From: Globisporangium splendens
Taxonomy: Eukaryota; Oomycota; Peronosporomycetes; Pythiales; Pythiaceae
Direction: 5' to 3'
NCBI GenBank assembly: GCA_006386115.1
Contig: VFIW01000025.1
Coordinates: forward strand, 124,001-188,000
Length of the DNA stretch: 64,000 bases
Positions 1 to 64,000 of the stretch are shown here, one piece after another. The notes beneath the pieces are model-generated. The model worked only from the letters and a program-made list of their open reading frames with translations, was not told the DNA's origin and made no database searches. The number at the start of each line of letters is the position of its first letter. The stretch's first letter is position 1. A program made the translations under genes and the position numbers.

Positions 1-1158
1 CGTTGCAGTGAACGAGCCGGCACGGTACAATGTCGCCGATGTTTTGCGGAAGCTTCGAGATCGTCGCCGCGTTGATGCTCTTCCGTTTGATCAGACTCCA
101 CAGCAGCTTCTGGTCGATCGGAAGACCGCGGTTCGATTGCTGCACGAGTGTGAGCGTCTCGCGCTCCACCGGCCCGGTATTCTGGATGAAGCGAAAGTAC
201 TCAGGCGGCAGGGTGCTCGGACGCATCACGTACGCGTACATGACCTGCGCGCTCGACACGGCAAACAACAGCGCATCGCCGTATTTCCAGTCGCTGCCCC
301 AGAAGTGCCAGTAGTCGTTGCGCTTCGCGGTGTTGTAGGCGCACTGCAGCGCACGTGTGAGCGCGTAGAGCGCAAACGAACGGCGCTTTTTCGCGTCCAC
401 AAACATCAACGCGCAGCCGGCGATGGCTCCGGAGGTGAGCGCCGAGAGCTGTTCAATGCGCTTCTGGTACTGCAGATCCTCGATGAGCGCGCCTTTCTTC
501 TTCGCATTGCTCACCAAATACTTCTTGACGAGGAAAGGGAGCAAGGCACGAAGCCCACGGTATCCACCCGTGAACCACCCGAGGAAGAGCCCAAACGACA
601 CGGCGTCGACTCGAAAGCTCAAATGCTTCTCGTCCAAGAGCTGCTTCAGATCAAACATGGCACGGACATTCCTTCAAAAAACGATACGCAAAGCAGTCCA
701 AAGTGAGTAAAGACACGCATATGCACAAAAGATACTCATGCTTACCGTTTTAACAAAAGCTTGAAGATCCGCAGCAAAACGCCGATCCCAGCGCGCGTGT
801 TGTACGCCAGCAGAAAATTCGATGTTCCCAGGTACAGCGCGTCGAGGAGCTCGCGCATGAGTTTCTGGCGCTCCGCCTTCGTGATCGCACCAGCGTCCGA
901 GAGCTTCTCAAACCGCACCACGCATCCATTTCCAGTTCCAGGTGTGCGCACATTGCGGTCGGCAGCATGCGAACGCCCCATCAGTCGCCGCGCTTCGGCT
1001 CGCGCTGCGTCTTCCTCGAGCTCCAGCTCGTCGTCCACATCTGCTTCGCCAAACATGCTGAGCTCCGAGGGCGACGGCGTCATGTACAGCGCCGAAGTAC
1101 TCGCCTTTGTCACCGGCAGCGGCTGAGCGGCAGCGGTCTGGTTCGGGTCTTGCTCCAT
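1..1158 (-). CDS. TMEM135-like membrane protein, C-terminus beyond window
   Basis: Two exons are visible: 1158..746 and 671..1, joined by a 73-bp intron (GTAAGC donor at 745, AG ending at 672). Splicing restores an Arg codon and reads on as RNVRAMFDLKQLLDEKHLSF. The first Met (1158) is followed by an acidic, disordered stretch of about 75 residues. Exon 2 has the features of the TMEM135 family: a glycine/aromatic membrane segment (GLFLGWFTGGYRGLRALLPF), then a W-x-YGDALLF-x-VSSAQVMYAYV segment, an LPPEYFRFI motif and the start of a cysteine region (VPCRLVH) at the window edge. TMEM135 proteins are multi-pass membrane proteins linked to peroxisomes and mitochondria, and the family resembles Tim17-type proteins. 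The family call rests on motif order; the organelle is inferred. The 3' end lies outside the window. Confidence 0.75.
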
Positions 1159-2870
1159 GGCGAGTGAGTGCAGTAATTGCGTTGTGCACGGGGACGACGA
1201 GGGGGCGACCTGTCTGCAGACGCGCCGTCGAGTCAACAAACAGCTCACGACACCAGCAAACGAGGAGCTAACTTACGGGAGCAGTTCAGCTGCTTCAAGA
1301 CCCGCCATACAACTCTGCGCGGCTTGAGCCAATCGCGCTGGACGAGCGCTGCGCGTTCGAAAATGCCCAAACTGGGTCCACCCCTATATTGCATACGCTT
1401 TATTTGCGTTTTACCTGTTTCAATAGAGTACTGATTGAATATTGCTGTCAATGATGCCAAATGTCCTGTCACAATACCTCTTGACATCAGGGAAAATGGT
1501 TGAAATCTACGTGTACGCGGTAATAGAGGAGGTTGCCGAATCCAATGAACCGAAATGAATTGCGAAACGAATTGCGGAATGAATTGCGTTGCGGCTGTTT
1601 TCTGCACCTACGTCATCGCCTTTGCCGAGATGACGATTCAACTGACTCCCACTTCAACTCGAGCCGGTCAAGCCGAGTCGAGACGAGCCGAGTGCTTCTC
1701 AGCAACACCCTCTTTTCAATCAAGCCGAGCCAAGTGGTACAGTGGTACATCACACGCCAGCACCACATCAAAGATGTTGAAAATGCTGTTGCTTCTGGTC
1801 ACCACTCTGTCAACTCAAGAAGGAGCCATGATACGTTTTCCATGAGTCCTTTTAGGCAGCTCATGCCCATAGAAGTGGAGGCATGACTTCAGTTTCTCCA
1901 TTGCTCAGTGGGTTGATGCAAAGTGCGATCGGAGGTGACCGTGTGGCTGATCCACTTCTTCGCGTGCACGCATCGGTTGATTTGGCGGATCAGTGCTCGC
2001 CGGAACGCCATACTTGGCCGTTGAGAACTCGGCAAGGTCAGCGACATCTCGATAGAGGTATTTGAGGGCCTCTATCGGCAATGCTTCTGAACGGCAGCAC
2101 CGCAATCACTCCCCCACTTCAACAGAGCTCGAGACAGCCAGACTAATCTAGCAATCGCTCATGTATCACACTTGGGAGTCAGCGAAAGTCCAAGCCGCGA
2201 GTCTCAGATTCAGCTGACTTCACTATCGTTCTGCAAGCACTATTGCTCTCGTCATTCAAGCTGAGCCAAATGGTGCAGTGTCAGGCACAGTTCTCATGCT
2301 TTTTGCTCAAGGTGCAAGTAGCTTTCTGGTCGCACTCTGTCAAGCGAAGAAGCTGCACTGGGCATGCATGACGAGTGTCCGGTCAGTGCAAAGCAATGCG
2401 CGTCCAGCAGCTGACCATTTGAAGTGCTTTTCTAGAGAGTTTAGTCCTTCGCGTGGGTTCACTCGGTGGATTTGCGGCACAATGGTGACAGAGAGGTGGA
2501 TGGTCCCATTCTTACCGTATTCATATCACACACACACGCTCTCTGCACCAAATATCTTCATTCATTTTCATCTCTACTTTCATTGGACAAAACCCAATCG
2601 CTTGCTCTTTCTCATTCGCTAAAAGCCGTATTCTAGTCAGGTGTAGGTGAAATCTATTTTTCCGAACAGAAAACACATCCAAGATCTGACTTGATGCCCC
2701 TAATCCATGATGTGCCCATCCGGTTGTGTGGTTCCAGCAACCTTCGTACCACCTCTCTATCTGTTTTGTGGGCTAATTATGAATCTGGATGGTACCGCGA
2801 CGGTGGTGCTGCTGCTGCTGACTGGATGCTTCATTTTAGTGTGGGAGTCCGCTATTTCGAGGCATTTGCG
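1159..2870. other. Intergenic, no supported gene; holds old repeats
   Basis: About 1.7 kb between two divergently transcribed genes. Open frames here are short and lack recognisable domains. It contains a short 12-bp minisatellite (1551-1586) and two diverged copies of a longer direct repeat (about 1696-1996 and 2231-2482). A pyrimidine-rich stretch at 2550-2590 (TTCATTCATTTTCATC) resembles the oomycete initiator and may start the downstream protease transcript; this is a weak call. Confidence 0.5.
1551..1586. repeat. 12-bp minisatellite, three units
   Basis: Three consecutive 12-bp units of the form CGRAAYGAATTG lie at 1551-1562, 1563-1574 and 1575-1586, differing by one or two bases each. 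Non-coding. Confidence 0.8.
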
Positions 2871-5162
2871 ATGGTCGCTCGCGTGCGCGTCGTCGCGGCG
2901 GCGCTCGCGCTCCTGGTCCACGGCAGCACGCATGACGCCGTCCACGCAGCCGACACGGCGAGCGCCGTGTCCACGGCCGTGGTGGCTGTGAAGCGCTCGG
3001 AGGCCGTGTTCTACGGCTCGAGCTCGGACGACACGGACTGGGGTGCGCCGCTGCCGCCCGAGAAAATACATCGCAGCGAGAAGCGCAACTTCTACCGTCT
3101 GTACTACAACACGGGGGTGTTCACGGACCGCTTCGGGTGCACGTCGCGCGAGACGCTCGTGGCGCAGCAGGGCAGCGCCAACTTTTCCGTGCCAACCGCG
3201 CCGTTCATCCTCCTGGTCGACCGCGGACGCTGCGATTACTCGGAGAAAGCCTACCACGCACAGACGCTCGGCGCGTCGGCGCTGATCATCACCGACACGC
3301 TCGAACAGATCGAGAACCGCACGCTCATGGCGCTCCGGGACGATACGCTGAGCAGCGCGAAACGCGCCGAAGCACTCGGGATGGAGTACAGCTGTGCGAA
3401 CGGCAAGGCGCAGGTGTGGGACAAGATCTCCGTCGATAGGCTCCTGAACTTCACAGCGCCCGGGTGGTCCAGTCTCCCGAACGTCTCCAAGTGCACGGAC
3501 AACAGCTTCTGCGAGTCGGACATGTGTGTGCCCACGGGAGTCGGAAGAGAGGTGTGCTGCGTGTGGGACATCCCCGACACCATGGGCTTCGGGAGCTTCA
3601 TCGAGGACGGCGACCGCAGCAACATCACGATCGCGGTCATCCGACTCAAGATCGCCGACGGCGACGCGCTGAAGGCGCTGGTGGCCGCTGAACCCGAGAG
3701 TCTGCTCACATATTACGAGCGAGACCCTCCGACGGTGGACCCGGCGTCGTTTATCATTTGGTTCCTCGCTGTCGTCACGGTCATGACGGGCGGCTACAAA
3801 GGCGCGCAGTACGAACGCACTAAGGCGCAGCTCAAGGCGGCACTGGTCACGACCGACGTGACCTCGTCTGAGGAAACGGCGCAGGCGCGCGTCGCGTACC
3901 AGGAGCACGAGGAACTCGCGGCGACAGAGGAAGTGATGGACCTGACGATCTACCACGCGTTCGGGTTCCTGATCCTCGGTTCAGCGTTCCTCTTGCTGCT
4001 GTTCTACGTTGACATTGTGCTTGTGCTCGTTGTCGGGTTCGCGATCGGTGCGGTCTCGTGCACGTTCCAGGAACTGTGGGGGCCACTCTTCAACCGTCTC
4101 AGGTTTTTGCGCAAGCAGCCTTTCCAGAACTGTTCGTACCAGTCGACGTACCTGTCGCCGGCGTTGTGGACAATCGGCGATCTACTCGCGGCCGTGTTCG
4201 CAATCGGCGTCTCGCTGCTCTGGTTTCTCACGCGCCACCACAACTATTCGTGGGTGTTCCAGGACATCTTCGGTATCTGCTTCTGCATGGTGTTCCTCAA
4301 GACCGTGCGGCTGCCGAACCTCAAGATCGCGACGGTTCTGCTCGTGCTCGTGTTCTTCTACGATATATTTATGGTGTTCATCTCGCCGCTGATTTTCAAG
4401 GAGAGCGTCATGATCAAGGCCGCGACGGGCGGAAGCCAGGCCGCGGCCACGGTCAGCAGCGGCTACTGTCTCCGGTACCCATCAGACTCGAAGACCGGGT
4501 GCCTCAAGGAGAATATGCCGATTCTGCTGCGGATGCCCAAGGTGCTCGACTGGCGTGAAGGGTATGCCATGCTCGGTCTCGGCGACATTGTGCTCCCTGG
4601 GCTGCTGGTCGTGTTCTGTGCGCGGTACGACTATGCCACGCGCGGCCAATTGTACGGCAAGGTGAAGCCGCAGCTCGGCCGCCACAAATCGTTCCGCTCG
4701 ATGGACACGAACTCGTCGGCAGAACTCGGCGAGCCAGCGTCGATGACGGCGGCAGCGTGCTCGCGTCGTGGGCTCTTTGGCGCCATCATCTGGGGGTACG
4801 CCTTCGGACTCTTCTTCGCGAACCTCGGTGTGGTGCTCATGCAAAAAGGGCAACCTGCGCTGATGTACTTGGTGCCCACGACGCTGGGGCTGCTGTGCAT
4901 CATCGCCTGGCGACGCGGCATCCTGGGCAAGCTCTGGGACGGTCCGCCTGAGTTGCAGCCTGGGTACCAGAATGGCGTGGTGCTCGACCGCGCAAGATCC
5001 CCGTCGACGCACCACAGCATGTTGAGTCTGGAGCATGGCCTGCACGGCCACGGCATGGTGCTCATGATGGACAACACACCCGTGTCGGGCTCGTACGCGC
5101 GCAGCGAGACCACGCCGAGCGAGACTCAGCGCGATACGACCAGCACCAGCGAGAAATCCTAA
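2871..5162 (+). CDS. Signal peptide peptidase-like (SPPL) intramembrane aspartyl protease
   Basis: Single-exon gene of 763 residues. The frame is open further upstream, but the Met at 2871 is chosen because a typical signal peptide follows (MVARVRVVAAALALLVHG). Next comes a lumenal PA-like domain (about residues 75-260, with FILLVDRGRCDYSEKA), then a multi-spanning membrane region from about residue 293. All three catalytic hallmarks of the presenilin/SPP family are present: Tyr497-Asp498 (FFYDIF), GLGD with Asp572, and PAL at 662-664. A PA domain plus nine-span core matches the SPPL2 class, which cleaves type II membrane stubs in endosomes or lysosomes. The C-tail (about 95 residues) is Ser/Thr rich and hydrophilic. 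The activity is a firm family inference; substrates are unknown. Confidence 0.93.
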   Translation: MVARVRVVAAALALLVHGSTHDAVHAADTASAVSTAVVAVKRSEAVFYGSSSDDTDWGAPLPPEKIHRSEKRNFYRLYYNTGVFTDRFGCTSRETLVAQQGSANFSVPTAPFILLVDRGRCDYSEKAYHAQTLGASALIITDTLEQIENRTLMALRDDTLSSAKRAEALGMEYSCANGKAQVWDKISVDRLLNFTAPGWSSLPNVSKCTDNSFCESDMCVPTGVGREVCCVWDIPDTMGFGSFIEDGDRSNITIAVIRLKIADGDALKALVAAEPESLLTYYERDPPTVDPASFIIWFLAVVTVMTGGYKGAQYERTKAQLKAALVTTDVTSSEETAQARVAYQEHEELAATEEVMDLTIYHAFGFLILGSAFLLLLFYVDIVLVLVVGFAIGAVSCTFQELWGPLFNRLRFLRKQPFQNCSYQSTYLSPALWTIGDLLAAVFAIGVSLLWFLTRHHNYSWVFQDIFGICFCMVFLKTVRLPNLKIATVLLVLVFFYDIFMVFISPLIFKESVMIKAATGGSQAAATVSSGYCLRYPSDSKTGCLKENMPILLRMPKVLDWREGYAMLGLGDIVLPGLLVVFCARYDYATRGQLYGKVKPQLGRHKSFRSMDTNSSAELGEPASMTAAACSRRGLFGAIIWGYAFGLFFANLGVVLMQKGQPALMYLVPTTLGLLCIIAWRRGILGKLWDGPPELQPGYQNGVVLDRARSPSTHHSMLSLEHGLHGHGMVLMMDNTPVSGSYARSETTPSETQRDTTSTSEKS

Positions 5163-5513
5163 AAAGCCACCAAAGTTTCCAAAGCCACAGCTTCCATACG
5201 TATGAACAAACAACGCAACGGTGTGGTGTGGATCCACTTTGGTTTCTTTTGTACTACTTTTGATAAAGAAAAAACATCTATGAGCGAGATGCGAGAAAGA
5301 AAAACGAGAACAACGATGCGGAGTGGGTGCCAAATTAGCGCAAGGAAAAGGAAGGGGGCCGCGTGCCCGAGAGCTCAGGTTCCACGTCGACAGTCGAGAA
5401 TCTTCAGCCCAATTCTGTGCTGCGAGAACAACATCGGCCATTTTTGTTTGTGAGCGTGTACCATAACTGGGGTTAATACATTTTGTGATTGTGATCGTAA
5501 TACTGTTTTCTCT
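5163..5513. other. Short gap between convergent genes
   Basis: 350 bp between the 3' ends of the SPPL gene and the acidic membrane protein gene. It should hold both 3' UTRs and polyadenylation sites. No other feature was seen. Confidence 0.5.
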
Positions 5514-7059
5514 TTAGATGCCTTGGACCCACTCGTCGTCCTCGCCCCACTCATCCGAGGCTGCTCCTATCGACAGATCCTCCATTTCGACCGCGAACAG
5601 CGCCGAAGCCGCCGCTGCCGAGACTGGAGCTGCTGCAGCAGCACCTGGTCGATTAGAAGAGGAGAATGCTGGCTGGGAGAATGCGGATCGGGAGGCTGGC
5701 GGAGACGGCTGCACGCTTTTCTTGAACGTCGGCACCATTCCGAATTGCTAAATCAAAGACAAAGAGATACACACACAATCAGGTCAGCACCAGCTTCAGA
5801 CCAAGTGACTTGGTAACTGATTGATAACTTACGCTGAAGAGATCGTCTTCCTCGGTCTGTTTCTCCGAGTCTTCGTCGGACGGCTTTCCGGGCGATTTCT
5901 TCTTGGACGACGTGAATGGCGACGAATGCAACAGCACGGGATCATCCGTCACGACTTCGTAGGAATCGCTCGAGCTGTTGGACCCAGGTCCCGTTTCCTT
6001 GGACGTGGAGGCAGGAGCAGACGACGACACGAGGATGTCGTGCAATTCGGGCGCGTGACTTGATGGCGGCGGATTCAAATGGAATTGTGGCGTCGAGTGC
6101 TCAGGGGAATGATAAGAAGCAGCTACTGGTGCCGCTGCGAATGGATTTGGGTTCGCATACAGCGACGCATTGTACGCGTTTGTCGTGACAGGGCCTTCAT
6201 CCGAGAGTCGCCCCATATCGCCCTCCCAGTCATCCCACTTGTTGTTGTCGTTCTCGAAATCGTCTTCTTCTTCGTCGTCTTCGGCGCTGTTGGCGAAGAT
6301 GTTCTCGTGATCGTTCTCAATGCGGCTGTACTGCACTTTCGACGTGATCTTCTTGGACGAGCCGCTGCTATCCGAGACTCCGCCGTCCGTTGCACCGCCG
6401 CCACTGCTGCTGTACTTGCGTTTGCGCACCCACAGGATGAGGAAGACGCAGCAAATTGCAGCAAACGACACGAGTAGCAGCGGACTGCCCTGGTTCAGAC
6501 GGTTGCGCAGCGCAGACGAGTCGGCCACCGCCGCGTTTTCCGTACGCAGAAGCGGCTTCGTCGCGATCGGCTCAGGAGTCATCGACGGTGTTGCAGTAGG
6601 CGTGAGCGTCAGTGCCGTTGCCTCTGGCTTACTAGTCGGCGCTGGTTCTTCTTTAGGCGTCTCTGACATAGCCGCTGATGCTGGCGTGGGGGTCTCCTCC
6701 TCACCTTCCGCCATCGAGAGCTCCTCATCAAAATCAGCCTCGTCCGCTGGTTCCGGTGGCGTGGCACTCTCGCCACCCGCTGGTTTAGCGCTTTTCGCGT
6801 CGGCATCGACTGCACTCCTCTCGATTATTGCAGCCGTGCCTTCCGTATCCACATTCCCTTCTTCATTGGCTACATTGTCGTTGCCACCCGTACCTTCCGC
6901 GTCTTCTTGCGTGGCCATCTTGACGTCGACCGACTCTGGTTCATGCACACCAGCGGCAGTGCTCATTGCTGTGGCGCTGCCCGCATTCAACCCAGCTGCT
7001 GTCTCTTCTCCAGCTTTGCTGTGTTCTCTTGACGGGAAATTCGTTTGCTGCTGAGCCAT
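5514..7059 (-). CDS. Single-pass acidic membrane protein of unknown function
   Basis: Two exons: 7059..5833 and 5747..5514. The 85-bp intron starts GTAAGT, ends TTTAG and is phase 0, giving 486 residues. The Met at 7059 sits in a strong context (GCCGTCGCCATGG). Residues 1-190 are low-complexity and acidic/Pro/Thr rich. One hydrophobic span lies at about 192-210 and is followed by a basic stop-transfer sequence (VRKRK). The remaining 275 residues are acidic and Ser-rich, with Trp-containing acidic motifs (KWDDWEGD and DEWGEDDEW near the C-terminus). The exon junction creates DDLFSQFGMVPTFKKS, which looks like a conserved C-terminal motif and supports the splice. With no clear N-terminal signal, the topology is unsure. 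I do not recognise the family. Confidence 0.7.
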
Positions 7060-7445
7060 GGCGACGGCAGTAAGGCTTACAAGTGCTACTGACACCTTCG
7101 ACCCTGCGTCCTGCAACTGCGGCAGTGGATGCCTATAAGCAGCGCGCGCGGGGGAGAGTGGGAGGTGGTGGTGGTGGCGGCTGCAAATATCTGGCGCCGT
7201 TGATTTGGTTTCTGCCAAAATAGCCCTTCGTTCCTTTCTTTCTTGTCATCTCAGGGTGTCCTCTTCTTTTGTTTGCGGCTGCACATACCGGTATGGGGAA
7301 CCGGTGTAAGAGCTGTCTTTGTGTAAAGTCAAGTCAACAATGGCAATAAACAGGTCCAAGCACAAACATATTCGCCAAAAGAGGAACCAAATGACGAATA
7401 ACCTGATTCCACGACTCAGATTGATACTTTAGTATCAAATGCTGT
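7060..7445. other. Unique DNA left of the tandem array
   Basis: 386 bp upstream of the acidic membrane protein gene and up to the first array junction. It has no detectable similarity to the array's right end, so the array replaced or invaded single-copy DNA here. No gene was seen. Confidence 0.5.
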
Positions 7446-7932
7446 GGAAGAAGATAGGCTTTCGAGGAGCTGTGCAACTCTGTAGGGGTAGGGCGGCTCG
7501 ATAAAGTATCGATTCCTGTTGGAATTTATAAAGTGGTGGTTAGTAGGGGTAGGGGTGTGCCTGTTTTTGTGGCACAGGTTGCACACGAAAGAAAAGTGTT
7601 TTCAATATCTGGCCAATTTATATATGCAATTGTATGAAGTTGTAACAGAAGCATAGATTTTTTCTTGTGCAACTCGGAATTGTTGCACATGCAACACAAA
7701 CAGAATAAAGTTGTAAAGTTCAGTGGTTCCATGTACTGCACCTTGTGCAGTGCATATTAATGTAAATAAGTAGGAAAATGAACGATGTATATTTTCTGTG
7801 TGGTAGCACAACATCCGCATAACAGTATACATCGACTGGTCGCCAAAAAGTTCGCTACGTGTCGCTCACTGACGTTGAGGCACTGTATGCTTTACTTTTA
7901 AAACTGAGGGAGCGAGCGTGAAAGCGCCAGTA

Positions 7933-9987
7933 ATGGAGGACATTCCGCGTGACAGCTCCCTCTATGCAGATTGCACAGCAGGCGCGTTGATAGCAGCTGA
8001 GAGGCATCATCCTGCCACACGAAAAACTTACAGCGACGCCTTGTCGCGTTTTCAAAAGTTCTGCATTCAAGCGGGGTATCCCGATCCTATGGTGGAATGA
8101 TCGCACCTTCTACCTTACATGATGGTAGCGCACATGACGCAGCTCAGCGAGATCAACAAAACAGCGCACCCTGCGGAGAAGCTGCGTTCCGCAGTGGCCA
8201 ACTACTACTCGGGGGCACATATGACTTTTGATGGCCATCCGTCTGACAGGTATGGTCAAACTCTGGTCGGAAAGATGAGTTATTTGGATGGATAGGTTTG
8301 ACTATGTTGTAATCAATTTGAATAAAGGTTGATATGTTGCAGAAATTATGAAAGTGTGCTAATAATTCTGTTTGATTAACTCTGCAGGTGGGAAGTTCGG
8401 ACAGATGGAACGGGCAATCTCGTTGGGATTGGTAATCCTGCCAAATCGGTCATTGTGCGGCACTTCATGACCGGCCTTAACAAGGTGAAGAAATGAAGTC
8501 ATGTTGTGACTCGAGCGACTCCAATGGCCCTCGAGAAACTTCAAAAAATGCACGACTACGTGGAAACGCACCACCGATGCAACATCACGTTTGTGCTGTG
8601 GTTTAAGGCGGTATCGGCCTTTGCGTTTTCGGCATGTGCAGAATTTCGGAAGCGCTAAGTCTTCGAAAGAAAAATCTCGAGCTGTATCTTACACGGCTGG
8701 ATAAGGAAACCTTAAAGGAGATATCATTTGGACGTTTTACGCTTCAAGACCGCAAAACCGACCACGATCCCTCCGCAATGCGCATCTACAACATGTACAA
8801 GCTTCCCAATTACGAAAAAGCATGTGATGTTCTGGTACACCTGCGCGCGTGGTATGTCCACGTAGAAGAGGTATGAAGTTCGAATTGTTTGTTTTTGCAC
8901 AAGTCTGTGCTATACAGTGTGATTCCCAAAAATGCCATTACTTGCTAACCCGTGCCAATTTGTATGAATAGGAACTGGGCCATCAATGGAGAGATGATGA
9001 TCCGGTTTTCCCAGCGTTGAAAGGGATTCCACGGCAGGTCGAGGCGCCCACAACCACCGTGAAGTGGGGCAGCGAAATGAACGATAACACTTTCACCGAC
9101 ATTCTCGGCTATCTATTTGAGGCCAGCGGAATAACAAAGGATGTATTCGGGTCAAAAATTCGGTATACAGCACACTGTTTCAGAAGAGGCGGTGCTCAGT
9201 ATCGATTTATGTTCGCACCGGAAAATCAACGATGGTCCCTGAAAATGATCAAATGGTGGGCGGCGTGGTCACGCAATGAACGAACAGAAACTTTGTTGAA
9301 GTAAATGTTCATTTTTGTGCTATCATGTGATCGATATACTTAATTTGTAGCACTTATGTTTCTATTGTCTTGTTGTGCATGGAATGCTGTTATTGTGTGT
9401 GAGCAGATATTTGCTAGACGATATTATGGATCGCGAAGAGGGTGAACTTTCGGACGTTTTTGCACCTGACCGTCGTATTACTCAGACGTACGCAAGTGAG
9501 GAAAAGCACAGCAACTCCACCATTGTGTCCTTGGGTGAACACAGCTCCGTCGTCATGGAGCTTCAAGCGATTCGATCGGAAATGTCTGCGTTAAAGCGCT
9601 GTTTTGACGCAGCATTCAACCATAATTGTGATTCTGCAGTATTCTGCAGTTTCACAAGTCACCCACCAAGCAAACGCTAAGCGTCCTCAGCTCTCATCGT
9701 TGCCGGAGGTGGCGACATGGAAAGATTGTGTGACTCAGTACTGGACTGCTGATCCTTCGAGGCATCAGTTTCGCGCAGGTTGTGATTTCACAGCGGAGGA
9801 AAAACGACACTACAAAACACGGCTTTCGCGGATGAAGCTAATAGCATCCTACGTCAGGTTCTCATTTGACGACGATGTCCAAAACTGCGAGCGATTCCTC
9901 CAATCTCAGCTCGGCAACGAGTTGACTGTGAATGCGATTTGCAAATACCTTCGTCAGAAGAAAAATTACAAGACGCACTGCCCTTAG
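7933..9987 (+). pseudogene. Crypton tyrosine recombinase relic, unit 1
   Basis: Reconstructed exons are 7933-8249, 8388-8870, 8972-9300 and 9407-9987; the introns between them have clean GT..AG ends. Visible parts: an N-terminal core-binding (SAM-like) domain (RHHPATRKTYSDALSRF), box I arginine motif (CRISEALSLRKKNLEL), box II HCFRRGGAQ, a WW...W segment, and the catalytic Tyr in LLKYLLDD. A GCR1_C-like C-terminal DNA-binding domain follows (TWKDCVTQYWTADPSRHQF). Cryptons move by tyrosine-recombinase strand exchange, and this domain pair is typical of them. The copy is broken by an in-frame TGA at 8098, a second TGA about 8495, a frameshift just before box I (about 8630-8640) and a 10-bp duplication at 9631-9650. 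The box II to Tyr region is intact. The start is the first in-frame ATG. Confidence 0.82.
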
Positions 9988-10236
9988 CATAGTCGATCGA
10001 TCACATCCACACTACATAGTATTGCATCTCTTTAACTCTGATAAACAAGCATTTTTTCTTTGCCATACTAAATAGCACAGAAAGATTTCAATTCATACTT
10101 TTTTATACCAATTCATACACACTATACCAAACAGTTTATTTTTGAATGAATAAACCAAAAAAGTACGAATAGTGTTTAGTAATGATGTATTATGTGGGAA
10201 TTAAACTGAAAGTGTATTATTACTAAACAACTATGG

Positions 10237-11331
10237 AAGTTTCTTGAGAATAGCCACAATATTGGCTTTCATCTCTGTCATTTGCTGGTTAATATGAGAG
10301 ACTTCGCGCTGCAGGCTCGCGACCCGGTCTTCAAGCTCTGTAAGAGGGTGCTGTTCCAAACAGTCCCTCAAACACGGCACACACGCTTGTGCCAGAGGAA
10401 GCGATCTCCCGACTTGGAGGGAGGAACGAAGACTTGAGTAGTTGAAGGAAAATTTGCAACTGAATTAAAAATGGTTATGGTTCCTGTCGCTACTTGCTAA
10501 TGAACCCCAAGGGATCCTAGAGGTTTTATAACTAAAACCTAAATATACACAATAAAACCTATGAATCTGATATGTAAAACCTTGGGTACACTGAGGTTGA
10601 ACCTACGGGATCTTCGAGAAGCTTGAACTTCAAGTCTTATTTAAAATCCCTGCAAAGTGATTGGCTCGCGCCACTCACTTCAGGCGGCAGAGACACGTCG
10701 GTCTCGTCGCCAGTCCAGTTTCCCAAGCAGAAACCATCACTCAGTACTTGATTAGTACATGGATGTCATTACTCTGTACTGATTAGTACATGAGAACAAC
10801 ATTCTGCACTGATCAGCACAGAGAACACTCGTGACGTCATCGAATGACGTCACACGTGCATGTGGGGACTGTATTACCGTAATCCCTTTGTTATTTGTGT
10901 CTCCACAATGCACGCTGAAGGTGGTGTGTGCCACACTAGATCTGGGAACAGATCCACCTTCATGTAATGGCAGGTTTCAGCCCATTACAGTATCGCAATG
11001 TGCGCATGGATTGACGTTCTTTGCACCCTCTTACTGCAAACCACTCCGCCCTCTTCCACCAGGCAGCGATAGTAGACTACTGGATGGCTCTCCTTCTTTT
11101 TGCGTGTGCAACGGGTGGTAGTTGCAGGCGCGGCTGGTGCTGGTGGGTCGAGTGGCGGTATATCCGCACGCCAGGCTCCTCAGTTTGCGGCACCTGTTTG
11201 GCTGGCGCCTTCTGCCGCGCCTGAGCCTGCGTGATGCGCAGCGACCCACGTGACGGGATTGGGGTGGGGGAGCGCTTTGCGGGCGCCATGTTCAAACCCT
11301 CACTGAGAATGCCAGGTCGGCCATTCCCCAT
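10237..11331 (-). pseudogene. Possible second element gene (minus strand), unit 1
   Basis: Low-confidence gene relic convergent to the recombinase. The 5' part has an 84-codon frame from 11331 (or Met at 11289, MAPAKRSPTPIPS) with a basic, Ala/Pro-rich sequence. A second frame overlaps its end (about 11190 down to 10998) and reads RKKKESHPVVYYRC and EEGGVVCSKRV, a Cys/His pattern loosely like a BED-type finger. The 3' part (10440-10237) encodes a coiled coil with regular heptads (LEDRVASLQREVSHINQQM) ending in ILKKLP-stop. The middle (about 10440-10860) holds the palindromes and could be intron. I do not recognise the product. The same frames recur in units 2 and 3. Confidence 0.3.
10744..10858. 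promoter_or_regulatory. Phased palindrome block, unit 1
   Basis: Three dyad sites with GTACT..AGTAC-type arms: 10744-10758 (GTACTTGATTAGTAC), 10776-10789 (GTACTGATTAGTAC) and 10806-10819 (GCACTGATCAGCAC). Their starts are 32 and 30 bp apart. A 23-bp near-palindrome follows at 10831-10853, made of two TGACGTCA (CRE-like) boxes, and then a CACGTG box at 10853-10858. The spacing, about three helical turns, puts the sites on one DNA face. They could be recombinase arm sites or transcription factor sites. Confidence 0.55.
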
Positions 11332-11957
11332 TTTCTACCAATCATCATAAATTCATCAGAATTGCAATTCATGAGTGGACAAATGTAACTAATAATAATA
11401 AATGGTTGAATATACCTGCGAATTAACCAATCACAATGAGTTGCACACACCAAATCAAGGTTGCACAGCGGGAAGAAGATAGGCTTTCGAGGAGCTGTGC
11501 AACTCTGTAGGGGTAGGGCGGCTCGATAAAGTATCGATTCCTGTTGGAATTTATAAAGTGGTGGTTAGTAGGGGTAGGGGTGTGCCTGTTTTTGTGGCAC
11601 AGGTTGCACACGAAAGAAAAGTGTTTTCAATATCTGGCCAATTTATATATGCAATTGTATGAAGTTGTAACAGAAGCATAGATTTTTTCTTGTGCAACTC
11701 GGAATTGTTGCACATGCAACACAAACAGAATAAAGTTGTAAAGTTCAGTGGTTCCATGTACTGCACCTTGTGCAGTGCATATTAATGTAAATAAGTAGGA
11801 AAATGAACGATGTATATTTTCTGTGTGGTAGCACAACATCCGCATAACAGTATACATCGACTGGTCGCCAAAAAGTTCGCTACGTGTCGCTCACTGACGT
11901 TGAGGCACTGTATGCTTTACTTTTAAAACTGAGGGAGCGAGCGTGAAAGCGCCAGTA

Positions 11958-14012
11958 ATGGAGGACATTCCGCGTGACAGCTCCCTCTATGCAGATTGCA
12001 CAGCAGGCGCGTTGATAGCAGCTGAGAGGCATCATCCTGCCACACGAAAAACTTACAGCGACGCCTTGTCGCGTTTTCAAAAGTTCTGCATTCAAGCGGG
12101 GTATCCCGATCCTATGGTGGAATGATCGCACCTTCTACCTTACATGATGGTAGCGCACATGACGCAGCTCAGCGAGATCAACAAAACAGCGCACCCTGCG
12201 GAGAAGCTGCGTTCCGCAGTGGCCAACTACTACTCGGGGGCACATATGACTTTTGATGGCCATCCGTCTGACAGGTATGGTCAAACTCTGGTCGGAAAGA
12301 TGAGTTATTTGGATGGATAGGTTTGACTATGTTGTAATCAATTTGAATAAAGGTTGATATGTTGCAGAAATTATGAAAGTGTGCTAATAATTCTGTTTGA
12401 TTAACTCTGCAGGTGGGAAGTTCGGACAGATGGAACGGGCAATCTCGTTGGGATTGGTAATCCTGCCAAATCGGTCATTGTGCGGCACTTCATGACCGGC
12501 CTTAACAAGGTGAAGAAATGAAGTCATGTTGTGACTCGAGCGACTCCAATGGCCCTCGAGAAACTTCAAAAAATGCACGACTACGTGGAAACGCACCACC
12601 GATGCAACATCACGTTTGTGCTGTGGTTTAAGGCGGTATCGGCCTTTGCGTTTTCGGCATGTGCAGAATTTCGGAAGCGCTAAGTCTTCGAAAGAAAAAT
12701 CTCGAGCTGTATCTTACACGGCTGGATAAGGAAACCTTAAAGGAGATATCATTTGGACGTTTTACGCTTCAAGACCGCAAAACCGACCACGATCCCTCCG
12801 CAATGCGCATCTACAACATGTACAAGCTTCCCAATTACGAAAAAGCATGTGATGTTCTGGTACACCTGCGCGCGTGGTATGTCCACGTAGAAGAGGTATG
12901 AAGTTCGAATTGTTTGTTTTTGCACAAGTCTGTGCTATACAGTGTGATTCCCAAAAATGCCATTACTTGCTAACCCGTGCCAATTTGTATGAATAGGAAC
13001 TGGGCCATCAATGGAGAGATGATGATCCGGTTTTCCCAGCGTTGAAAGGGATTCCACGGCAGGTCGAGGCGCCCACAACCACCGTGAAGTGGGGCAGCGA
13101 AATGAACGATAACACTTTCACCGACATTCTCGGCTATCTATTTGAGGCCAGCGGAATAACAAAGGATGTATTCGGGTCAAAAATTCGGTATACAGCACAC
13201 TGTTTCAGAAGAGGCGGTGCTCAGTATCGATTTATGTTCGCACCGGAAAATCAACGATGGTCCCTGAAAATGATCAAATGGTGGGCGGCGTGGTCACGCA
13301 ATGAACGAACAGAAACTTTGTTGAAGTAAATGTTCATTTTTGTGCTATCATGTGATCGATATACTTAATTTGTAGCACTTATGTTTCTATTGTCTTGTTG
13401 TGCATGGAATGCTGTTATTGTGTGTGAGCAGATATTTGCTAGACGATATTATGGATCGCGAAGAGGGTGAACTTTCGGACGTTTTTGCACCTGACCGTCG
13501 TATTACTCAGACGTACGCAAGTGAGGAAAAGCACAGCAACTCCACCATTGTGTCCTTGGGTGAACACAGCTCCGTCGTCATGGAGCTTCAAGCGATTCGA
13601 TCGGAAATGTCTGCGTTAAAGCGCTGTTTTGACGCAGCATTCAACCATAATTGTGATTCTGCAGTATTCTGCAGTTTCACAAGTCACCCACCAAGCAAAC
13701 GCTAAGCGTCCTCAGCTCTCATCGTTGCCGGAGGTGGCGACATGGAAAGATTGTGTGACTCAGTACTGGACTGCTGATCCTTCGAGGCATCAGTTTCGCG
13801 CAGGTTGTGATTTCACAGCGGAGGAAAAACGACACTACAAAACACGGCTTTCGCGGATGAAGCTAATAGCATCCTACGTCAGGTTCTCATTTGACGACGA
13901 TGTCCAAAACTGCGAGCGATTCCTCCAATCTCAGCTCGGCAACGAGTTGACTGTGAATGCGATTTGCAAATACCTTCGTCAGAAGAAAAATTACAAGACG
14001 CACTGCCCTTAG
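11958..14012 (+). pseudogene. Crypton tyrosine recombinase relic, unit 2
   Basis: Same exon layout, domains and four lesions as the unit 1 copy, shifted by 4,025 bp. All open segments compared give identical protein sequence. The shared lesions mean this copy arose by duplication of an already broken gene, not by a separate insertion of a live element. Confidence 0.82.
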
Positions 14013-14255
14013 CATAGTCGATCGATCACATCCACACTACATAGTATTGCATCTCTTTAACTCTGATAAACAAGCATTTTTTCTTTGCCATACTAAATAG
14101 CACAGAAAGATTTCAATTCATACTTTTTTATACCAATTCATACACACTATACCAAACAGTTTATTTTTGAATGAATAAACCAAAAAAGTACGAATAGTGT
14201 TTAGTAATGATGTATTATGTGGGAATTAAACTGAAAGTGTATTATTACTAAACAA

Positions 14256-15354
14256 CTATGGAAGTTTCTTGAGAATAGCCACAATATTGGCTTTCATCTC
14301 TGTCATTTGCTGGTTAATATGAGAGACTTCGCGCTGCAGGCTCGCGACCCGGTCTTCAAGCTCTGTAAGAGGGTGCTGTTCCAAACAGTCCCTCAAACAC
14401 GGCACACACGCTTGTGCCAGAGGAAGCGATCTCCCGACTTGGAGGGAGGAAGAAGACTTGAGTACATGGAGGAAAATCTGCAACTAAATTGAAAAGGTTA
14501 TGGTTCCTGTCGCTACTTGCTAATGAACCCCAAGGGATCCTACACGTTTCATAACTAAAACCTAAACATACACAATAAAACCTATGAATCTGATATATAA
14601 AACCTTGGGTACACTGAGGTTGAACCTACGGGATCTTCTAGAAGCTTGAACTTGAAGTCTTGTATAAAATCTCTGCAAAGTGATTGGCTCGCGCCACTCA
14701 CTCCAGGTGGCAGAGACACGTCGGTCTCATCGCCAGTGCAGTTTCCCAAGTAGGAACCATCACTCAGTACTTGATTAGTACATGGATGTCATCGCTCAGT
14801 ACTGATTAGTACATGAGAACAACATTCTGCACTGATCAGCACAGAGAACACTCGTGACGTCATCGAATAACGTCACACGTGCATGTGGGGACTGTATTAC
14901 CGTAATCCCTTTGTTATTTGTGTCTCCACAATGCACGCTGAAGGTGGTGTGTGCCACACTAGATCTGGGAACAGATCCACCTTCATGTAATGGCAGGTTT
15001 CAGCCCATTACAGTATCGCAATGTGCGCATGGATTGACGTTCTTTGCACCCTCTTACTGCAAACCACTCCGCCCTCTTCCACCAGGCAGCGATAGTAGAC
15101 TACTGGATGGCTCTCCTTCTTTTTGCGTGTGCAACGGGTGGTAGTTGCAGGCGCGGCTGGTGCTGGTGGGTCGAGTGGCGGTATATCCGCACGCCAGGCT
15201 CCTCAGTTTGCGGCACCTGTTTGGCTGGCGCCTTCTGCCGCGCCTGAGCCTGCGTGATGCGCAGCGACCCACGTGACGGGATTGGGGTGGGGGAGCGCTT
15301 TGCGGGCGCCATGTTCAAACCCTCACTGAGAATGCCAGGTCGGCCATTCCCCAT
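14256..15354 (-). pseudogene. Possible second element gene (minus strand), unit 2
   Basis: Same parts as in unit 1: a 5' frame from 15354 (second Met about 15312) and a coiled-coil 3' frame ending at 14256, open from 14483. Here the coiled-coil frame gains an upstream Met because of small differences in the variable block. The function is unknown, and it may not be a gene. Confidence 0.3.
14767..14881. promoter_or_regulatory. Phased palindrome block, unit 2
   Basis: Sites at 14767-14781, 14799-14812, 14829-14842 and 14854-14876 keep the 32, 30 and 25 bp start spacing of unit 1. The right CRE arm has lost its dyad (TAACGTCA). The GTACT sites are unchanged although neighbouring bases differ. 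Confidence 0.55.
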
Positions 15355-15980
15355 TTTCTACCAATCATCATAAATTCATCAGAATTGCAATTCATGATTG
15401 GACAAATGTAACTAATAATAATAAATGGTTGAATATACCTGCGAATTAACCAATCACAATGAGTTGCACACATCAAATCAAGGTTGCACAGCGGGAAGAA
15501 GATAGGCTTTCGAGGAGCTGTGCAACTCTGTAGGGGTAGGGCGGCTCGATAAAGTATCGATTCCTGTTGGAATTTATAAAGTGGTGGTTAGTAGGGGTAG
15601 GGGTGTGCCTGTTTTTGTGGCACAGGTTGCACACGAAAGAAAAGTGTTTTCAATATCTGGCCAATTTATATATGCAATTGTATGAAGTTGTAACAGAAGC
15701 ATAGATTTTTTCTTGTGCAACTCGGAATTGTTGCACATGCAACACAAACAGAATAAAGTTGTAAAGTTCAGTGGTTCCATGTACTGCACCTTGTGCAGTG
15801 CATATTAATGTAAATAAGTAGGAAAATGAACGATGTATATTTTCTGTGTGGTAGCACAACATCCGCATAACAGTATACATCGACTGGTCGCCAAAAAGTT
15901 CGCTACGTGTCGCTCACTGACGTTGAGGCACTGTATGCTTTACTTTTAAAACTGAGGGAGCGAGCGTGAAAGCGCCAGTA

Positions 15981-18035
15981 ATGGAGGACATTCCGCGTGA
16001 CAGCTCCCTCTATGCAGATTGCACAGCAGGCGCGTTGATAGCAGCTGAGAGGCATCATCCTGCCACACGAAAAACTTACAGCGACGCCTTGTCGCGTTTT
16101 CAAAAGTTCTGCATTCAAGCGGGGTATCCCGATCCTATGGTGGAATGATCGCACCTTCTACCTTACATGATGGTAGCGCACATGACGCAGCTCAGCGAGA
16201 TCAACAAAACAGCGCACCCTGCGGAGAAGCTGCGTTCCGCAGTGGCCAACTACTACTCGGGGGCACATATGACTTTTGATGGCCATCCGTCTGACAGGTA
16301 TGGTCAAACTCTGGTCGGAAAGATGAGTTATTTGGATGGATAGGTTTGACTATGTTGTAATCAATTTGAATAAAGGTTGATATGTTGCAGAAATTATGAA
16401 AGTGTGCTAATAATTCTGTTTGATTAACTCTGCAGGTGGGAAGTTCGGACAGATGGAACGGGCAATCTCGTTGGGATTGGTAATCCTGCCAAATCGGTCA
16501 TTGTGCGGCACTTCATGACCGGCCTTAACAAGGTGAAGAAATGAAGTCATGTTGTGACTCGAGCGACTCCAATGGCCCTCGAGAAACTTCAAAAAATGCA
16601 CGACTACGTGGAAACGCACCACCGATGCAACATCACGTTTGTGCTGTGGTTTAAGGCGGTATCGGCCTTTGCGTTTTCGGCATGTGCAGAATTTCGGAAG
16701 CGCTAAGTCTTCGAAAGAAAAATCTCGAGCTGTATCTTACACGGCTGGATAAGGAAACCTTAAAGGAGATATCATTTGGACGTTTTACGCTTCAAGACCG
16801 CAAAACCGACCACGATCCCTCCGCAATGCGCATCTACAACATGTACAAGCTTCCCAATTACGAAAAAGCATGTGATGTTCTGGTACACCTGCGCGCGTGG
16901 TATGTCCACGTAGAAGAGGTATGAAGTTCGAATTGTTTGTTTTTGCACAAGTCTGTGCTATACAGTGTGATTCCCAAAAATGCCATTACTTGCTAACCCG
17001 TGCCAATTTGTATGAATAGGAACTGGGCCATCAATGGAGAGATGATGATCCGGTTTTCCCAGCGTTGAAAGGGATTCCACGGCAGGTCGAGGCGCCCACA
17101 ACCACCGTGAAGTGGGGCAGCGAAATGAACGATAACACTTTCACCGACATTCTCGGCTATCTATTTGAGGCCAGCGGAATAACAAAGGATGTATTCGGGT
17201 CAAAAATTCGGTATACAGCACACTGTTTCAGAAGAGGCGGTGCTCAGTATCGATTTATGTTCGCACCGGAAAATCAACGATGGTCCCTGAAAATGATCAA
17301 ATGGTGGGCGGCGTGGTCACGCAATGAACGAACAGAAACTTTGTTGAAGTAAATGTTCATTTTTGTGCTATCATGTGATCGATATACTTAATTTGTAGCA
17401 CTTATGTTTCTATTGTCTTGTTGTGCATGGAATGCTGTTATTGTGTGTGAGCAGATATTTGCTAGACGATATTATGGATCGCGAAGAGGGTGAACTTTCG
17501 GACGTTTTTGCACCTGACCGTCGTATTACTCAGACGTACGCAAGTGAGGAAAAGCACAGCAACTCCACCATTGTGTCCTTGGGTGAACACAGCTCCGTCG
17601 TCATGGAGCTTCAAGCGATTCGATCGGAAATGTCTGCGTTAAAGCGCTGTTTTGACGCAGCATTCAACCATAATTGTGATTCTGCAGTATTCTGCAGTTT
17701 CACAAGTCACCCACCAAGCAAACGCTAAGCGTCCTCAGCTCTCATCGTTGCCGGAGGTGGCGACATGGAAAGATTGTGTGACTCAGTACTGGACTGCTGA
17801 TCCTTCGAGGCATCAGTTTCGCGCAGGTTGTGATTTCACAGCGGAGGAAAAACGACACTACAAAACACGGCTTTCGCGGATGAAGCTAATAGCATCCTAC
17901 GTCAGGTTCTCATTTGACGACGATGTCCAAAACTGCGAGCGATTCCTCCAATCTCAGCTCGGCAACGAGTTGACTGTGAATGCGATTTGCAAATACCTTC
18001 GTCAGAAGAAAAATTACAAGACGCACTGCCCTTAG
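15981..18035 (+). pseudogene. Crypton tyrosine recombinase relic, unit 3
   Basis: Same exon layout, domains and four lesions as units 1 and 2, shifted 4,023 bp from unit 2. Its 3' end (18035) is followed by the same AT-rich hairpin region. Confidence 0.82.
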
Positions 18036-18278
18036 CATAGTCGATCGATCACATCCACACTACATAGTATTGCATCTCTTTAACTCTGATAAACAAGCAT
18101 TTTTTCTTTGCCATACTAAATAGCACAGAAAGATTTCAATTCATACTTTTTTATACCAATTCATACACACTATACCAAACAGTTTATTTTTGAATGAATA
18201 AACCAAAAAAGTACGAATAGTGTTTAGTAATGATGTATTATGTGGGAATTAAACTGAAAGTGTATTATTACTAAACAA

Positions 18279-19378
18279 CTATGGAAGTTTCTTGAGAATA
18301 GCCACAATATTGGCTTTCATCTCTGTCATTTGCTGGTTAATATGAGAGACTTCGCGCTGCAGGCTCGCGACCCGGTCTTCAAGCTCTGTAAGAGGGTGCT
18401 GTTCCAAACAGTCCCTCAAACACGGCACACACGCTTGTGCCAGAGGAAGCGATCTCCCGACTTGGAGGGAGAAGAAGACTTGAGGGCTTGGAGGAAAATT
18501 TGCAACTGAATTAAAAATGGTTATGGTTCCTGTCGCTACTTACAAATGAACCCCAAGGGATCCTACAGGTTTGATAACTAAAACCTAAATATACACAATA
18601 AAACCTATGAATCTGATATATAAAACCTTGGGTACACTGAGGTTGAACCTACGGGATCTTCTAGAAGCTTGAACTTCAAGTCTTGTGGAAAATTCGCTGC
18701 GAAGTGGCTGGCTCGCGCCACTCACTTCAGATGGCAGAGACACGTCGGTCTCGTCGCCAGTCCAGTTTCCCAAGTAGGAACCATCACTCAGTACTTGGTT
18801 AGTACATGGATGTCATTACTCTGTACTGATTAGTACATGAGAACAACATTCTGCACTGATCAGCACAGAGAACGCTCGTGACGTCATCGAATGACGTCAC
18901 ACGTGCATGTGGGGACTGTATTACCGTAATCCCTTTGTTATTTGTGTCTCCACAATGCACGCTGAAGGTGGTGTGTGCCACACTAGATCTGGGAACAGAT
19001 CCACCTTCATGTAATGGCAGGTTTCAGCCCATTACAGTATCGCAATGTGCGCATGGATTGACGTTCTTTGCACCCTCTTACTGCAAACCACTCCGCCCTC
19101 TTCCACCAGGCAGCGATAGTAGACTACTGGATGGCTCTCCTTCTTTTTGCGTGTGCAACGGGTGGTAGTTGCAGGCGCGGCTGGTGCTGGTGGGTCGAGT
19201 GGCGGTATATCCGCACGCCAGGCTCCTCAGTTTGCGGCACCTGTTTGGCTGGCGCCTTCTGCCGCGCCTGAGCCTGCGTGATGCGCAGCGACCCACGTGA
19301 CGGGATTGGGGTGGGGGAGCGCTTTGCGGGCGCCATGTTCAAACCCTCACTGAGAATGCCAGGTCGGCCATTCCCCAT
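18279..19378 (-). pseudogene. Possible second element gene (minus strand), unit 3
   Basis: Same parts as in units 1 and 2: a 5' frame from 19378 and a coiled-coil 3' part near 18279-18480. The 5' end lies about 170 bp from the mucolipin gene start, so the CCAAT-box region between them could act in both directions. Confidence 0.28.
18791..18905. promoter_or_regulatory. Phased palindrome block, unit 3
   Basis: Sites at 18791-18805, 18823-18836, 18853-18866 and 18878-18900 have the same spacing as units 1 and 2. One inner base of the first site differs (GTACTTGGTTAGTAC); the arms are kept. Confidence 0.55.
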
Positions 19379-19380
19379 TT

Positions 19381-19480
19381 TCTACCAATCATCATAAATT
19401 CATCAGAATTGCAATTCATGATTGGACAAATGTAACTAATAATAATAAATGGTTGAATATACCTGCGAATTAACCAATCA
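19381..19480. promoter_or_regulatory. CCAAT-box cluster upstream of mucolipin-like gene
   Basis: CCAAT at 19385-19389, ATTGG (reverse CCAAT) at 19421-19425 and CCAAT at 19474-19478 lie 70-170 bp before the mucolipin-like start codon. The cluster is inside repeat unit 3 and is also present in units 1 and 2. An initiator-like GCTTCATTTTCATC lies at 19536-19549, immediately before the ATG; used as the start site, it would leave a very short leader. Confidence 0.4.
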
Positions 19481-19549
19481 CAATGAGTTGCACACATCAA
19501 ATCAAGGTTGCACAGCGGGAAGAAGACACCTGTCTGCTTCATTTTCATC

Positions 19550-21598
19550 ATGCGGAACCAGTGTGCACAGGAGGAGCTGCGGCTGCGTGAGCCGCTCCTG
19601 GACGCCGACGAGCGCGATTCCGACGCAGCAGCAGAAGTGAAAAGTGATGCGCGCTCTACAAAGCGCGCCGCTAAACCCATGGCTGCCGTGGAGCAGCTCA
19701 TGCTCTCGCCCTACGAGAAGTGGCTCACGCACGGACGGTTCCCGTACAAGATCGTGCTGCACGTGCTGCTGCTCGTGCTCACGTGCGCGCAAATGGGCAT
19801 CTACGGCGCGCAGAACGCTTCGTACATGCGCGCGACGCACAGGAACTGGTACGTGGCATACACTGATGGCGAGTTGATGCCTTATTGCGGTCCTCACTGA
19901 TGTATTCCATGTCATTCGTAGGGCGTACTTCTTTCTTCCACCTGCGGCAGAAATCGGTGTCGTGTGCGCACCTAATGCGTTATCTATATTACGCCGAGTG
20001 CGCATCAATTTTTGCTAATGCTTTTGATTGTTGTGTGCGTGTAGACCTCGGTACCAGCGCGAGTTGTTCACAGTCAACGAGACGCTGGAGGCGCTGGCGT
20101 TCATGCGCGACGCGTACTTCTCGATTGGGAACACGTCAGTCGCCAACTACGAGTACCTCCTGACGCCGTCAGGACAAATCGCTCCAATGCGAATGCGAGT
20201 GACGCGGCGTTTACCCCATGGAACGCTCAATACGACGACGTACGACATCGTGGAGGACCCGCGCGCTGCGATCGGACCGTTTGACCCGACCATGAGCCTC
20301 TGGCAGCAAAGGTACTTGCTGCGATCACTATATGCGATCAAGTTCTCGTTCCGACTGAAGGATCTCCAGTATGGCGATTACTACGAAGAGTGCTTCCAGT
20401 GGCACGTGCACGTGAGCTTCACGATGATCGAGAACGCACAGCTCAAGGCCGAGATCGACGAATGCCACGTCGCGCGATGCACGAGTCGGTCCTTCTGGAG
20501 CGCGCTCAAGCAGCGGTTCGTGTGGCTGCACATCGTCATCGCGCTCGTCGCGCTCGTGTACATGGTGCTCAGCATGAAGGCACTGGTGCGGTCCTACCGG
20601 ATGTAAGTCCTCCACACTTTATGCGAGGCTTTGACAGAGTTAAAGTATGTTAAATCGCTTTGCTTCTATTAGGATAACTCGAGCGCGAGAGCTTCTTCAA
20701 GAGCACGTTCAAAATGAAAGAGGCAATGGGGCTACGGACCTAGGCACACAGCAAGAAGCAGCAAGTGACGAGCAAACGCTTCGTCAGCAGCGTTTCAATC
20801 GGCTGCAGAGTGATACGTTTGGCGCGTGGACGAAGATCCCATTTGCGCTCAAGTTGAAATTGTTCAATGGCCTGTACGTACACTCTCTTGCGTATACGTG
20901 CTATTCGCTATTTAGTGCATGAACCTCACCATATTCGTTATACTTTTGTATCAATCCATAGGCAATTGGTCGTGTTCACGTCGCTGGCGCTGCTGCTCTT
21001 GAGCTCGCTGTGGAGCCTGTTTTTCCTGAAGGCGTACGTGCCGATCCACTTTTGGCACCGCCTGCTGCACGCGACCGCGCTGCTGCTGCTCTGGAGCGGT
21101 CTCGTCGGGTACTTGGAGCACAACAGCCACATTTACTCGATCGTGCTCACGCTCAAGTGGGGCGCGCCGCGCGTGCTGCAGTTCCTCGTCGGCGTCTCGC
21201 CGATCTACATTGGGTACGCGCTGTTTGGCACGATCTACTTTGGCGCGCGCATCAAGGAGTTTGGGACGCTGAGCGCGTCAACGGCGACGCTGTTCGCTGT
21301 CATGAACGGCGACGTGATCCTCGACACGTTTGACGCCTTCGATGTGCACCATTTCTCGGTCTCGGGCAAGTTGTATTTGTACTCGTTCATCTCGCTGTTC
21401 ATCTACGTGGTGCTCAACATCTTCATCGCGATCGTCGAGGAAGCGTTCTTCGCGACGCGGTCGTGCAGACGCACGCTGAGCATCCTGCTCACGGACCCAG
21501 CGTTCGAGACGGCCAAAGTCGCGCAGGAGACCGAGATCTCGGCGGAAATGGTGCGCGCATTGCTGCGCTTTGCGGACTCGGAGGACGAGAACAAGTAA
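19550..21598 (+). CDS. Mucolipin-like TRP cation channel (TRPML family)
   Basis: Four exons, about 572 residues: 19550-19872 (donor uncertain), 20045-20602, 20673-20873 and 20962-21598. Introns 2 and 3 are unambiguous (GTAAGT and GTACGT donors). For intron 1 the frame is kept by GA|GTTGAT, a poor donor; TAC|GTGGCA with acceptor ACCAG also works. Domains in order: a charged N-terminus, TM1 (YKIVLHVLLLVLTCAQMGIYG), a large lumenal loop, a second TM (WLHIVIALVALVYMVLSM), then a TRP/PKD core. The pore carries NGDVILDTF, matching the NGDD selectivity filter of mucolipins, and is followed by LYLYSFISLFIYVVLNIFIAIVEEAF, the conserved S6. Mucolipins release Ca2+ from endolysosomes in response to PI(3,5)P2; that role is inferred. 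Confidence 0.88.
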
Positions 21599-21709
21599 CA
21601 CGGCTGTTTGTGTGGTTGAACTGGGCAAATATTTATGCAAAGTCGTTCCCGTCTTGGGGGTCAAGAGAGTGTTTTGTCTATAGATAATCAATCCTCCACT
21701 GCCACTTAC

Positions 21710-22240
21710 TTATTCTCTGAGCACTTCGGCCGCGAGTTTCGTGACGTCATCGTCGACCTGCACGACGTGCTTGTGCAGCGACTGGCACTGCTCCTGGAGC
21801 GTCGTGATGTGGCCGCGCTGCACGTTGAGGCACTTGTTGAGCCGCTCGATCTCTTCGCTGGCCGTGTTGAGCTTCTTCTGGCAGTCGATGCGCAGCTTAT
21901 GCAGCTCTTCGCCCATGCGCTCGGTGATTTCCTCGACCTTGGAGAGCAGCAGCGCCTTGTCGGCCTGGTGGATCGACATGAGCTTCTGGATCGTGTCTTC
22001 GTGGGACTGCACTTTGCATTCGAGGGAATACAGTTGGTCCTTGACGCTCACGCGGCTGCCGCTCGACATGGACGATGACGAATTGCTTGGCGACATGATG
22101 CGCGACGACCCTCGGCGCATTTCGCGAGACGATGGTGAGGGGGACATCTCGTCTTCAATGTCGTTGAACATGCGCTCGCTCTCCATGCTGATCTTCATGT
22201 TCTTCATGCTATTGCCAGTCGCCGACATTCGGGATTCCAT
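21710..22240 (-). CDS. Coiled-coil protein of unknown function
   Basis: Single-exon frame of 176 residues, convergent with the channel gene. Residues 1-65 are Met/Ser/Arg rich and probably disordered. Residues about 65-175 form a continuous amphipathic coiled coil (for example SVKDQLYSLECKVQSHEDTI and ITERMGEELHKLRIDCQ). There is no membrane span or signal. An extra 5' exon upstream of 22240 cannot be excluded. I do not recognise the family; such small coiled-coil proteins are common in cytoskeletal and ciliary parts lists, but nothing here shows that. Confidence 0.6.
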   Translation of the reverse strand: MESRMSATGNSMKNMKISMESERMFNDIEDEMSPSPSSREMRRGSSRIMSPSNSSSSMSSGSRVSVKDQLYSLECKVQSHEDTIQKLMSIHQADKALLLSKVEEITERMGEELHKLRIDCQKKLNTASEEIERLNKCLNVQRGHITTLQEQCQSLHKHVVQVDDDVTKLAAEVLRE

Positions 22241-22680
22241 TGTTACTATGACCCCTGGTCTTCGAAGAGGAATGGAGCTGGAGTCGATGCGTTCAGGGCG
22301 TCGCGAATTGATGTCTAAATGAGCTAAACGTAGTGGAATGAGAGCAGACCTGAGGCTGTTGGAAGCTACTTAGTTGTGACCGTAGTTTCTCCTGATTGCA
22401 CACTTTGCATACGAGAAATTGCGATAAGAAAAGAAGCTCGGGTCAGAAAATAACCATATATCCAAACACGAATAAATTGGCTCAGCATAAGAATAGTGGC
22501 TCTGGACTCACTCCACTGCGGGTGTTTCTGGTCTTGGCGCTAGACACACGCAATGCCTTTGCAGCAGCAATTCGCTTGCAATGCTTTTTATTTGAGCATC
22601 GTTACCTTCGGTCTCCATTCATTTGCTTTCTCTCTCTTTATTCACTTTCTTGTATCTCTTCTACCGTGAGCAGAACCTTT
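22241..22680. other. Intergenic, no gene seen
   Basis: 440 bp between the coiled-coil gene start and the 3' end of the giant gene. A + strand frame running through here into 23787 is the antisense shadow of the giant gene and is not supported. Confidence 0.5.
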
Positions 22681-25600
22681 CTAGAACCGCGTAGATGCCA
22701 AATCCGGTCGGGCACGGTTGCACACTTCGCAGTAGAAACTCGAGATCGGGTTGAAAAACGTGCATCCTCCTTGTTCGCCTGCGCAGATCCACTTGCCACG
22801 CGGCACTTCGCGTTGTCCGTCCATTCCGAGCTCACAGATCGCGCACGCAACGTCATTTGGCTGGTTGATAAACGTGCAATTGCCACATCGCCAGCCTTGT
22901 TGACTTCCACTGCTACCTGCCTTGGCATCGTGAAGTTGTGGGTTCGGTTCGTTACATGCCCCGCATGCTTCGGCTGCGCCTTCGTTTGCAAACGTGCAAA
23001 CAGGGCAATTCCACATCGCCAACTCCTCTTCTTTCAAACCACCACGTTGCTTAATCACGTCTTTTTCCAGCGCTTCTTCCATTTGTGCCTTGGAAATACT
23101 GAAGGCTGCACAAATCGTTTCCATGGGAACTCCTCCCTTGGCTTCAAATGCACTCACATCCGCGATGAGGCTGATGATCTCATTCAACTCGGCCGACGAG
23201 TAGCCAAGTTGGAAACTTTCAAAACATTTCAAGATCTCTTCGGCAGTCAAACGGCCATCTTCGTTTTCATCAAAGCGGTGCAATGCTGGCGCCAAGTGGA
23301 ACTTACGCTTCTTCTGCTTGAGACTCTGTTGGAACTGCTGCATGCGAGCCCGCGCACTCAGCAGATGCCACTCGTCCTTCTTTGTGAACACCTTTGCAAG
23401 CGGAGTGTCGCCCCAAAGATGGCGCTCTCGTCGTCGAAGTCGCAGCAACGCCTCGAAGAACTCATGACGCAACGAAAGAGGGATCTCAGCAAGTCCGTCA
23501 AGCAACAATTCCAGTTCAGAAGGCGAGAAGTACATCTCATTGTTGAAGAACCGCAGGCACTGAATGCCAACCGCGACTTGTCGTTGACGGGGCGAAGTCT
23601 CCACCGACGCAGATTTGCTCCAAGATGCAGAGAACGAAGAGCTTTCCACCAGTTCGCCTTCGCAAGTTCGAAGTTGCACTTGACTTGCTTGGAACACTGG
23701 GTGGTTCTTGTGAATCATTCGACGGATCGTTTCTCCTTCTGCCAACGACAGCGCGACCAAATACACCGGCATTGGATCAACCACTGACTGAACGTCGGCT
23801 TTGAGAGCAGCAGACACCTCGTTCTCTTGCAGCGATGGCAGCTCCGACGCAAGCCCCAGAGCCTTCACCGCTGCTTCGTTTGGTGCAATGCCCGGATTCT
23901 CAGTCATCACTTTCACAAACAAGTGGTGCACGATTTTCTTCATGGTCTCCTGCTGCGACAGCGGTGACCACTCCAAAATCAAGCCAATGTTTTTCACGCG
24001 ACGCTCGCCGAGACCAACCCACCGACGTCGGAAATAGTTCCCGGACACAAGCAGTTGGGACGGGAACGCGATTGCAGGACACTCGGTGTGCGCCTGGAAT
24101 TTGGAAAATGGATAAAACACGCCATCTTCTTCGTCTTTTTGCATGTCGGGCGCCTGCGCAAGAACGGAAGCAGTCCATGGAATCGGGTGCTCGTCATCTC
24201 GTGTGAAAGCGCTCATCTTTTGCTCCTCTTGCTCAGCTTCCTCTTCTGCCTCTTCTTCAGCCTCTGCTTCGTTCTCATGCACGACTTCGGCAGTGAGCCG
24301 CATGTCGCCCTGTTCGGTTCCATCTTCTGCAAGGTGGTGACTCGAGGAGTACGCTAAGCGCTGCTTGACTTCTCCGATTCGCTGTCTCTCTTGCTCCGTT
24401 TGCAAGAACGTGCCGTTTTTGCTCACGAGAATATCAATCACCTCGACCAAATCCTTTTTGATTGGCACACTGCTCTCCACTGCATACGAGATCTCTACGC
24501 GGAACTTGTTCACGCACTCTCGTAGCCAGGTCTTCGAGTCTTCCGGTCCAATGAACCTTCGCATGCGCGCAGTAATAGACCGGTTCGCTTGACCATCAGT
24601 CGACCCATCGACAGTATGCTGATCAATTTCATCCATCAGAGAGTTCAAAGCACGTTTACGCCACGTATTGTGGAGCTCTTGCAAAGACAACTGAACGAGT
24701 TGCATCGACTCCATTCGCATCGAGTTGACCAACAGCCACGCAGGTACCAGCAGCAAATACGCACTGAGGTCCTTCGTTTGTGTCACCAGTTCTACAGACT
24801 GTGAAAGCTGCATTTCGTGGCGAATACGGTTCTCCACTTCTGGAATCAAAAACAGGTGAATCGACTGACCCGTTTCGATACCACGCATGCGATATGCTCC
24901 TTGCGCGTAATCTCGGAACGTCATGTCTTTTCCTAGTGTCACAACTGCGCACGCATTGACGCACTGCTTGATGTCCATGCCGGTTGTATGAACTTGGTCG
25001 TAGAATGTAAAGCGCTTTGACGGGCTCAGACCGCACTGAATCAACGGCATCGGAGCGTTGTGGTCTCGCAGTAAGATCATTTGACGATCTTCGCTGTCCA
25101 AATACACCACACCTTCCATTGAAGCAGGCAAGTGTGAGAGCAAGAAAGCGGCAACTTCTTGGTTCTCGAAGCCTGTGATCAACGCGCCAGTATCAATAAG
25201 CGCATGATACGGCGGGTCCGCTCGCGCAATATCCAACAGCAGACTCTTCGCAGTCCAATTGACTTTGCGCTCAATCGACACAATGCGGTTGTTGGTAAGC
25301 GCTTGGAAAATGCTACCGTCACTGCGAGGTTCGTAGTAGCATTCGCCGAGATCCATTGGTAAAAGATTCGAAGGCGTACCCGAAAATCCGATGCGCTTGG
25401 CGAAAAGCGAATTACTACCCAGTTCGTGACCGCATGCCGAGATTTTTAGCTTCTGGAAGTTCATGCACGACGGGAAGACATGCTGACGGACATAGTAGTA
25501 CACGACACCCGCAAGCTTCGCAACCAAGAAATGCAGTCGAGCTACTTGAGCAGAGTCTCGCAGCTGGAACAAAGGAAGCGGCAGCACGCCTGCACCCAGC

Positions 25601-28600
25601 TGCTTGTTTGTTCTTTCATCTCTGATAGACTCCGCAAGCCCGGACGTGACCCATTCACGGAATGTAGCACAGGCAGGTCGCTGGTCTCGAGGTCCGAGTT
25701 GTCGACTAAAATCTTGCTTCAACTGCGACACAATGCGCACGAGATCCGACACGCGAATGCCTTCGTAGCGATATGCCAAGATAGTTAGTCCAATGAGCAC
25801 ATCCGGGTGCGCAAACTCGGACGAACGACTTGGCACATCTTTACCAATGAAAGGCACAGCCAAAAGAAGACGAGAGTGCGAGTTGCCACTCCCACTGGCT
25901 GCCAACGTCGCATGCTCTCCTCGCAGCAGACCATAAGAGACCCGGTTGATCTTGGACAGCACGTGGGGTAAAATCGTACGCAGCCAGTCTCGAGTCAGGT
26001 TCAATAGCTTGATCGACATGTCAGAGAGCCCTCCTCCCACTTGACTTCGTAGAGCCTCGTTACTTTGGAGCTCAGCACGAGAGCACTGCAAATAGTGCTT
26101 TACCGCGTCGATATCCACATCCATCTTCCCCATGCGAAAGTGCTTTAGTAGCCATTCGAGAGAGATGTCCGTGAGAATCGGCATCATCTTCGTCTCATAG
26201 AACTCCATATCCAGGAGAACGAGATGCGGAAACTTTTGGAGCGAGTGAAGCTTGTATCCTTCCGCTAGCACTTCATGAAGTTGGTGCACCAGAGCGGATG
26301 GACGACTGACTTCGCTGGTTGTGTCCGCAAGAACAGCATCGATGAGATGGATCGGCAACTCCCATCGATTCGCAGCGAGATCAATTGGGAACTTGTTTCC
26401 AATTGGGAAGTTCAGCTCAGAGCGAAGTGGATGCAGAAGCACATCGACTTCGTCCATGATCAAAATCCCATCTTGCCACAGGCGAATGACTTTGTAGAGT
26501 TCATCAGCCATCTCGGATCGATCTTCTAGCGTGCGACGAATGCGTCGGATATTCTGTGAAGATGCCAAAACAGGCAGCTGGATCACATCAGCAGACTCTT
26601 CCAGCGAGTGCAGTAACTCGACAAGCTTCAGCATCATCGACTTGATTGACTCGGGCGACGCACACACGACGTCCCCGTGCAAACGTGCTCGATTTAGTTT
26701 CACCAACAGCTTAATCGCATTGTTCGGATCATCCGACACAGAGCGATCGAACTCAAACGTGAAAATACGCTTGCGGAGAACGAGGTTACTGAATCGGCTT
26801 CGCAGCACTTGCCGAGATTGCTCCAAGAGAGCTGTTGGCATCACGTGAGTCACGAGATGCTGCTTGTCAGCGAGAATGTACGTCAGCAACGGACCGACGA
26901 CAGTCGTTTTACCCGCTCCCATGATCATTTGTTGCACTCGTGAATCGCCTCTGCTCAAACTTGCCAAGAAGCTATCGATCATTTGCACTTGGCGTCCACG
27001 CAGCAATAGGTCGAACACGTATTCAAACACAAGGAAGCGTGGGTCAAACTTCCAACACAAAGCATCCGATTTCTTCAGATAGTGCCGTTTCGACAGCAGC
27101 ATGTCTGCCAAATCTTTGGATGCCTGGAGCGTTTGCTTCGACCGATTGGCAATGTCACTTGCAGAGGTTGACGCTGAAGATACCAATTGAGACAACAGCA
27201 CTCGCGCAGACTGGATCGTCCGATTGATGTGAACGATACGGTTGCAGACAAAGAGTACACTCAAAACCCGCTCGGTCATATCTGCTGGGATGCTCCTGAC
27301 AAATGGATTGCGCGACTTCAGATCCCGTTCAAAGGAATCCGACGCCATCAATGACGTCAAAAAGTCAAAAGTGACTCGAGGGAAGCAGCCAATACGTCTC
27401 TCCATAAGGAAGCGTCCAACTTCAACTTGCTCACGCTCCTCCGTGGCGATTGTGGTCTCATTCATAGCTCGCTCGATCGTCAAGATGTATTCCTCAACAA
27501 AAGCACGGTCTTTGTTTCGCAGGCTCTCGCACGCAGCAATGAGCTCATGAAGATTGCTCACCGCAGATCCACCCGACAGCGAGACCTCCATTGGCGTCAC
27601 CCCCGTGACGAACGCATCCTTACTCTCGTTCACGCTTTTTGCATTGATGGCAATGTCATCACCCAATCGCTTCAATAGATCTTTGGCAGCAGCAGTTTGA
27701 GCTGCTGGGTGATTCGAGAGATCAAACGGCAGGCTTGACGTGGCTTTACGATCTGGATCACAAAACGTTATGAACTTCTTCACGTCCATCGAGTCCAGCG
27801 GAAACTCGGGATTGATCATGTCTTTCGTAGGCACCGAAAACGATCGCTGTTCACACGACGCATTCGATGGTTCGAAGTGGTTACTTGATCCTGCTGGCTC
27901 GAGGGCCACCTGGAACACTGCATCGGCCGTGTCGTGGACACGACTAAACTGACTTTTAATCGGTCCAATGACGCGTTCTTGATGAGTCTGGGTCTGCAGT
28001 TTGTCTTGGAATTCCACTACGCCATTATCGAAGAAATGCTTGAGCAGCGTCCCATACGTCATCTTCGAGTACAAATTCGCTCCACGAGAGAGCAGCTGCG
28101 TGCTCTCATGGTCACAAGGTGACGCCGACCATAAATCGTTTGGATATGCAACTAGCAGTGCCAGCTGTGCGATCGGATACGATGGGACACTTTCTTCTTC
28201 GCCTTCTTCAACTGTTTCACGACCCCAACGCGAGATCTTCAAATGCAGGAATCGCAAGAAAAGATCTCCAAATGAATGCGTGCATTCATCATCCCCCATA
28301 CGAATAACGAGTTGGTGGTTCAGACACTCGTACAAGAACAAAAAGCCCAAGCCCCGGTTGCTGCCGCTCACTTCATCTCCAACCACAGCGCAGTTCCAGA
28401 CAAGCTTAGCAGCTTCTTCGTCATCAATCAGGAAAGTGTTGTCGATTCCCGCAGAGTGCTTTGGTCGGTTGTACCTCACAGTTGAGAGCTTTTTCCCGTG
28501 CGACGACATATACTCCTTGCCGAACATTCTCAGTTTCATCCACGGTTGTCCGCCAACCCGGTTTCTCGTTAGTTTGAACTCAAAAGTTGCTGAGTTTGCA

Positions 28601-31600
28601 CTGTCAACGTGATCGCAATACGCTTTCCTCATGCTAAGCAAAGATGATCGCTGGTGGCAGTTTGCCAAGGCTTCTTTTTCTTCTTCCATTGTCAACCTGC
28701 ACGCTGCATCAACATGCGTCACGGCAGAGAGATAATCGTGAAGCTCTGGTTTCAACTTCCAAGGCACCTTGTTATCGCTGTATGCAAGGCCGAGCGATAG
28801 ACGAATGCGACAGGCACATGCATTTGGATGACGATCGTCGAGAGTCTTCCCGAGCTGGTCAAAGATCCACTTTTCTTCATCGGTAAACTTCACATCCACA
28901 TTGCATCCCACAATCAGCTCCATTGCAGCCGAGTAGTTTCGCGAAAGCAGGCTCGTAAGAATGAGATAGAGCGTGGAGCTGAGAGATGGAGGGAGCAAAA
29001 ACGTATGACTCGAGTGAATCGGATACGAGTAAAACCTGGTCTCCATCGCTTGCTGCCAGCCCATCGACGCACGGTCTGTCACAAGAAGCTTCGAAAACGG
29101 TTCACCTTGCACGGCTGGGCGATAGATATCGTGATTCGGGCAGACAAGCTTCAAATCTTTCGTGTCTGACTCAAGCACAAAGCAGTCTGGGGTAAGATCG
29201 ATGATTGACTGAAGGTACGCTGACAGCCCGCCTCGGGTTCCGAACGTTAGATCGCTGATACTCCACCCGTTTTGGTCCATAACATCCAAACGGATCGATC
29301 CTGTTGCCTCCTCCTTTCGCGGCTTCAACTTTAACTTCAATCGCGGGAGCTCAATAAAAGCGATCGATGAGGTACTGACAGCAGCATCTCCACCATGCAC
29401 ACACCAAATCAAGATGTGGGACAAGTCTTCGACACGAGACAGCAATCTTGACAGCGCCAGAATATCTTGAGCTTGGCTTGACTTGACTTCAAGAGTGTTC
29501 AGCAAGTAGAGGGTTTCACCATACGCCTCTTCGACAACTTCCATCGTATCACCGTCGTCCTCTTGCTTTGTTTCCTCATCAACATCCATTGGAGTCGGCA
29601 GGCTCTTGTCGGCAGATTCCTTCCGCTCCGAGTCTGCTAACTCCACGCGACAAACTTCTTCTTGGTTGCTCGCATCACCTAACCACGCCTTTGCCAGATC
29701 TAAATCGCGACTAAAGATGTCCAACGCGTATTCAGCAGCGACTCGTGACGGCCGAGTCTCCAGACTCATCAAAATCGCAATGTTTTGCTCATGAATATCC
29801 TCTTCGCTCATGGGCAAATCACCCGATTCGGCAGCAACTTCCGCTTGAATGATTTTCATCTGATTTGCTTCGTCCAAGAGCCACTGAGCAGCCACACCAA
29901 CGTTATTGTGATTTTCACGCAATGACAGAGTGCAAGCTGCATACGAAAATCCCATCGCCATCAGCTGAACAACGTCTTCGTCTTGAATCTCAAACGTGCC
30001 TTTTGATGCAGGCTTCGCTCTCTCTCGAGTGGACGGTGAGACCGTAGCGACAGGTGCTGGAGGCGGCTTTGCACTGGCAAACCCACTCTTGTCGCGGCGA
30101 TTGGAGATTCGAGAAAATGACGTCTTGATCGACTTTCTTGAAATGATTGCGGTTCTATCGTCAATGATATCCACTTCCACTCGATATCGAAACCACTGCG
30201 ATTTGACATCAACTGGTTCGCCACGAAGTTTGTTGTCATTTCCCAACCAAAAACGGAAAGCTTCCAGCAAACAGCTCGGAACGACACCTTGCAACAAACG
30301 CGGTGGAACAAATTGCTCTGTACCATTCAGCGCCAGGTTTCGCCGCAGAATCACCAGAGTGCCGCCATTAGTTTGGCGTTCACGAGGATCTCCAGCTGCT
30401 CGAAGCAACAAAGGATCTTTCGGTCCGTCATCAGGCGACACATTGAGAGGGAACCCGTGCAAACTAAGCCGAGAGTTGGACGTGAAAATGAGCTTACGAT
30501 GCAACCGGCGGCCGTGCGTCACGAGACTGTAGATATGCAGCACCTTGTGCTCTCGGTAAGCAACAATCTCTTTGAAAGTCGCCATCTTCTCTTTGTCTTT
30601 TTTGTCTTTCGGACCCTGGTCGTGGCCAAGAAGCTGAACGCGAGTAGCTGCCGGCGGAAGCGGATCTTTGGGCAAGAAAAACGTAAATTGCAGCTTCTTG
30701 TCTTCTGGATCTGGTGGATACTGCAAACGCAATACACCACCCACAAAATCAGCAAACCAGTCTTCATCAGGATACGGGTGATCTTTATCAGAGTACGGAT
30801 CAAACGGGCGAGAAAACGTTTTCCCAAGATATGCATATCCATCTCCGATAGATTCGTCCGGTTTGCCCGATTGCGTTGGCTGTGGCTGCCGCGACACCCG
30901 AGGGGTTGCGCAAACATCACACACAGCATTAGGGTTATCACCGTTGAAGTTTGCACATGTACACGCGGGACATTCCCAGTACATCTTCAGCTCTTCTTGC
31001 TCTGCATTTTCACTTTCAGTACCAGGTTTGTACAGAACAGGAGCACCAACGCCTTGGTCAAGTGGATCTGTTGGATCATCCCATTCCACCAATTCGAAGT
31101 CTGAACCGATAATGTTTACCCACAGACGATGCTCTTGTCTGGCAACAAGACCACAATGAAGCGACTTGTTCCCAAAAATTGCCTTGAAATCCGCGTACTG
31201 CGTCATAGAATCCGGAACAGGCTTCAGCTCGTCGTTACGCCAAAGAATTTCACCAGTCTGAGTATCTAGCTTGAGCTCTGTCTTCTTGCAGTAGTATCTT
31301 CCCGTACTACCCACATTAGCTCCTTCGCTCCAGTCGTAGCTGGTATTTGAGTCAGTTGATCGCAACGCGATGCGAACAATCGATCCAAGGACTTCGTCTC
31401 TACTGTCTCTCGCCAAACCGGTCAGCCACTTGACAACTGCACGGCGGTGAATCTGAACCGTCTCAAACATCTCTTCTTCAAGCACTTCTCCTGGTGGAAG
31501 CTGCAACTCGTTCCCATCCCCATCACGAAGAGCAACAATACTTGGGGCTTGTATAGTTTGCACACCAATCTTCAAATACAGCGGACGCCCTTTGAGATAC

Positions 31601-34600
31601 TTCTCAAGAGAATTTTTGGAGACGTTTTCAGTATTGATACCTTGTGCTTGAAGCCAACGAAGCAAGCGCTCTTCAGCTGTCAACCCGCTTTTATCATCGG
31701 CATTGTCCGCCGACAGTTTCATGCCAAAGCAATGCCAGTTGCGAACGTAAGCAATTGAGCCAATCATGCTGGAGACTCGATGAGGCGTGTACTCAGTCAC
31801 ACGAAGGCTAATATGCAGCAACGCGAGGTACGAGTGAATAACGCAGGCTGTTTGAAGATTGTTCGCTGTCTCCGCTTCTTCTCGCCATTTATGGAGTGTA
31901 TCATGGGCAAAGCCGAAAATGTACGCCACCAAGCCTTCCCGATACACTTCCAATCTTGCAGCTTTTCCAGTTCCATCGTTCGCCAGGCAATAATCGACCG
32001 CAAACGTCACGTATCGCAAGACATCCACAGCAAGCTTGATCATGAAAAGGATGAACTTCGCATCCGCTGAATGAACGGACGCTTCGCCGAGCTCTTTAAT
32101 GGCATCGAGCATTTTCATCAGCGGAAGAACGCTCGCATCAGGCGCGTAGATGAGTTCATTCAGGAGAACCCCGTTCATGGTACCAAGGTGATCTTCACAT
32201 TTCTGGTGCTGGACACGGGCGTCAAACACTCGCTGGATTGCTTCTTCGTGCAATAGCAGCGTCGACTTTCGGAGCGGAACATGCGAGATATCTTCCTGCT
32301 TCTCATCAGAAACCCAATCTCCACTTTCAAATAAGACCGCGCGAAACAGCTTCTGGAGCGTCGGGTTGAACAAATAAGTCACTCGATCTCGAGACGAAAA
32401 AAATGCCGCAACGAGAGGAATCCGTGAATACGGAACCGTCAGGTAGCTCATGAGGTATTCCGATTCTTCGGGCGACAGCGTGCCATTGAAAGTCGGCAAA
32501 TCTGTCAGATGCATGATATCATCTTCCGTGATTGGCGTCGGCAAGCTCTGCGCAGACGATGACCCGCTTGTCGCACTCAAAAGAAGCGAACCGAGTTCAG
32601 CCGGGCTTGAAATTACTGGACCTTCACCAAAGTATATTTTTCGCTCCATGAATCCGACCACTTCCACGTCTGCGATGTCTTGGTCACTGCCTCGGAAATT
32701 GGTCACTTCCCACTGCAGCGAAGCATTCAAGATTCGATTAATGCTTCGCATCCCGAAGAAGTTGCGACGATGGCTTGAAGAGGTGTCATCGAAGGAAAGC
32801 TGCCACATCTGCCAGTGTTGGTGCGCTACTCGACGTCGCATTAACTCGATTTCTTTCGTTTCCATGGTAGCCAGAAATTTGACAACCATCACTAAATCAC
32901 GCGCCAGCGCCACCTCTGGGTGATCTTTTGCCATTGGAGTGTCCTCACTGCAAAACCACTCCATCAGAGCCTCCATCTCGGTAGGTGGGGTTTGATTATC
33001 CGGGTCAATCAATTGGTACTGATATTTCTCCATGAGCTGGCGGAAAAAGATCAGAGTGGTCGAGTATTTCTTGAGCTCAATCTTGTCTTCAGGCATATGG
33101 TACTGGAAAAGCTGATACTTGGAAATCTCGTCTTGCTTGTTGAAATACGCGAGCACTCGTCCTCGCGCCACACAGAAGTTTGGTCGAGCGAATTCCATGA
33201 GCGACGCCATCTTCTCCAAAGAAAAGTTTGCCTTGCAGAATTTGTGCCCAAGCACATATCCACCCTCCTGCTCCATCATAAGAGAAACTTCTAGGGGTTC
33301 ATCAGTTGCCGGCGTTCGAAGAAGTGCGTCAAACATGCTGAGCGCGCACAGCGACGCCAGTGACCGTTCCGAGTCAAAATGGCGGGATGGTTGTTCCATA
33401 GATTGCCAAACACAACCCAAAATCATCAAAGAAGAGTGGATGTGGTTCAAGCACCGCAGCTGCATTTCTTTGGTCACGGGTTGGCGCCACATGCACGATG
33501 TGATTGCACCAGCGTCCGGCGACGGCTCAGGTACCGGGAGAACTTCGACAAGCAGACTAGTCACAAGCTGGATGACTTCATGATGCAAAGATATCCGGGA
33601 CGACGATGAGCCTTCAGCAGCTCGTGTCAACAGCGACTCACAGAGGTTTCGACACCGCACGAAGGCTGCTACTGCAAGAGGGATAGAATTGACCCGTTCA
33701 GGAACATCGAGAAAATTTCCCAGGGTCGGCGCAAGAATTTCCGCTGTGTTTCCGCCATATTCATCTTCTTTTCCTGCCAGTCGTAGGAGCTCCCCATTTC
33801 CATGCGCAATAAATGGGAACTCAGACTTGAAGCTTGCACCAGACAGGGACTTCTCGCCAGCATTTGCTTCCTCGATCTGCTTCACAAGTGCGTCTGTTCG
33901 TGCGATCAGCGAATTGATATGGCTGAGACCAGCTTTGCTCACATTGCTCTTCTTGTTCTGCACCAGCGTTTTCAACCCAATCTGCTTCGTAGCCATCTCA
34001 ATGCAATTCTTGTCTGATAGCGATACCGCCGCTTTCGGGAGATTGAAGTCGCTGCTGTTCCACGGGAATGAGCGTCCGCTTGGATCCGATTCGACGAGCT
34101 CTTTGCCTTTTGGAGTCAAAATGCTTCCATCCAAACCACGAAGAATGAGATTAGGCACTGTGCTGACTCTGAAAGTGCTAATCAGTTGTTTTCGAGCTTC
34201 AATCTCGGTAAAGGGCACGACTAGCCACGATTCTGTAGGCAAGTCAGCAACCAACGTCGTAAAATCGGCTTGTTCTTGATCCACTGAGAGAACAATGATA
34301 ACAAGGTTGCGATTCGAAGCGCGAAGCTGTTGCGTCAGAGCAACCAGTGTCTTGGTGAACTTTCGGCAAGGTGGGAACGTGGAATTCGCAAAATAGATCC
34401 CAACCACAGCATCTGGTGGGATTGACACGATAGTGTGAGTTCCTTGCAGCGAATCCAGCAACGAAATAGACGACAAGCTGCGCAACGCGCTGTCCAAAAC
34501 CCCATCGTCGAGAGCTTTACACGGGTTGTTTGCAATCTCCAAATCGAGCACTGTCCGCTGATAAAGGCGATAGCGAAGCTTGTAGAAAACAGAGAATTTC

Positions 34601-35490
34601 ACCTCTTCAGCCGTAAACGCTCCACTTCGAAGGCACAAATGTCGAATCGCCTCAACCGTGCTCTTGCAAAAGCCCAAATTACTTCGCTGCGGTGTATGCA
34701 CTGACCCTAAGTTTGCATTGCTCCAAACAGTAGACTTTTCAGCTTCTTCAAACGCAATCGGGATTAACTTATCTCCAGCAAGCCACGGCAAGAGCACGTC
34801 GTAGATTGTTTCGACGCGGTGGTATTCCGACGGCGGTTTGCGCACCCAGAGTGAGAACAAAAGTGTCCAAAACGCCATATCCAGGAATCTTTTCGAAGGA
34901 ATCGAGCCGATTTGCACACGCGATTGCACTCGGATCTTGTCGCATTCACTTTTGATCGGGCCGGTTTGTTCCTGCTGCAACCCGCTTTTCGACACCGTCT
35001 GTGGATGGTACATTTCTGCACCCGGTCCTTTGTTGCACACCGTGAACGTGTATTCGTCGTCGCCAATTTTCTCCACGATGTAAATAATCGTGTGACTTGA
35101 GATGTTACCGATATATCCACCGGGGATCATCATCGGCTCGCCAACCTTCAAGTTCAACAGTTGGGCTTTCCACTCCTTCATGAACGCTTGCAGTTGCTTC
35201 GCATCGGCGATCTTCATCGCTTTCTCCGTCCACTCCTTGCATTGCTGCAGCTGCGGAATCAACAACTGCAGCATGAACTGCTCCTGCGCTGAGCTCAGCA
35301 AGAACGCCACGGGGTCTTCCTGACCCGCAGTCTGCACGAACGCCGACTGCGGATGCAGCACCTGCGCGAACGCGTCCAGCGTGGCCATGAGCGCCTGCGG
35401 GTTGCCACCGGCCTCGTACGGCGTGTTGCGCAGATACGGGTCGCCAAAGAGCCCCACGAACGCCGCGCTCTGCCACACGCCCTCCGCCAT
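22681..35490 (-). CDS. Giant DUF3638/DUF3645-type protein with UBA and RanBP2 zinc fingers
   Basis: One uninterrupted frame of 4,269 residues. The Met at 35490 is preferred (context ATCATGGCGGAGG); 43 further upstream codons are open. Segments by approximate residue: a degenerate thioredoxin-like fold at 350-480 (VGIYFANSTFPPCRKF); RanBP2 zinc finger at 1502-1530 (WECPACTCANF..CDVCATPR); UBA at 1835-1877 (DVVQLMAMGFSYAACTLSL) and a second UBA-like segment at 1893-1937; P-loop at 2855 (MIMGAGKTTVVGPLLTYIL) and DEVD box at 3007-3020, matching the DUF3638 ATPase-like signature; GTPSNLLP near 3368, as in DUF3645; an acidic tract near 3735; an EF-hand-like loop at 4073-4087 (DENEDGRLTAEE); and three more RanBP2-type fingers at 4158-4262. 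The family is large and poorly studied. Ubiquitin binding plus nucleotide-driven remodelling is a reasonable inference, not shown. Confidence 0.9.
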   Translation of the reverse strand: MAEGVWQSAAFVGLFGDPYLRNTPYEAGGNPQALMATLDAFAQVLHPQSAFVQTAGQEDPVAFLLSSAQEQFMLQLLIPQLQQCKEWTEKAMKIADAKQLQAFMKEWKAQLLNLKVGEPMMIPGGYIGNISSHTIIYIVEKIGDDEYTFTVCNKGPGAEMYHPQTVSKSGLQQEQTGPIKSECDKIRVQSRVQIGSIPSKRFLDMAFWTLLFSLWVRKPPSEYHRVETIYDVLLPWLAGDKLIPIAFEEAEKSTVWSNANLGSVHTPQRSNLGFCKSTVEAIRHLCLRSGAFTAEEVKFSVFYKLRYRLYQRTVLDLEIANNPCKALDDGVLDSALRSLSSISLLDSLQGTHTIVSIPPDAVVGIYFANSTFPPCRKFTKTLVALTQQLRASNRNLVIIVLSVDQEQADFTTLVADLPTESWLVVPFTEIEARKQLISTFRVSTVPNLILRGLDGSILTPKGKELVESDPSGRSFPWNSSDFNLPKAAVSLSDKNCIEMATKQIGLKTLVQNKKSNVSKAGLSHINSLIARTDALVKQIEEANAGEKSLSGASFKSEFPFIAHGNGELLRLAGKEDEYGGNTAEILAPTLGNFLDVPERVNSIPLAVAAFVRCRNLCESLLTRAAEGSSSSRISLHHEVIQLVTSLLVEVLPVPEPSPDAGAITSCMWRQPVTKEMQLRCLNHIHSSLMILGCVWQSMEQPSRHFDSERSLASLCALSMFDALLRTPATDEPLEVSLMMEQEGGYVLGHKFCKANFSLEKMASLMEFARPNFCVARGRVLAYFNKQDEISKYQLFQYHMPEDKIELKKYSTTLIFFRQLMEKYQYQLIDPDNQTPPTEMEALMEWFCSEDTPMAKDHPEVALARDLVMVVKFLATMETKEIELMRRRVAHQHWQMWQLSFDDTSSSHRRNFFGMRSINRILNASLQWEVTNFRGSDQDIADVEVVGFMERKIYFGEGPVISSPAELGSLLLSATSGSSSAQSLPTPITEDDIMHLTDLPTFNGTLSPEESEYLMSYLTVPYSRIPLVAAFFSSRDRVTYLFNPTLQKLFRAVLFESGDWVSDEKQEDISHVPLRKSTLLLHEEAIQRVFDARVQHQKCEDHLGTMNGVLLNELIYAPDASVLPLMKMLDAIKELGEASVHSADAKFILFMIKLAVDVLRYVTFAVDYCLANDGTGKAARLEVYREGLVAYIFGFAHDTLHKWREEAETANNLQTACVIHSYLALLHISLRVTEYTPHRVSSMIGSIAYVRNWHCFGMKLSADNADDKSGLTAEERLLRWLQAQGINTENVSKNSLEKYLKGRPLYLKIGVQTIQAPSIVALRDGDGNELQLPPGEVLEEEMFETVQIHRRAVVKWLTGLARDSRDEVLGSIVRIALRSTDSNTSYDWSEGANVGSTGRYYCKKTELKLDTQTGEILWRNDELKPVPDSMTQYADFKAIFGNKSLHCGLVARQEHRLWVNIIGSDFELVEWDDPTDPLDQGVGAPVLYKPGTESENAEQEELKMYWECPACTCANFNGDNPNAVCDVCATPRVSRQPQPTQSGKPDESIGDGYAYLGKTFSRPFDPYSDKDHPYPDEDWFADFVGGVLRLQYPPDPEDKKLQFTFFLPKDPLPPAATRVQLLGHDQGPKDKKDKEKMATFKEIVAYREHKVLHIYSLVTHGRRLHRKLIFTSNSRLSLHGFPLNVSPDDGPKDPLLLRAAGDPRERQTNGGTLVILRRNLALNGTEQFVPPRLLQGVVPSCLLEAFRFWLGNDNKLRGEPVDVKSQWFRYRVEVDIIDDRTAIISRKSIKTSFSRISNRRDKSGFASAKPPPAPVATVSPSTRERAKPASKGTFEIQDEDVVQLMAMGFSYAACTLSLRENHNNVGVAAQWLLDEANQMKIIQAEVAAESGDLPMSEEDIHEQNIAILMSLETRPSRVAAEYALDIFSRDLDLAKAWLGDASNQEEVCRVELADSERKESADKSLPTPMDVDEETKQEDDGDTMEVVEEAYGETLYLLNTLEVKSSQAQDILALSRLLSRVEDLSHILIWCVHGGDAAVSTSSIAFIELPRLKLKLKPRKEEATGSIRLDVMDQNGWSISDLTFGTRGGLSAYLQSIIDLTPDCFVLESDTKDLKLVCPNHDIYRPAVQGEPFSKLLVTDRASMGWQQAMETRFYSYPIHSSHTFLLPPSLSSTLYLILTSLLSRNYSAAMELIVGCNVDVKFTDEEKWIFDQLGKTLDDRHPNACACRIRLSLGLAYSDNKVPWKLKPELHDYLSAVTHVDAACRLTMEEEKEALANCHQRSSLLSMRKAYCDHVDSANSATFEFKLTRNRVGGQPWMKLRMFGKEYMSSHGKKLSTVRYNRPKHSAGIDNTFLIDDEEAAKLVWNCAVVGDEVSGSNRGLGFLFLYECLNHQLVIRMGDDECTHSFGDLFLRFLHLKISRWGRETVEEGEEESVPSYPIAQLALLVAYPNDLWSASPCDHESTQLLSRGANLYSKMTYGTLLKHFFDNGVVEFQDKLQTQTHQERVIGPIKSQFSRVHDTADAVFQVALEPAGSSNHFEPSNASCEQRSFSVPTKDMINPEFPLDSMDVKKFITFCDPDRKATSSLPFDLSNHPAAQTAAAKDLLKRLGDDIAINAKSVNESKDAFVTGVTPMEVSLSGGSAVSNLHELIAACESLRNKDRAFVEEYILTIERAMNETTIATEEREQVEVGRFLMERRIGCFPRVTFDFLTSLMASDSFERDLKSRNPFVRSIPADMTERVLSVLFVCNRIVHINRTIQSARVLLSQLVSSASTSASDIANRSKQTLQASKDLADMLLSKRHYLKKSDALCWKFDPRFLVFEYVFDLLLRGRQVQMIDSFLASLSRGDSRVQQMIMGAGKTTVVGPLLTYILADKQHLVTHVMPTALLEQSRQVLRSRFSNLVLRKRIFTFEFDRSVSDDPNNAIKLLVKLNRARLHGDVVCASPESIKSMMLKLVELLHSLEESADVIQLPVLASSQNIRRIRRTLEDRSEMADELYKVIRLWQDGILIMDEVDVLLHPLRSELNFPIGNKFPIDLAANRWELPIHLIDAVLADTTSEVSRPSALVHQLHEVLAEGYKLHSLQKFPHLVLLDMEFYETKMMPILTDISLEWLLKHFRMGKMDVDIDAVKHYLQCSRAELQSNEALRSQVGGGLSDMSIKLLNLTRDWLRTILPHVLSKINRVSYGLLRGEHATLAASGSGNSHSRLLLAVPFIGKDVPSRSSEFAHPDVLIGLTILAYRYEGIRVSDLVRIVSQLKQDFSRQLGPRDQRPACATFREWVTSGLAESIRDERTNKQLGAGVLPLPLFQLRDSAQVARLHFLVAKLAGVVYYYVRQHVFPSCMNFQKLKISACGHELGSNSLFAKRIGFSGTPSNLLPMDLGECYYEPRSDGSIFQALTNNRIVSIERKVNWTAKSLLLDIARADPPYHALIDTGALITGFENQEVAAFLLSHLPASMEGVVYLDSEDRQMILLRDHNAPMPLIQCGLSPSKRFTFYDQVHTTGMDIKQCVNACAVVTLGKDMTFRDYAQGAYRMRGIETGQSIHLFLIPEVENRIRHEMQLSQSVELVTQTKDLSAYLLLVPAWLLVNSMRMESMQLVQLSLQELHNTWRKRALNSLMDEIDQHTVDGSTDGQANRSITARMRRFIGPEDSKTWLRECVNKFRVEISYAVESSVPIKKDLVEVIDILVSKNGTFLQTEQERQRIGEVKQRLAYSSSHHLAEDGTEQGDMRLTAEVVHENEAEAEEEAEEEAEQEEQKMSAFTRDDEHPIPWTASVLAQAPDMQKDEEDGVFYPFSKFQAHTECPAIAFPSQLLVSGNYFRRRWVGLGERRVKNIGLILEWSPLSQQETMKKIVHHLFVKVMTENPGIAPNEAAVKALGLASELPSLQENEVSAALKADVQSVVDPMPVYLVALSLAEGETIRRMIHKNHPVFQASQVQLRTCEGELVESSSFSASWSKSASVETSPRQRQVAVGIQCLRFFNNEMYFSPSELELLLDGLAEIPLSLRHEFFEALLRLRRRERHLWGDTPLAKVFTKKDEWHLLSARARMQQFQQSLKQKKRKFHLAPALHRFDENEDGRLTAEEILKCFESFQLGYSSAELNEIISLIADVSAFEAKGGVPMETICAAFSISKAQMEEALEKDVIKQRGGLKEEELAMWNCPVCTFANEGAAEACGACNEPNPQLHDAKAGSSGSQQGWRCGNCTFINQPNDVACAICELGMDGQREVPRGKWICAGEQGGCTFFNPISSFYCEVCNRARPDLASTRF

Positions 35491-36921
35491 GATGTCTTCT
35501 TTTCTCCCTTTACTTCTTGGGGTGTCAAAATGCGGAATGACAGGATTTGCCTTTGAAGAAAAAGAAGGGGGCGAGATCTTTTCGCAAAAACAGAGTTTCA
35601 GCCAATCCGAGTGCTTCAACTGTTTGGTGATTGGTTGAAATGGAGTTGCAGCAGAGTGAAGGTTTGTTCTCAGAGAGAATTTTGGCCAATGAATACACAG
35701 ATCGAAATGTGAGAGTGATGGTCGGGTCTTTGATCATGTTGAACGGGTACATTTTTTTGTGTTCCTGTTGAACGGGTGCACTTTTGCTAGGAGCACTGCC
35801 CACAGTACGTGGCGAAGATCGAAGCGAAATGCAAAAGGGTCCAAGCCACAGTCACAGTATTGGATCTTTCGCTGATCCGAAAGCCAAGTCCGGTATGAAA
35901 GCTTGCTGGCAGCGGTGTCGACCAACGAGGCGCATCTTCATGCCCACGAGTCAAAAGATGTGCGTACTGCTTGGGTCGTCTCCAGTGCATCGGAACAAAG
36001 GGATTGGGTCCACAAATGCATCCAGCTTTGACGACTTCTTGCCCACCGGTCAAAAATCTAACCTGCCTTGCGTCGCGTCCGTTGCTGTCGTGCAATAATG
36101 TCATAATGTCAGCATGGCTCCTGTCGCTTGTGAAGACGGTCACAGAACGCGCTTCCCATCAGTCAGCATGCTCGCACATGCAATGGCCACCACAGCAGCA
36201 CCATCACCACCTGAGCGCAGTCACAGATCGCGTCCTTTCGTGCGGATCCAAGATTGCAATGGATGGCGTTATCGCCAAATGGACAGAAACACACAGTGTG
36301 CATGCGATCGCACGCATGCTAATTCGCCATGCGTTAGTTTCCTTCCGTGAAACCGCTTGCGCTGGATTCATTTCGCAGATTCGTTTGGGCATTCGTTCGT
36401 TTGTCCATGTCGAAACCCAGCAGCAACCTGCATCTCAATGGGGAAAAGCGTGACGTCGCGGTTGTCAGTTTGTCGTTAAAAATGGCCGCAAAAGATTCAG
36501 ATGGCAGAGCGAAAGGGCGCCGTGTTCTTCTTCTTCTTTTTCTGTATCCCCCTTTCGCTCTTCATCGTCTCGAGTTACAACCAATGAAACATGTCAATCA
36601 AAGATATTTATCCAATCAGAACTGTGGCATCTGGCAAGCGAAAGGGCATTTTCGTAACCTTATCGACCGTCGCTGAAGTTTGCCCTACAGTACGCATCCT
36701 TGCGAAAAGCAAACGAAGAGCTATAAATAGGTACTACCGTGTAAATGAGTGGCCGCCACGTACGTCCTCGCAACCGCTCTGAGCAGACATCCGATCTGGC
36801 GGCATTTCCGGATTTGCGACCTGCAACCCACACGCCACCGCCTGCGCAGCTGTGGACGACAAGAACACCTTCAGACCATAAAGCAGCAACAAAGAATTCG
36901 AACATACAAGTCTGAAAAATC
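35491..36921. other. Intergenic, no supported gene
   Basis: About 1.4 kb between two divergent genes. Frames of about 100-160 codons exist on both strands and overlap each other, with no domain or conserved motif and mixed composition. I treat them as chance. The region should hold the promoters of the giant gene and the ankyrin-type gene. Confidence 0.5.
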
Positions 36922-38517
36922 ATGGTGCTCACAGCTGCGCGGCTCGTGTGTGAGGCAAAGGGCATGGACCAGCTCGCTCACCTGTGGGAGGGCATGAACG
37001 CGTACCTGGACCACTCCCAGCAGTGGAGTATCGAGCAGGCGGCCGCGAAGGGCTTCAAGTACCTGGTACAGCATCTGGCGCTCGCAGTGCCCGCGACGAG
37101 CGACTCGGACAACTCGCTCGTGATGGATTTCGCGGCGCGCAATGGCCACTTGGAGATCTTGAAGTGGCTTCATGCGACCGAGCGACTGAACGGATGCTCC
37201 ACGCGCTCGATGGACGACGCGGCGAAGAACGGGCATCTCGAGATTGTGCAGTGGTTGCACGAGAACCGACGCGAAGGGTGCACGGCCAAGGCGATGGATT
37301 ATGCGGCGAAGCACGGCCATTTGAAGGTTGTGCAGTGGCTCCATGCGAACCGGACGGAAGGGTGCACGACCAAGGCGATGGATCTTGCGGCGCAGAATGG
37401 TCATCTCGAGATGCTGGAGTGGCTCGACGCGAATCGGTCCGAGGGATGCACTGCTACTGCCGTGAACTACGCGGCATCAAAAGGCCATCTCAACACAGTG
37501 CAGTGGCTCTGCGAGCATCGTCGAGAGGAATGCACGTCCAAAGCCATGATCGACGCGGCTCGTCACGGCCACGTGTACATTCTGGAGTACCTCGGGGTCC
37601 AGTTTCCTGCGCTTTTCGAGAGCGCTGGTGCAAAGATGGTTCATGCTGCGACGGCAAAGGGTCATTTGCCAGTGTTGAACTGGCTGATCTCGGCACTTCC
37701 GATGAAATCTCTCAAATGCGAAGAAGCGAATGGGTCGTGGATGGATGTCGCCGCTGAATACGGTCAGGTGGATATCCTTCGCTGGTTTCACGAGCACTCG
37801 ACCGCGCTTCCGATGGGCATCGATGGATCACTCCCTACTTGCACAGTTGAAGCAATCGAAAAGGCTGCTGGCAATGGCCACAATGAGGTGTTGGCGTACC
37901 TGTACGAGAAGGAGCTGGTGAACGTCACCGAAGAAAGCGATGCGGTGAAGGCGCTTGTTGCGGCCGTCAAGGGCGGTCACCGTGACTGTGTCGAATGGCT
38001 GGTCTCCCACTTCCAGCATTTGTACGAATCCCGATCGACGTCGACTGCGGTGATGGATGCCGCTGCCAGCTCGGGTCACACTGACATTCTCCAGTTCTTG
38101 CACGACGGGTCTATCACCTCGTCATGGCGAGTGAGCTCGCAGGCGGTCAGCGATGCCGCCAGCAAAGGATACGTCGATGTGCTCATGTGGCTGCATGCAA
38201 ACGAGTCTAGTGCTGAGGAAGCCACTGATGCGGATGCGTCTGAGGAAACTGAAGTCTCACCGTGGACGCCAATGGCGTTGGAATTGGCTGCGACGAACGG
38301 ACACCTTTCGGTGGTGCAATGGCTCACTGAGCACCACCGCAGCGAATGCGCCAGCGTGGACGCGCTCAATGCTGCTGCGTATATGGACCATTTGGATATT
38401 GCGCGCTTCCTCTACACCCACGTGCGCTCGTCGTGCTCGCTCGAGCAAGCCATCGAGCACGCCCACGAGGGCGGCGCCGAAGACACGCTCATGTGGCTCG
38501 AGTCGCTTTCCGCTTGA
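36922..38517 (+). CDS. Ankyrin-type repeat protein
   Basis: Single-exon gene of 531 residues; the ATG at 36922 has a good context (AATCATGG). Almost the whole protein is a tandem array of roughly 33-residue repeats of the form A-A-x-x-GHLE-I-x-QWLH-x-NR-x-EGC (for example AAKNGHLEIVQWLHENRREG). This is the ankyrin variant greatly expanded in oomycetes and other protists. The central repeats (residues about 70-230) are regular; later ones degenerate and carry insertions. There is no signal peptide or membrane span. Such repeats mediate protein-protein contacts; the partner is unknown. Confidence 0.9.
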   Translation: MVLTAARLVCEAKGMDQLAHLWEGMNAYLDHSQQWSIEQAAAKGFKYLVQHLALAVPATSDSDNSLVMDFAARNGHLEILKWLHATERLNGCSTRSMDDAAKNGHLEIVQWLHENRREGCTAKAMDYAAKHGHLKVVQWLHANRTEGCTTKAMDLAAQNGHLEMLEWLDANRSEGCTATAVNYAASKGHLNTVQWLCEHRREECTSKAMIDAARHGHVYILEYLGVQFPALFESAGAKMVHAATAKGHLPVLNWLISALPMKSLKCEEANGSWMDVAAEYGQVDILRWFHEHSTALPMGIDGSLPTCTVEAIEKAAGNGHNEVLAYLYEKELVNVTEESDAVKALVAAVKGGHRDCVEWLVSHFQHLYESRSTSTAVMDAAASSGHTDILQFLHDGSITSSWRVSSQAVSDAASKGYVDVLMWLHANESSAEEATDADASEETEVSPWTPMALELAATNGHLSVVQWLTEHHRSECASVDALNAAAYMDHLDIARFLYTHVRSSCSLEQAIEHAHEGGAEDTLMWLESLSA

Positions 38518-38827
38518 ATTCACGTATCGAGAAGAAAGATATAGAGTGCATATTTAGATTGCCACTTGAGTAGAATTAGACTGCATTTTGATTGCGAGAG
38601 CTTTGAAAAGGTGCATTTCAAGCGTTTCTGGTGACTAATAACCAATATAAGTAGATGACTCACTAGACTTCCAGCTGTCACCTAAATATTAACCAAATTC
38701 AGTTTAATACATCAACACAACAAGCATAAACCCATAAGAGGAATGCATATGCAAACAATTACCAGATGAGGTAGAATATACGTTATTGGGACCAGATCGT
38801 CATTCAAATCCGTGCAGATTGACCAAC

Positions 38828-40448
38828 ATGGAGCGACAGGTGCTCCAATTTGCCGTGGCGTCGCGCGCCATTGTGTCGAGCGTTGCCGCGCTCACGGCGC
38901 AGATCGTCACGCCCTACGACACGTCAACGCATCTCGAGTCCCACTCGCGCTCGCTGTTCTCGGCGTTCGCCAACTGGGACGGCGTCTACTTCGCGCACAT
39001 CGCGCGCCATGGATACGACTACGAGCACGTGCACGCGTTTTTCCCACTCTACCCGCTGCTCATGCGCGCGCTCAGGTATCCACTCTCAAATGGCATGCAG
39101 CTGTGTGTATGCGTTTGTGTACGGGGCGGCTGTGCTGACGCATTGCTTGTTCACATGTTGTGCAGCGTTGCCTTGCCGCTCGAGTCTTCAATCGCGACCA
39201 TCGTGAGCGGCTGGATCATCAGGTACGAAGGCTTTAATCGCGAATATGCGCGCTTCCTTGTCCATGGTCACTCACAGTGAAAGCTTGCTCGTCTTTTTTG
39301 CAGCAATGCGAGCTTTGTGCTGGCGGCGCTGTTTCTCTATCGACTGGGGCGATTGGTACTCGACGACGAACGTGTCGCGCGCCGCGCCGCGTACCTCTTT
39401 TGCATCACGCCGTCGAGCATTTTCATGTCTGCAGTCTACTCCGAGAGGTTCGTCTCCACTTTATGCTCCAATATCTGCCCTTAATGACCAATATGTGGGC
39501 TTTGCTATCTGCAGCTTGATGTGCTTGTTCAGCTTCAGCGGCATGTATTGCCTGGAGCTCCACAAGCGGTCGGGCAAGTTCAAGGAGCTTCTGTGTTGCG
39601 CAATGCTCTTCGGCTGCGCATCTGCCACGCGCTCAAATGGCATCCTGCTATCCCGTACGCCTTTGCCTCTATTTCCTTTTCCCTCCAGATGAACGACTCC
39701 AACCCATTGACTCTCTCTTTGTGTGTTTGCAGTTTTCATCGCATGGTATCGTCTCGGGGTATCTCCATCTCCCATGGCAACCCCTGGTCGCTTTCTTCGT
39801 TATTGGCTGGTCACCGCGGCACTCGGCGCCGTCGCGATTGGACCCCAGCTCGCGTACTTTGTGTACGGCATGCGCGTGTATTGTCCATCGCTATTTGGCT
39901 CAGCAGTAAACAGCCAAACAACATTGGTCGAGAACCGCAGCTGGTGCGTGCACGTGATGCCCAATTTCTCGGCCATGTACATGTTCATCCAGAAAGAGTA
40001 CTGGAACGCCGGTCTCTTCAACTACTACGAGCTCAAGCAACTCCCGAACTTTGTGCTGGCGGCGCCGGTGCTCACTCTCAGCATCGTCTCGCTCTTCCAG
40101 TATTTTAGCTCCACGATTCAGCATCGTGGCACACGCCACAAGCAAGCAAAGCATCGTCGTATTGGCGCGTCGTCAGCTTCTCCATACTACGTGCATTGGC
40201 TGGTGCTCCTGGTGAATGCGCTGTTGGTCATGCACATTCAAGTTGCGACGCGGTTTTTCTGCGCGTGTCCGCCACTCTTCTGGGCTCCTGCAGCGGCAGC
40301 AGCAGCATCGATCCCTCAGGCTTCAGCTCGCAAAGAACGACAATCGTCAGCAGCAATCACGTGGCAGGGCAAACTTGTCGTGGCGTATTTCCTGCTTTTC
40401 AGTGTTCTTGGTGTTGTGCTGTTCCCGTCATTCTACCCATGGACATAG
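38828..40448 (+). CDS. PIGV: GPI mannosyltransferase II (PIG-V/GPI18 family)
   Basis: Five exons give 434 residues: 38828-39075, 39166-39222, 39304-39447, 39515-39654 and 39733-40448. Introns are 67-90 bp; the first three are phase 2 with AG|GT donors and CAG|C acceptors. Joined, they give the PIG-V signatures: NWDGVYFAHIARHGYDYEH then AFFPLYPLLMRAL, SAVYSESLMCLFSFSG, a W-C-V-H segment followed by KEYWNAGLFNYYELKQLPNF, and HIQVATRFFCACPPLFW near the end. The protein is polytopic. PIG-V adds the second mannose (alpha-1,6) to the GPI anchor precursor on the lumenal side of the ER from dolichol-phosphate mannose. The catalytic acidic residue (D in NWDGVYF) is present. Confidence 0.92.
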
Positions 40449-40673
40449 AGAAAGCTGTTGTTAAAGAGAAAAAATGCCCTGCAAAATACACGCGCTGTAA
40501 CACAAAGTCAAAGAATGTTGCAAAGCAGTGGAGTCACTCCGTTGATCTCGAAACTATGAAAGTGGCTTTTTGGCACATCCCTGTGCACTCCACTTTCTTC
40601 GCCTTCCTCTTTTCCATGCTCTTGCTTGCTTTTATCGATGATACTCAAACAAACTATCACTCCAACACCGAAA

Positions 40674-43600
40674 TCAGCGGAGTTTCTTCTTCTTGAGCTT
40701 CTTCTCTAGGCGCTCACGTGCTGATTCCGATTTGCGCTTCGTGCTGCTCGAACTCCCCGAACTCACGTTTCCGTTCGTCGATGGCTTGGGCGGCGTGATT
40801 GGCAACGGAGGTCGCACCACCACCCCCAGATCCGCGGGCTTCGTGAAAGATCTTTCTTCATTTGGCTCCGAAGCAGGCTCTCGGTAGCTGCCAGATTTAT
40901 TCTTTAACGACGTGTGCTTACCAGAGTCGGACCTACTGCGTTTCCGTTCATCGCCTTTCGTTTTCCGCTTGAATTGCCCACTCGATGAAATATTTACGTG
41001 GCCAGAGGAAGGCACGCTCGAGTAAGGCGGAGGCGGGGAAGGAGGCATAGGCGGTGGCGGCGGCGTAGACGCGGGAGTCTGGGGCGGCGGCGACGATGGA
41101 GGCATTGGAGGAGCGTCGGTCGCGGTTACAGGTATTCCTCGTGTAGCCTTTTCAAAAGCATGAGGTTGAGACGCGCTATTTCGGCGACGCTGATCTGGCT
41201 CTTGCTGCTTTTTGCGATTCTGATGCTTTTGTTTTGAAGCCATAGGCGTCTGCTTCTGTTTCCGACGTTGGCAAATCTGGCACTGGAAATATTTAGGCAG
41301 CTCTTCTCCATCCTGGAAACCCGCGCACTTTGTATGCTGCCATACCTGGCATCCGTCGCACTCGATCATGGATGTACCGTCGTCGTAATCCGATCCTTTC
41401 ATTCCGCACACGCACTCGAAATACCACGCTTCACACTGGAAACAGAGAAAAAAATCCGGGACCTCGGTGCGTCCCGGTTTCAGCGCACAGTTTTGATGCA
41501 CCCAGTTCTTGCACTTGTCACATTCGACCATCTTGGTACCGTCATCAATATTTCTCCCGCTCATTCCACAAGAGCAATGAACAACCCAGTCGCCTTGCTC
41601 TTCAGCTGACATATTGCCATCCGCTGACGCGATACCGACAGAAATCTGGACATGATTTGAGTTCGCTTGGCGCAGGGTGCTCTGATCGTGGAAAATCTGC
41701 TTTTTGACAAACTGCTTTTCCTTCGTTGGCTCTTTCTTTTTGCTTCGCCTGAGCTGATCAAGACGCTCACGTTGATGCTTCCGTGCTCGTTGAATGATTT
41801 CATCCTTCGTCCCACTCATAATCTTCATTTCTTCGAGCTTTGCGAGCTTCCGAACTGCGAGAAGCGCATCCACTGGCGCCGATGGAAGTCTTGGATACGC
41901 ATTTTCTAAATCGGATTCTTCACTTTCACTTGTGCTGCTTTCTCCATCATCTTCGTTCGCTTCGTCCACAGGTGCAGCAGTGTGATTGCTACTGCTACTA
42001 CTGCTACTGCTGCTGCTGCTGTCGCTGCTGCTGCTGCTACTCGAGTCGCTGTCACTTCCGCTTTCATCCCCTGGCTTTTCCTCTTCTTCTTGCTCCTCTT
42101 CCTTTTCTTCTTGTTTCTCTGGAGGTTCATCGGAATCTGACTCGCTTAAACTTGAACTCGAGCTATCACTGACGCTCGAGCTGGATTCGGAGCTGCTGCT
42201 GTTGATACTGCTACTCGTATTGCTCGTGGTCGATGGACATGGACTGCTAGAAGGATCGAGCGCGACTTTTCTTTCGACTTTTGTCGAGCTGGGTCTTTCT
42301 TTGGTAAGCTGGAGGTCGGTTTGAAGACTTTGTCGGATGAAATCAAGCATCGCATAAGGAGAGGAAAACCCGCCGGACGTTTTGCAGATTCGTGCGGGAC
42401 TGAGCTCCTTGAAAACGCTTGTTTCACCTGATGCAGCGGTATCTTCTTGGTCGCTACCCTGATTCTCAGCATCCAGCCATTTCTCCAGTTTGGATACCAA
42501 AAACTTCAGTTCTTTGAACTCCCATTTCGATATTGCTCCTTTCGAAGTGGATTTCTTAGTTTTCTTGGACCCTCGCAAGTGTTTGGCATAAGACGCCGCA
42601 GCATACCAATGTGCCGACTCGAATTGGGGAAAGCGGAACTGCTTGCCCACATGAAGTGCATCTTCGATGCCATGACACCGCAGTTGCATCTGGATGTGAT
42701 ATCCTGTGAGGAAGTTGCCTCCAAACGCTATCGAATCCTCTGGTGTATACACCGCGTGAATCCAGCCCGAAGGAAGCAGAAACGTTTCTCCCGCTTTGAC
42801 TTCTGCATACGTGACGTCCTCCATATGATCAGCAAGGAAGTCCGATTCGCCAAACTTGTACTGGGCTTGGAACTGGTAGTACGCACGAAGGTTTGCATCC
42901 GTCGGCGGGATCAACAAAAAGATCTGCAATTGTATGACAGATTAGCTTGCGCCTCAATGGATTGATGATTTCTTGGCATGAAAGTACTTACTTTTCTTCC
43001 TTGATAGAGATGATACCACACCGAGGAGCCACAAAAATCGATGTGGAAGTCAGTGTAGCTCTCAGCACAGCTCATCAGCGTATAGAGCTGCACTCTCGGC
43101 ATCCTCGCGCGGTCTGCTTTCGTCGCCCTCGGCCAAAGCGCTTCAACCCATCCGATCTCCTTCACGACAGTCGGGGGACGTACCACTCGTGCCAGTTTTG
43201 TGGAGCCGCACTCGAGACTGAGCAGGTTCAGTATCCGCTGTCGCTCGTGCGCCGGTTCTCGGAAAAACTCCACCCATTCCTTTAACTTCCAATCCTCAGC
43301 GAGCTCCAACTGGGATGCAACCTACGAAGCATAGCACGTAAGTCTGTGTGCCCAGGTTCCTTCTTGATTCGTAGAGCACAGGACTTACATCAATCGCACG
43401 AATGGCGCGTTCGCTTCCAATGTGCTTCTCGAGCTCATCCAGACTCATGCCAGGACCAGGAACTGGGTGATTGGAAAGACACATGACGCAACCGCATACA
43501 TTAGCAAAAGTCAACTCACGGAGACGATCATGCACCTTGAAGCAATGGACGGTATGCAGCACTCACCTTGCAGCCCCACCTGCTCTGGCGAAGACGCGAC

Positions 43601-44046
43601 AATCGGTTTCTTGAACCCATTCTCCATAAACTACTTGCACAGCAGAGCGCAACGCTCCATTCAGTCAGTGTCAACTACAACCCAGCGTCCCAGCCCACGC
43701 ATCAGGATACATTACGCACATAGTCGCGATCAACAACGCTGCCCTCAGGAACCGCATACACCACTCTCTCCTTCGCTTCTGAGGTCTGCGCCTTCTCCTT
43801 CAGCTCCTGCAGTCGCTCCTGCATCCGCGTGCGCCAATCTGTCGCGGTCTCTTCCTGCAACTTTTTGCGGAGTGGCACTTTGACGACCGCTGCTACCGTC
43901 TGCAGGAACTCGTCGTCGTCGTCGTCGTCTCCACTCGTAGAGTCGCTCGCGCTCTCTCGAGCGGCGCCGTTTGCACGCACATCTGCGCGCGGCGTGCTCG
44001 ATTCCGCACTGCGCGAAGCCGCGGCCATCGTCCCGTGCCGCGCCAT
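40674..44046 (-). CDS. JmjC histone demethylase with two PHD fingers (KDM2/7-like)
   Basis: Five exons, about 1,017 residues: 44046..43711, 43630..43567, 43462..43389, 43321..42992 and 42923..40674. All junctions keep frame and rebuild family motifs (NGFKKPIVASS, IGSERAIRAIDVASQLEL, YHLYQGRKIFLLIPPTDANL). JmjC metal ligands are His251 and Asp253 (YTDFHIDFCGSSVWYH) and His324 (LPSGWIHAVYTPED). Segments such as IPPTDANL and GGNFL follow the KDM2/KDM7 (PHF8) pattern, enzymes that remove methyl groups from histone lysines using Fe(II) and 2-oxoglutarate. Two PHD fingers sit at about 712-760 and 767-815, after a long Ser/Glu-rich linker. The C-terminus is Pro-rich, then basic and Lys-rich (a likely nuclear signal). 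The Met at 44046 is chosen; an in-frame Met 14 codons upstream is possible. Confidence 0.9.
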
Positions 44047-44336
44047 CTTCACGCGCTTCTTCCCTTCAAAAAGGACCATCGCCATACTGAACATCACGCA
44101 ACACTGGCACACACAAAAAAAACCTCGCATAAAAACCTCGTCTCCACGGTTTTTGACTACCTGGGACACACAACAGTAAACTCACTGTCACGAATCTTGT
44201 CCCGAGTCAGTTGATGGGTAAGTCCCGGACGTCCCGTGTATTAGAGTTCAGATATTCGGGACGCCATTGCCTTCACCATACACCGAGTCTCGAACCAATC
44301 AAACCCACATTGGAGCAGCTCCGAGGAAGCAGCGGA
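44047..44336. promoter_or_regulatory. Divergent promoter with repeated GTCCCG motif
   Basis: 290 bp between the start codons of the demethylase (-) and mitochondrial IF-2 (+). GTCCCG occurs at 44199-44204, 44222-44227 and 44231-44236 and in reverse (CGGGAC) at 44257-44262, with another at 44030-44035. The 44222-44236 pair reads GTCCCGGACGTCCCG. A shared factor site is likely but unproven. Confidence 0.4.
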
Positions 44337-47315
44337 ATGAGTCAGTGGATGCTCAAGTGCGCGCTGCACAAGGCGCTCGGCGCGGGTGCTGCAGGCGGCC
44401 TGGGCTCCTCCACCGCCAGTGGCAGTCAGTCGGCGGTCGCGAAGTTGGCCGCGCGCAGATACAGTCTCTCGTCGGTGCCGGATCGCCGCAAGCGCAACCA
44501 TTTCCAGAGCAACAAGAAGGACCAGAAGAAGAAGAATGCGCATGCAACTGACAAGGCGAGTGACGACACGGCGCCTGTTGTCGCTGGTCGATTTGGCAAT
44601 GCGAATGCGAATGCACAGAGCAACACGCGAGCCAAGGGCAACTGGAATCTCTTCAGCAGCACCAACGTGAACAGAATCGGCAGCAATGCCAACAGCAACG
44701 GCGGCAATGCTGTTGCGAGTACGGAAGCGGGTGCTGCAAATGCGCAACAGAGCGGCAAAAGCGCATTCCGCAACGCGAAGGCGCGTGCGGGCAACTTTAA
44801 GAAGAAACAGGGCGACGCCAAGCAGAGTCCGGTGTTCACCAACAAGTTCCAGAACTTGCTGTCGTTTGCATTTGATGACGGGAACGACACGAACTCGCCA
44901 GCAGAAAAGAGCACAAGAGAGAGCACGTTGTCCCGTTCATCTCGTAATTTGCTGGACCAAGACGACGATGATGTCTTCGGCAGCAAAAGTGCAAAGACCG
45001 CCGTCGATCTCTCTGCGCTTGGCTTTGACGATGAAGTGGACGACGATGTCGATGAAGACGACTCGCATTTCAAGAAGCACAAGAACAAGAGCCCGAAGAT
45101 CAAATTCGATGCGGCCGCGCCGAGTTCTCCGTCTGGAGCGCTCCTGTCCGCTGTGCCATCGGCTGCTGGCGGTTCCCCAGACAAGCGCAAGCAACTGAAG
45201 AACAAGAAGAAGAAAGACGGACGCAGTCTGCTGAAGAATTTCCAGTTTGAGAACAGCATCTTTGACTCGGAGGACGATATCTTTGGACACGTTGACTGGG
45301 ACGAAAAGCGCAACGACGCTGACAACCGCGAGAACCGCGAACAGCGACGCTTCCAGCGCACGATGCGCAAGCAGACCAAGCAAGCGCCAGTGAAGATCGT
45401 CGCGGCGCCACTGGAGGTGGAGATCCCAACGTCGATCTCGGTCAAGGACCTGGCCGAGCGCATGTGCGTCAAGTCCAAGGTGCTGATCAAGGCACTGAAA
45501 GACCTCGGCGAGCGTGGCATGAAGGACGAGTCCGTGCTCTCGAACGATATCGCCGAGCTCGCCGTGGAATCGCTCAACATGGTGCCGATCCTGTTGCCTC
45601 CAGATTTCGTCGACCTTGAGCTCACGGTGCCACCAGCGGATTGCTCCATGTTCCCACCGCGCTCGCCGATCATCTCGGTCATGGGTCACGTCGATCACGG
45701 GAAGACGACGTTGCTGGATTCGCTACGCAAGTCCAAGGTGGCCGCTGCGGAAGCAGGTGGCATCACGCAGAGCATCGGTGCGTTCACGGTCGAGCTGGGC
45801 AAGAAGTTCGGCAACCAGAGCAAGATCACGTTCATCGACACGCCAGGTCACGCGGCGTTCAGCAACATGCGCTCACGCGGGTCCGAGGTCACGGACATCA
45901 TCGTGCTCGTGGTCGCGGCCGACGATGGTGTGCGTCCGCAGACGGTCGAAGTGATCCAGCTCGCGCAGAAGAATAATGTGCCGATGGTCGTGGCCGTGAC
46001 CAAGTGCGATATGCACTCGCACGACGAAGAAGAAGTGCGGAATCGCATCGCCGACCAGTTGCTGAACCGCGGCGTCGTCGTGGAGCAAATGGGCGGCGAT
46101 ACGCCATTGGTGTGCGTCTCGGGTAAAACGGGCGAAGGCATCGACACGTTGAAGGAAACGATCGCGTTGCATGCCGAGATTCTGGACCTGCGTGCCGACG
46201 ATAAAGCCACGGGCGAAGCCGTTGTGCTGGAGGCCAACGTCGCGCGCGGTGTCGGTACCCAAGTGGATGCGATCGTGAAATGGGGTACGCTGAAGACGGG
46301 AACTATCGTGGTCTGTGGCTTGGAGTACGGCAAGATCCGTGCGCTTGTCGATCAAGCCGGCAAGCGCGTCAAGCAGATCAGTCCAGGTAACCCTGCGCGT
46401 GTAATTGGTCTCAAGGGTCTACCGAACGCGGGTGACGCGCTGCTCGTCGTCGATACGGAAGAGCGCGCCAAGGAAGTGATCACGCAGCGTCAGGAGCTGC
46501 TCGAGTGGGACCTCATGGCGACCGCGGAGGAAGACGAGGACGATGCCTCGGGCAACGGGACCCACCGACGACGAAAGTACATGGGTGCGCGTCGAAAGTG
46601 GGAACAGATCGAGTTGCGTCGTCGACAGGAAGTGGACGAAGCCAAGCGGATCGCGTCGCTGAAGGCCGGCGACGAAGGGTACGTGGCCAACATCGTGCCG
46701 ATCATCGTGAAGACCGACTCGGTCGGCGTGATCTCGGCGATCGACGAGCTGATCGCGTCACTGCCGTCGGACGAAGCGATTATCAAGCGCATCCTGGCGT
46801 CAGTGGGTCCAGTATCGTCGTCGGATGTGGCGATGGCTGAGGCCACGGGTGCGACCATCTATGCGTTCAACATCAAGCACCCGAGCACGATCGACCGCGA
46901 GGCGCTCGAGAAGAACGTGAGCATCCGACAGCACCGCGTCGTGTACACGATGCTGGACGACATCAAAGAGCTGCTGCGGGACAACCTGAGCGGCGTGGAG
47001 GAGACGGAGATCATCGGCAGCGCCGAGGTGATCCAGTCCATCCCGATCACCAAGTCTGGTCGCCGCACGACCAACATCGCCGGGTGCAAGATCACGATGG
47101 GGCTCATGAACATGCAGGCCAAGTACCGACTGATCCGCGACGGCGAGACCATCGTGGAGGACGTGAGCATGGAGTCGATGCGTCACTTCCAGGAGAAGGT
47201 CGGCGAGGTGACCAAGGGTCAGGAGTGCGGCTTGCTACTCGACGGCATCGACGACTTCCAGCCGGGCGACATCCTGCAGGCGTACGTTGTCAAGGTCGTG
47301 AAGCAGGCTTTGTAG
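44337..47315 (+). CDS. Mitochondrial translation initiation factor IF-2
   Basis: Single-exon gene of 992 residues from the Met at 44337; 42 upstream codons are open, but this Met begins a plausible mitochondrial presequence (MSQWMLKCALHKALGAG and AARRYSL). Residues about 40-360 are a low-complexity, Asn/Ser/Lys- and Asp-rich extension. The IF-2 N-terminal helical domain follows (ISVKDLAERMCVKSKVLIKAL). G-domain motifs are G1 GHVDHGKTT at 450, G3 DTPGHAAF at 501 and G4 TKCD at 555. Domains II to IV follow (VLEANVARGVGTQVDAIVKWG; the C-terminal half ends DGIDDFQPGDILQAY). It brings initiator tRNA to the mitoribosome with GTP hydrolysis. Mitochondrial rather than plastid origin is inferred from the presequence and the lineage. 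Confidence 0.95.
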   Translation: MSQWMLKCALHKALGAGAAGGLGSSTASGSQSAVAKLAARRYSLSSVPDRRKRNHFQSNKKDQKKKNAHATDKASDDTAPVVAGRFGNANANAQSNTRAKGNWNLFSSTNVNRIGSNANSNGGNAVASTEAGAANAQQSGKSAFRNAKARAGNFKKKQGDAKQSPVFTNKFQNLLSFAFDDGNDTNSPAEKSTRESTLSRSSRNLLDQDDDDVFGSKSAKTAVDLSALGFDDEVDDDVDEDDSHFKKHKNKSPKIKFDAAAPSSPSGALLSAVPSAAGGSPDKRKQLKNKKKKDGRSLLKNFQFENSIFDSEDDIFGHVDWDEKRNDADNRENREQRRFQRTMRKQTKQAPVKIVAAPLEVEIPTSISVKDLAERMCVKSKVLIKALKDLGERGMKDESVLSNDIAELAVESLNMVPILLPPDFVDLELTVPPADCSMFPPRSPIISVMGHVDHGKTTLLDSLRKSKVAAAEAGGITQSIGAFTVELGKKFGNQSKITFIDTPGHAAFSNMRSRGSEVTDIIVLVVAADDGVRPQTVEVIQLAQKNNVPMVVAVTKCDMHSHDEEEVRNRIADQLLNRGVVVEQMGGDTPLVCVSGKTGEGIDTLKETIALHAEILDLRADDKATGEAVVLEANVARGVGTQVDAIVKWGTLKTGTIVVCGLEYGKIRALVDQAGKRVKQISPGNPARVIGLKGLPNAGDALLVVDTEERAKEVITQRQELLEWDLMATAEEDEDDASGNGTHRRRKYMGARRKWEQIELRRRQEVDEAKRIASLKAGDEGYVANIVPIIVKTDSVGVISAIDELIASLPSDEAIIKRILASVGPVSSSDVAMAEATGATIYAFNIKHPSTIDREALEKNVSIRQHRVVYTMLDDIKELLRDNLSGVEETEIIGSAEVIQSIPITKSGRRTTNIAGCKITMGLMNMQAKYRLIRDGETIVEDVSMESMRHFQEKVGEVTKGQECGLLLDGIDDFQPGDILQAYVVKVVKQAL

Positions 47316-47668
47316 AGAAAAACGAGATAACTAAATATATTACATTGGGTTACAGTGTGACCATTTATGCTGAGTGTCGAAAAACATCCAAGCGATATTG
47401 CAACTGGTATCGTGTCGGTTGTACCGTCGCCATTGATTCAGAGCTCCCTTTCTGTCAAAAACGTCTCGAAACCTGTCCAAGTCGTCAAAAACATCCCATT
47501 TGTTGATCCGCAACATACCGGTATTGAGACCGATACATACCGTTCCCTTCCCCTGTTGTTGTGTTCCTCGGTTTTCTGTGCGATAGGCGAACGGAGTGCG
47601 CACTCGCCCTCTCTCTCAGTGGCCCGGCTCGCCCTCTCACCACTATTTGAACACCTCTCCGCGCGTAA
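47316..47668. other. Intergenic, promoter of MED15-like gene
   Basis: 353 bp. An initiator-like CTCACCACTATTTGAAC lies about 35 bp before the MED15-like start codon. Nothing else was seen. Confidence 0.4.
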
Positions 47669-50448
47669 ATGGATCCGCACTCGGTGAACCCGCTGTCGAT
47701 GCAGCCCATGTCGATGCCCATGGGGATGCAGCAGGCCATGTCGATGCCCATGGCCATGGCCAACGCGTCCGTGCCGCCCGCGGGACCCGGCGGCATCCCT
47801 GCCGGCGGTCCCAACGGTGTCCAAATGGGCATGGGCATGAACCCCATGGCGGGCGTCAACCCCGCGCAGTACGGCGTGCCACCGCCGCAGCAGCAGCAAC
47901 AGCAGCAGATGATGATGAACATGAACGCCATGAACGCCATGAACCCGCAGATGGCCGGCATGAACCCGCAGATGGGCATGAAGATGAACGCCATGAACCC
48001 GAACGCGATGAACCCAAATGGCATGAACCCGAATGCGATGAACCCGAACGCAATGAACCCAAACGCGATGAACCCCAGCATGCCCATTCAAATGGTCGGC
48101 GGACAGGTTGTTGGCGCCGACTGGCGCATCCAGCTCACGAGGGAACACCGCGCCAACCTCATCGCCAAGATGTGCGTACGATAACATGGCACATGGACGT
48201 GTATTTTATTGCGGTGCTAATGCTTACATCGTGTGTGCTGTTTGTATTTGTTTTTAAATATGGCAGCTATAACGAGATGGTGCGTGTGGCGAGCGATCCG
48301 CCGCCAGGGATCAAGCTCTGGATGAACGTGTCGTGGTACGAGCTCACGCTGTACAAGGAATCGCGCACCCAAGAGGACTACATCACAAAGATTTTCAACC
48401 GTTTGAAATCGCTGCGCGCGCAACCCACGGACATGAACGCTGCGATGGCCGCGCAGACGCTACCGAACAACGGCATGCTGTCTCGTCTCGATTTTTCGTA
48501 CTACAGCAGCGGAAACATCGGTGCGCGTGCAGTGCCACCGCAAGGGATGTCTGGCGCTCAGGGCCAACCAGCTGGATACCCAGGCCACCCGCAATTCGCT
48601 GGCGGTGTGCATCCTGGTGGCCCAGGCGCGCCTCAACCGCAAATCAAGCAACAGCCACAGTCGATGGCAGGGGGTGCTCAGCCGAATGCTGGCATGCCGA
48701 ACCCTGCCGTTGCGTCTCAAGGTGTCCCATCGAAGGATGGGTCGACGCCACGTGGCGCCGGCTTGGTGCCGAATGGACCGATCAAGACCGAGGCTGCGCT
48801 GGGAAACACTGCTGATAGTGCGGCCGAGTACTGGCGTCAGCATGCGGCATTGAAGGCAAAGTACCATGACGATGTTGATAAAGTGCACAGTGCGTTCAAG
48901 AAATACGTCGACCATATGAAGGATCACAACGAAACGGACCAGAAGAAAAAGTTGCGGTACTTGTTGAGCTACGTCCAGCTTTGTGCGAGCGTGTTGAGCG
49001 AAGACAAGTCGACAAATCAGCCACGGAAGTTGGAGGAACTGGACAAGGTGTACAAGTACATTGTGAAAATCGTCAACCCGTACTTGAAGAAGTTGCGTAC
49101 GGAGACGGACAAGCGCAGTTTCACACCAGGCGGAGGCAATGGTGCTGGTCCAACGGCTGCAGGTGGACCTGCACCAAGTGGTTCCCCGCCTCCTACTGGG
49201 CAGACCGGCAACAACGCTGCGGGTCCAGGAGGCATGCCACCAGCTGGGAACAATGGGATGCCGATGAATATGATGGATCCAAACATGCAAATGCGTCAAC
49301 AGCAACAGCAACAACACCAAGGTCAGGGTCAGCAGCCTCAACAAGGGCAGCAGCCACAACCAAACGGCCAGCAAAACCCGGCGAACCAACCAAACCAGCA
49401 ACAGCAACAAGGGCAACAACAACAAGGGCAACAGCAGCTTCAACAAGGTGCTGGTTCAGCGCAACAAACTGCTCAACAAAAGCAGCAGCAGTATCAGCAG
49501 CATCTTCAACGCCAGCACCAAATGCAACAACAACAGCGGTTACAGCTACAACGCCAGCAGCAAATCCAAATGCAGCAGCGCCAGCAACAACAACAGCAAA
49601 TGATCCAGCAACAGCAGCTCCAGAACCAGCAAAAGAACCAGGGACAACAGCCAAATCAGGGCGGCCAACAACAGCCAAATCAAATGAAGCAGCAGCCACC
49701 TAGTGGTCAACCTGCTCAGGGACAGCAGGGTCAGCAAGGACGTCAACAGCAGGAACAGAACCAACTAAACAATCAGCCACATCAGCAGCAACAACAGCGA
49801 GGTCAGCAAGCTCAAGGCCAACAGAGTCAAGGTGCAAATCAGTCTTCTGGCCAGCAGCAACAGGCTACCCAGGCGCAGCAGCAAGCCCAGCAGCAGCAAA
49901 TGCGTCAACAGCAGGCTCAGCAGCAACAGGCTCAGCAGCAGCAAGCTCAGCAAGCTGCGCAACAACAACAAGCCCAACAGCAAGCTGCGCAGCAACAGCA
50001 AGCCCAACAGCAGCAGGCTCAGCAACAACAACAAGTTCAACAACAGCAGAAGAACCAGGGGAGCCAACCACATCAACAACATGGTCGAGACGCGTCTCGG
50101 GAGAGTCCATCGCTGTCGTCTGGTCTCGGCTTGAGTTTGGATGACACTGGTTTGTACGGGGGTATGGACAGCTCGCTGCTGCAGATGCCGTCGAATCTTG
50201 GTGGATCCGGTTCGTCGTCGAGTTACTCGATGGGCTTCCCGAACGATCTGTCTCCGACGGGCTTTGGGGACTTGGGGATGCTCGACATTGACGGCACGGG
50301 TCTGTCTAGTTTATCCTATGAAGGTCAGGAGACGCCGAGCTCGGGGTCTCAGGGCAACAATGGCGGAGGTCGCAATGGCGGCAATGACGGTAATGGCGAC
50401 GACAGTGGCGACAATGCCGACCTGATGACGTTTGTGGAAGCATTATAA
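47669..50448 (+). CDS. Mediator tail subunit 15-like, KIX and glutamine-rich protein
   Basis: Two exons, 47669-48171 and 48267-50448 (intron with GTGCGT donor and GCAG acceptor, phase 2), giving 894 residues. The first 145 residues are Met/Asn/Pro low complexity with tandem MNPNA repeats. The intron splits a KIX-like domain (residues about 150-235): DWRIQLTREHRANLIAKI joined to YNEMVRVASDPP, then YKESRTQEDYITKIFNRL. A second helical region at about 335-450 (EYWRQHAALKAKYHDDVDKV to VNPYLKKL) follows, then about 280 residues of Gln-rich sequence and an acidic Gly/Asn-rich C-terminus ending TFVEAL. KIX plus Q-rich architecture is typical of MED15/Gal11, which links activators to RNA polymerase II. 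The subunit assignment is an inference. Confidence 0.78.
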
Positions 50449-52256
50449 GCCATGAAGGCGCCAAGGACAAAGGGGAAGGAGTGGATGGGAGGCAAGGCAT
50501 CCACGGCGAAGAGTGTGAAAGTAGTAGGTAGGTGGTCGTGTACCAGTTCGATACGCTCTGCGATCTTGTTTTTTTACTTTCTTTTTTGAGTGCTGTGTTG
50601 ATGAAAAAAAGAAAACAGAACATTGACAAAAAGGGACAAGTTGTTGGTTTCTTGTTTGCTGCAACTTTTTTTCTTTTTGTCAACTCGACATGTTTGCAGC
50701 ACGCAAATGTGCAGCAAATCAACAATACTTGCTTGTTTGGCAGCCGTTACAGCATCACGTTTGCTGCTGTGTCACAAACGTAACTCCCTGTCAATGTGCA
50801 TACCGTTGTTGCGCTGATATGCTCCTTGCTGATGTGCATGTGCACAAGAAGTCCAGTGCAAAGAGCCCTCTGTCGTTGTTCCCAGCAGCAGCTGAGAACG
50901 CTTTGCATGTTCGCCGCACCCATGAAGAAAAGTCAAGCCTCCCTGAGTCTTATCCTATGCGCATGGCTCAATGTGCAGCACATAAGATTCAGCACACACA
51001 CACACACACAGTGCCGTCCATATCGAAGAAAATAAAAAACAAAAATCACACACACACACACATTGAAGATCCTTGTGGATTCAGTCAGGCTCCTCAAACG
51101 TCACATGGATGACCGCGCAAACGAAAGGCAGTGACTGACTGGATATATCAAATTAGCGAATCGCGCCACATTGTCGTTGTCAGTCAAGTCGTGAGGATGG
51201 GGGATGACGAAGTTTTTACAGCGACGATGGCACAAGGGTATCGGACATGCTTTTATAAAAATAAAAATACGTAAAAACGTGCAGGAGACCTTTGCCATAA
51301 TGCGCACACTTCACGTTGCTGAGGAGCATAGCGTTGTGGAGAGCATCAGTTGAGCACTCCTAATGAAGCCCTGTCTGCTTTCGCCAACTGACTCAAAAGC
51401 ACAAAGTTAAAGGGGCAACGGATAAACATCCAGTTCCCTTCTTCAGGACTTGAGGATGATGACCACTTTCGAAAAACAAAGCTGACATTCAGCAAATTGC
51501 AAATTTAGCCAATCACCTCAAGTCACCAGCGTCCTGAATTTCCCCAATCGTTTATGCAAAGCGTCTATTCTCGTAATTCGCGGAAACCATCGAGAGAGGG
51601 GGAAGCAAACAGCAAACAGCAGTTGCTTTCTTGTTTCAGGCAGAAGAAACAGCAGCGAAACTCCAGCAAGGAACTGCACACAGCAGTGGACGGTAGAGAG
51701 CGCGCGTGCGTGCGGAACCCTTGAAATCGCTGGACTTCCGCAAACGAGCACTGCGTGTACGTACAGTACAGTCCCAACGTCGGAAGGAAACCTGCCAACA
51801 AGCAGCCAAGCGCAAAGCGCAACCCGTGCGTACATTTTCCTTCTATTTCTGACGTGCTTGCGGCGTGAACCACGCAAAAACAAGGAAAAAGCGACAACTG
51901 CAAGCGTAACTTGCAGTCGGCAAGCTCGCTGCACGTGTTTTCCCAACAGCGCGTCCATTGGCGTCTTGCTGCATTAGTTGCCGCGCGTTTGCCAATTGCC
52001 GAGTGTGAAAGCAAGCAATTTGCATTGTGTGTGCGTGCAAGAGTCTGCAAGTCTGCAAGTGTCGACAAGCATCCGTAGCTTGTCTGTTTGCTTTTCGTGT
52101 GGCCGTGCTGTCGTTGCCTTGTGGTTTGTCCCACGCAAGTCCAGTGCGGTCGTCGTCAACCACCAACCGCCTGGAACAAGGTGTCAACCACAAGCGATTG
52201 ACGACAAGTCGACAAGCAACTTTTGGTTGCAGAGCGGCTTACATACCAATTGGGGT
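50449..52256. other. Long intergenic region with two CA microsatellites
   Basis: 1.8 kb holding the MED15-like 3' end and the FYVE gene's upstream DNA. (CA)9 lies at 50993-51010 and (CA)8 at 51047-51062. Minus-strand frames of 110-190 codons at 51.5-52.2 kb overlap one another and show no domain. The FYVE frame is open upstream to 51978 but contains no Met there. Confidence 0.55.
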
Positions 52257-54332
52257 ATGGTGCGTCCGCGCGGCAAGTCGAACCCGATGAACCTGCTCAA
52301 GACCAGCAGCGCGAACGCGCCCGTGAACGTGCTCAACTTGCAGCTGCCGCCGCTGCCGCCGCTCGCCAAAGCCGTGGACGAGGACCTCGAGTCGCAGGCG
52401 CGCGCGTCGCTCTCGCTCTTTGGCTTCGGCGCGCGCGACGCCGTCACCTGGAGCGTCGTCGCGTCTTCCTCGTCGTCCGAGTCGAATGGAAGCGCCAATA
52501 CAAATATCAACATGTCGCCGGGTATGTCGACAACTGCAAGCGGCGCGACAAATAACAGCGGCGGTGTTATGCTTATGGAGAGGGTGTGCCCCATCGGCAC
52601 CAACACGTTTCTCTGGAACACGATGAACCTCGGCGAGTCGAACGCCGGTATCGACCCGAGCGCTCTGGACGGCGGCCTTAATAGCAACGGGAATGGCGGC
52701 ATGAATCCAGGCGAAGACGCGTCGGGGGACCCCGAGTGGGACCCGCTGGGCTACGGCCACATCTTCGCGTCCAAGATCCTGCAGCAGTACCTCGTAAAGT
52801 GCGTCGCGGTGTTTCCAGCGTCCGTGGAGGAGGTGATTGACCTGATTATCCGATCCGATCGCGACGACATGGAGACGACGATGCACCATCTCGTGGGCAT
52901 CAAGTCGAACGCGTCGGGCGTCATCTACAGACGCCGCAAGAGCCACAAGAAGCGGTCGCAGCCGACGCAGCGTGCAAATAACAGCACCAGACGCCAAAAC
53001 TCCACACAGTCATCAACAACAGCAGCAAATAGTACAAACGCCATTCGACAGCGCGCGCCGGCGCCGTCGCACTCGTCGACGATCGACTGTGACGCGAGCG
53101 ATTCGTCGTCGAGCTCCGAGTCGGACGTCGAAGTCGTGTCCGTGAGCGACGCCTTGGACAGCGAGAACCGGTCGTTTAGCGAGTTGAGCCGCCAGTCGTC
53201 GACGATGAGCACAAAGTCCAAGTCGAACGGCCAGTCGACGGCCGAGATGAGCTCCAACGGAAGTCGCTCGATCGCCCATAGCTACGTGTCGATGTCGTCG
53301 ACGTCGTCCGTAACCAGCGCGTCCACAACCACGTCCTCTTATATGGACGAGTACCACGCGTCGCTCATGCACGGCGGCGGGATCCACCAGGGCAACCTCA
53401 GTCTCAAGTGGGTCGTGGGCGAGAAAACGGGCCGCATGTTCACGCAACGCGCCAACTACTGTCTGTTGGACTACGAATGCATCCTCGTGAACGACTGGGA
53501 GGAAGGCGCCGACGGCCGCCCGATGTACGTGCGCGCGCTGCAGTCGTGTTACTTGGCGCAATGCCAGCCGTGGATCGACGAACTGGGCGTGCGGCCCGCG
53601 GATCTGCAGCCGACGGGCATCATGGTGCGCGAGTCCAAGCACCGTCCGGGCTTTGTGGAAGTGCAGTTTGTCGCGTCGATTCTGGAGAAAATGCAGCTGC
53701 CGATGACGTCGCGACGCACAAAGTTGCGCGCGTTGTGTGTCAAGATCGCGAAGCTCGAGGAAGTGATCACGAGCCGCCGACTGTCGCAGTCGCTGCTGAC
53801 GCACCAACCGAACTGGGTGAACAACCGCGAGCGGATCGGGTGCAACTGCTGCGACGCAGTGTTCAGCCTCACGCGGCGGCGCCACCACTGCCGCCTGTGC
53901 GGCGAAGTCTGCTGCTCGGACTGCTGTCCGAAGAAGGACGTGGCACTGCCTGAGGTCGGCACCACGAGCGTGCGCGTCTGTACGCAGTGCGTGCAGAAGC
54001 GGCGCTACAGCGGCGAGTCGATCGAGTCGTCTTCAGTGTCGTCCATGTCGCTGCTCGTGCCCAATGTGCTCTCGCCGACGGGTTCAAAGGCGTCAAGCTC
54101 AGCATCCGCGTCGCCGTATGTGGGCTCGTCGCCGCCCATGCAGCACACGCTGCAGCACTACTCGGTCGTGCTGCAGCCGTCGCTCTCGTCGTCGTCGTCG
54201 CCGCCTCTGGAACACTATTTATCGTCGTCCGGAGGCGCCGCCACGAGCTTTGGCTCGAGCTACGAGCGCAAGCCGTCGCTCGCGTCGTCCATGTTCCAGA
54301 AGTTCAAGAGCAGCAGCCTCGGCGCGTCGTAG
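52257..54332 (+). CDS. START-FYVE domain protein
   Basis: Single-exon gene of 691 residues. The Met at 52257 is the first ATG in the open frame. Residues about 155-510 resemble the divergent START-like lipid-binding region found in front of FYVE fingers in oomycetes (IFASKILQQYLVKCVAVFP, later SLKWVVGEKTGRMF). It is interrupted by a Ser/Thr-rich insertion (about 220-360). The FYVE zinc finger is at about 520-585: CNCC...RRRHHCRLCGEVCC..C and a final CTQC. The basic RRRHHCR motif, which binds phosphatidylinositol 3-phosphate, is intact, but the usual WxxD is WVNN. The C-terminal 100 residues are Ser-rich. A role at endosomal membranes is inferred. The family is greatly expanded in oomycetes. 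Confidence 0.85.
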   Translation: MVRPRGKSNPMNLLKTSSANAPVNVLNLQLPPLPPLAKAVDEDLESQARASLSLFGFGARDAVTWSVVASSSSSESNGSANTNINMSPGMSTTASGATNNSGGVMLMERVCPIGTNTFLWNTMNLGESNAGIDPSALDGGLNSNGNGGMNPGEDASGDPEWDPLGYGHIFASKILQQYLVKCVAVFPASVEEVIDLIIRSDRDDMETTMHHLVGIKSNASGVIYRRRKSHKKRSQPTQRANNSTRRQNSTQSSTTAANSTNAIRQRAPAPSHSSTIDCDASDSSSSSESDVEVVSVSDALDSENRSFSELSRQSSTMSTKSKSNGQSTAEMSSNGSRSIAHSYVSMSSTSSVTSASTTTSSYMDEYHASLMHGGGIHQGNLSLKWVVGEKTGRMFTQRANYCLLDYECILVNDWEEGADGRPMYVRALQSCYLAQCQPWIDELGVRPADLQPTGIMVRESKHRPGFVEVQFVASILEKMQLPMTSRRTKLRALCVKIAKLEEVITSRRLSQSLLTHQPNWVNNRERIGCNCCDAVFSLTRRRHHCRLCGEVCCSDCCPKKDVALPEVGTTSVRVCTQCVQKRRYSGESIESSSVSSMSLLVPNVLSPTGSKASSSASASPYVGSSPPMQHTLQHYSVVLQPSLSSSSSPPLEHYLSSSGGAATSFGSSYERKPSLASSMFQKFKSSSLGAS

Positions 54333-54566
54333 AGCAGCGAACGAAGATAGATAGGCCACAAGAAGAAGAGAATACGTCAAGACCATGTCGTCCACCGAAG
54401 AAAAGGTATCCCAACAGTTTGTAAAGCGAAAAGTGATCGTGCGTCATAATATAGCGTCCATTCAAAAAGCCCCCAAATGCCCATGCATCTCTTGTTTATT
54501 TCGTTTTATTGTGCCGTTGTTGTTTTCTGTCTAACCCACATGCAATCCCTTTTCCATTTAGCTTCG

Positions 54567-55849
54567 TCACTTTCGGCCAAACACTTGGCGGAAGCCCTCC
54601 TTCTGCTTCTCCGTGAGCTTCTCCGGGAAGTCGACGTGGAACTTGATGTGCAGCGCACCCTTCTCCGACGGGAAATGCATCTTCGGCATGCCCTCGCGCA
54701 CCAGCGTCGTCACGAACCGCGGCGGTGTGACCTCCGAGCGCGCGATCTCCACCTGGCGGCCGTCCAAGTGCGTCACGAGCTTGCGGAAGCCCACGAGTGA
54801 CTCCTTGAGCGTGATGGTCAAGTCCATCCAGAGATCGTCACCGTCGCGCGTGAACACCGGGTGCGGGATCGTCTGCACTTGGAGCCGCAGGTGGCCCGCG
54901 GTCTGGCCGGGCACTTCGTCCGCGTAGTTCTCAAACTCGATCTCAGAGCCGTCGGCCGTGCCTTTCTCCAGGTCCACGTCGAAGTTCAGGTCCGTCATCT
55001 CGACCTTGCGGCCGCCACACACAGGGCACGTGCTGCTCGCGACCTTGCCCTTGCCGTGGCACTTCTCGCACGTTGTCTGGAACTGCTGGATGAAGCCCGG
55101 ACCGACGCGGCGAGTCGTCATCTTGACGCCGTGGCCGCCGCACTCGGAGCACACGTGGATGTCGTGCTCGTGCGCGGCGCCGTGGCCGTGGCAGTGGTGG
55201 CAGATCGTCTCGCGGCGGATCGAAAACTGGAGCACCTTGCCGTTGTACAGATCGGCGAGCGACACGCGCAGCGGCATCACGATGTCCGGGCCGCGCGACG
55301 GCTCCTGCTCGCGCTGCTGGCGACGGCCGCCGCCGCCAAAGAACTGCGAGAAGATGTCGAACGGATCGTGGCCGCCGCCACCGCCGCCGTTCGCATTCAG
55401 ACCTTCCTCACCGTAGCGATCGTACTTGGCTTTCTTCTCCTCATCCGACAGCACATCGTACGCTACCATCCACGCAGCATTATAGACGCAAGTCAGACCA
55501 TGTATGTTGTCCATACCAACGCACATAGAACGCACCGCTCGCGACTTCGGCAAACTTCTTTTGCGCGTCCTCATCGCCTGGGTTCTTGTCCGGATGGTGC
55601 TGCGTTGCATTGCATCATTCCCATACAACGATATTCATAAGTGTCATGTAGCTCTTGGCGCGCAGTTGGTCAGACACCGAGCAGACAAACCTTGAGTGAG
55701 AGCTTGCGGAAGGCGCGCTTGATCTCGGCCGTGGACGCGTCGCGCGTGACGCCCAGCACCTCGTAGTAGTCGCGGCCGGCGAGCACGCCCACGCAGAGCG
55801 CCACCAGCGCCGCCAGCAGCAGCGCCACTCGGAAGCCACGCGGCGCCAT
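54567..55849 (-). CDS. ER-lumenal DnaJ (Hsp40) co-chaperone, Scj1/class A type
   Basis: Three exons, 372 residues: 55849..55691, 55599..55536 and 55462..54567, with introns of 91 and 73 bp. A signal peptide ([19 protein letters not shown]) is followed directly by a J domain ([21 protein letters not shown]) whose HPD is at 55-57, just after intron 1. A Gly-rich/FxxFFGGGG linker, a zinc-binding region with four CxxC pairs (CHHC, CSEC, CEKC, CPVC) and a substrate-binding C-terminal domain follow. There is no KDEL-like tail (ends FGRK), so retention may depend on binding BiP. It delivers unfolded proteins to ER Hsp70 and stimulates its ATPase. The family call is firm; the ER location follows from the signal peptide. 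Confidence 0.92.
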
Positions 55850-56513
55850 CTTGCAGCTTTCTCGAATAAATCTTTATGCGGTTCGTGTGTGTGTGGGTTT
55901 GTTTTGTTTTGTTTTGGGTCGCTTCCGCTCGTGCGAGGAGCTACTTTGGGTTCTCGCACTTTAGTGGATAGGTCGATAACGGTCTCTCGCTTAGGTTGAT
56001 CTTGCTTTTCACAGGAAGAAAGCCATGATAAACTCACTGATCGATGTCGAAATGCACAACCGTCAAGCTTGGCCACAGATGGACCCTGAGTCTACTGCTT
56101 GTGAGCAAGAAGGCGTTGCAAAACACAACATCGCAAATCTTGCCTGTGCCACTTCAGCATTGGGAACTTGTTCTCATTCACCGATTATGCGGATCCTCCC
56201 CTTCAAAGGTCGTGAGCGTGGAGCCTAAGATTCTTTGCATCTGACAGTGGCGACGCCATGCAAGTCGAAACGCATCTGCCATTGTCATCCCGTTATGTGC
56301 TGGTGGGCGAAAGCAACTGCGAAACTCACTTTTTGGCGCGCACAGCAATTTGAAAAATCCTAGTTCTAGTTTTGTAGGGACCGGTAATCAGAGTTAAAAC
56401 CTAAAACCTCGTTTCATAAGCTGCTGGTTTTAGGGACTTTCCTGATTCAACGTAATCGTAACCAGTGGTTACACTCATCTACCCATTACCACAACTTGAG
56501 CGAGAAACACACG
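55850..56513. other. Divergent intergenic region
   Basis: 660 bp between the DnaJ and Myb/zinc-finger gene starts. It contains a short TTTTG repeat (about 55898-55916) and a TAAAACC-rich patch at about 56390-56410. No gene was seen. Confidence 0.45.
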
Positions 56514-57842
56514 ATGACGGACGAGGAGCAGCGCCACAAGGAGCGCGCCAAGTGGACGCGCGCCGAGGAGGCGAGCCTCCTGGAGCTCTGGTGCTCCGTG
56601 CGCGCGAACTCCGAGTTCCACGGCGAGCGGGGGCTCAAGCGTGCCGCGTGGGCGTGGGTCGCGAACGAGATGGCAGCGCGCCACGGCGACACGAAGGAGA
56701 AGGCGATGATCCAGTCCAAGTTCATGCGGCTCATCAAGGAGTACAAGCTCTTCCTGTGGGTAGTGAGCATGCCTGGAGTCACGCACGACGACCAGGGCCA
56801 GATCACGATGTCCGAGAGCGCGTGGGAGCAGGTGTTCGCTGAGAAAAAGACCGTCGAATTGTCCATACTGCGGAAACTCAAGCAAGTCGGCTTCCCGCTC
56901 GCCACGCAGTGCGCGGCCGCGTGCTCCGACGACCCTTCTGCTGGTATCAAAACTGCTATTACGAATCTTGGTGCGGATCTGTCTACACATGATGTAGTAC
57001 CATCGGATGGCGCAACCACCCCCGCATCGGTGCGAATGAGCACGAGAAGCGCTGGTGCGGTCTCGTCGCCGGCGACGACACCGTTGGGGGCTCCAGTCAT
57101 CGCCTTTCGACCGCACCACGCCGATGAGTTTGGGCTCCAGCCGCACTACAACAAGGACGGCATCGTGGAAAGCGCGACGTGCCGCTTTTGCCTCACGTTC
57201 GGCCGTGATGCGCGCAACGGCAAGCGGCGAATCGGGAAGCCCAAGTCGTTCCGGTCTTTCCGCGTCGACAACTACCGTCAGCACTTGAGCTCGCAGCACA
57301 CTGCGAAGTGGGAAGAGTTTCGTAAATGCGAGAATCTCGCAGCGAAGAAGGCGTTTTTCGTGCGAGACGCGACAGCGATGGCGGACGATGCGACGTCGCC
57401 AGTAGACGAGAACGACGGCGGGCTCGAGGAGGACGAAGACGACGACGAGAGCAAAGTTACGGCCACCAACGGCCATGTTGGCGCACCCCGCTACCGTCCG
57501 ATCGTTCCTGTGCCGCCGTCAGTACCACGCGCGACACAAAACAACAAGCGACCACGAGACGAAGAAGACAGCGAAGAGGACAACGAAGAACGCGCGAGCA
57601 GACGGAGCTTGAAGGAGAGGGAGCTGCATCTTCGCGAGCGCGAGTTGACGCTGCGGCGCGAGGAGCTCGCTGAGCGCAAGCAGCAGCGGCTGGAGGACGC
57701 GCAGCAGCGGGAGAAGCAGTTCGGCATGATGGTCGAGATGATCGAGAAGCTCCACCGCACGCAGGCGCAGCTTCTCGGGATCATCGCTGGCGCGCTCGGC
57801 AGTCAACCATCACTGTTGTCGCAGCAGCAGCATCAGCCGTGA
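56514..57842 (+). CDS. Myb/SANT-like and BED-like zinc finger DNA-binding protein
   Basis: Single exon, 442 residues from the first ATG (56514). Residues about 12-105 resemble the trihelix Myb/SANT-like domain of transposon-derived proteins (KWTRAEEASLLELWCSVRAN, later QSKFMRLIKEYKLFLWVVSM). A linker leads to a Cys2-His2 module at about 220-275: CRFC followed by NYRQHLSSQHTAKW, a BED-like spacing. The C-terminal third is acidic, then a long charged coiled coil (LKERELHLRERELTLRREEL) suited to dimerisation, with a Gln-rich tail. There is no transposase catalytic region. A transcription regulator or domesticated transposon protein is likely; the target is unknown. Confidence 0.72.
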   Translation: MTDEEQRHKERAKWTRAEEASLLELWCSVRANSEFHGERGLKRAAWAWVANEMAARHGDTKEKAMIQSKFMRLIKEYKLFLWVVSMPGVTHDDQGQITMSESAWEQVFAEKKTVELSILRKLKQVGFPLATQCAAACSDDPSAGIKTAITNLGADLSTHDVVPSDGATTPASVRMSTRSAGAVSSPATTPLGAPVIAFRPHHADEFGLQPHYNKDGIVESATCRFCLTFGRDARNGKRRIGKPKSFRSFRVDNYRQHLSSQHTAKWEEFRKCENLAAKKAFFVRDATAMADDATSPVDENDGGLEEDEDDDESKVTATNGHVGAPRYRPIVPVPPSVPRATQNNKRPRDEEDSEEDNEERASRRSLKERELHLRERELTLRREELAERKQQRLEDAQQREKQFGMMVEMIEKLHRTQAQLLGIIAGALGSQPSLLSQQQHQP

Positions 57843-58500
57843 GTTGCGATTATCCAATTCGAGAGGTTTTTCTTTTCTTCCAGTTTTTCGATTATCAGTG
57901 TGCTTTGAGGCTATGCTCATTACGGGAAACGCGAAATAATGCAAAATGGGGATTAGTTCACTGTGGTCCATGTCTCTTAATTGCTATTTTATCCACTGAA
58001 AGGTCCTCCAATAACAGCGTTTATTTTGACTGGTTGAAGAGAAAGCTTTGGTGACACGGTTTTACGTGTGAACTCAAAAGCGCCGTAATCGCAGTCATTT
58101 TGGCTGCGTGTTGTTTTGGGTGAGAAGGAAATCTTGTTTCCATGCTCATCACCCCACACATTCTCCAAGTTTCTCACAAGAGTATAAATTGACAGCCAAT
58201 TATACATTGTCCGCGTAATTGCAATTAGTCAAGCTTAATTTTCGGATAAACAGAATGGTGTATCAGTATGAAGAAGCTGATACTGGTGCACCTTTGTGGA
58301 TCCACTTTTTTTATTTCTGAGGAAGAAGGTGATGGGGATGGCCGCATGGAGAAGAATGGGCTCGTGGCTGCATGGACCGCGCCTGTCGTCTATGAAGCGA
58401 GCGCTCTAAGATCTGCTGCAGTCCTCTCCATTTGCTCTTTCATCCTCCGCACGCGAGGCGGCCAAATCCCTCCTCCCCACAGCCACCGAACGCACGCCGC
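57843..58500. other. Intergenic, promoter of glycosyltransferase copy 1
   Basis: 660 bp with no supported gene. Pyrimidine-rich TCCATTTGCTCTTTCATCC (about 58428-58446) resembles an oomycete initiator about 60 bp before the start codon. Confidence 0.4.
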
Positions 58501-60036
58501 ATGAAGCCGTCGACGCAAGGGACCAAGCCATCGCCACCCGTGAAGCCAAGGGGCCGACGCAAACCCGCGGTGCCGCTGCACATGACTCAGAAGATGGTGT
58601 TGATCGTGAGCCTCGGCATGCTCTTCATGGCATCCAGCGCCGTGTTGGTCATCATGACCGAGAAGATGCACCATCACGTGCGCGTGTTCCGCAGTGTGCA
58701 GTCGTCACTTCGCCTGCACTCGCAGACGGAATTGTTCCCGCTGAGCATCGGCACGCCGCCAGCGCACTTCAACGTGGACGAGCCCGAGAAGGCCAAGCTC
58801 CGCCATCAGCTGGCGCTCAGCATCTCGCATTACGCCCAGCAGACGAGCATCCCGCGCGGCGTCGTGCTGCCACTGTTTGACGACATCGCGCACCTGGGGA
58901 TGGCCATGCTCCTCGAACTCCGCGCCTTCGACGAAGACGTTCCGATCGAGATCCCGCATTGCGGCGACGACCTGGCGCCCGACCTCGCCAACAGACTCGA
59001 GCACATGGACCTCCTCGTGCGCGTCTACGACGTGTGCGCGCAGGCCGCAGACGCCACGAACGTGTTCAACGACTCGCAGCGTCTGTTTTGCGAGAGCACG
59101 GAGCAGTGCCAGCGCCAGTTCCGCGGGTTCCCCACCAAGGTGCTGTCGGTCGTGTTCTCGCGCTTCGAGCAGGTGATGCTGCTGGACGCCGACACGCTGT
59201 TGTTCCAGAACCCGATGGCGCTCTGGGACCACGACAAGTACACGCGCACGGGAACGCTGTTCTTCCACGACCGCGTGAGTGGCGACCAGGCGTTCCTGGC
59301 GAAGCGGGCTCCAGCAGCGTTCATGGCCGACGGCGACGACCAGCAGTTCAGTGAGCTGCACATGTACATGTCGAGGTTCGACGTGTCGCCGTTCCGGCTG
59401 CTGGCGACCATCACGCGAGAACCGTCAACGAAGGAGAACCCGATTCCGATCAAGCTGCGCTTCGCGCCGAGCGACTTTCTGGTCTCGAGCCACGCGTGGA
59501 ACCTGCGCGCTGGTCACCAGATGGACTCGTCGTTGCTGCTGTGGAACAAGAACAAGCAGCCGCGCGCGACGGCGATCCTGGCGTCGTTCGTGGCGCAGAA
59601 TGACGTGCCGCTACCGCCGTCCGACGGCGACAAGGAGCTCTTCTTCCTCGCGTGCGAGCTCGCCGAGACCCAGTACGCGTTCTCGGACTTTGGTGCCGGC
59701 TCGCTGGGCACAGACTTGCGCGACGACGGCGAGAAGACCGACTCGGTGCTGTGTGGCGGTCGCCTGCACTACTTCCCGTCGTCGAGAGGGGAGAACGAGG
59801 CGCCGCCGCTACTGTTTTTCAACAGCGACGAGCTACTGACGCTGGACGTGGCGAACGCCAAGATCTACCGCAGTGAGGCACGCGCCGCGGACGTGTATGG
59901 TGGTTCGCTTTCGGCTCGAAGTCTCCCTCAGCAGTGTCTGCTTGATATCCACGCTGTGCGACTCAGTAGTGGCGAGAAGCAGGTGATCGCGCGACGGCAG
60001 CAGTTGCACGCGTCGGTCGTGATGCAAGGCTACTAG
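58501..60036 (+). CDS. MNN1-type alpha-mannosyltransferase (GT71-like), copy 1
   Basis: Single-exon gene of 511 residues; the ATG at 58501 is preferred over an upstream in-frame start. It has type II membrane topology: a basic N-terminus, then a signal anchor at 32-52 (MVLIVSLGMLFMASSAVLVIM). The lumenal catalytic region has features of the putative mannosyltransferase family (MNN1/GT71): SVVFSRFEQVMLLDADTLLF with DxD at Asp229 and Asp231, then YTRTGTLFFHDR and SSLLLWNKNK. Such enzymes extend glycans in the Golgi using GDP-mannose; donor and product are inferred. From 58816 to past the stop codon the DNA is almost identical to the inverted copy downstream, while the 5' part is clearly diverged. 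Confidence 0.85.
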   Translation: MKPSTQGTKPSPPVKPRGRRKPAVPLHMTQKMVLIVSLGMLFMASSAVLVIMTEKMHHHVRVFRSVQSSLRLHSQTELFPLSIGTPPAHFNVDEPEKAKLRHQLALSISHYAQQTSIPRGVVLPLFDDIAHLGMAMLLELRAFDEDVPIEIPHCGDDLAPDLANRLEHMDLLVRVYDVCAQAADATNVFNDSQRLFCESTEQCQRQFRGFPTKVLSVVFSRFEQVMLLDADTLLFQNPMALWDHDKYTRTGTLFFHDRVSGDQAFLAKRAPAAFMADGDDQQFSELHMYMSRFDVSPFRLLATITREPSTKENPIPIKLRFAPSDFLVSSHAWNLRAGHQMDSSLLLWNKNKQPRATAILASFVAQNDVPLPPSDGDKELFFLACELAETQYAFSDFGAGSLGTDLRDDGEKTDSVLCGGRLHYFPSSRGENEAPPLLFFNSDELLTLDVANAKIYRSEARAADVYGGSLSARSLPQQCLLDIHAVRLSSGEKQVIARRQQLHASVVMQGY

Positions 60037-60068
60037 GCAGTCGAGTTGAAGTTCTGGTCGGGTGAGGG
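58816..60068 (+). repeat. Inverted repeat, left arm (1,253 bp)
   Basis: Matches the reverse complement of 60223-63133 once the LINE insertion and one target-site copy are removed. Both arms are then exactly 1,253 bp. I noticed one substitution by eye. The arm covers codon 106 of the glycosyltransferase through about 32 bp past its stop. The spacer between arms is 60069-60222 (154 bp). Confidence 0.85.
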
Positions 60069-60416
60069 CATTCACTTGAGTGCAACGCGATAGGATTCTC
60101 CACTAAATTATCAAACATACATCAGCCATGTGTGACAACAATTAATTGTTTGGACAATAGATCAATAAAAACATCAACAATTAGTAGTCTCAAAACTGCA
60201 ATTGTTAATAATTTAATGGATACCCTCACCCGACCAGAACTTCAACTCGACTGCCTAGTAGCCTTGCATCACGACCGACGCGTGCAACTGCTGCCGTCGC
60301 GCGATCACCTGCTTCTCGCCACTACTGAGTCGCACAGCGTGGATATCAAGCAGACACTGCTGAGGGAGACTTCGAGCCGAAAGCGAACCACCATACACGT
60401 CCGCGGCGCGTGCCTC

Positions 60417-60431
60417 ACTGCGGTAGATCTT
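60417..60431. repeat. LINE target-site duplication, copy A
   Basis: ACTGCGGTAGATCTT, next to the A-rich 3' end of the LINE. Confidence 0.85.
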
Positions 60432-62074
60432 TTTTTTATCTTTATAAGGTGAGGTATATTTAGGTTCATCTTCGTGACCTACAATATCCATTCTCCTACC
60501 TAATCTTCATTGCGAATTTCATCTAGGAGTGTAAATGTGTCTACAGCGCGGATTGCACTAGATCACTTCTGAATGCTAAATAATCTTTGACCAGGATGGC
60601 ATGTTCTCTTGGTCCTATGTGAGGCTGCCTTGTGTTGTCCAATGACCTTGGGTCTTCCGAACTTCGCATAAGCCAATGCATGACGTCGTTGTCAAGATCC
60701 TGGGTGAGATTGTTGAAAGCAGCTCTTTGAGTTGGGAAGTGAACCTGCGTTGAGGTTCTGGTGTCCATGGCTAGGTTGGCGGCTGAGTCCGCCATCTTGT
60801 TGAAGGCACGGTAGTGATGGTACCATCCTCGGATGTCGATGCAATCCGCGAGTCGTCGACTTGTCTGGTATAAACGTGCCAATCGGTGCTGTCGAGGGGA
60901 CCGATGCATTCTCTGTTGGGAGATAATCAGTGCACTGTCTCCAATCACGTACAACGGTTCGAAGTGACTGCGTTGGGCTTCTCGGAGTCCATGTATGAGA
61001 CCCCAGTACTCGGCAAAGTTGTTGGTCGTGTCCTTCCTGCTATACGCCATGCTCGCAGCCCAAATTAAACTGGCTGTGTGCGAGTCCTTATGGACACGCA
61101 CGATAATGGATCCAGTCCCTCCTGGTCCTGGATTGCCGCGTGATCCACCATCGAAAAACAACAGGTAAACGCCGCGAGTATCACTTGGAGTCAAGGGGAT
61201 GGCGTCGGTTTGGCTGAGAAAGCAGTCGACATATGCCTTGAGAACTGCTGCAACCGTGTGACCGTCAGAGTCTCCAGCTTGCGCTTCAGCGAGTCGTGTG
61301 AGGTTTCGCATTCCTGCCTCTAATCTGGTCATCATGGTCGCCATCTCAGCAGTCGATTCGATTGGATCCGAATCCATGCGTCGCAGATGCGCACACCAAA
61401 TGGCTTGTATGAGCGACGCGCTCATATATCGCCACAGCATGTGTGCGACGGGATAGAGATGATCTTGGAGATGTTCAGTGGAGAACTTGTGTCCGATAAT
61501 GTGTCTCTTGATCGAGGTCCATGCATGCCTTGGAGTATCTGGCAGATCCAGACTGAAGATCCAGATTGCGGGGTCGTGACCAGGAGTGATTCCGATCTTC
61601 GCCCATAGCGCATAAAAGTAGTTCCACACCAGTTTGGCTTTCGGACACTCCCAGAATAGATGTTGAACAGAAGATTGGACAACTTGGGAGCATTCGGGAT
61701 TCGAGCAGGATAGATCAGCTTTCTCATAGTTCCACATGGAGAGTCGGTTGGCTTTCAGCCGGAGAAGAGTCTGAGCCGTATAAGCAGTAATCCCTGGGAT
61801 GTTGTGTAATTCGCTCCACTGGATTAATTGCAGTCCTGGCCACAGAGATCCTGCTGTATGGACAGCTTTGTTGACTGCTGCATCTCGAGTATCTTTGCCA
61901 ATTTGTGTCCTCGTTGCTGCAACTTGTTGCCGATAGAAAGATCTGGTCGTATTGTATCGTCCGTTGCCACCCCATAGTTGCACGATTCTTGTGAAACGTG
62001 GATGTGCATGGAACGACACCTTCTGCCCGTTCAAGTCTCTTGTTGCCATGATGTCACAGTCCATTGCGGAGTGA
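60432..62074 (-). mobile_element. 5'-truncated LINE with zf-RVT and RNase H domains
   Basis: 1,643 bp inserted in glycosyltransferase copy 2, flanked by a 15-bp direct repeat (ACTGCGGTAGATCTT on +, at 60417-60431 and 62075-62089). The frame is open from the element's first base to 60541. It encodes the end of an ORF2 protein: a zinc-binding reverse-transcriptase tail (CSNPEC...HLFWECPKAKLVW) and a type 1 RNase H domain with FFDGGSRGNPGPGG, the NNFAEYWGL glutamate, the VIGDSALI aspartate and FNKMADSAANLAMD. The reverse transcriptase core is missing (5' truncation). The 3' end is a short UTR with an A-rich tail (GATAAAAAAA), as expected for target-primed reverse transcription of an I/Tad-like LINE carrying RNase H. 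Confidence 0.88.
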
Positions 62075-62089
62075 ACTGCGGTAGATCTT
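62075..62089. repeat. LINE target-site duplication, copy B
   Basis: ACTGCGGTAGATCTT, at the truncated 5' end of the LINE; identical to 60417-60431. Confidence 0.85.
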
Positions 62090-63601
62090 GGCGTTCGCCA
62101 CGTCCAGCGTCAGTAGCTCGTCGCTGTTGAAAAACAGTAGCGGCGGCGCCTCGTTCTCCCCTCTCGACGACGGGAAGTAGTGCAGGCGACCGCCACACAG
62201 CACCGAGTCGGTCTTCTCGCCGTCGTCGCGCAAGTCTGTGCCCAGCGAGCCGGCACCAAAGTCCGAGAACGCGTACTGGGTCTCGGCGAGCTCGCACGCG
62301 AGGAAGAAGAGCTCCTTGTCGCCGTCGGACGGCGGTAGCGGCACGTCATTCTGCGCCACGAACGACGCCAGGATCGCCGTCGCGCGCGGCTGCTTGTTCT
62401 TGTTCCACAGCAGCAACGACGAGTCCATCTGGTGACCAGCGCGCAGGTTCCACGCGTGGCTCGAGACCAGAAAGTCGCTCGGCGCGAAGCGCAGCTTGAT
62501 CGGAATCGGGTTCTCCTTCGTTGACGGTTCTCGCGTGATGGTCGCCAGCAGCCGGAACGGCGACACGTCGAACCTCGACATGTACATGTGCAGCTCACTG
62601 AACTGCTGGTCGTCGCCGTCGGCCATGAACGCTGCTGGAGCCCGCTTCGCCAGGAACGCCTGGTCGCCACTCACGCGGTCGTGGAAGAACAGCGTTCCCG
62701 TGCGCGTGTACTTGTCGTGGTCCCAGAGCGCCATCGGGTTCTGGAACAACAGCGTGTCGGCGTCCAGCAGCATCACCTGCTCGAAGCGCGAGAACACGAC
62801 CGACAGCACCTTGGTGGGGAACCCGCGGAACTGGCGCTGGCACTGCTCCGTGCTCTCGCAAAACAGACGCTGCGAGTCGTTGAACACGTTCGTGGCGTCT
62901 GCGGCCTGCGCGCACACGTCGTAGACGCGCACGAGGAGGTCCATGTGCTCGAGTCTGTTGGCGAGGTCGGGCGCCAGGTCGTCGCCGCAATGCGGGATCT
63001 CGATCGGAACGTCTTCGTCGAAGGCGCGGAGTTCGAGGAGCATGGCCATCCCCAGGTGCGCGATGTCGTCAAACAGCGGCAGCACGACGCCGCGCGGGAT
63101 GCTCGTCTGCTGGGCGTAATGCGAGATGCTGAGTGCAAACTGCTGAAGCGTCTTGGTGCGCTGAGGTTGTTCGGCCACAGGAATGCTATCCTCGTTGTCG
63201 ACGCGAGCAGCTTCTTCTACTTTTGAGTCGAGCGACTGCACACTGCGAAACACGCGCGTGTGGGGCATGGTGTCCGTCAAGATCATGAAAACCACGCTGG
63301 ATGCCAGGAAAATCATCCCGAATCCGACGATGAGCACCATTTTCTGCATCATGTGCAGCGGGACGCTGGCCTTGGACTTGCGATCCTTCATCGGCGAATT
63401 GGCCTTGGAAGGGATTTGGATTCGCGGCTTCACGGTGAATGGAGCGGGTACAACTCGGAGGCTTGGCCCCGAGCGCGGAGAATGAAGAATGCGGTCGGAG
63501 AGACTCGGCAAGTGCCCTCCAGGCTCTTGAAGAGAGTTGGCTACTGTTCCACCGCCACCTTTAGGGTTTGCTGGACGCGCACAAAGCAACGGCACGCTCA
63601 C

Positions 63602-64000
63602 AAGTAAAGCGTGCTAGTCGCAGTGTCCGAATTCCATTGTGAACAGGCGAGTGGGACGTTCGAGTTGGATACACACGAAAAATTTAGTCTTGTGTCGAAA
63701 CTGTTGGCAGACAATTCGGTGGAAAGAACCCTTCAATATTCATCCCTGGCGCCAAAGACTCTTGCGGCCACACGGAGTCCAGGTGTGCGGCTCGGAAGTA
63801 CCTGAGTCTGACATTGAGCCACGAGAGGTTGTGTCAGCCAACATGCGAAGAGAGATACTTCGCTGGAGCCCTTTTGTCGAGTGTATGCCCGTCAGCACCA
63901 TCCATTCTTCTTGCTAGGACCAATTTCGTGGGCGACTATTTACTCCATCACTTGCAACAGGACTGACTGCTTTCAAAGAAGACGCTCTGGCAACGCGTGA
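63602..64000. other. Right edge, no gene seen
   Basis: Upstream of glycosyltransferase copy 2. Short + strand frames here show no recognisable domain. Confidence 0.4.

Follow-up and report, generated by a model that had tools for sequence, protein, structure and literature searches.

A dead composite element, recently duplicated in tandem, probably accounts for a three-unit array in an oomycete genome, with the middle of a solo LTR later overwritten in at least two of the units by ectopic conversion or cDNA; from the sequence we put the probability of this reading at roughly 65%. The array lies in a 64,000-nucleotide stretch of DNA (the window). The genome is that of an oomycete close to Globisporangium ultimum, a neighbouring signal-peptide-peptidase-like protein being 95% identical to its G. 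ultimum counterpart over 89% of its length. Observed here are the array itself, its composite structure, lesions common to its units, differences between units that are confined to the LTR apart from two substitutions, and a conflict between the edges and the middle of that LTR.

The units abut head to tail at 11470/11471 and 15493/15494, and the three lengths of 4,025, 4,023 and 4,024 bp given in the initial annotation were confirmed to the base from 7446 to 19517 (Table 1). The exactly repeating junctions that it described were also borne out: one 9-bp word, GGAAGAAGA, opens every unit and stands at each of the four array borders. On the + strand of the window GGAAGAAGA is found at 7446, 11471, 14448, 15494, 19518 and 62302, four of these six sites being array borders, one lying inside unit 2 (14448) and one elsewhere (62302). 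No difference among the three units occurs in the first 2,978 aligned columns. Past column 2,978 the LTR has 43 variable columns (42 by the LTR alignments), and the rest of the unit has two substitutions, located at 11375 and 11450 in unit 1. Pairwise differences in the non-LTR part, 3,374 bp per unit, are 2, 2 and 0, units 2 and 3 being identical throughout it. This near-identity and the repetition of the junctions are beyond chance; the confinement of the remaining differences to the LTR, save the two substitutions, was overlooked in the initial annotation.

Table 1. Coordinates of the array and its component features in the window.
Feature	Position	Strand	Remarks
Unit 1 of tandem array	7446-11470	+	4,025 bp
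Unit 2 of tandem array	11471-15493	+	4,023 bp
Unit 3 of tandem array	15494-19517	+	4,024 bp
GGAAGAAGA at left border of array	7446-7454	+	
GGAAGAAGA closing the array	19518-19526	+	bases after it differ from unit start
Outer element, putative left end, unit 1	7446-7649	+	unit bases 6-208 match C119
GCTGTGCAAC, left inverted match	7469-7478	+	pairs with 11460-11469
GTTGCACAGC, right inverted match	11460-11469	+	pairs with 7469-7478
Dead Crypton-type element, unit 1	about 7650-10135	+	copies on C184 and C147
Dead Crypton-type element, units 2 and 3	about 11675-14160 and 15698-18183	+	same offset as in unit 1
First recombinase reading frame	7933-8100	+	in-frame stop 8098-8100
Second recombinase stretch	8389-8676	+	stops 8494-8496, 8656-8658; exon border is our reading
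Open catalytic exon, H..RRGGAQYRFM box	8972-9304; also 12997-13329, 17020-17352	+	
Outer-element stretch between Crypton and LTR	10135-10338	-	35-aa frame ending in stop
Solo LTR, unit 1	10339-10989	+	651 bp; without target-site duplication
Solo LTR, unit 2	14364-15012	+	649 bp; flanks as in unit 1
Solo LTR, unit 3	18387-19036	+	650 bp; flanks as in unit 1
LTR middle differing between units	10424-10846 (unit 1); 14449-14869 (unit 2); 18472-18893 (unit 3)	+	
Right part of outer element	10990-11470	-	open frames of putative gene remnant

The initial annotation had proposed a genome search for solo units. When the left 300 bp and right 400 bp of the unit were used as queries against the 53.3-Mb assembly, the units of the array were the sole places matched at full length; a single unit dispersed elsewhere was not found. 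The 500 bp of left flank searched in the assembly are single-copy, so no second haplotype contig is visible on the left side. The array as a whole, a single occupied site, has the 9-bp direct repeat GGAAGAAGA on either side. Nine base pairs is the typical target-site duplication length of Mutator-like TIR transposons, and the repeat suggests either a target-site duplication or microhomology. The array starts 386 bp from a putative minus-strand gene start at 7057-7059, likely from the reading of the frames, and its closing repeat ends 23 bp ahead of an ATG (19550-19552), the probable start of the polycystin-type channel gene recognised at 20858-21598. Elsewhere in the window, a minus-strand frame at 22681-35733 stays open without interruption for 4,350 aa. 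A long inverted repeat at 58793-63156 has arms of 1,082 nt that are 99% complementary and 2,200 nt apart, and within it lies a second inverted pair (59860-60074 and 60217-60431).

Judged by its sequence, the 4-kb unit is a composite of an outer element, a dead Crypton and a solo LTR. Its description as a Crypton-bearing unit in the initial annotation was right in that each unit holds a Crypton-type recombinase relic, but the Crypton makes up only part of the unit. A Crypton copy on contig C184 (L039), 93-94% identical to that of the array in a genome DNA comparison, and a 157-bp left-end fragment on C147 (L040) have different flanks and a common left border about 205 bp inside the unit; the right border, about 1.3 kb before the unit end, is based on the C184 copy alone. 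The borders of these copies, lying inside the unit, rule out the 4-kb unit as a Crypton and its borders as Crypton ends. By eye, no terminal direct repeat common to the Crypton copies was recognised, with the right border taken from C184 only. An LTR related to that of the array interrupts the recombinase gene of the C184 copy (L039:5078-5688).

The recombinase gene is broken by identical in-frame stops in all three units. Because the first 2,893 bp are identical across the units, these lesions are common to them, and it follows that the unit was duplicated after decay or that decay was spread by homogenisation. Given the common stops and this identity, separate insertions of an active Crypton are unlikely. 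Nor is insertion by this Crypton at its own end, one of the routes first suggested for the array, supported, since the junctions are not Crypton ends and the recombinase stops are common to all units. A circle or unequal crossing over, also named in the initial annotation, may have built the array.

The gene of the inner element is, on the evidence of its catalytic exon, of the tyrosine-recombinase kind, as is characteristic of a Crypton. Aligned with 34 relatives, taken from 36 in the database and making 35 rows with the window exon, it has an invariant H..RRGGAQYRFM box, with H68 and R71 unchanged throughout. Pfam matches among the 35 rows were weak, with Phage_integrase in 17 (best E 0.0013) and DUF3435 in 20 (best E 0.00012). 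The window's own catalytic exon matches no Pfam family, and Pfam found nothing for the window's recombinase pieces or for those of L039. A profile of the catalytic-exon alignment matched the integrase IntI4 with an E value of 0.005; the structure model of the exon, with a mean pLDDT of 66.7, was too poor for use. Six other matches of the exon, all partial or diverged, fall in five places (C184 twice, C173, C56, C89 and C67). Four of the six contain stops; those on C89 and C67 have none.

The left end of the putative outer element has a counterpart on contig C119 only, at 78% identity, and the match stops where the Crypton starts; used as a genome query, the C119 sequence found only itself and the three units. 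We take the minus-strand frames on either side of the LTR as presumably one gene. These remnants are the only coding sequence seen in the outer element where a transposase gene was sought, and a genome search with the 61-aa gene remnant returned nothing but the units below E 0.29. A possible short relative of the outer element lies at L041:4898-5455 on C119, in purine-rich flanks, where CAAGG..TGTGCAAC ends face each other at a distance of about 0.5 kb; 4 of 300 random pairs are equally well matched.

The solo LTR belongs to a family with about 950 candidate places in the genome (951, 957 and 960 by three queries, 40 scored for each). Our comparisons used 38 family LTRs, a biased sample made up of 17 from among the best unit-1 matches, one LTR from L044 and 10 each from the unit-2 and unit-3 lists; two diverged L043 LTRs were left out, as were matches not exceeding 600 bp, that in L039 among them. 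At L044:5041-6704 (C89), several pieces of the LTR seen in the array follow one another head to tail, all with the same orientation.

In unit-1 coordinates the variable LTR columns all lie within 10423-10846, and the LTR ends agree between units over 84 and 143 bp from the two LTR ends. Unit pairs differ at 28, 25 and 31 columns in the LTR middles, against 0, 1 and 1 at the edges. Among the 38 family LTRs the median number of differences is 12 in the middle (range 4-27) and 7 at the edges (range 1-21). The unit middles, at 25-31 differences, are farther apart than most family pairs, whereas one edge difference or fewer is seen in only 1 of 703 family LTR pairs. Moreover, at edge positions such as 10972 and 10977 the units have alleles in common that few or none of the 38 family LTRs possess. 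Of the 42 unit-variable columns, 29 also vary among 20 family LTRs; of the remaining 614 columns, 137 do (Fisher p 8e-10). All alleles are present among the 38 family LTRs at 25 of the 42 unit-variable columns; 17 unit alleles are absent from these LTRs, 4 of them being present in the diverged L043 copies. Random sequencing error is an unlikely source of the differences in view of the 25 columns with only family-known alleles, though 17 alleles are absent.

Trees of the two parts disagree. In the edge tree the three units are united (99/94, with the bootstrap not settled). In the middle tree they are scattered: a single clade of three is rejected (p-AU 0.034), while clades of two units are not (p-AU 0.19-0.27). 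The middle is a tract in conflict with its flanks, as an ectopic gene conversion tract would be. No donor of the middles was found among the 38 family LTRs, the nearest of which differ at 12, 13 and 15 middle columns. For two LTR pairs 7 kb apart, each pair taken as one element, the middle/edge differences are 9/4 and 6/8. The edge and middle pattern of the units is as expected if dispersed LTRs acted as partners in ectopic conversion.

We suggest that a 2.5-kb Crypton invaded an old outer element and then decayed within it. The lack of a target-site duplication around the solo LTR suggests that this LTR was left in the unit by rearrangement. The GGAAGAAGA-flanked segment would then have been duplicated in tandem recently, and the simplest and most likely route is either a microhomology event over the 9-bp repeats or the homologous reinsertion of a circle. 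On the circle route, the circle junction would read GTTGCACAGCG/GGAAGAAGATAGG. Unequal exchange between 4-kb copies could have set the copy number at three. Finally, two or all three of the units may have had their LTR middle overwritten from different dispersed LTRs, through ectopic gene conversion or through retroelement cDNA, because this LTR has hundreds of close partners elsewhere. The sequence of these events, the route of duplication and the part played by conversion are inferred. That two converted tracts should have similar limits is a mild coincidence, which counts against the conversion reading, as do the failure to find a donor among the 38 family LTRs, the unit alleles missing from them, the wide distance between unit middles relative to most family pairs, and the clades of two units that the middle tree does not reject.

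The array is known from the assembly alone, and its copy number or its LTR middles might have been scrambled during assembly of a repeat with so many places in the genome, the edges being kept correct by reads anchored in unit-specific sequence. Anchoring by read length would also make the stretch farthest from the unit-specific flanks the only one to differ, and the unit alleles absent from the family sample point the same way. Such an effect is nonetheless unlikely. A single copy would hardly yield three different LTR variants, each set between unit-specific flanks, and these variants appear to speak against a plain assembly duplication; the LTR differences follow the polymorphism of the family, and neither of the LTR pairs 7 kb apart has an excess of differences confined to its middle. 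Tandem copies evolve in concert, and the array could instead be old, with LTRs long separate and everything but the LTR middles homogenised within the array. Although the identity of units 2 and 3 outside the LTR would suit such a history, homogenisation should take in the LTR as well and would have had to spare its middle alone while leaving the edges nearly identical, which makes an old array highly improbable.

The junctions themselves could be read in favour of site-specific amplification, in which the 4-kb unit would be a non-autonomous mobile element whose ends are recombined in trans and whose circles integrate at an existing copy, a tyrosine recombinase or transposase acting on the 10-bp inverted arms around GGAAGAAGA. 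Consistent with this are the exact repetition of the junctions, with one 9-bp word per border, and the inverted arms GTTGCACAGC/GCTGTGCAAC, which would fit transposon ends and face each other over each internal junction; moreover, the C119 relative begins at base 6 of the unit and has its own facing ends. However, as terminal inverted repeats these arms are equalled by 4 of 300 random pairs, and a genome search for ends of this type gave 10 matches against 8 in the reversed control. The arms are 24 bp apart, compared with the 6-8 bp spacer of tyrosine recombinases described in PMC3212892, the unit's own recombinase is broken, and dispersed single units are absent from the assembly. We consider amplification of this kind quite unlikely, and no likelier that the junction is a working recombination site through which the composite amplifies as circles in trans.

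If the duplication of a dead composite followed by replacement of LTR middles is real, the array is a natural side-by-side test in which each unit's 3,374 bp outside the LTR gained at most 2 differences over the time that two or all three of the LTR middles were replaced. Exchange among dispersed LTRs would then outpace point mutation in an oomycete, and LTR divergence would be a poor clock in such a genome. The analysis also corrects the earlier reading of the array as a tandem Crypton.

Each single process has precedent, and it is their combination, with the non-LTR sequence as internal control, that makes the case useful. Oomycete genomes have Cryptons whose terminal direct repeats are 5 or 6 bp long, and Crypton repeats at both ends are given as 4-6 bp (PMC3212892). 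The inner element of the array is likewise short, with a tyrosine recombinase gene and an oomycete host; by contrast, the array unit is larger, its borders are not Crypton ends, its gene is broken and its Crypton copies have no recognised common terminal direct repeat of 4-6 bp. Neither a tandem Crypton array nor a tandem-forming habit of Crypton-bearing elements was seen among the titles and abstract openings listed, which is no proof of absence. In the passages of PMC5844308 consulted, a Crypton comes up solely through a resemblance to a satellite, which the authors did not regard as significant. Head-to-tail multimers are described for the DNA transposon KolobokP, with unequal crossover, circle reinsertion and a replication route proposed (PMC9587614). 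There, as here, arrays run head to tail with a direct repeat common to neighbours, but KolobokP has long terminal direct repeats whereas the repeat of this array is 9 bp and its unit a dead composite. Solo LTRs help gene conversion at the wtf loci of fission yeast (PMC11497594). Solo LTRs of a dispersed family take part in gene conversion there, as they probably do in the array; at the wtf loci, sequence upstream of driver genes is altered, whereas in the oomycete array the change is apparently confined to the LTRs of tandem dead elements.
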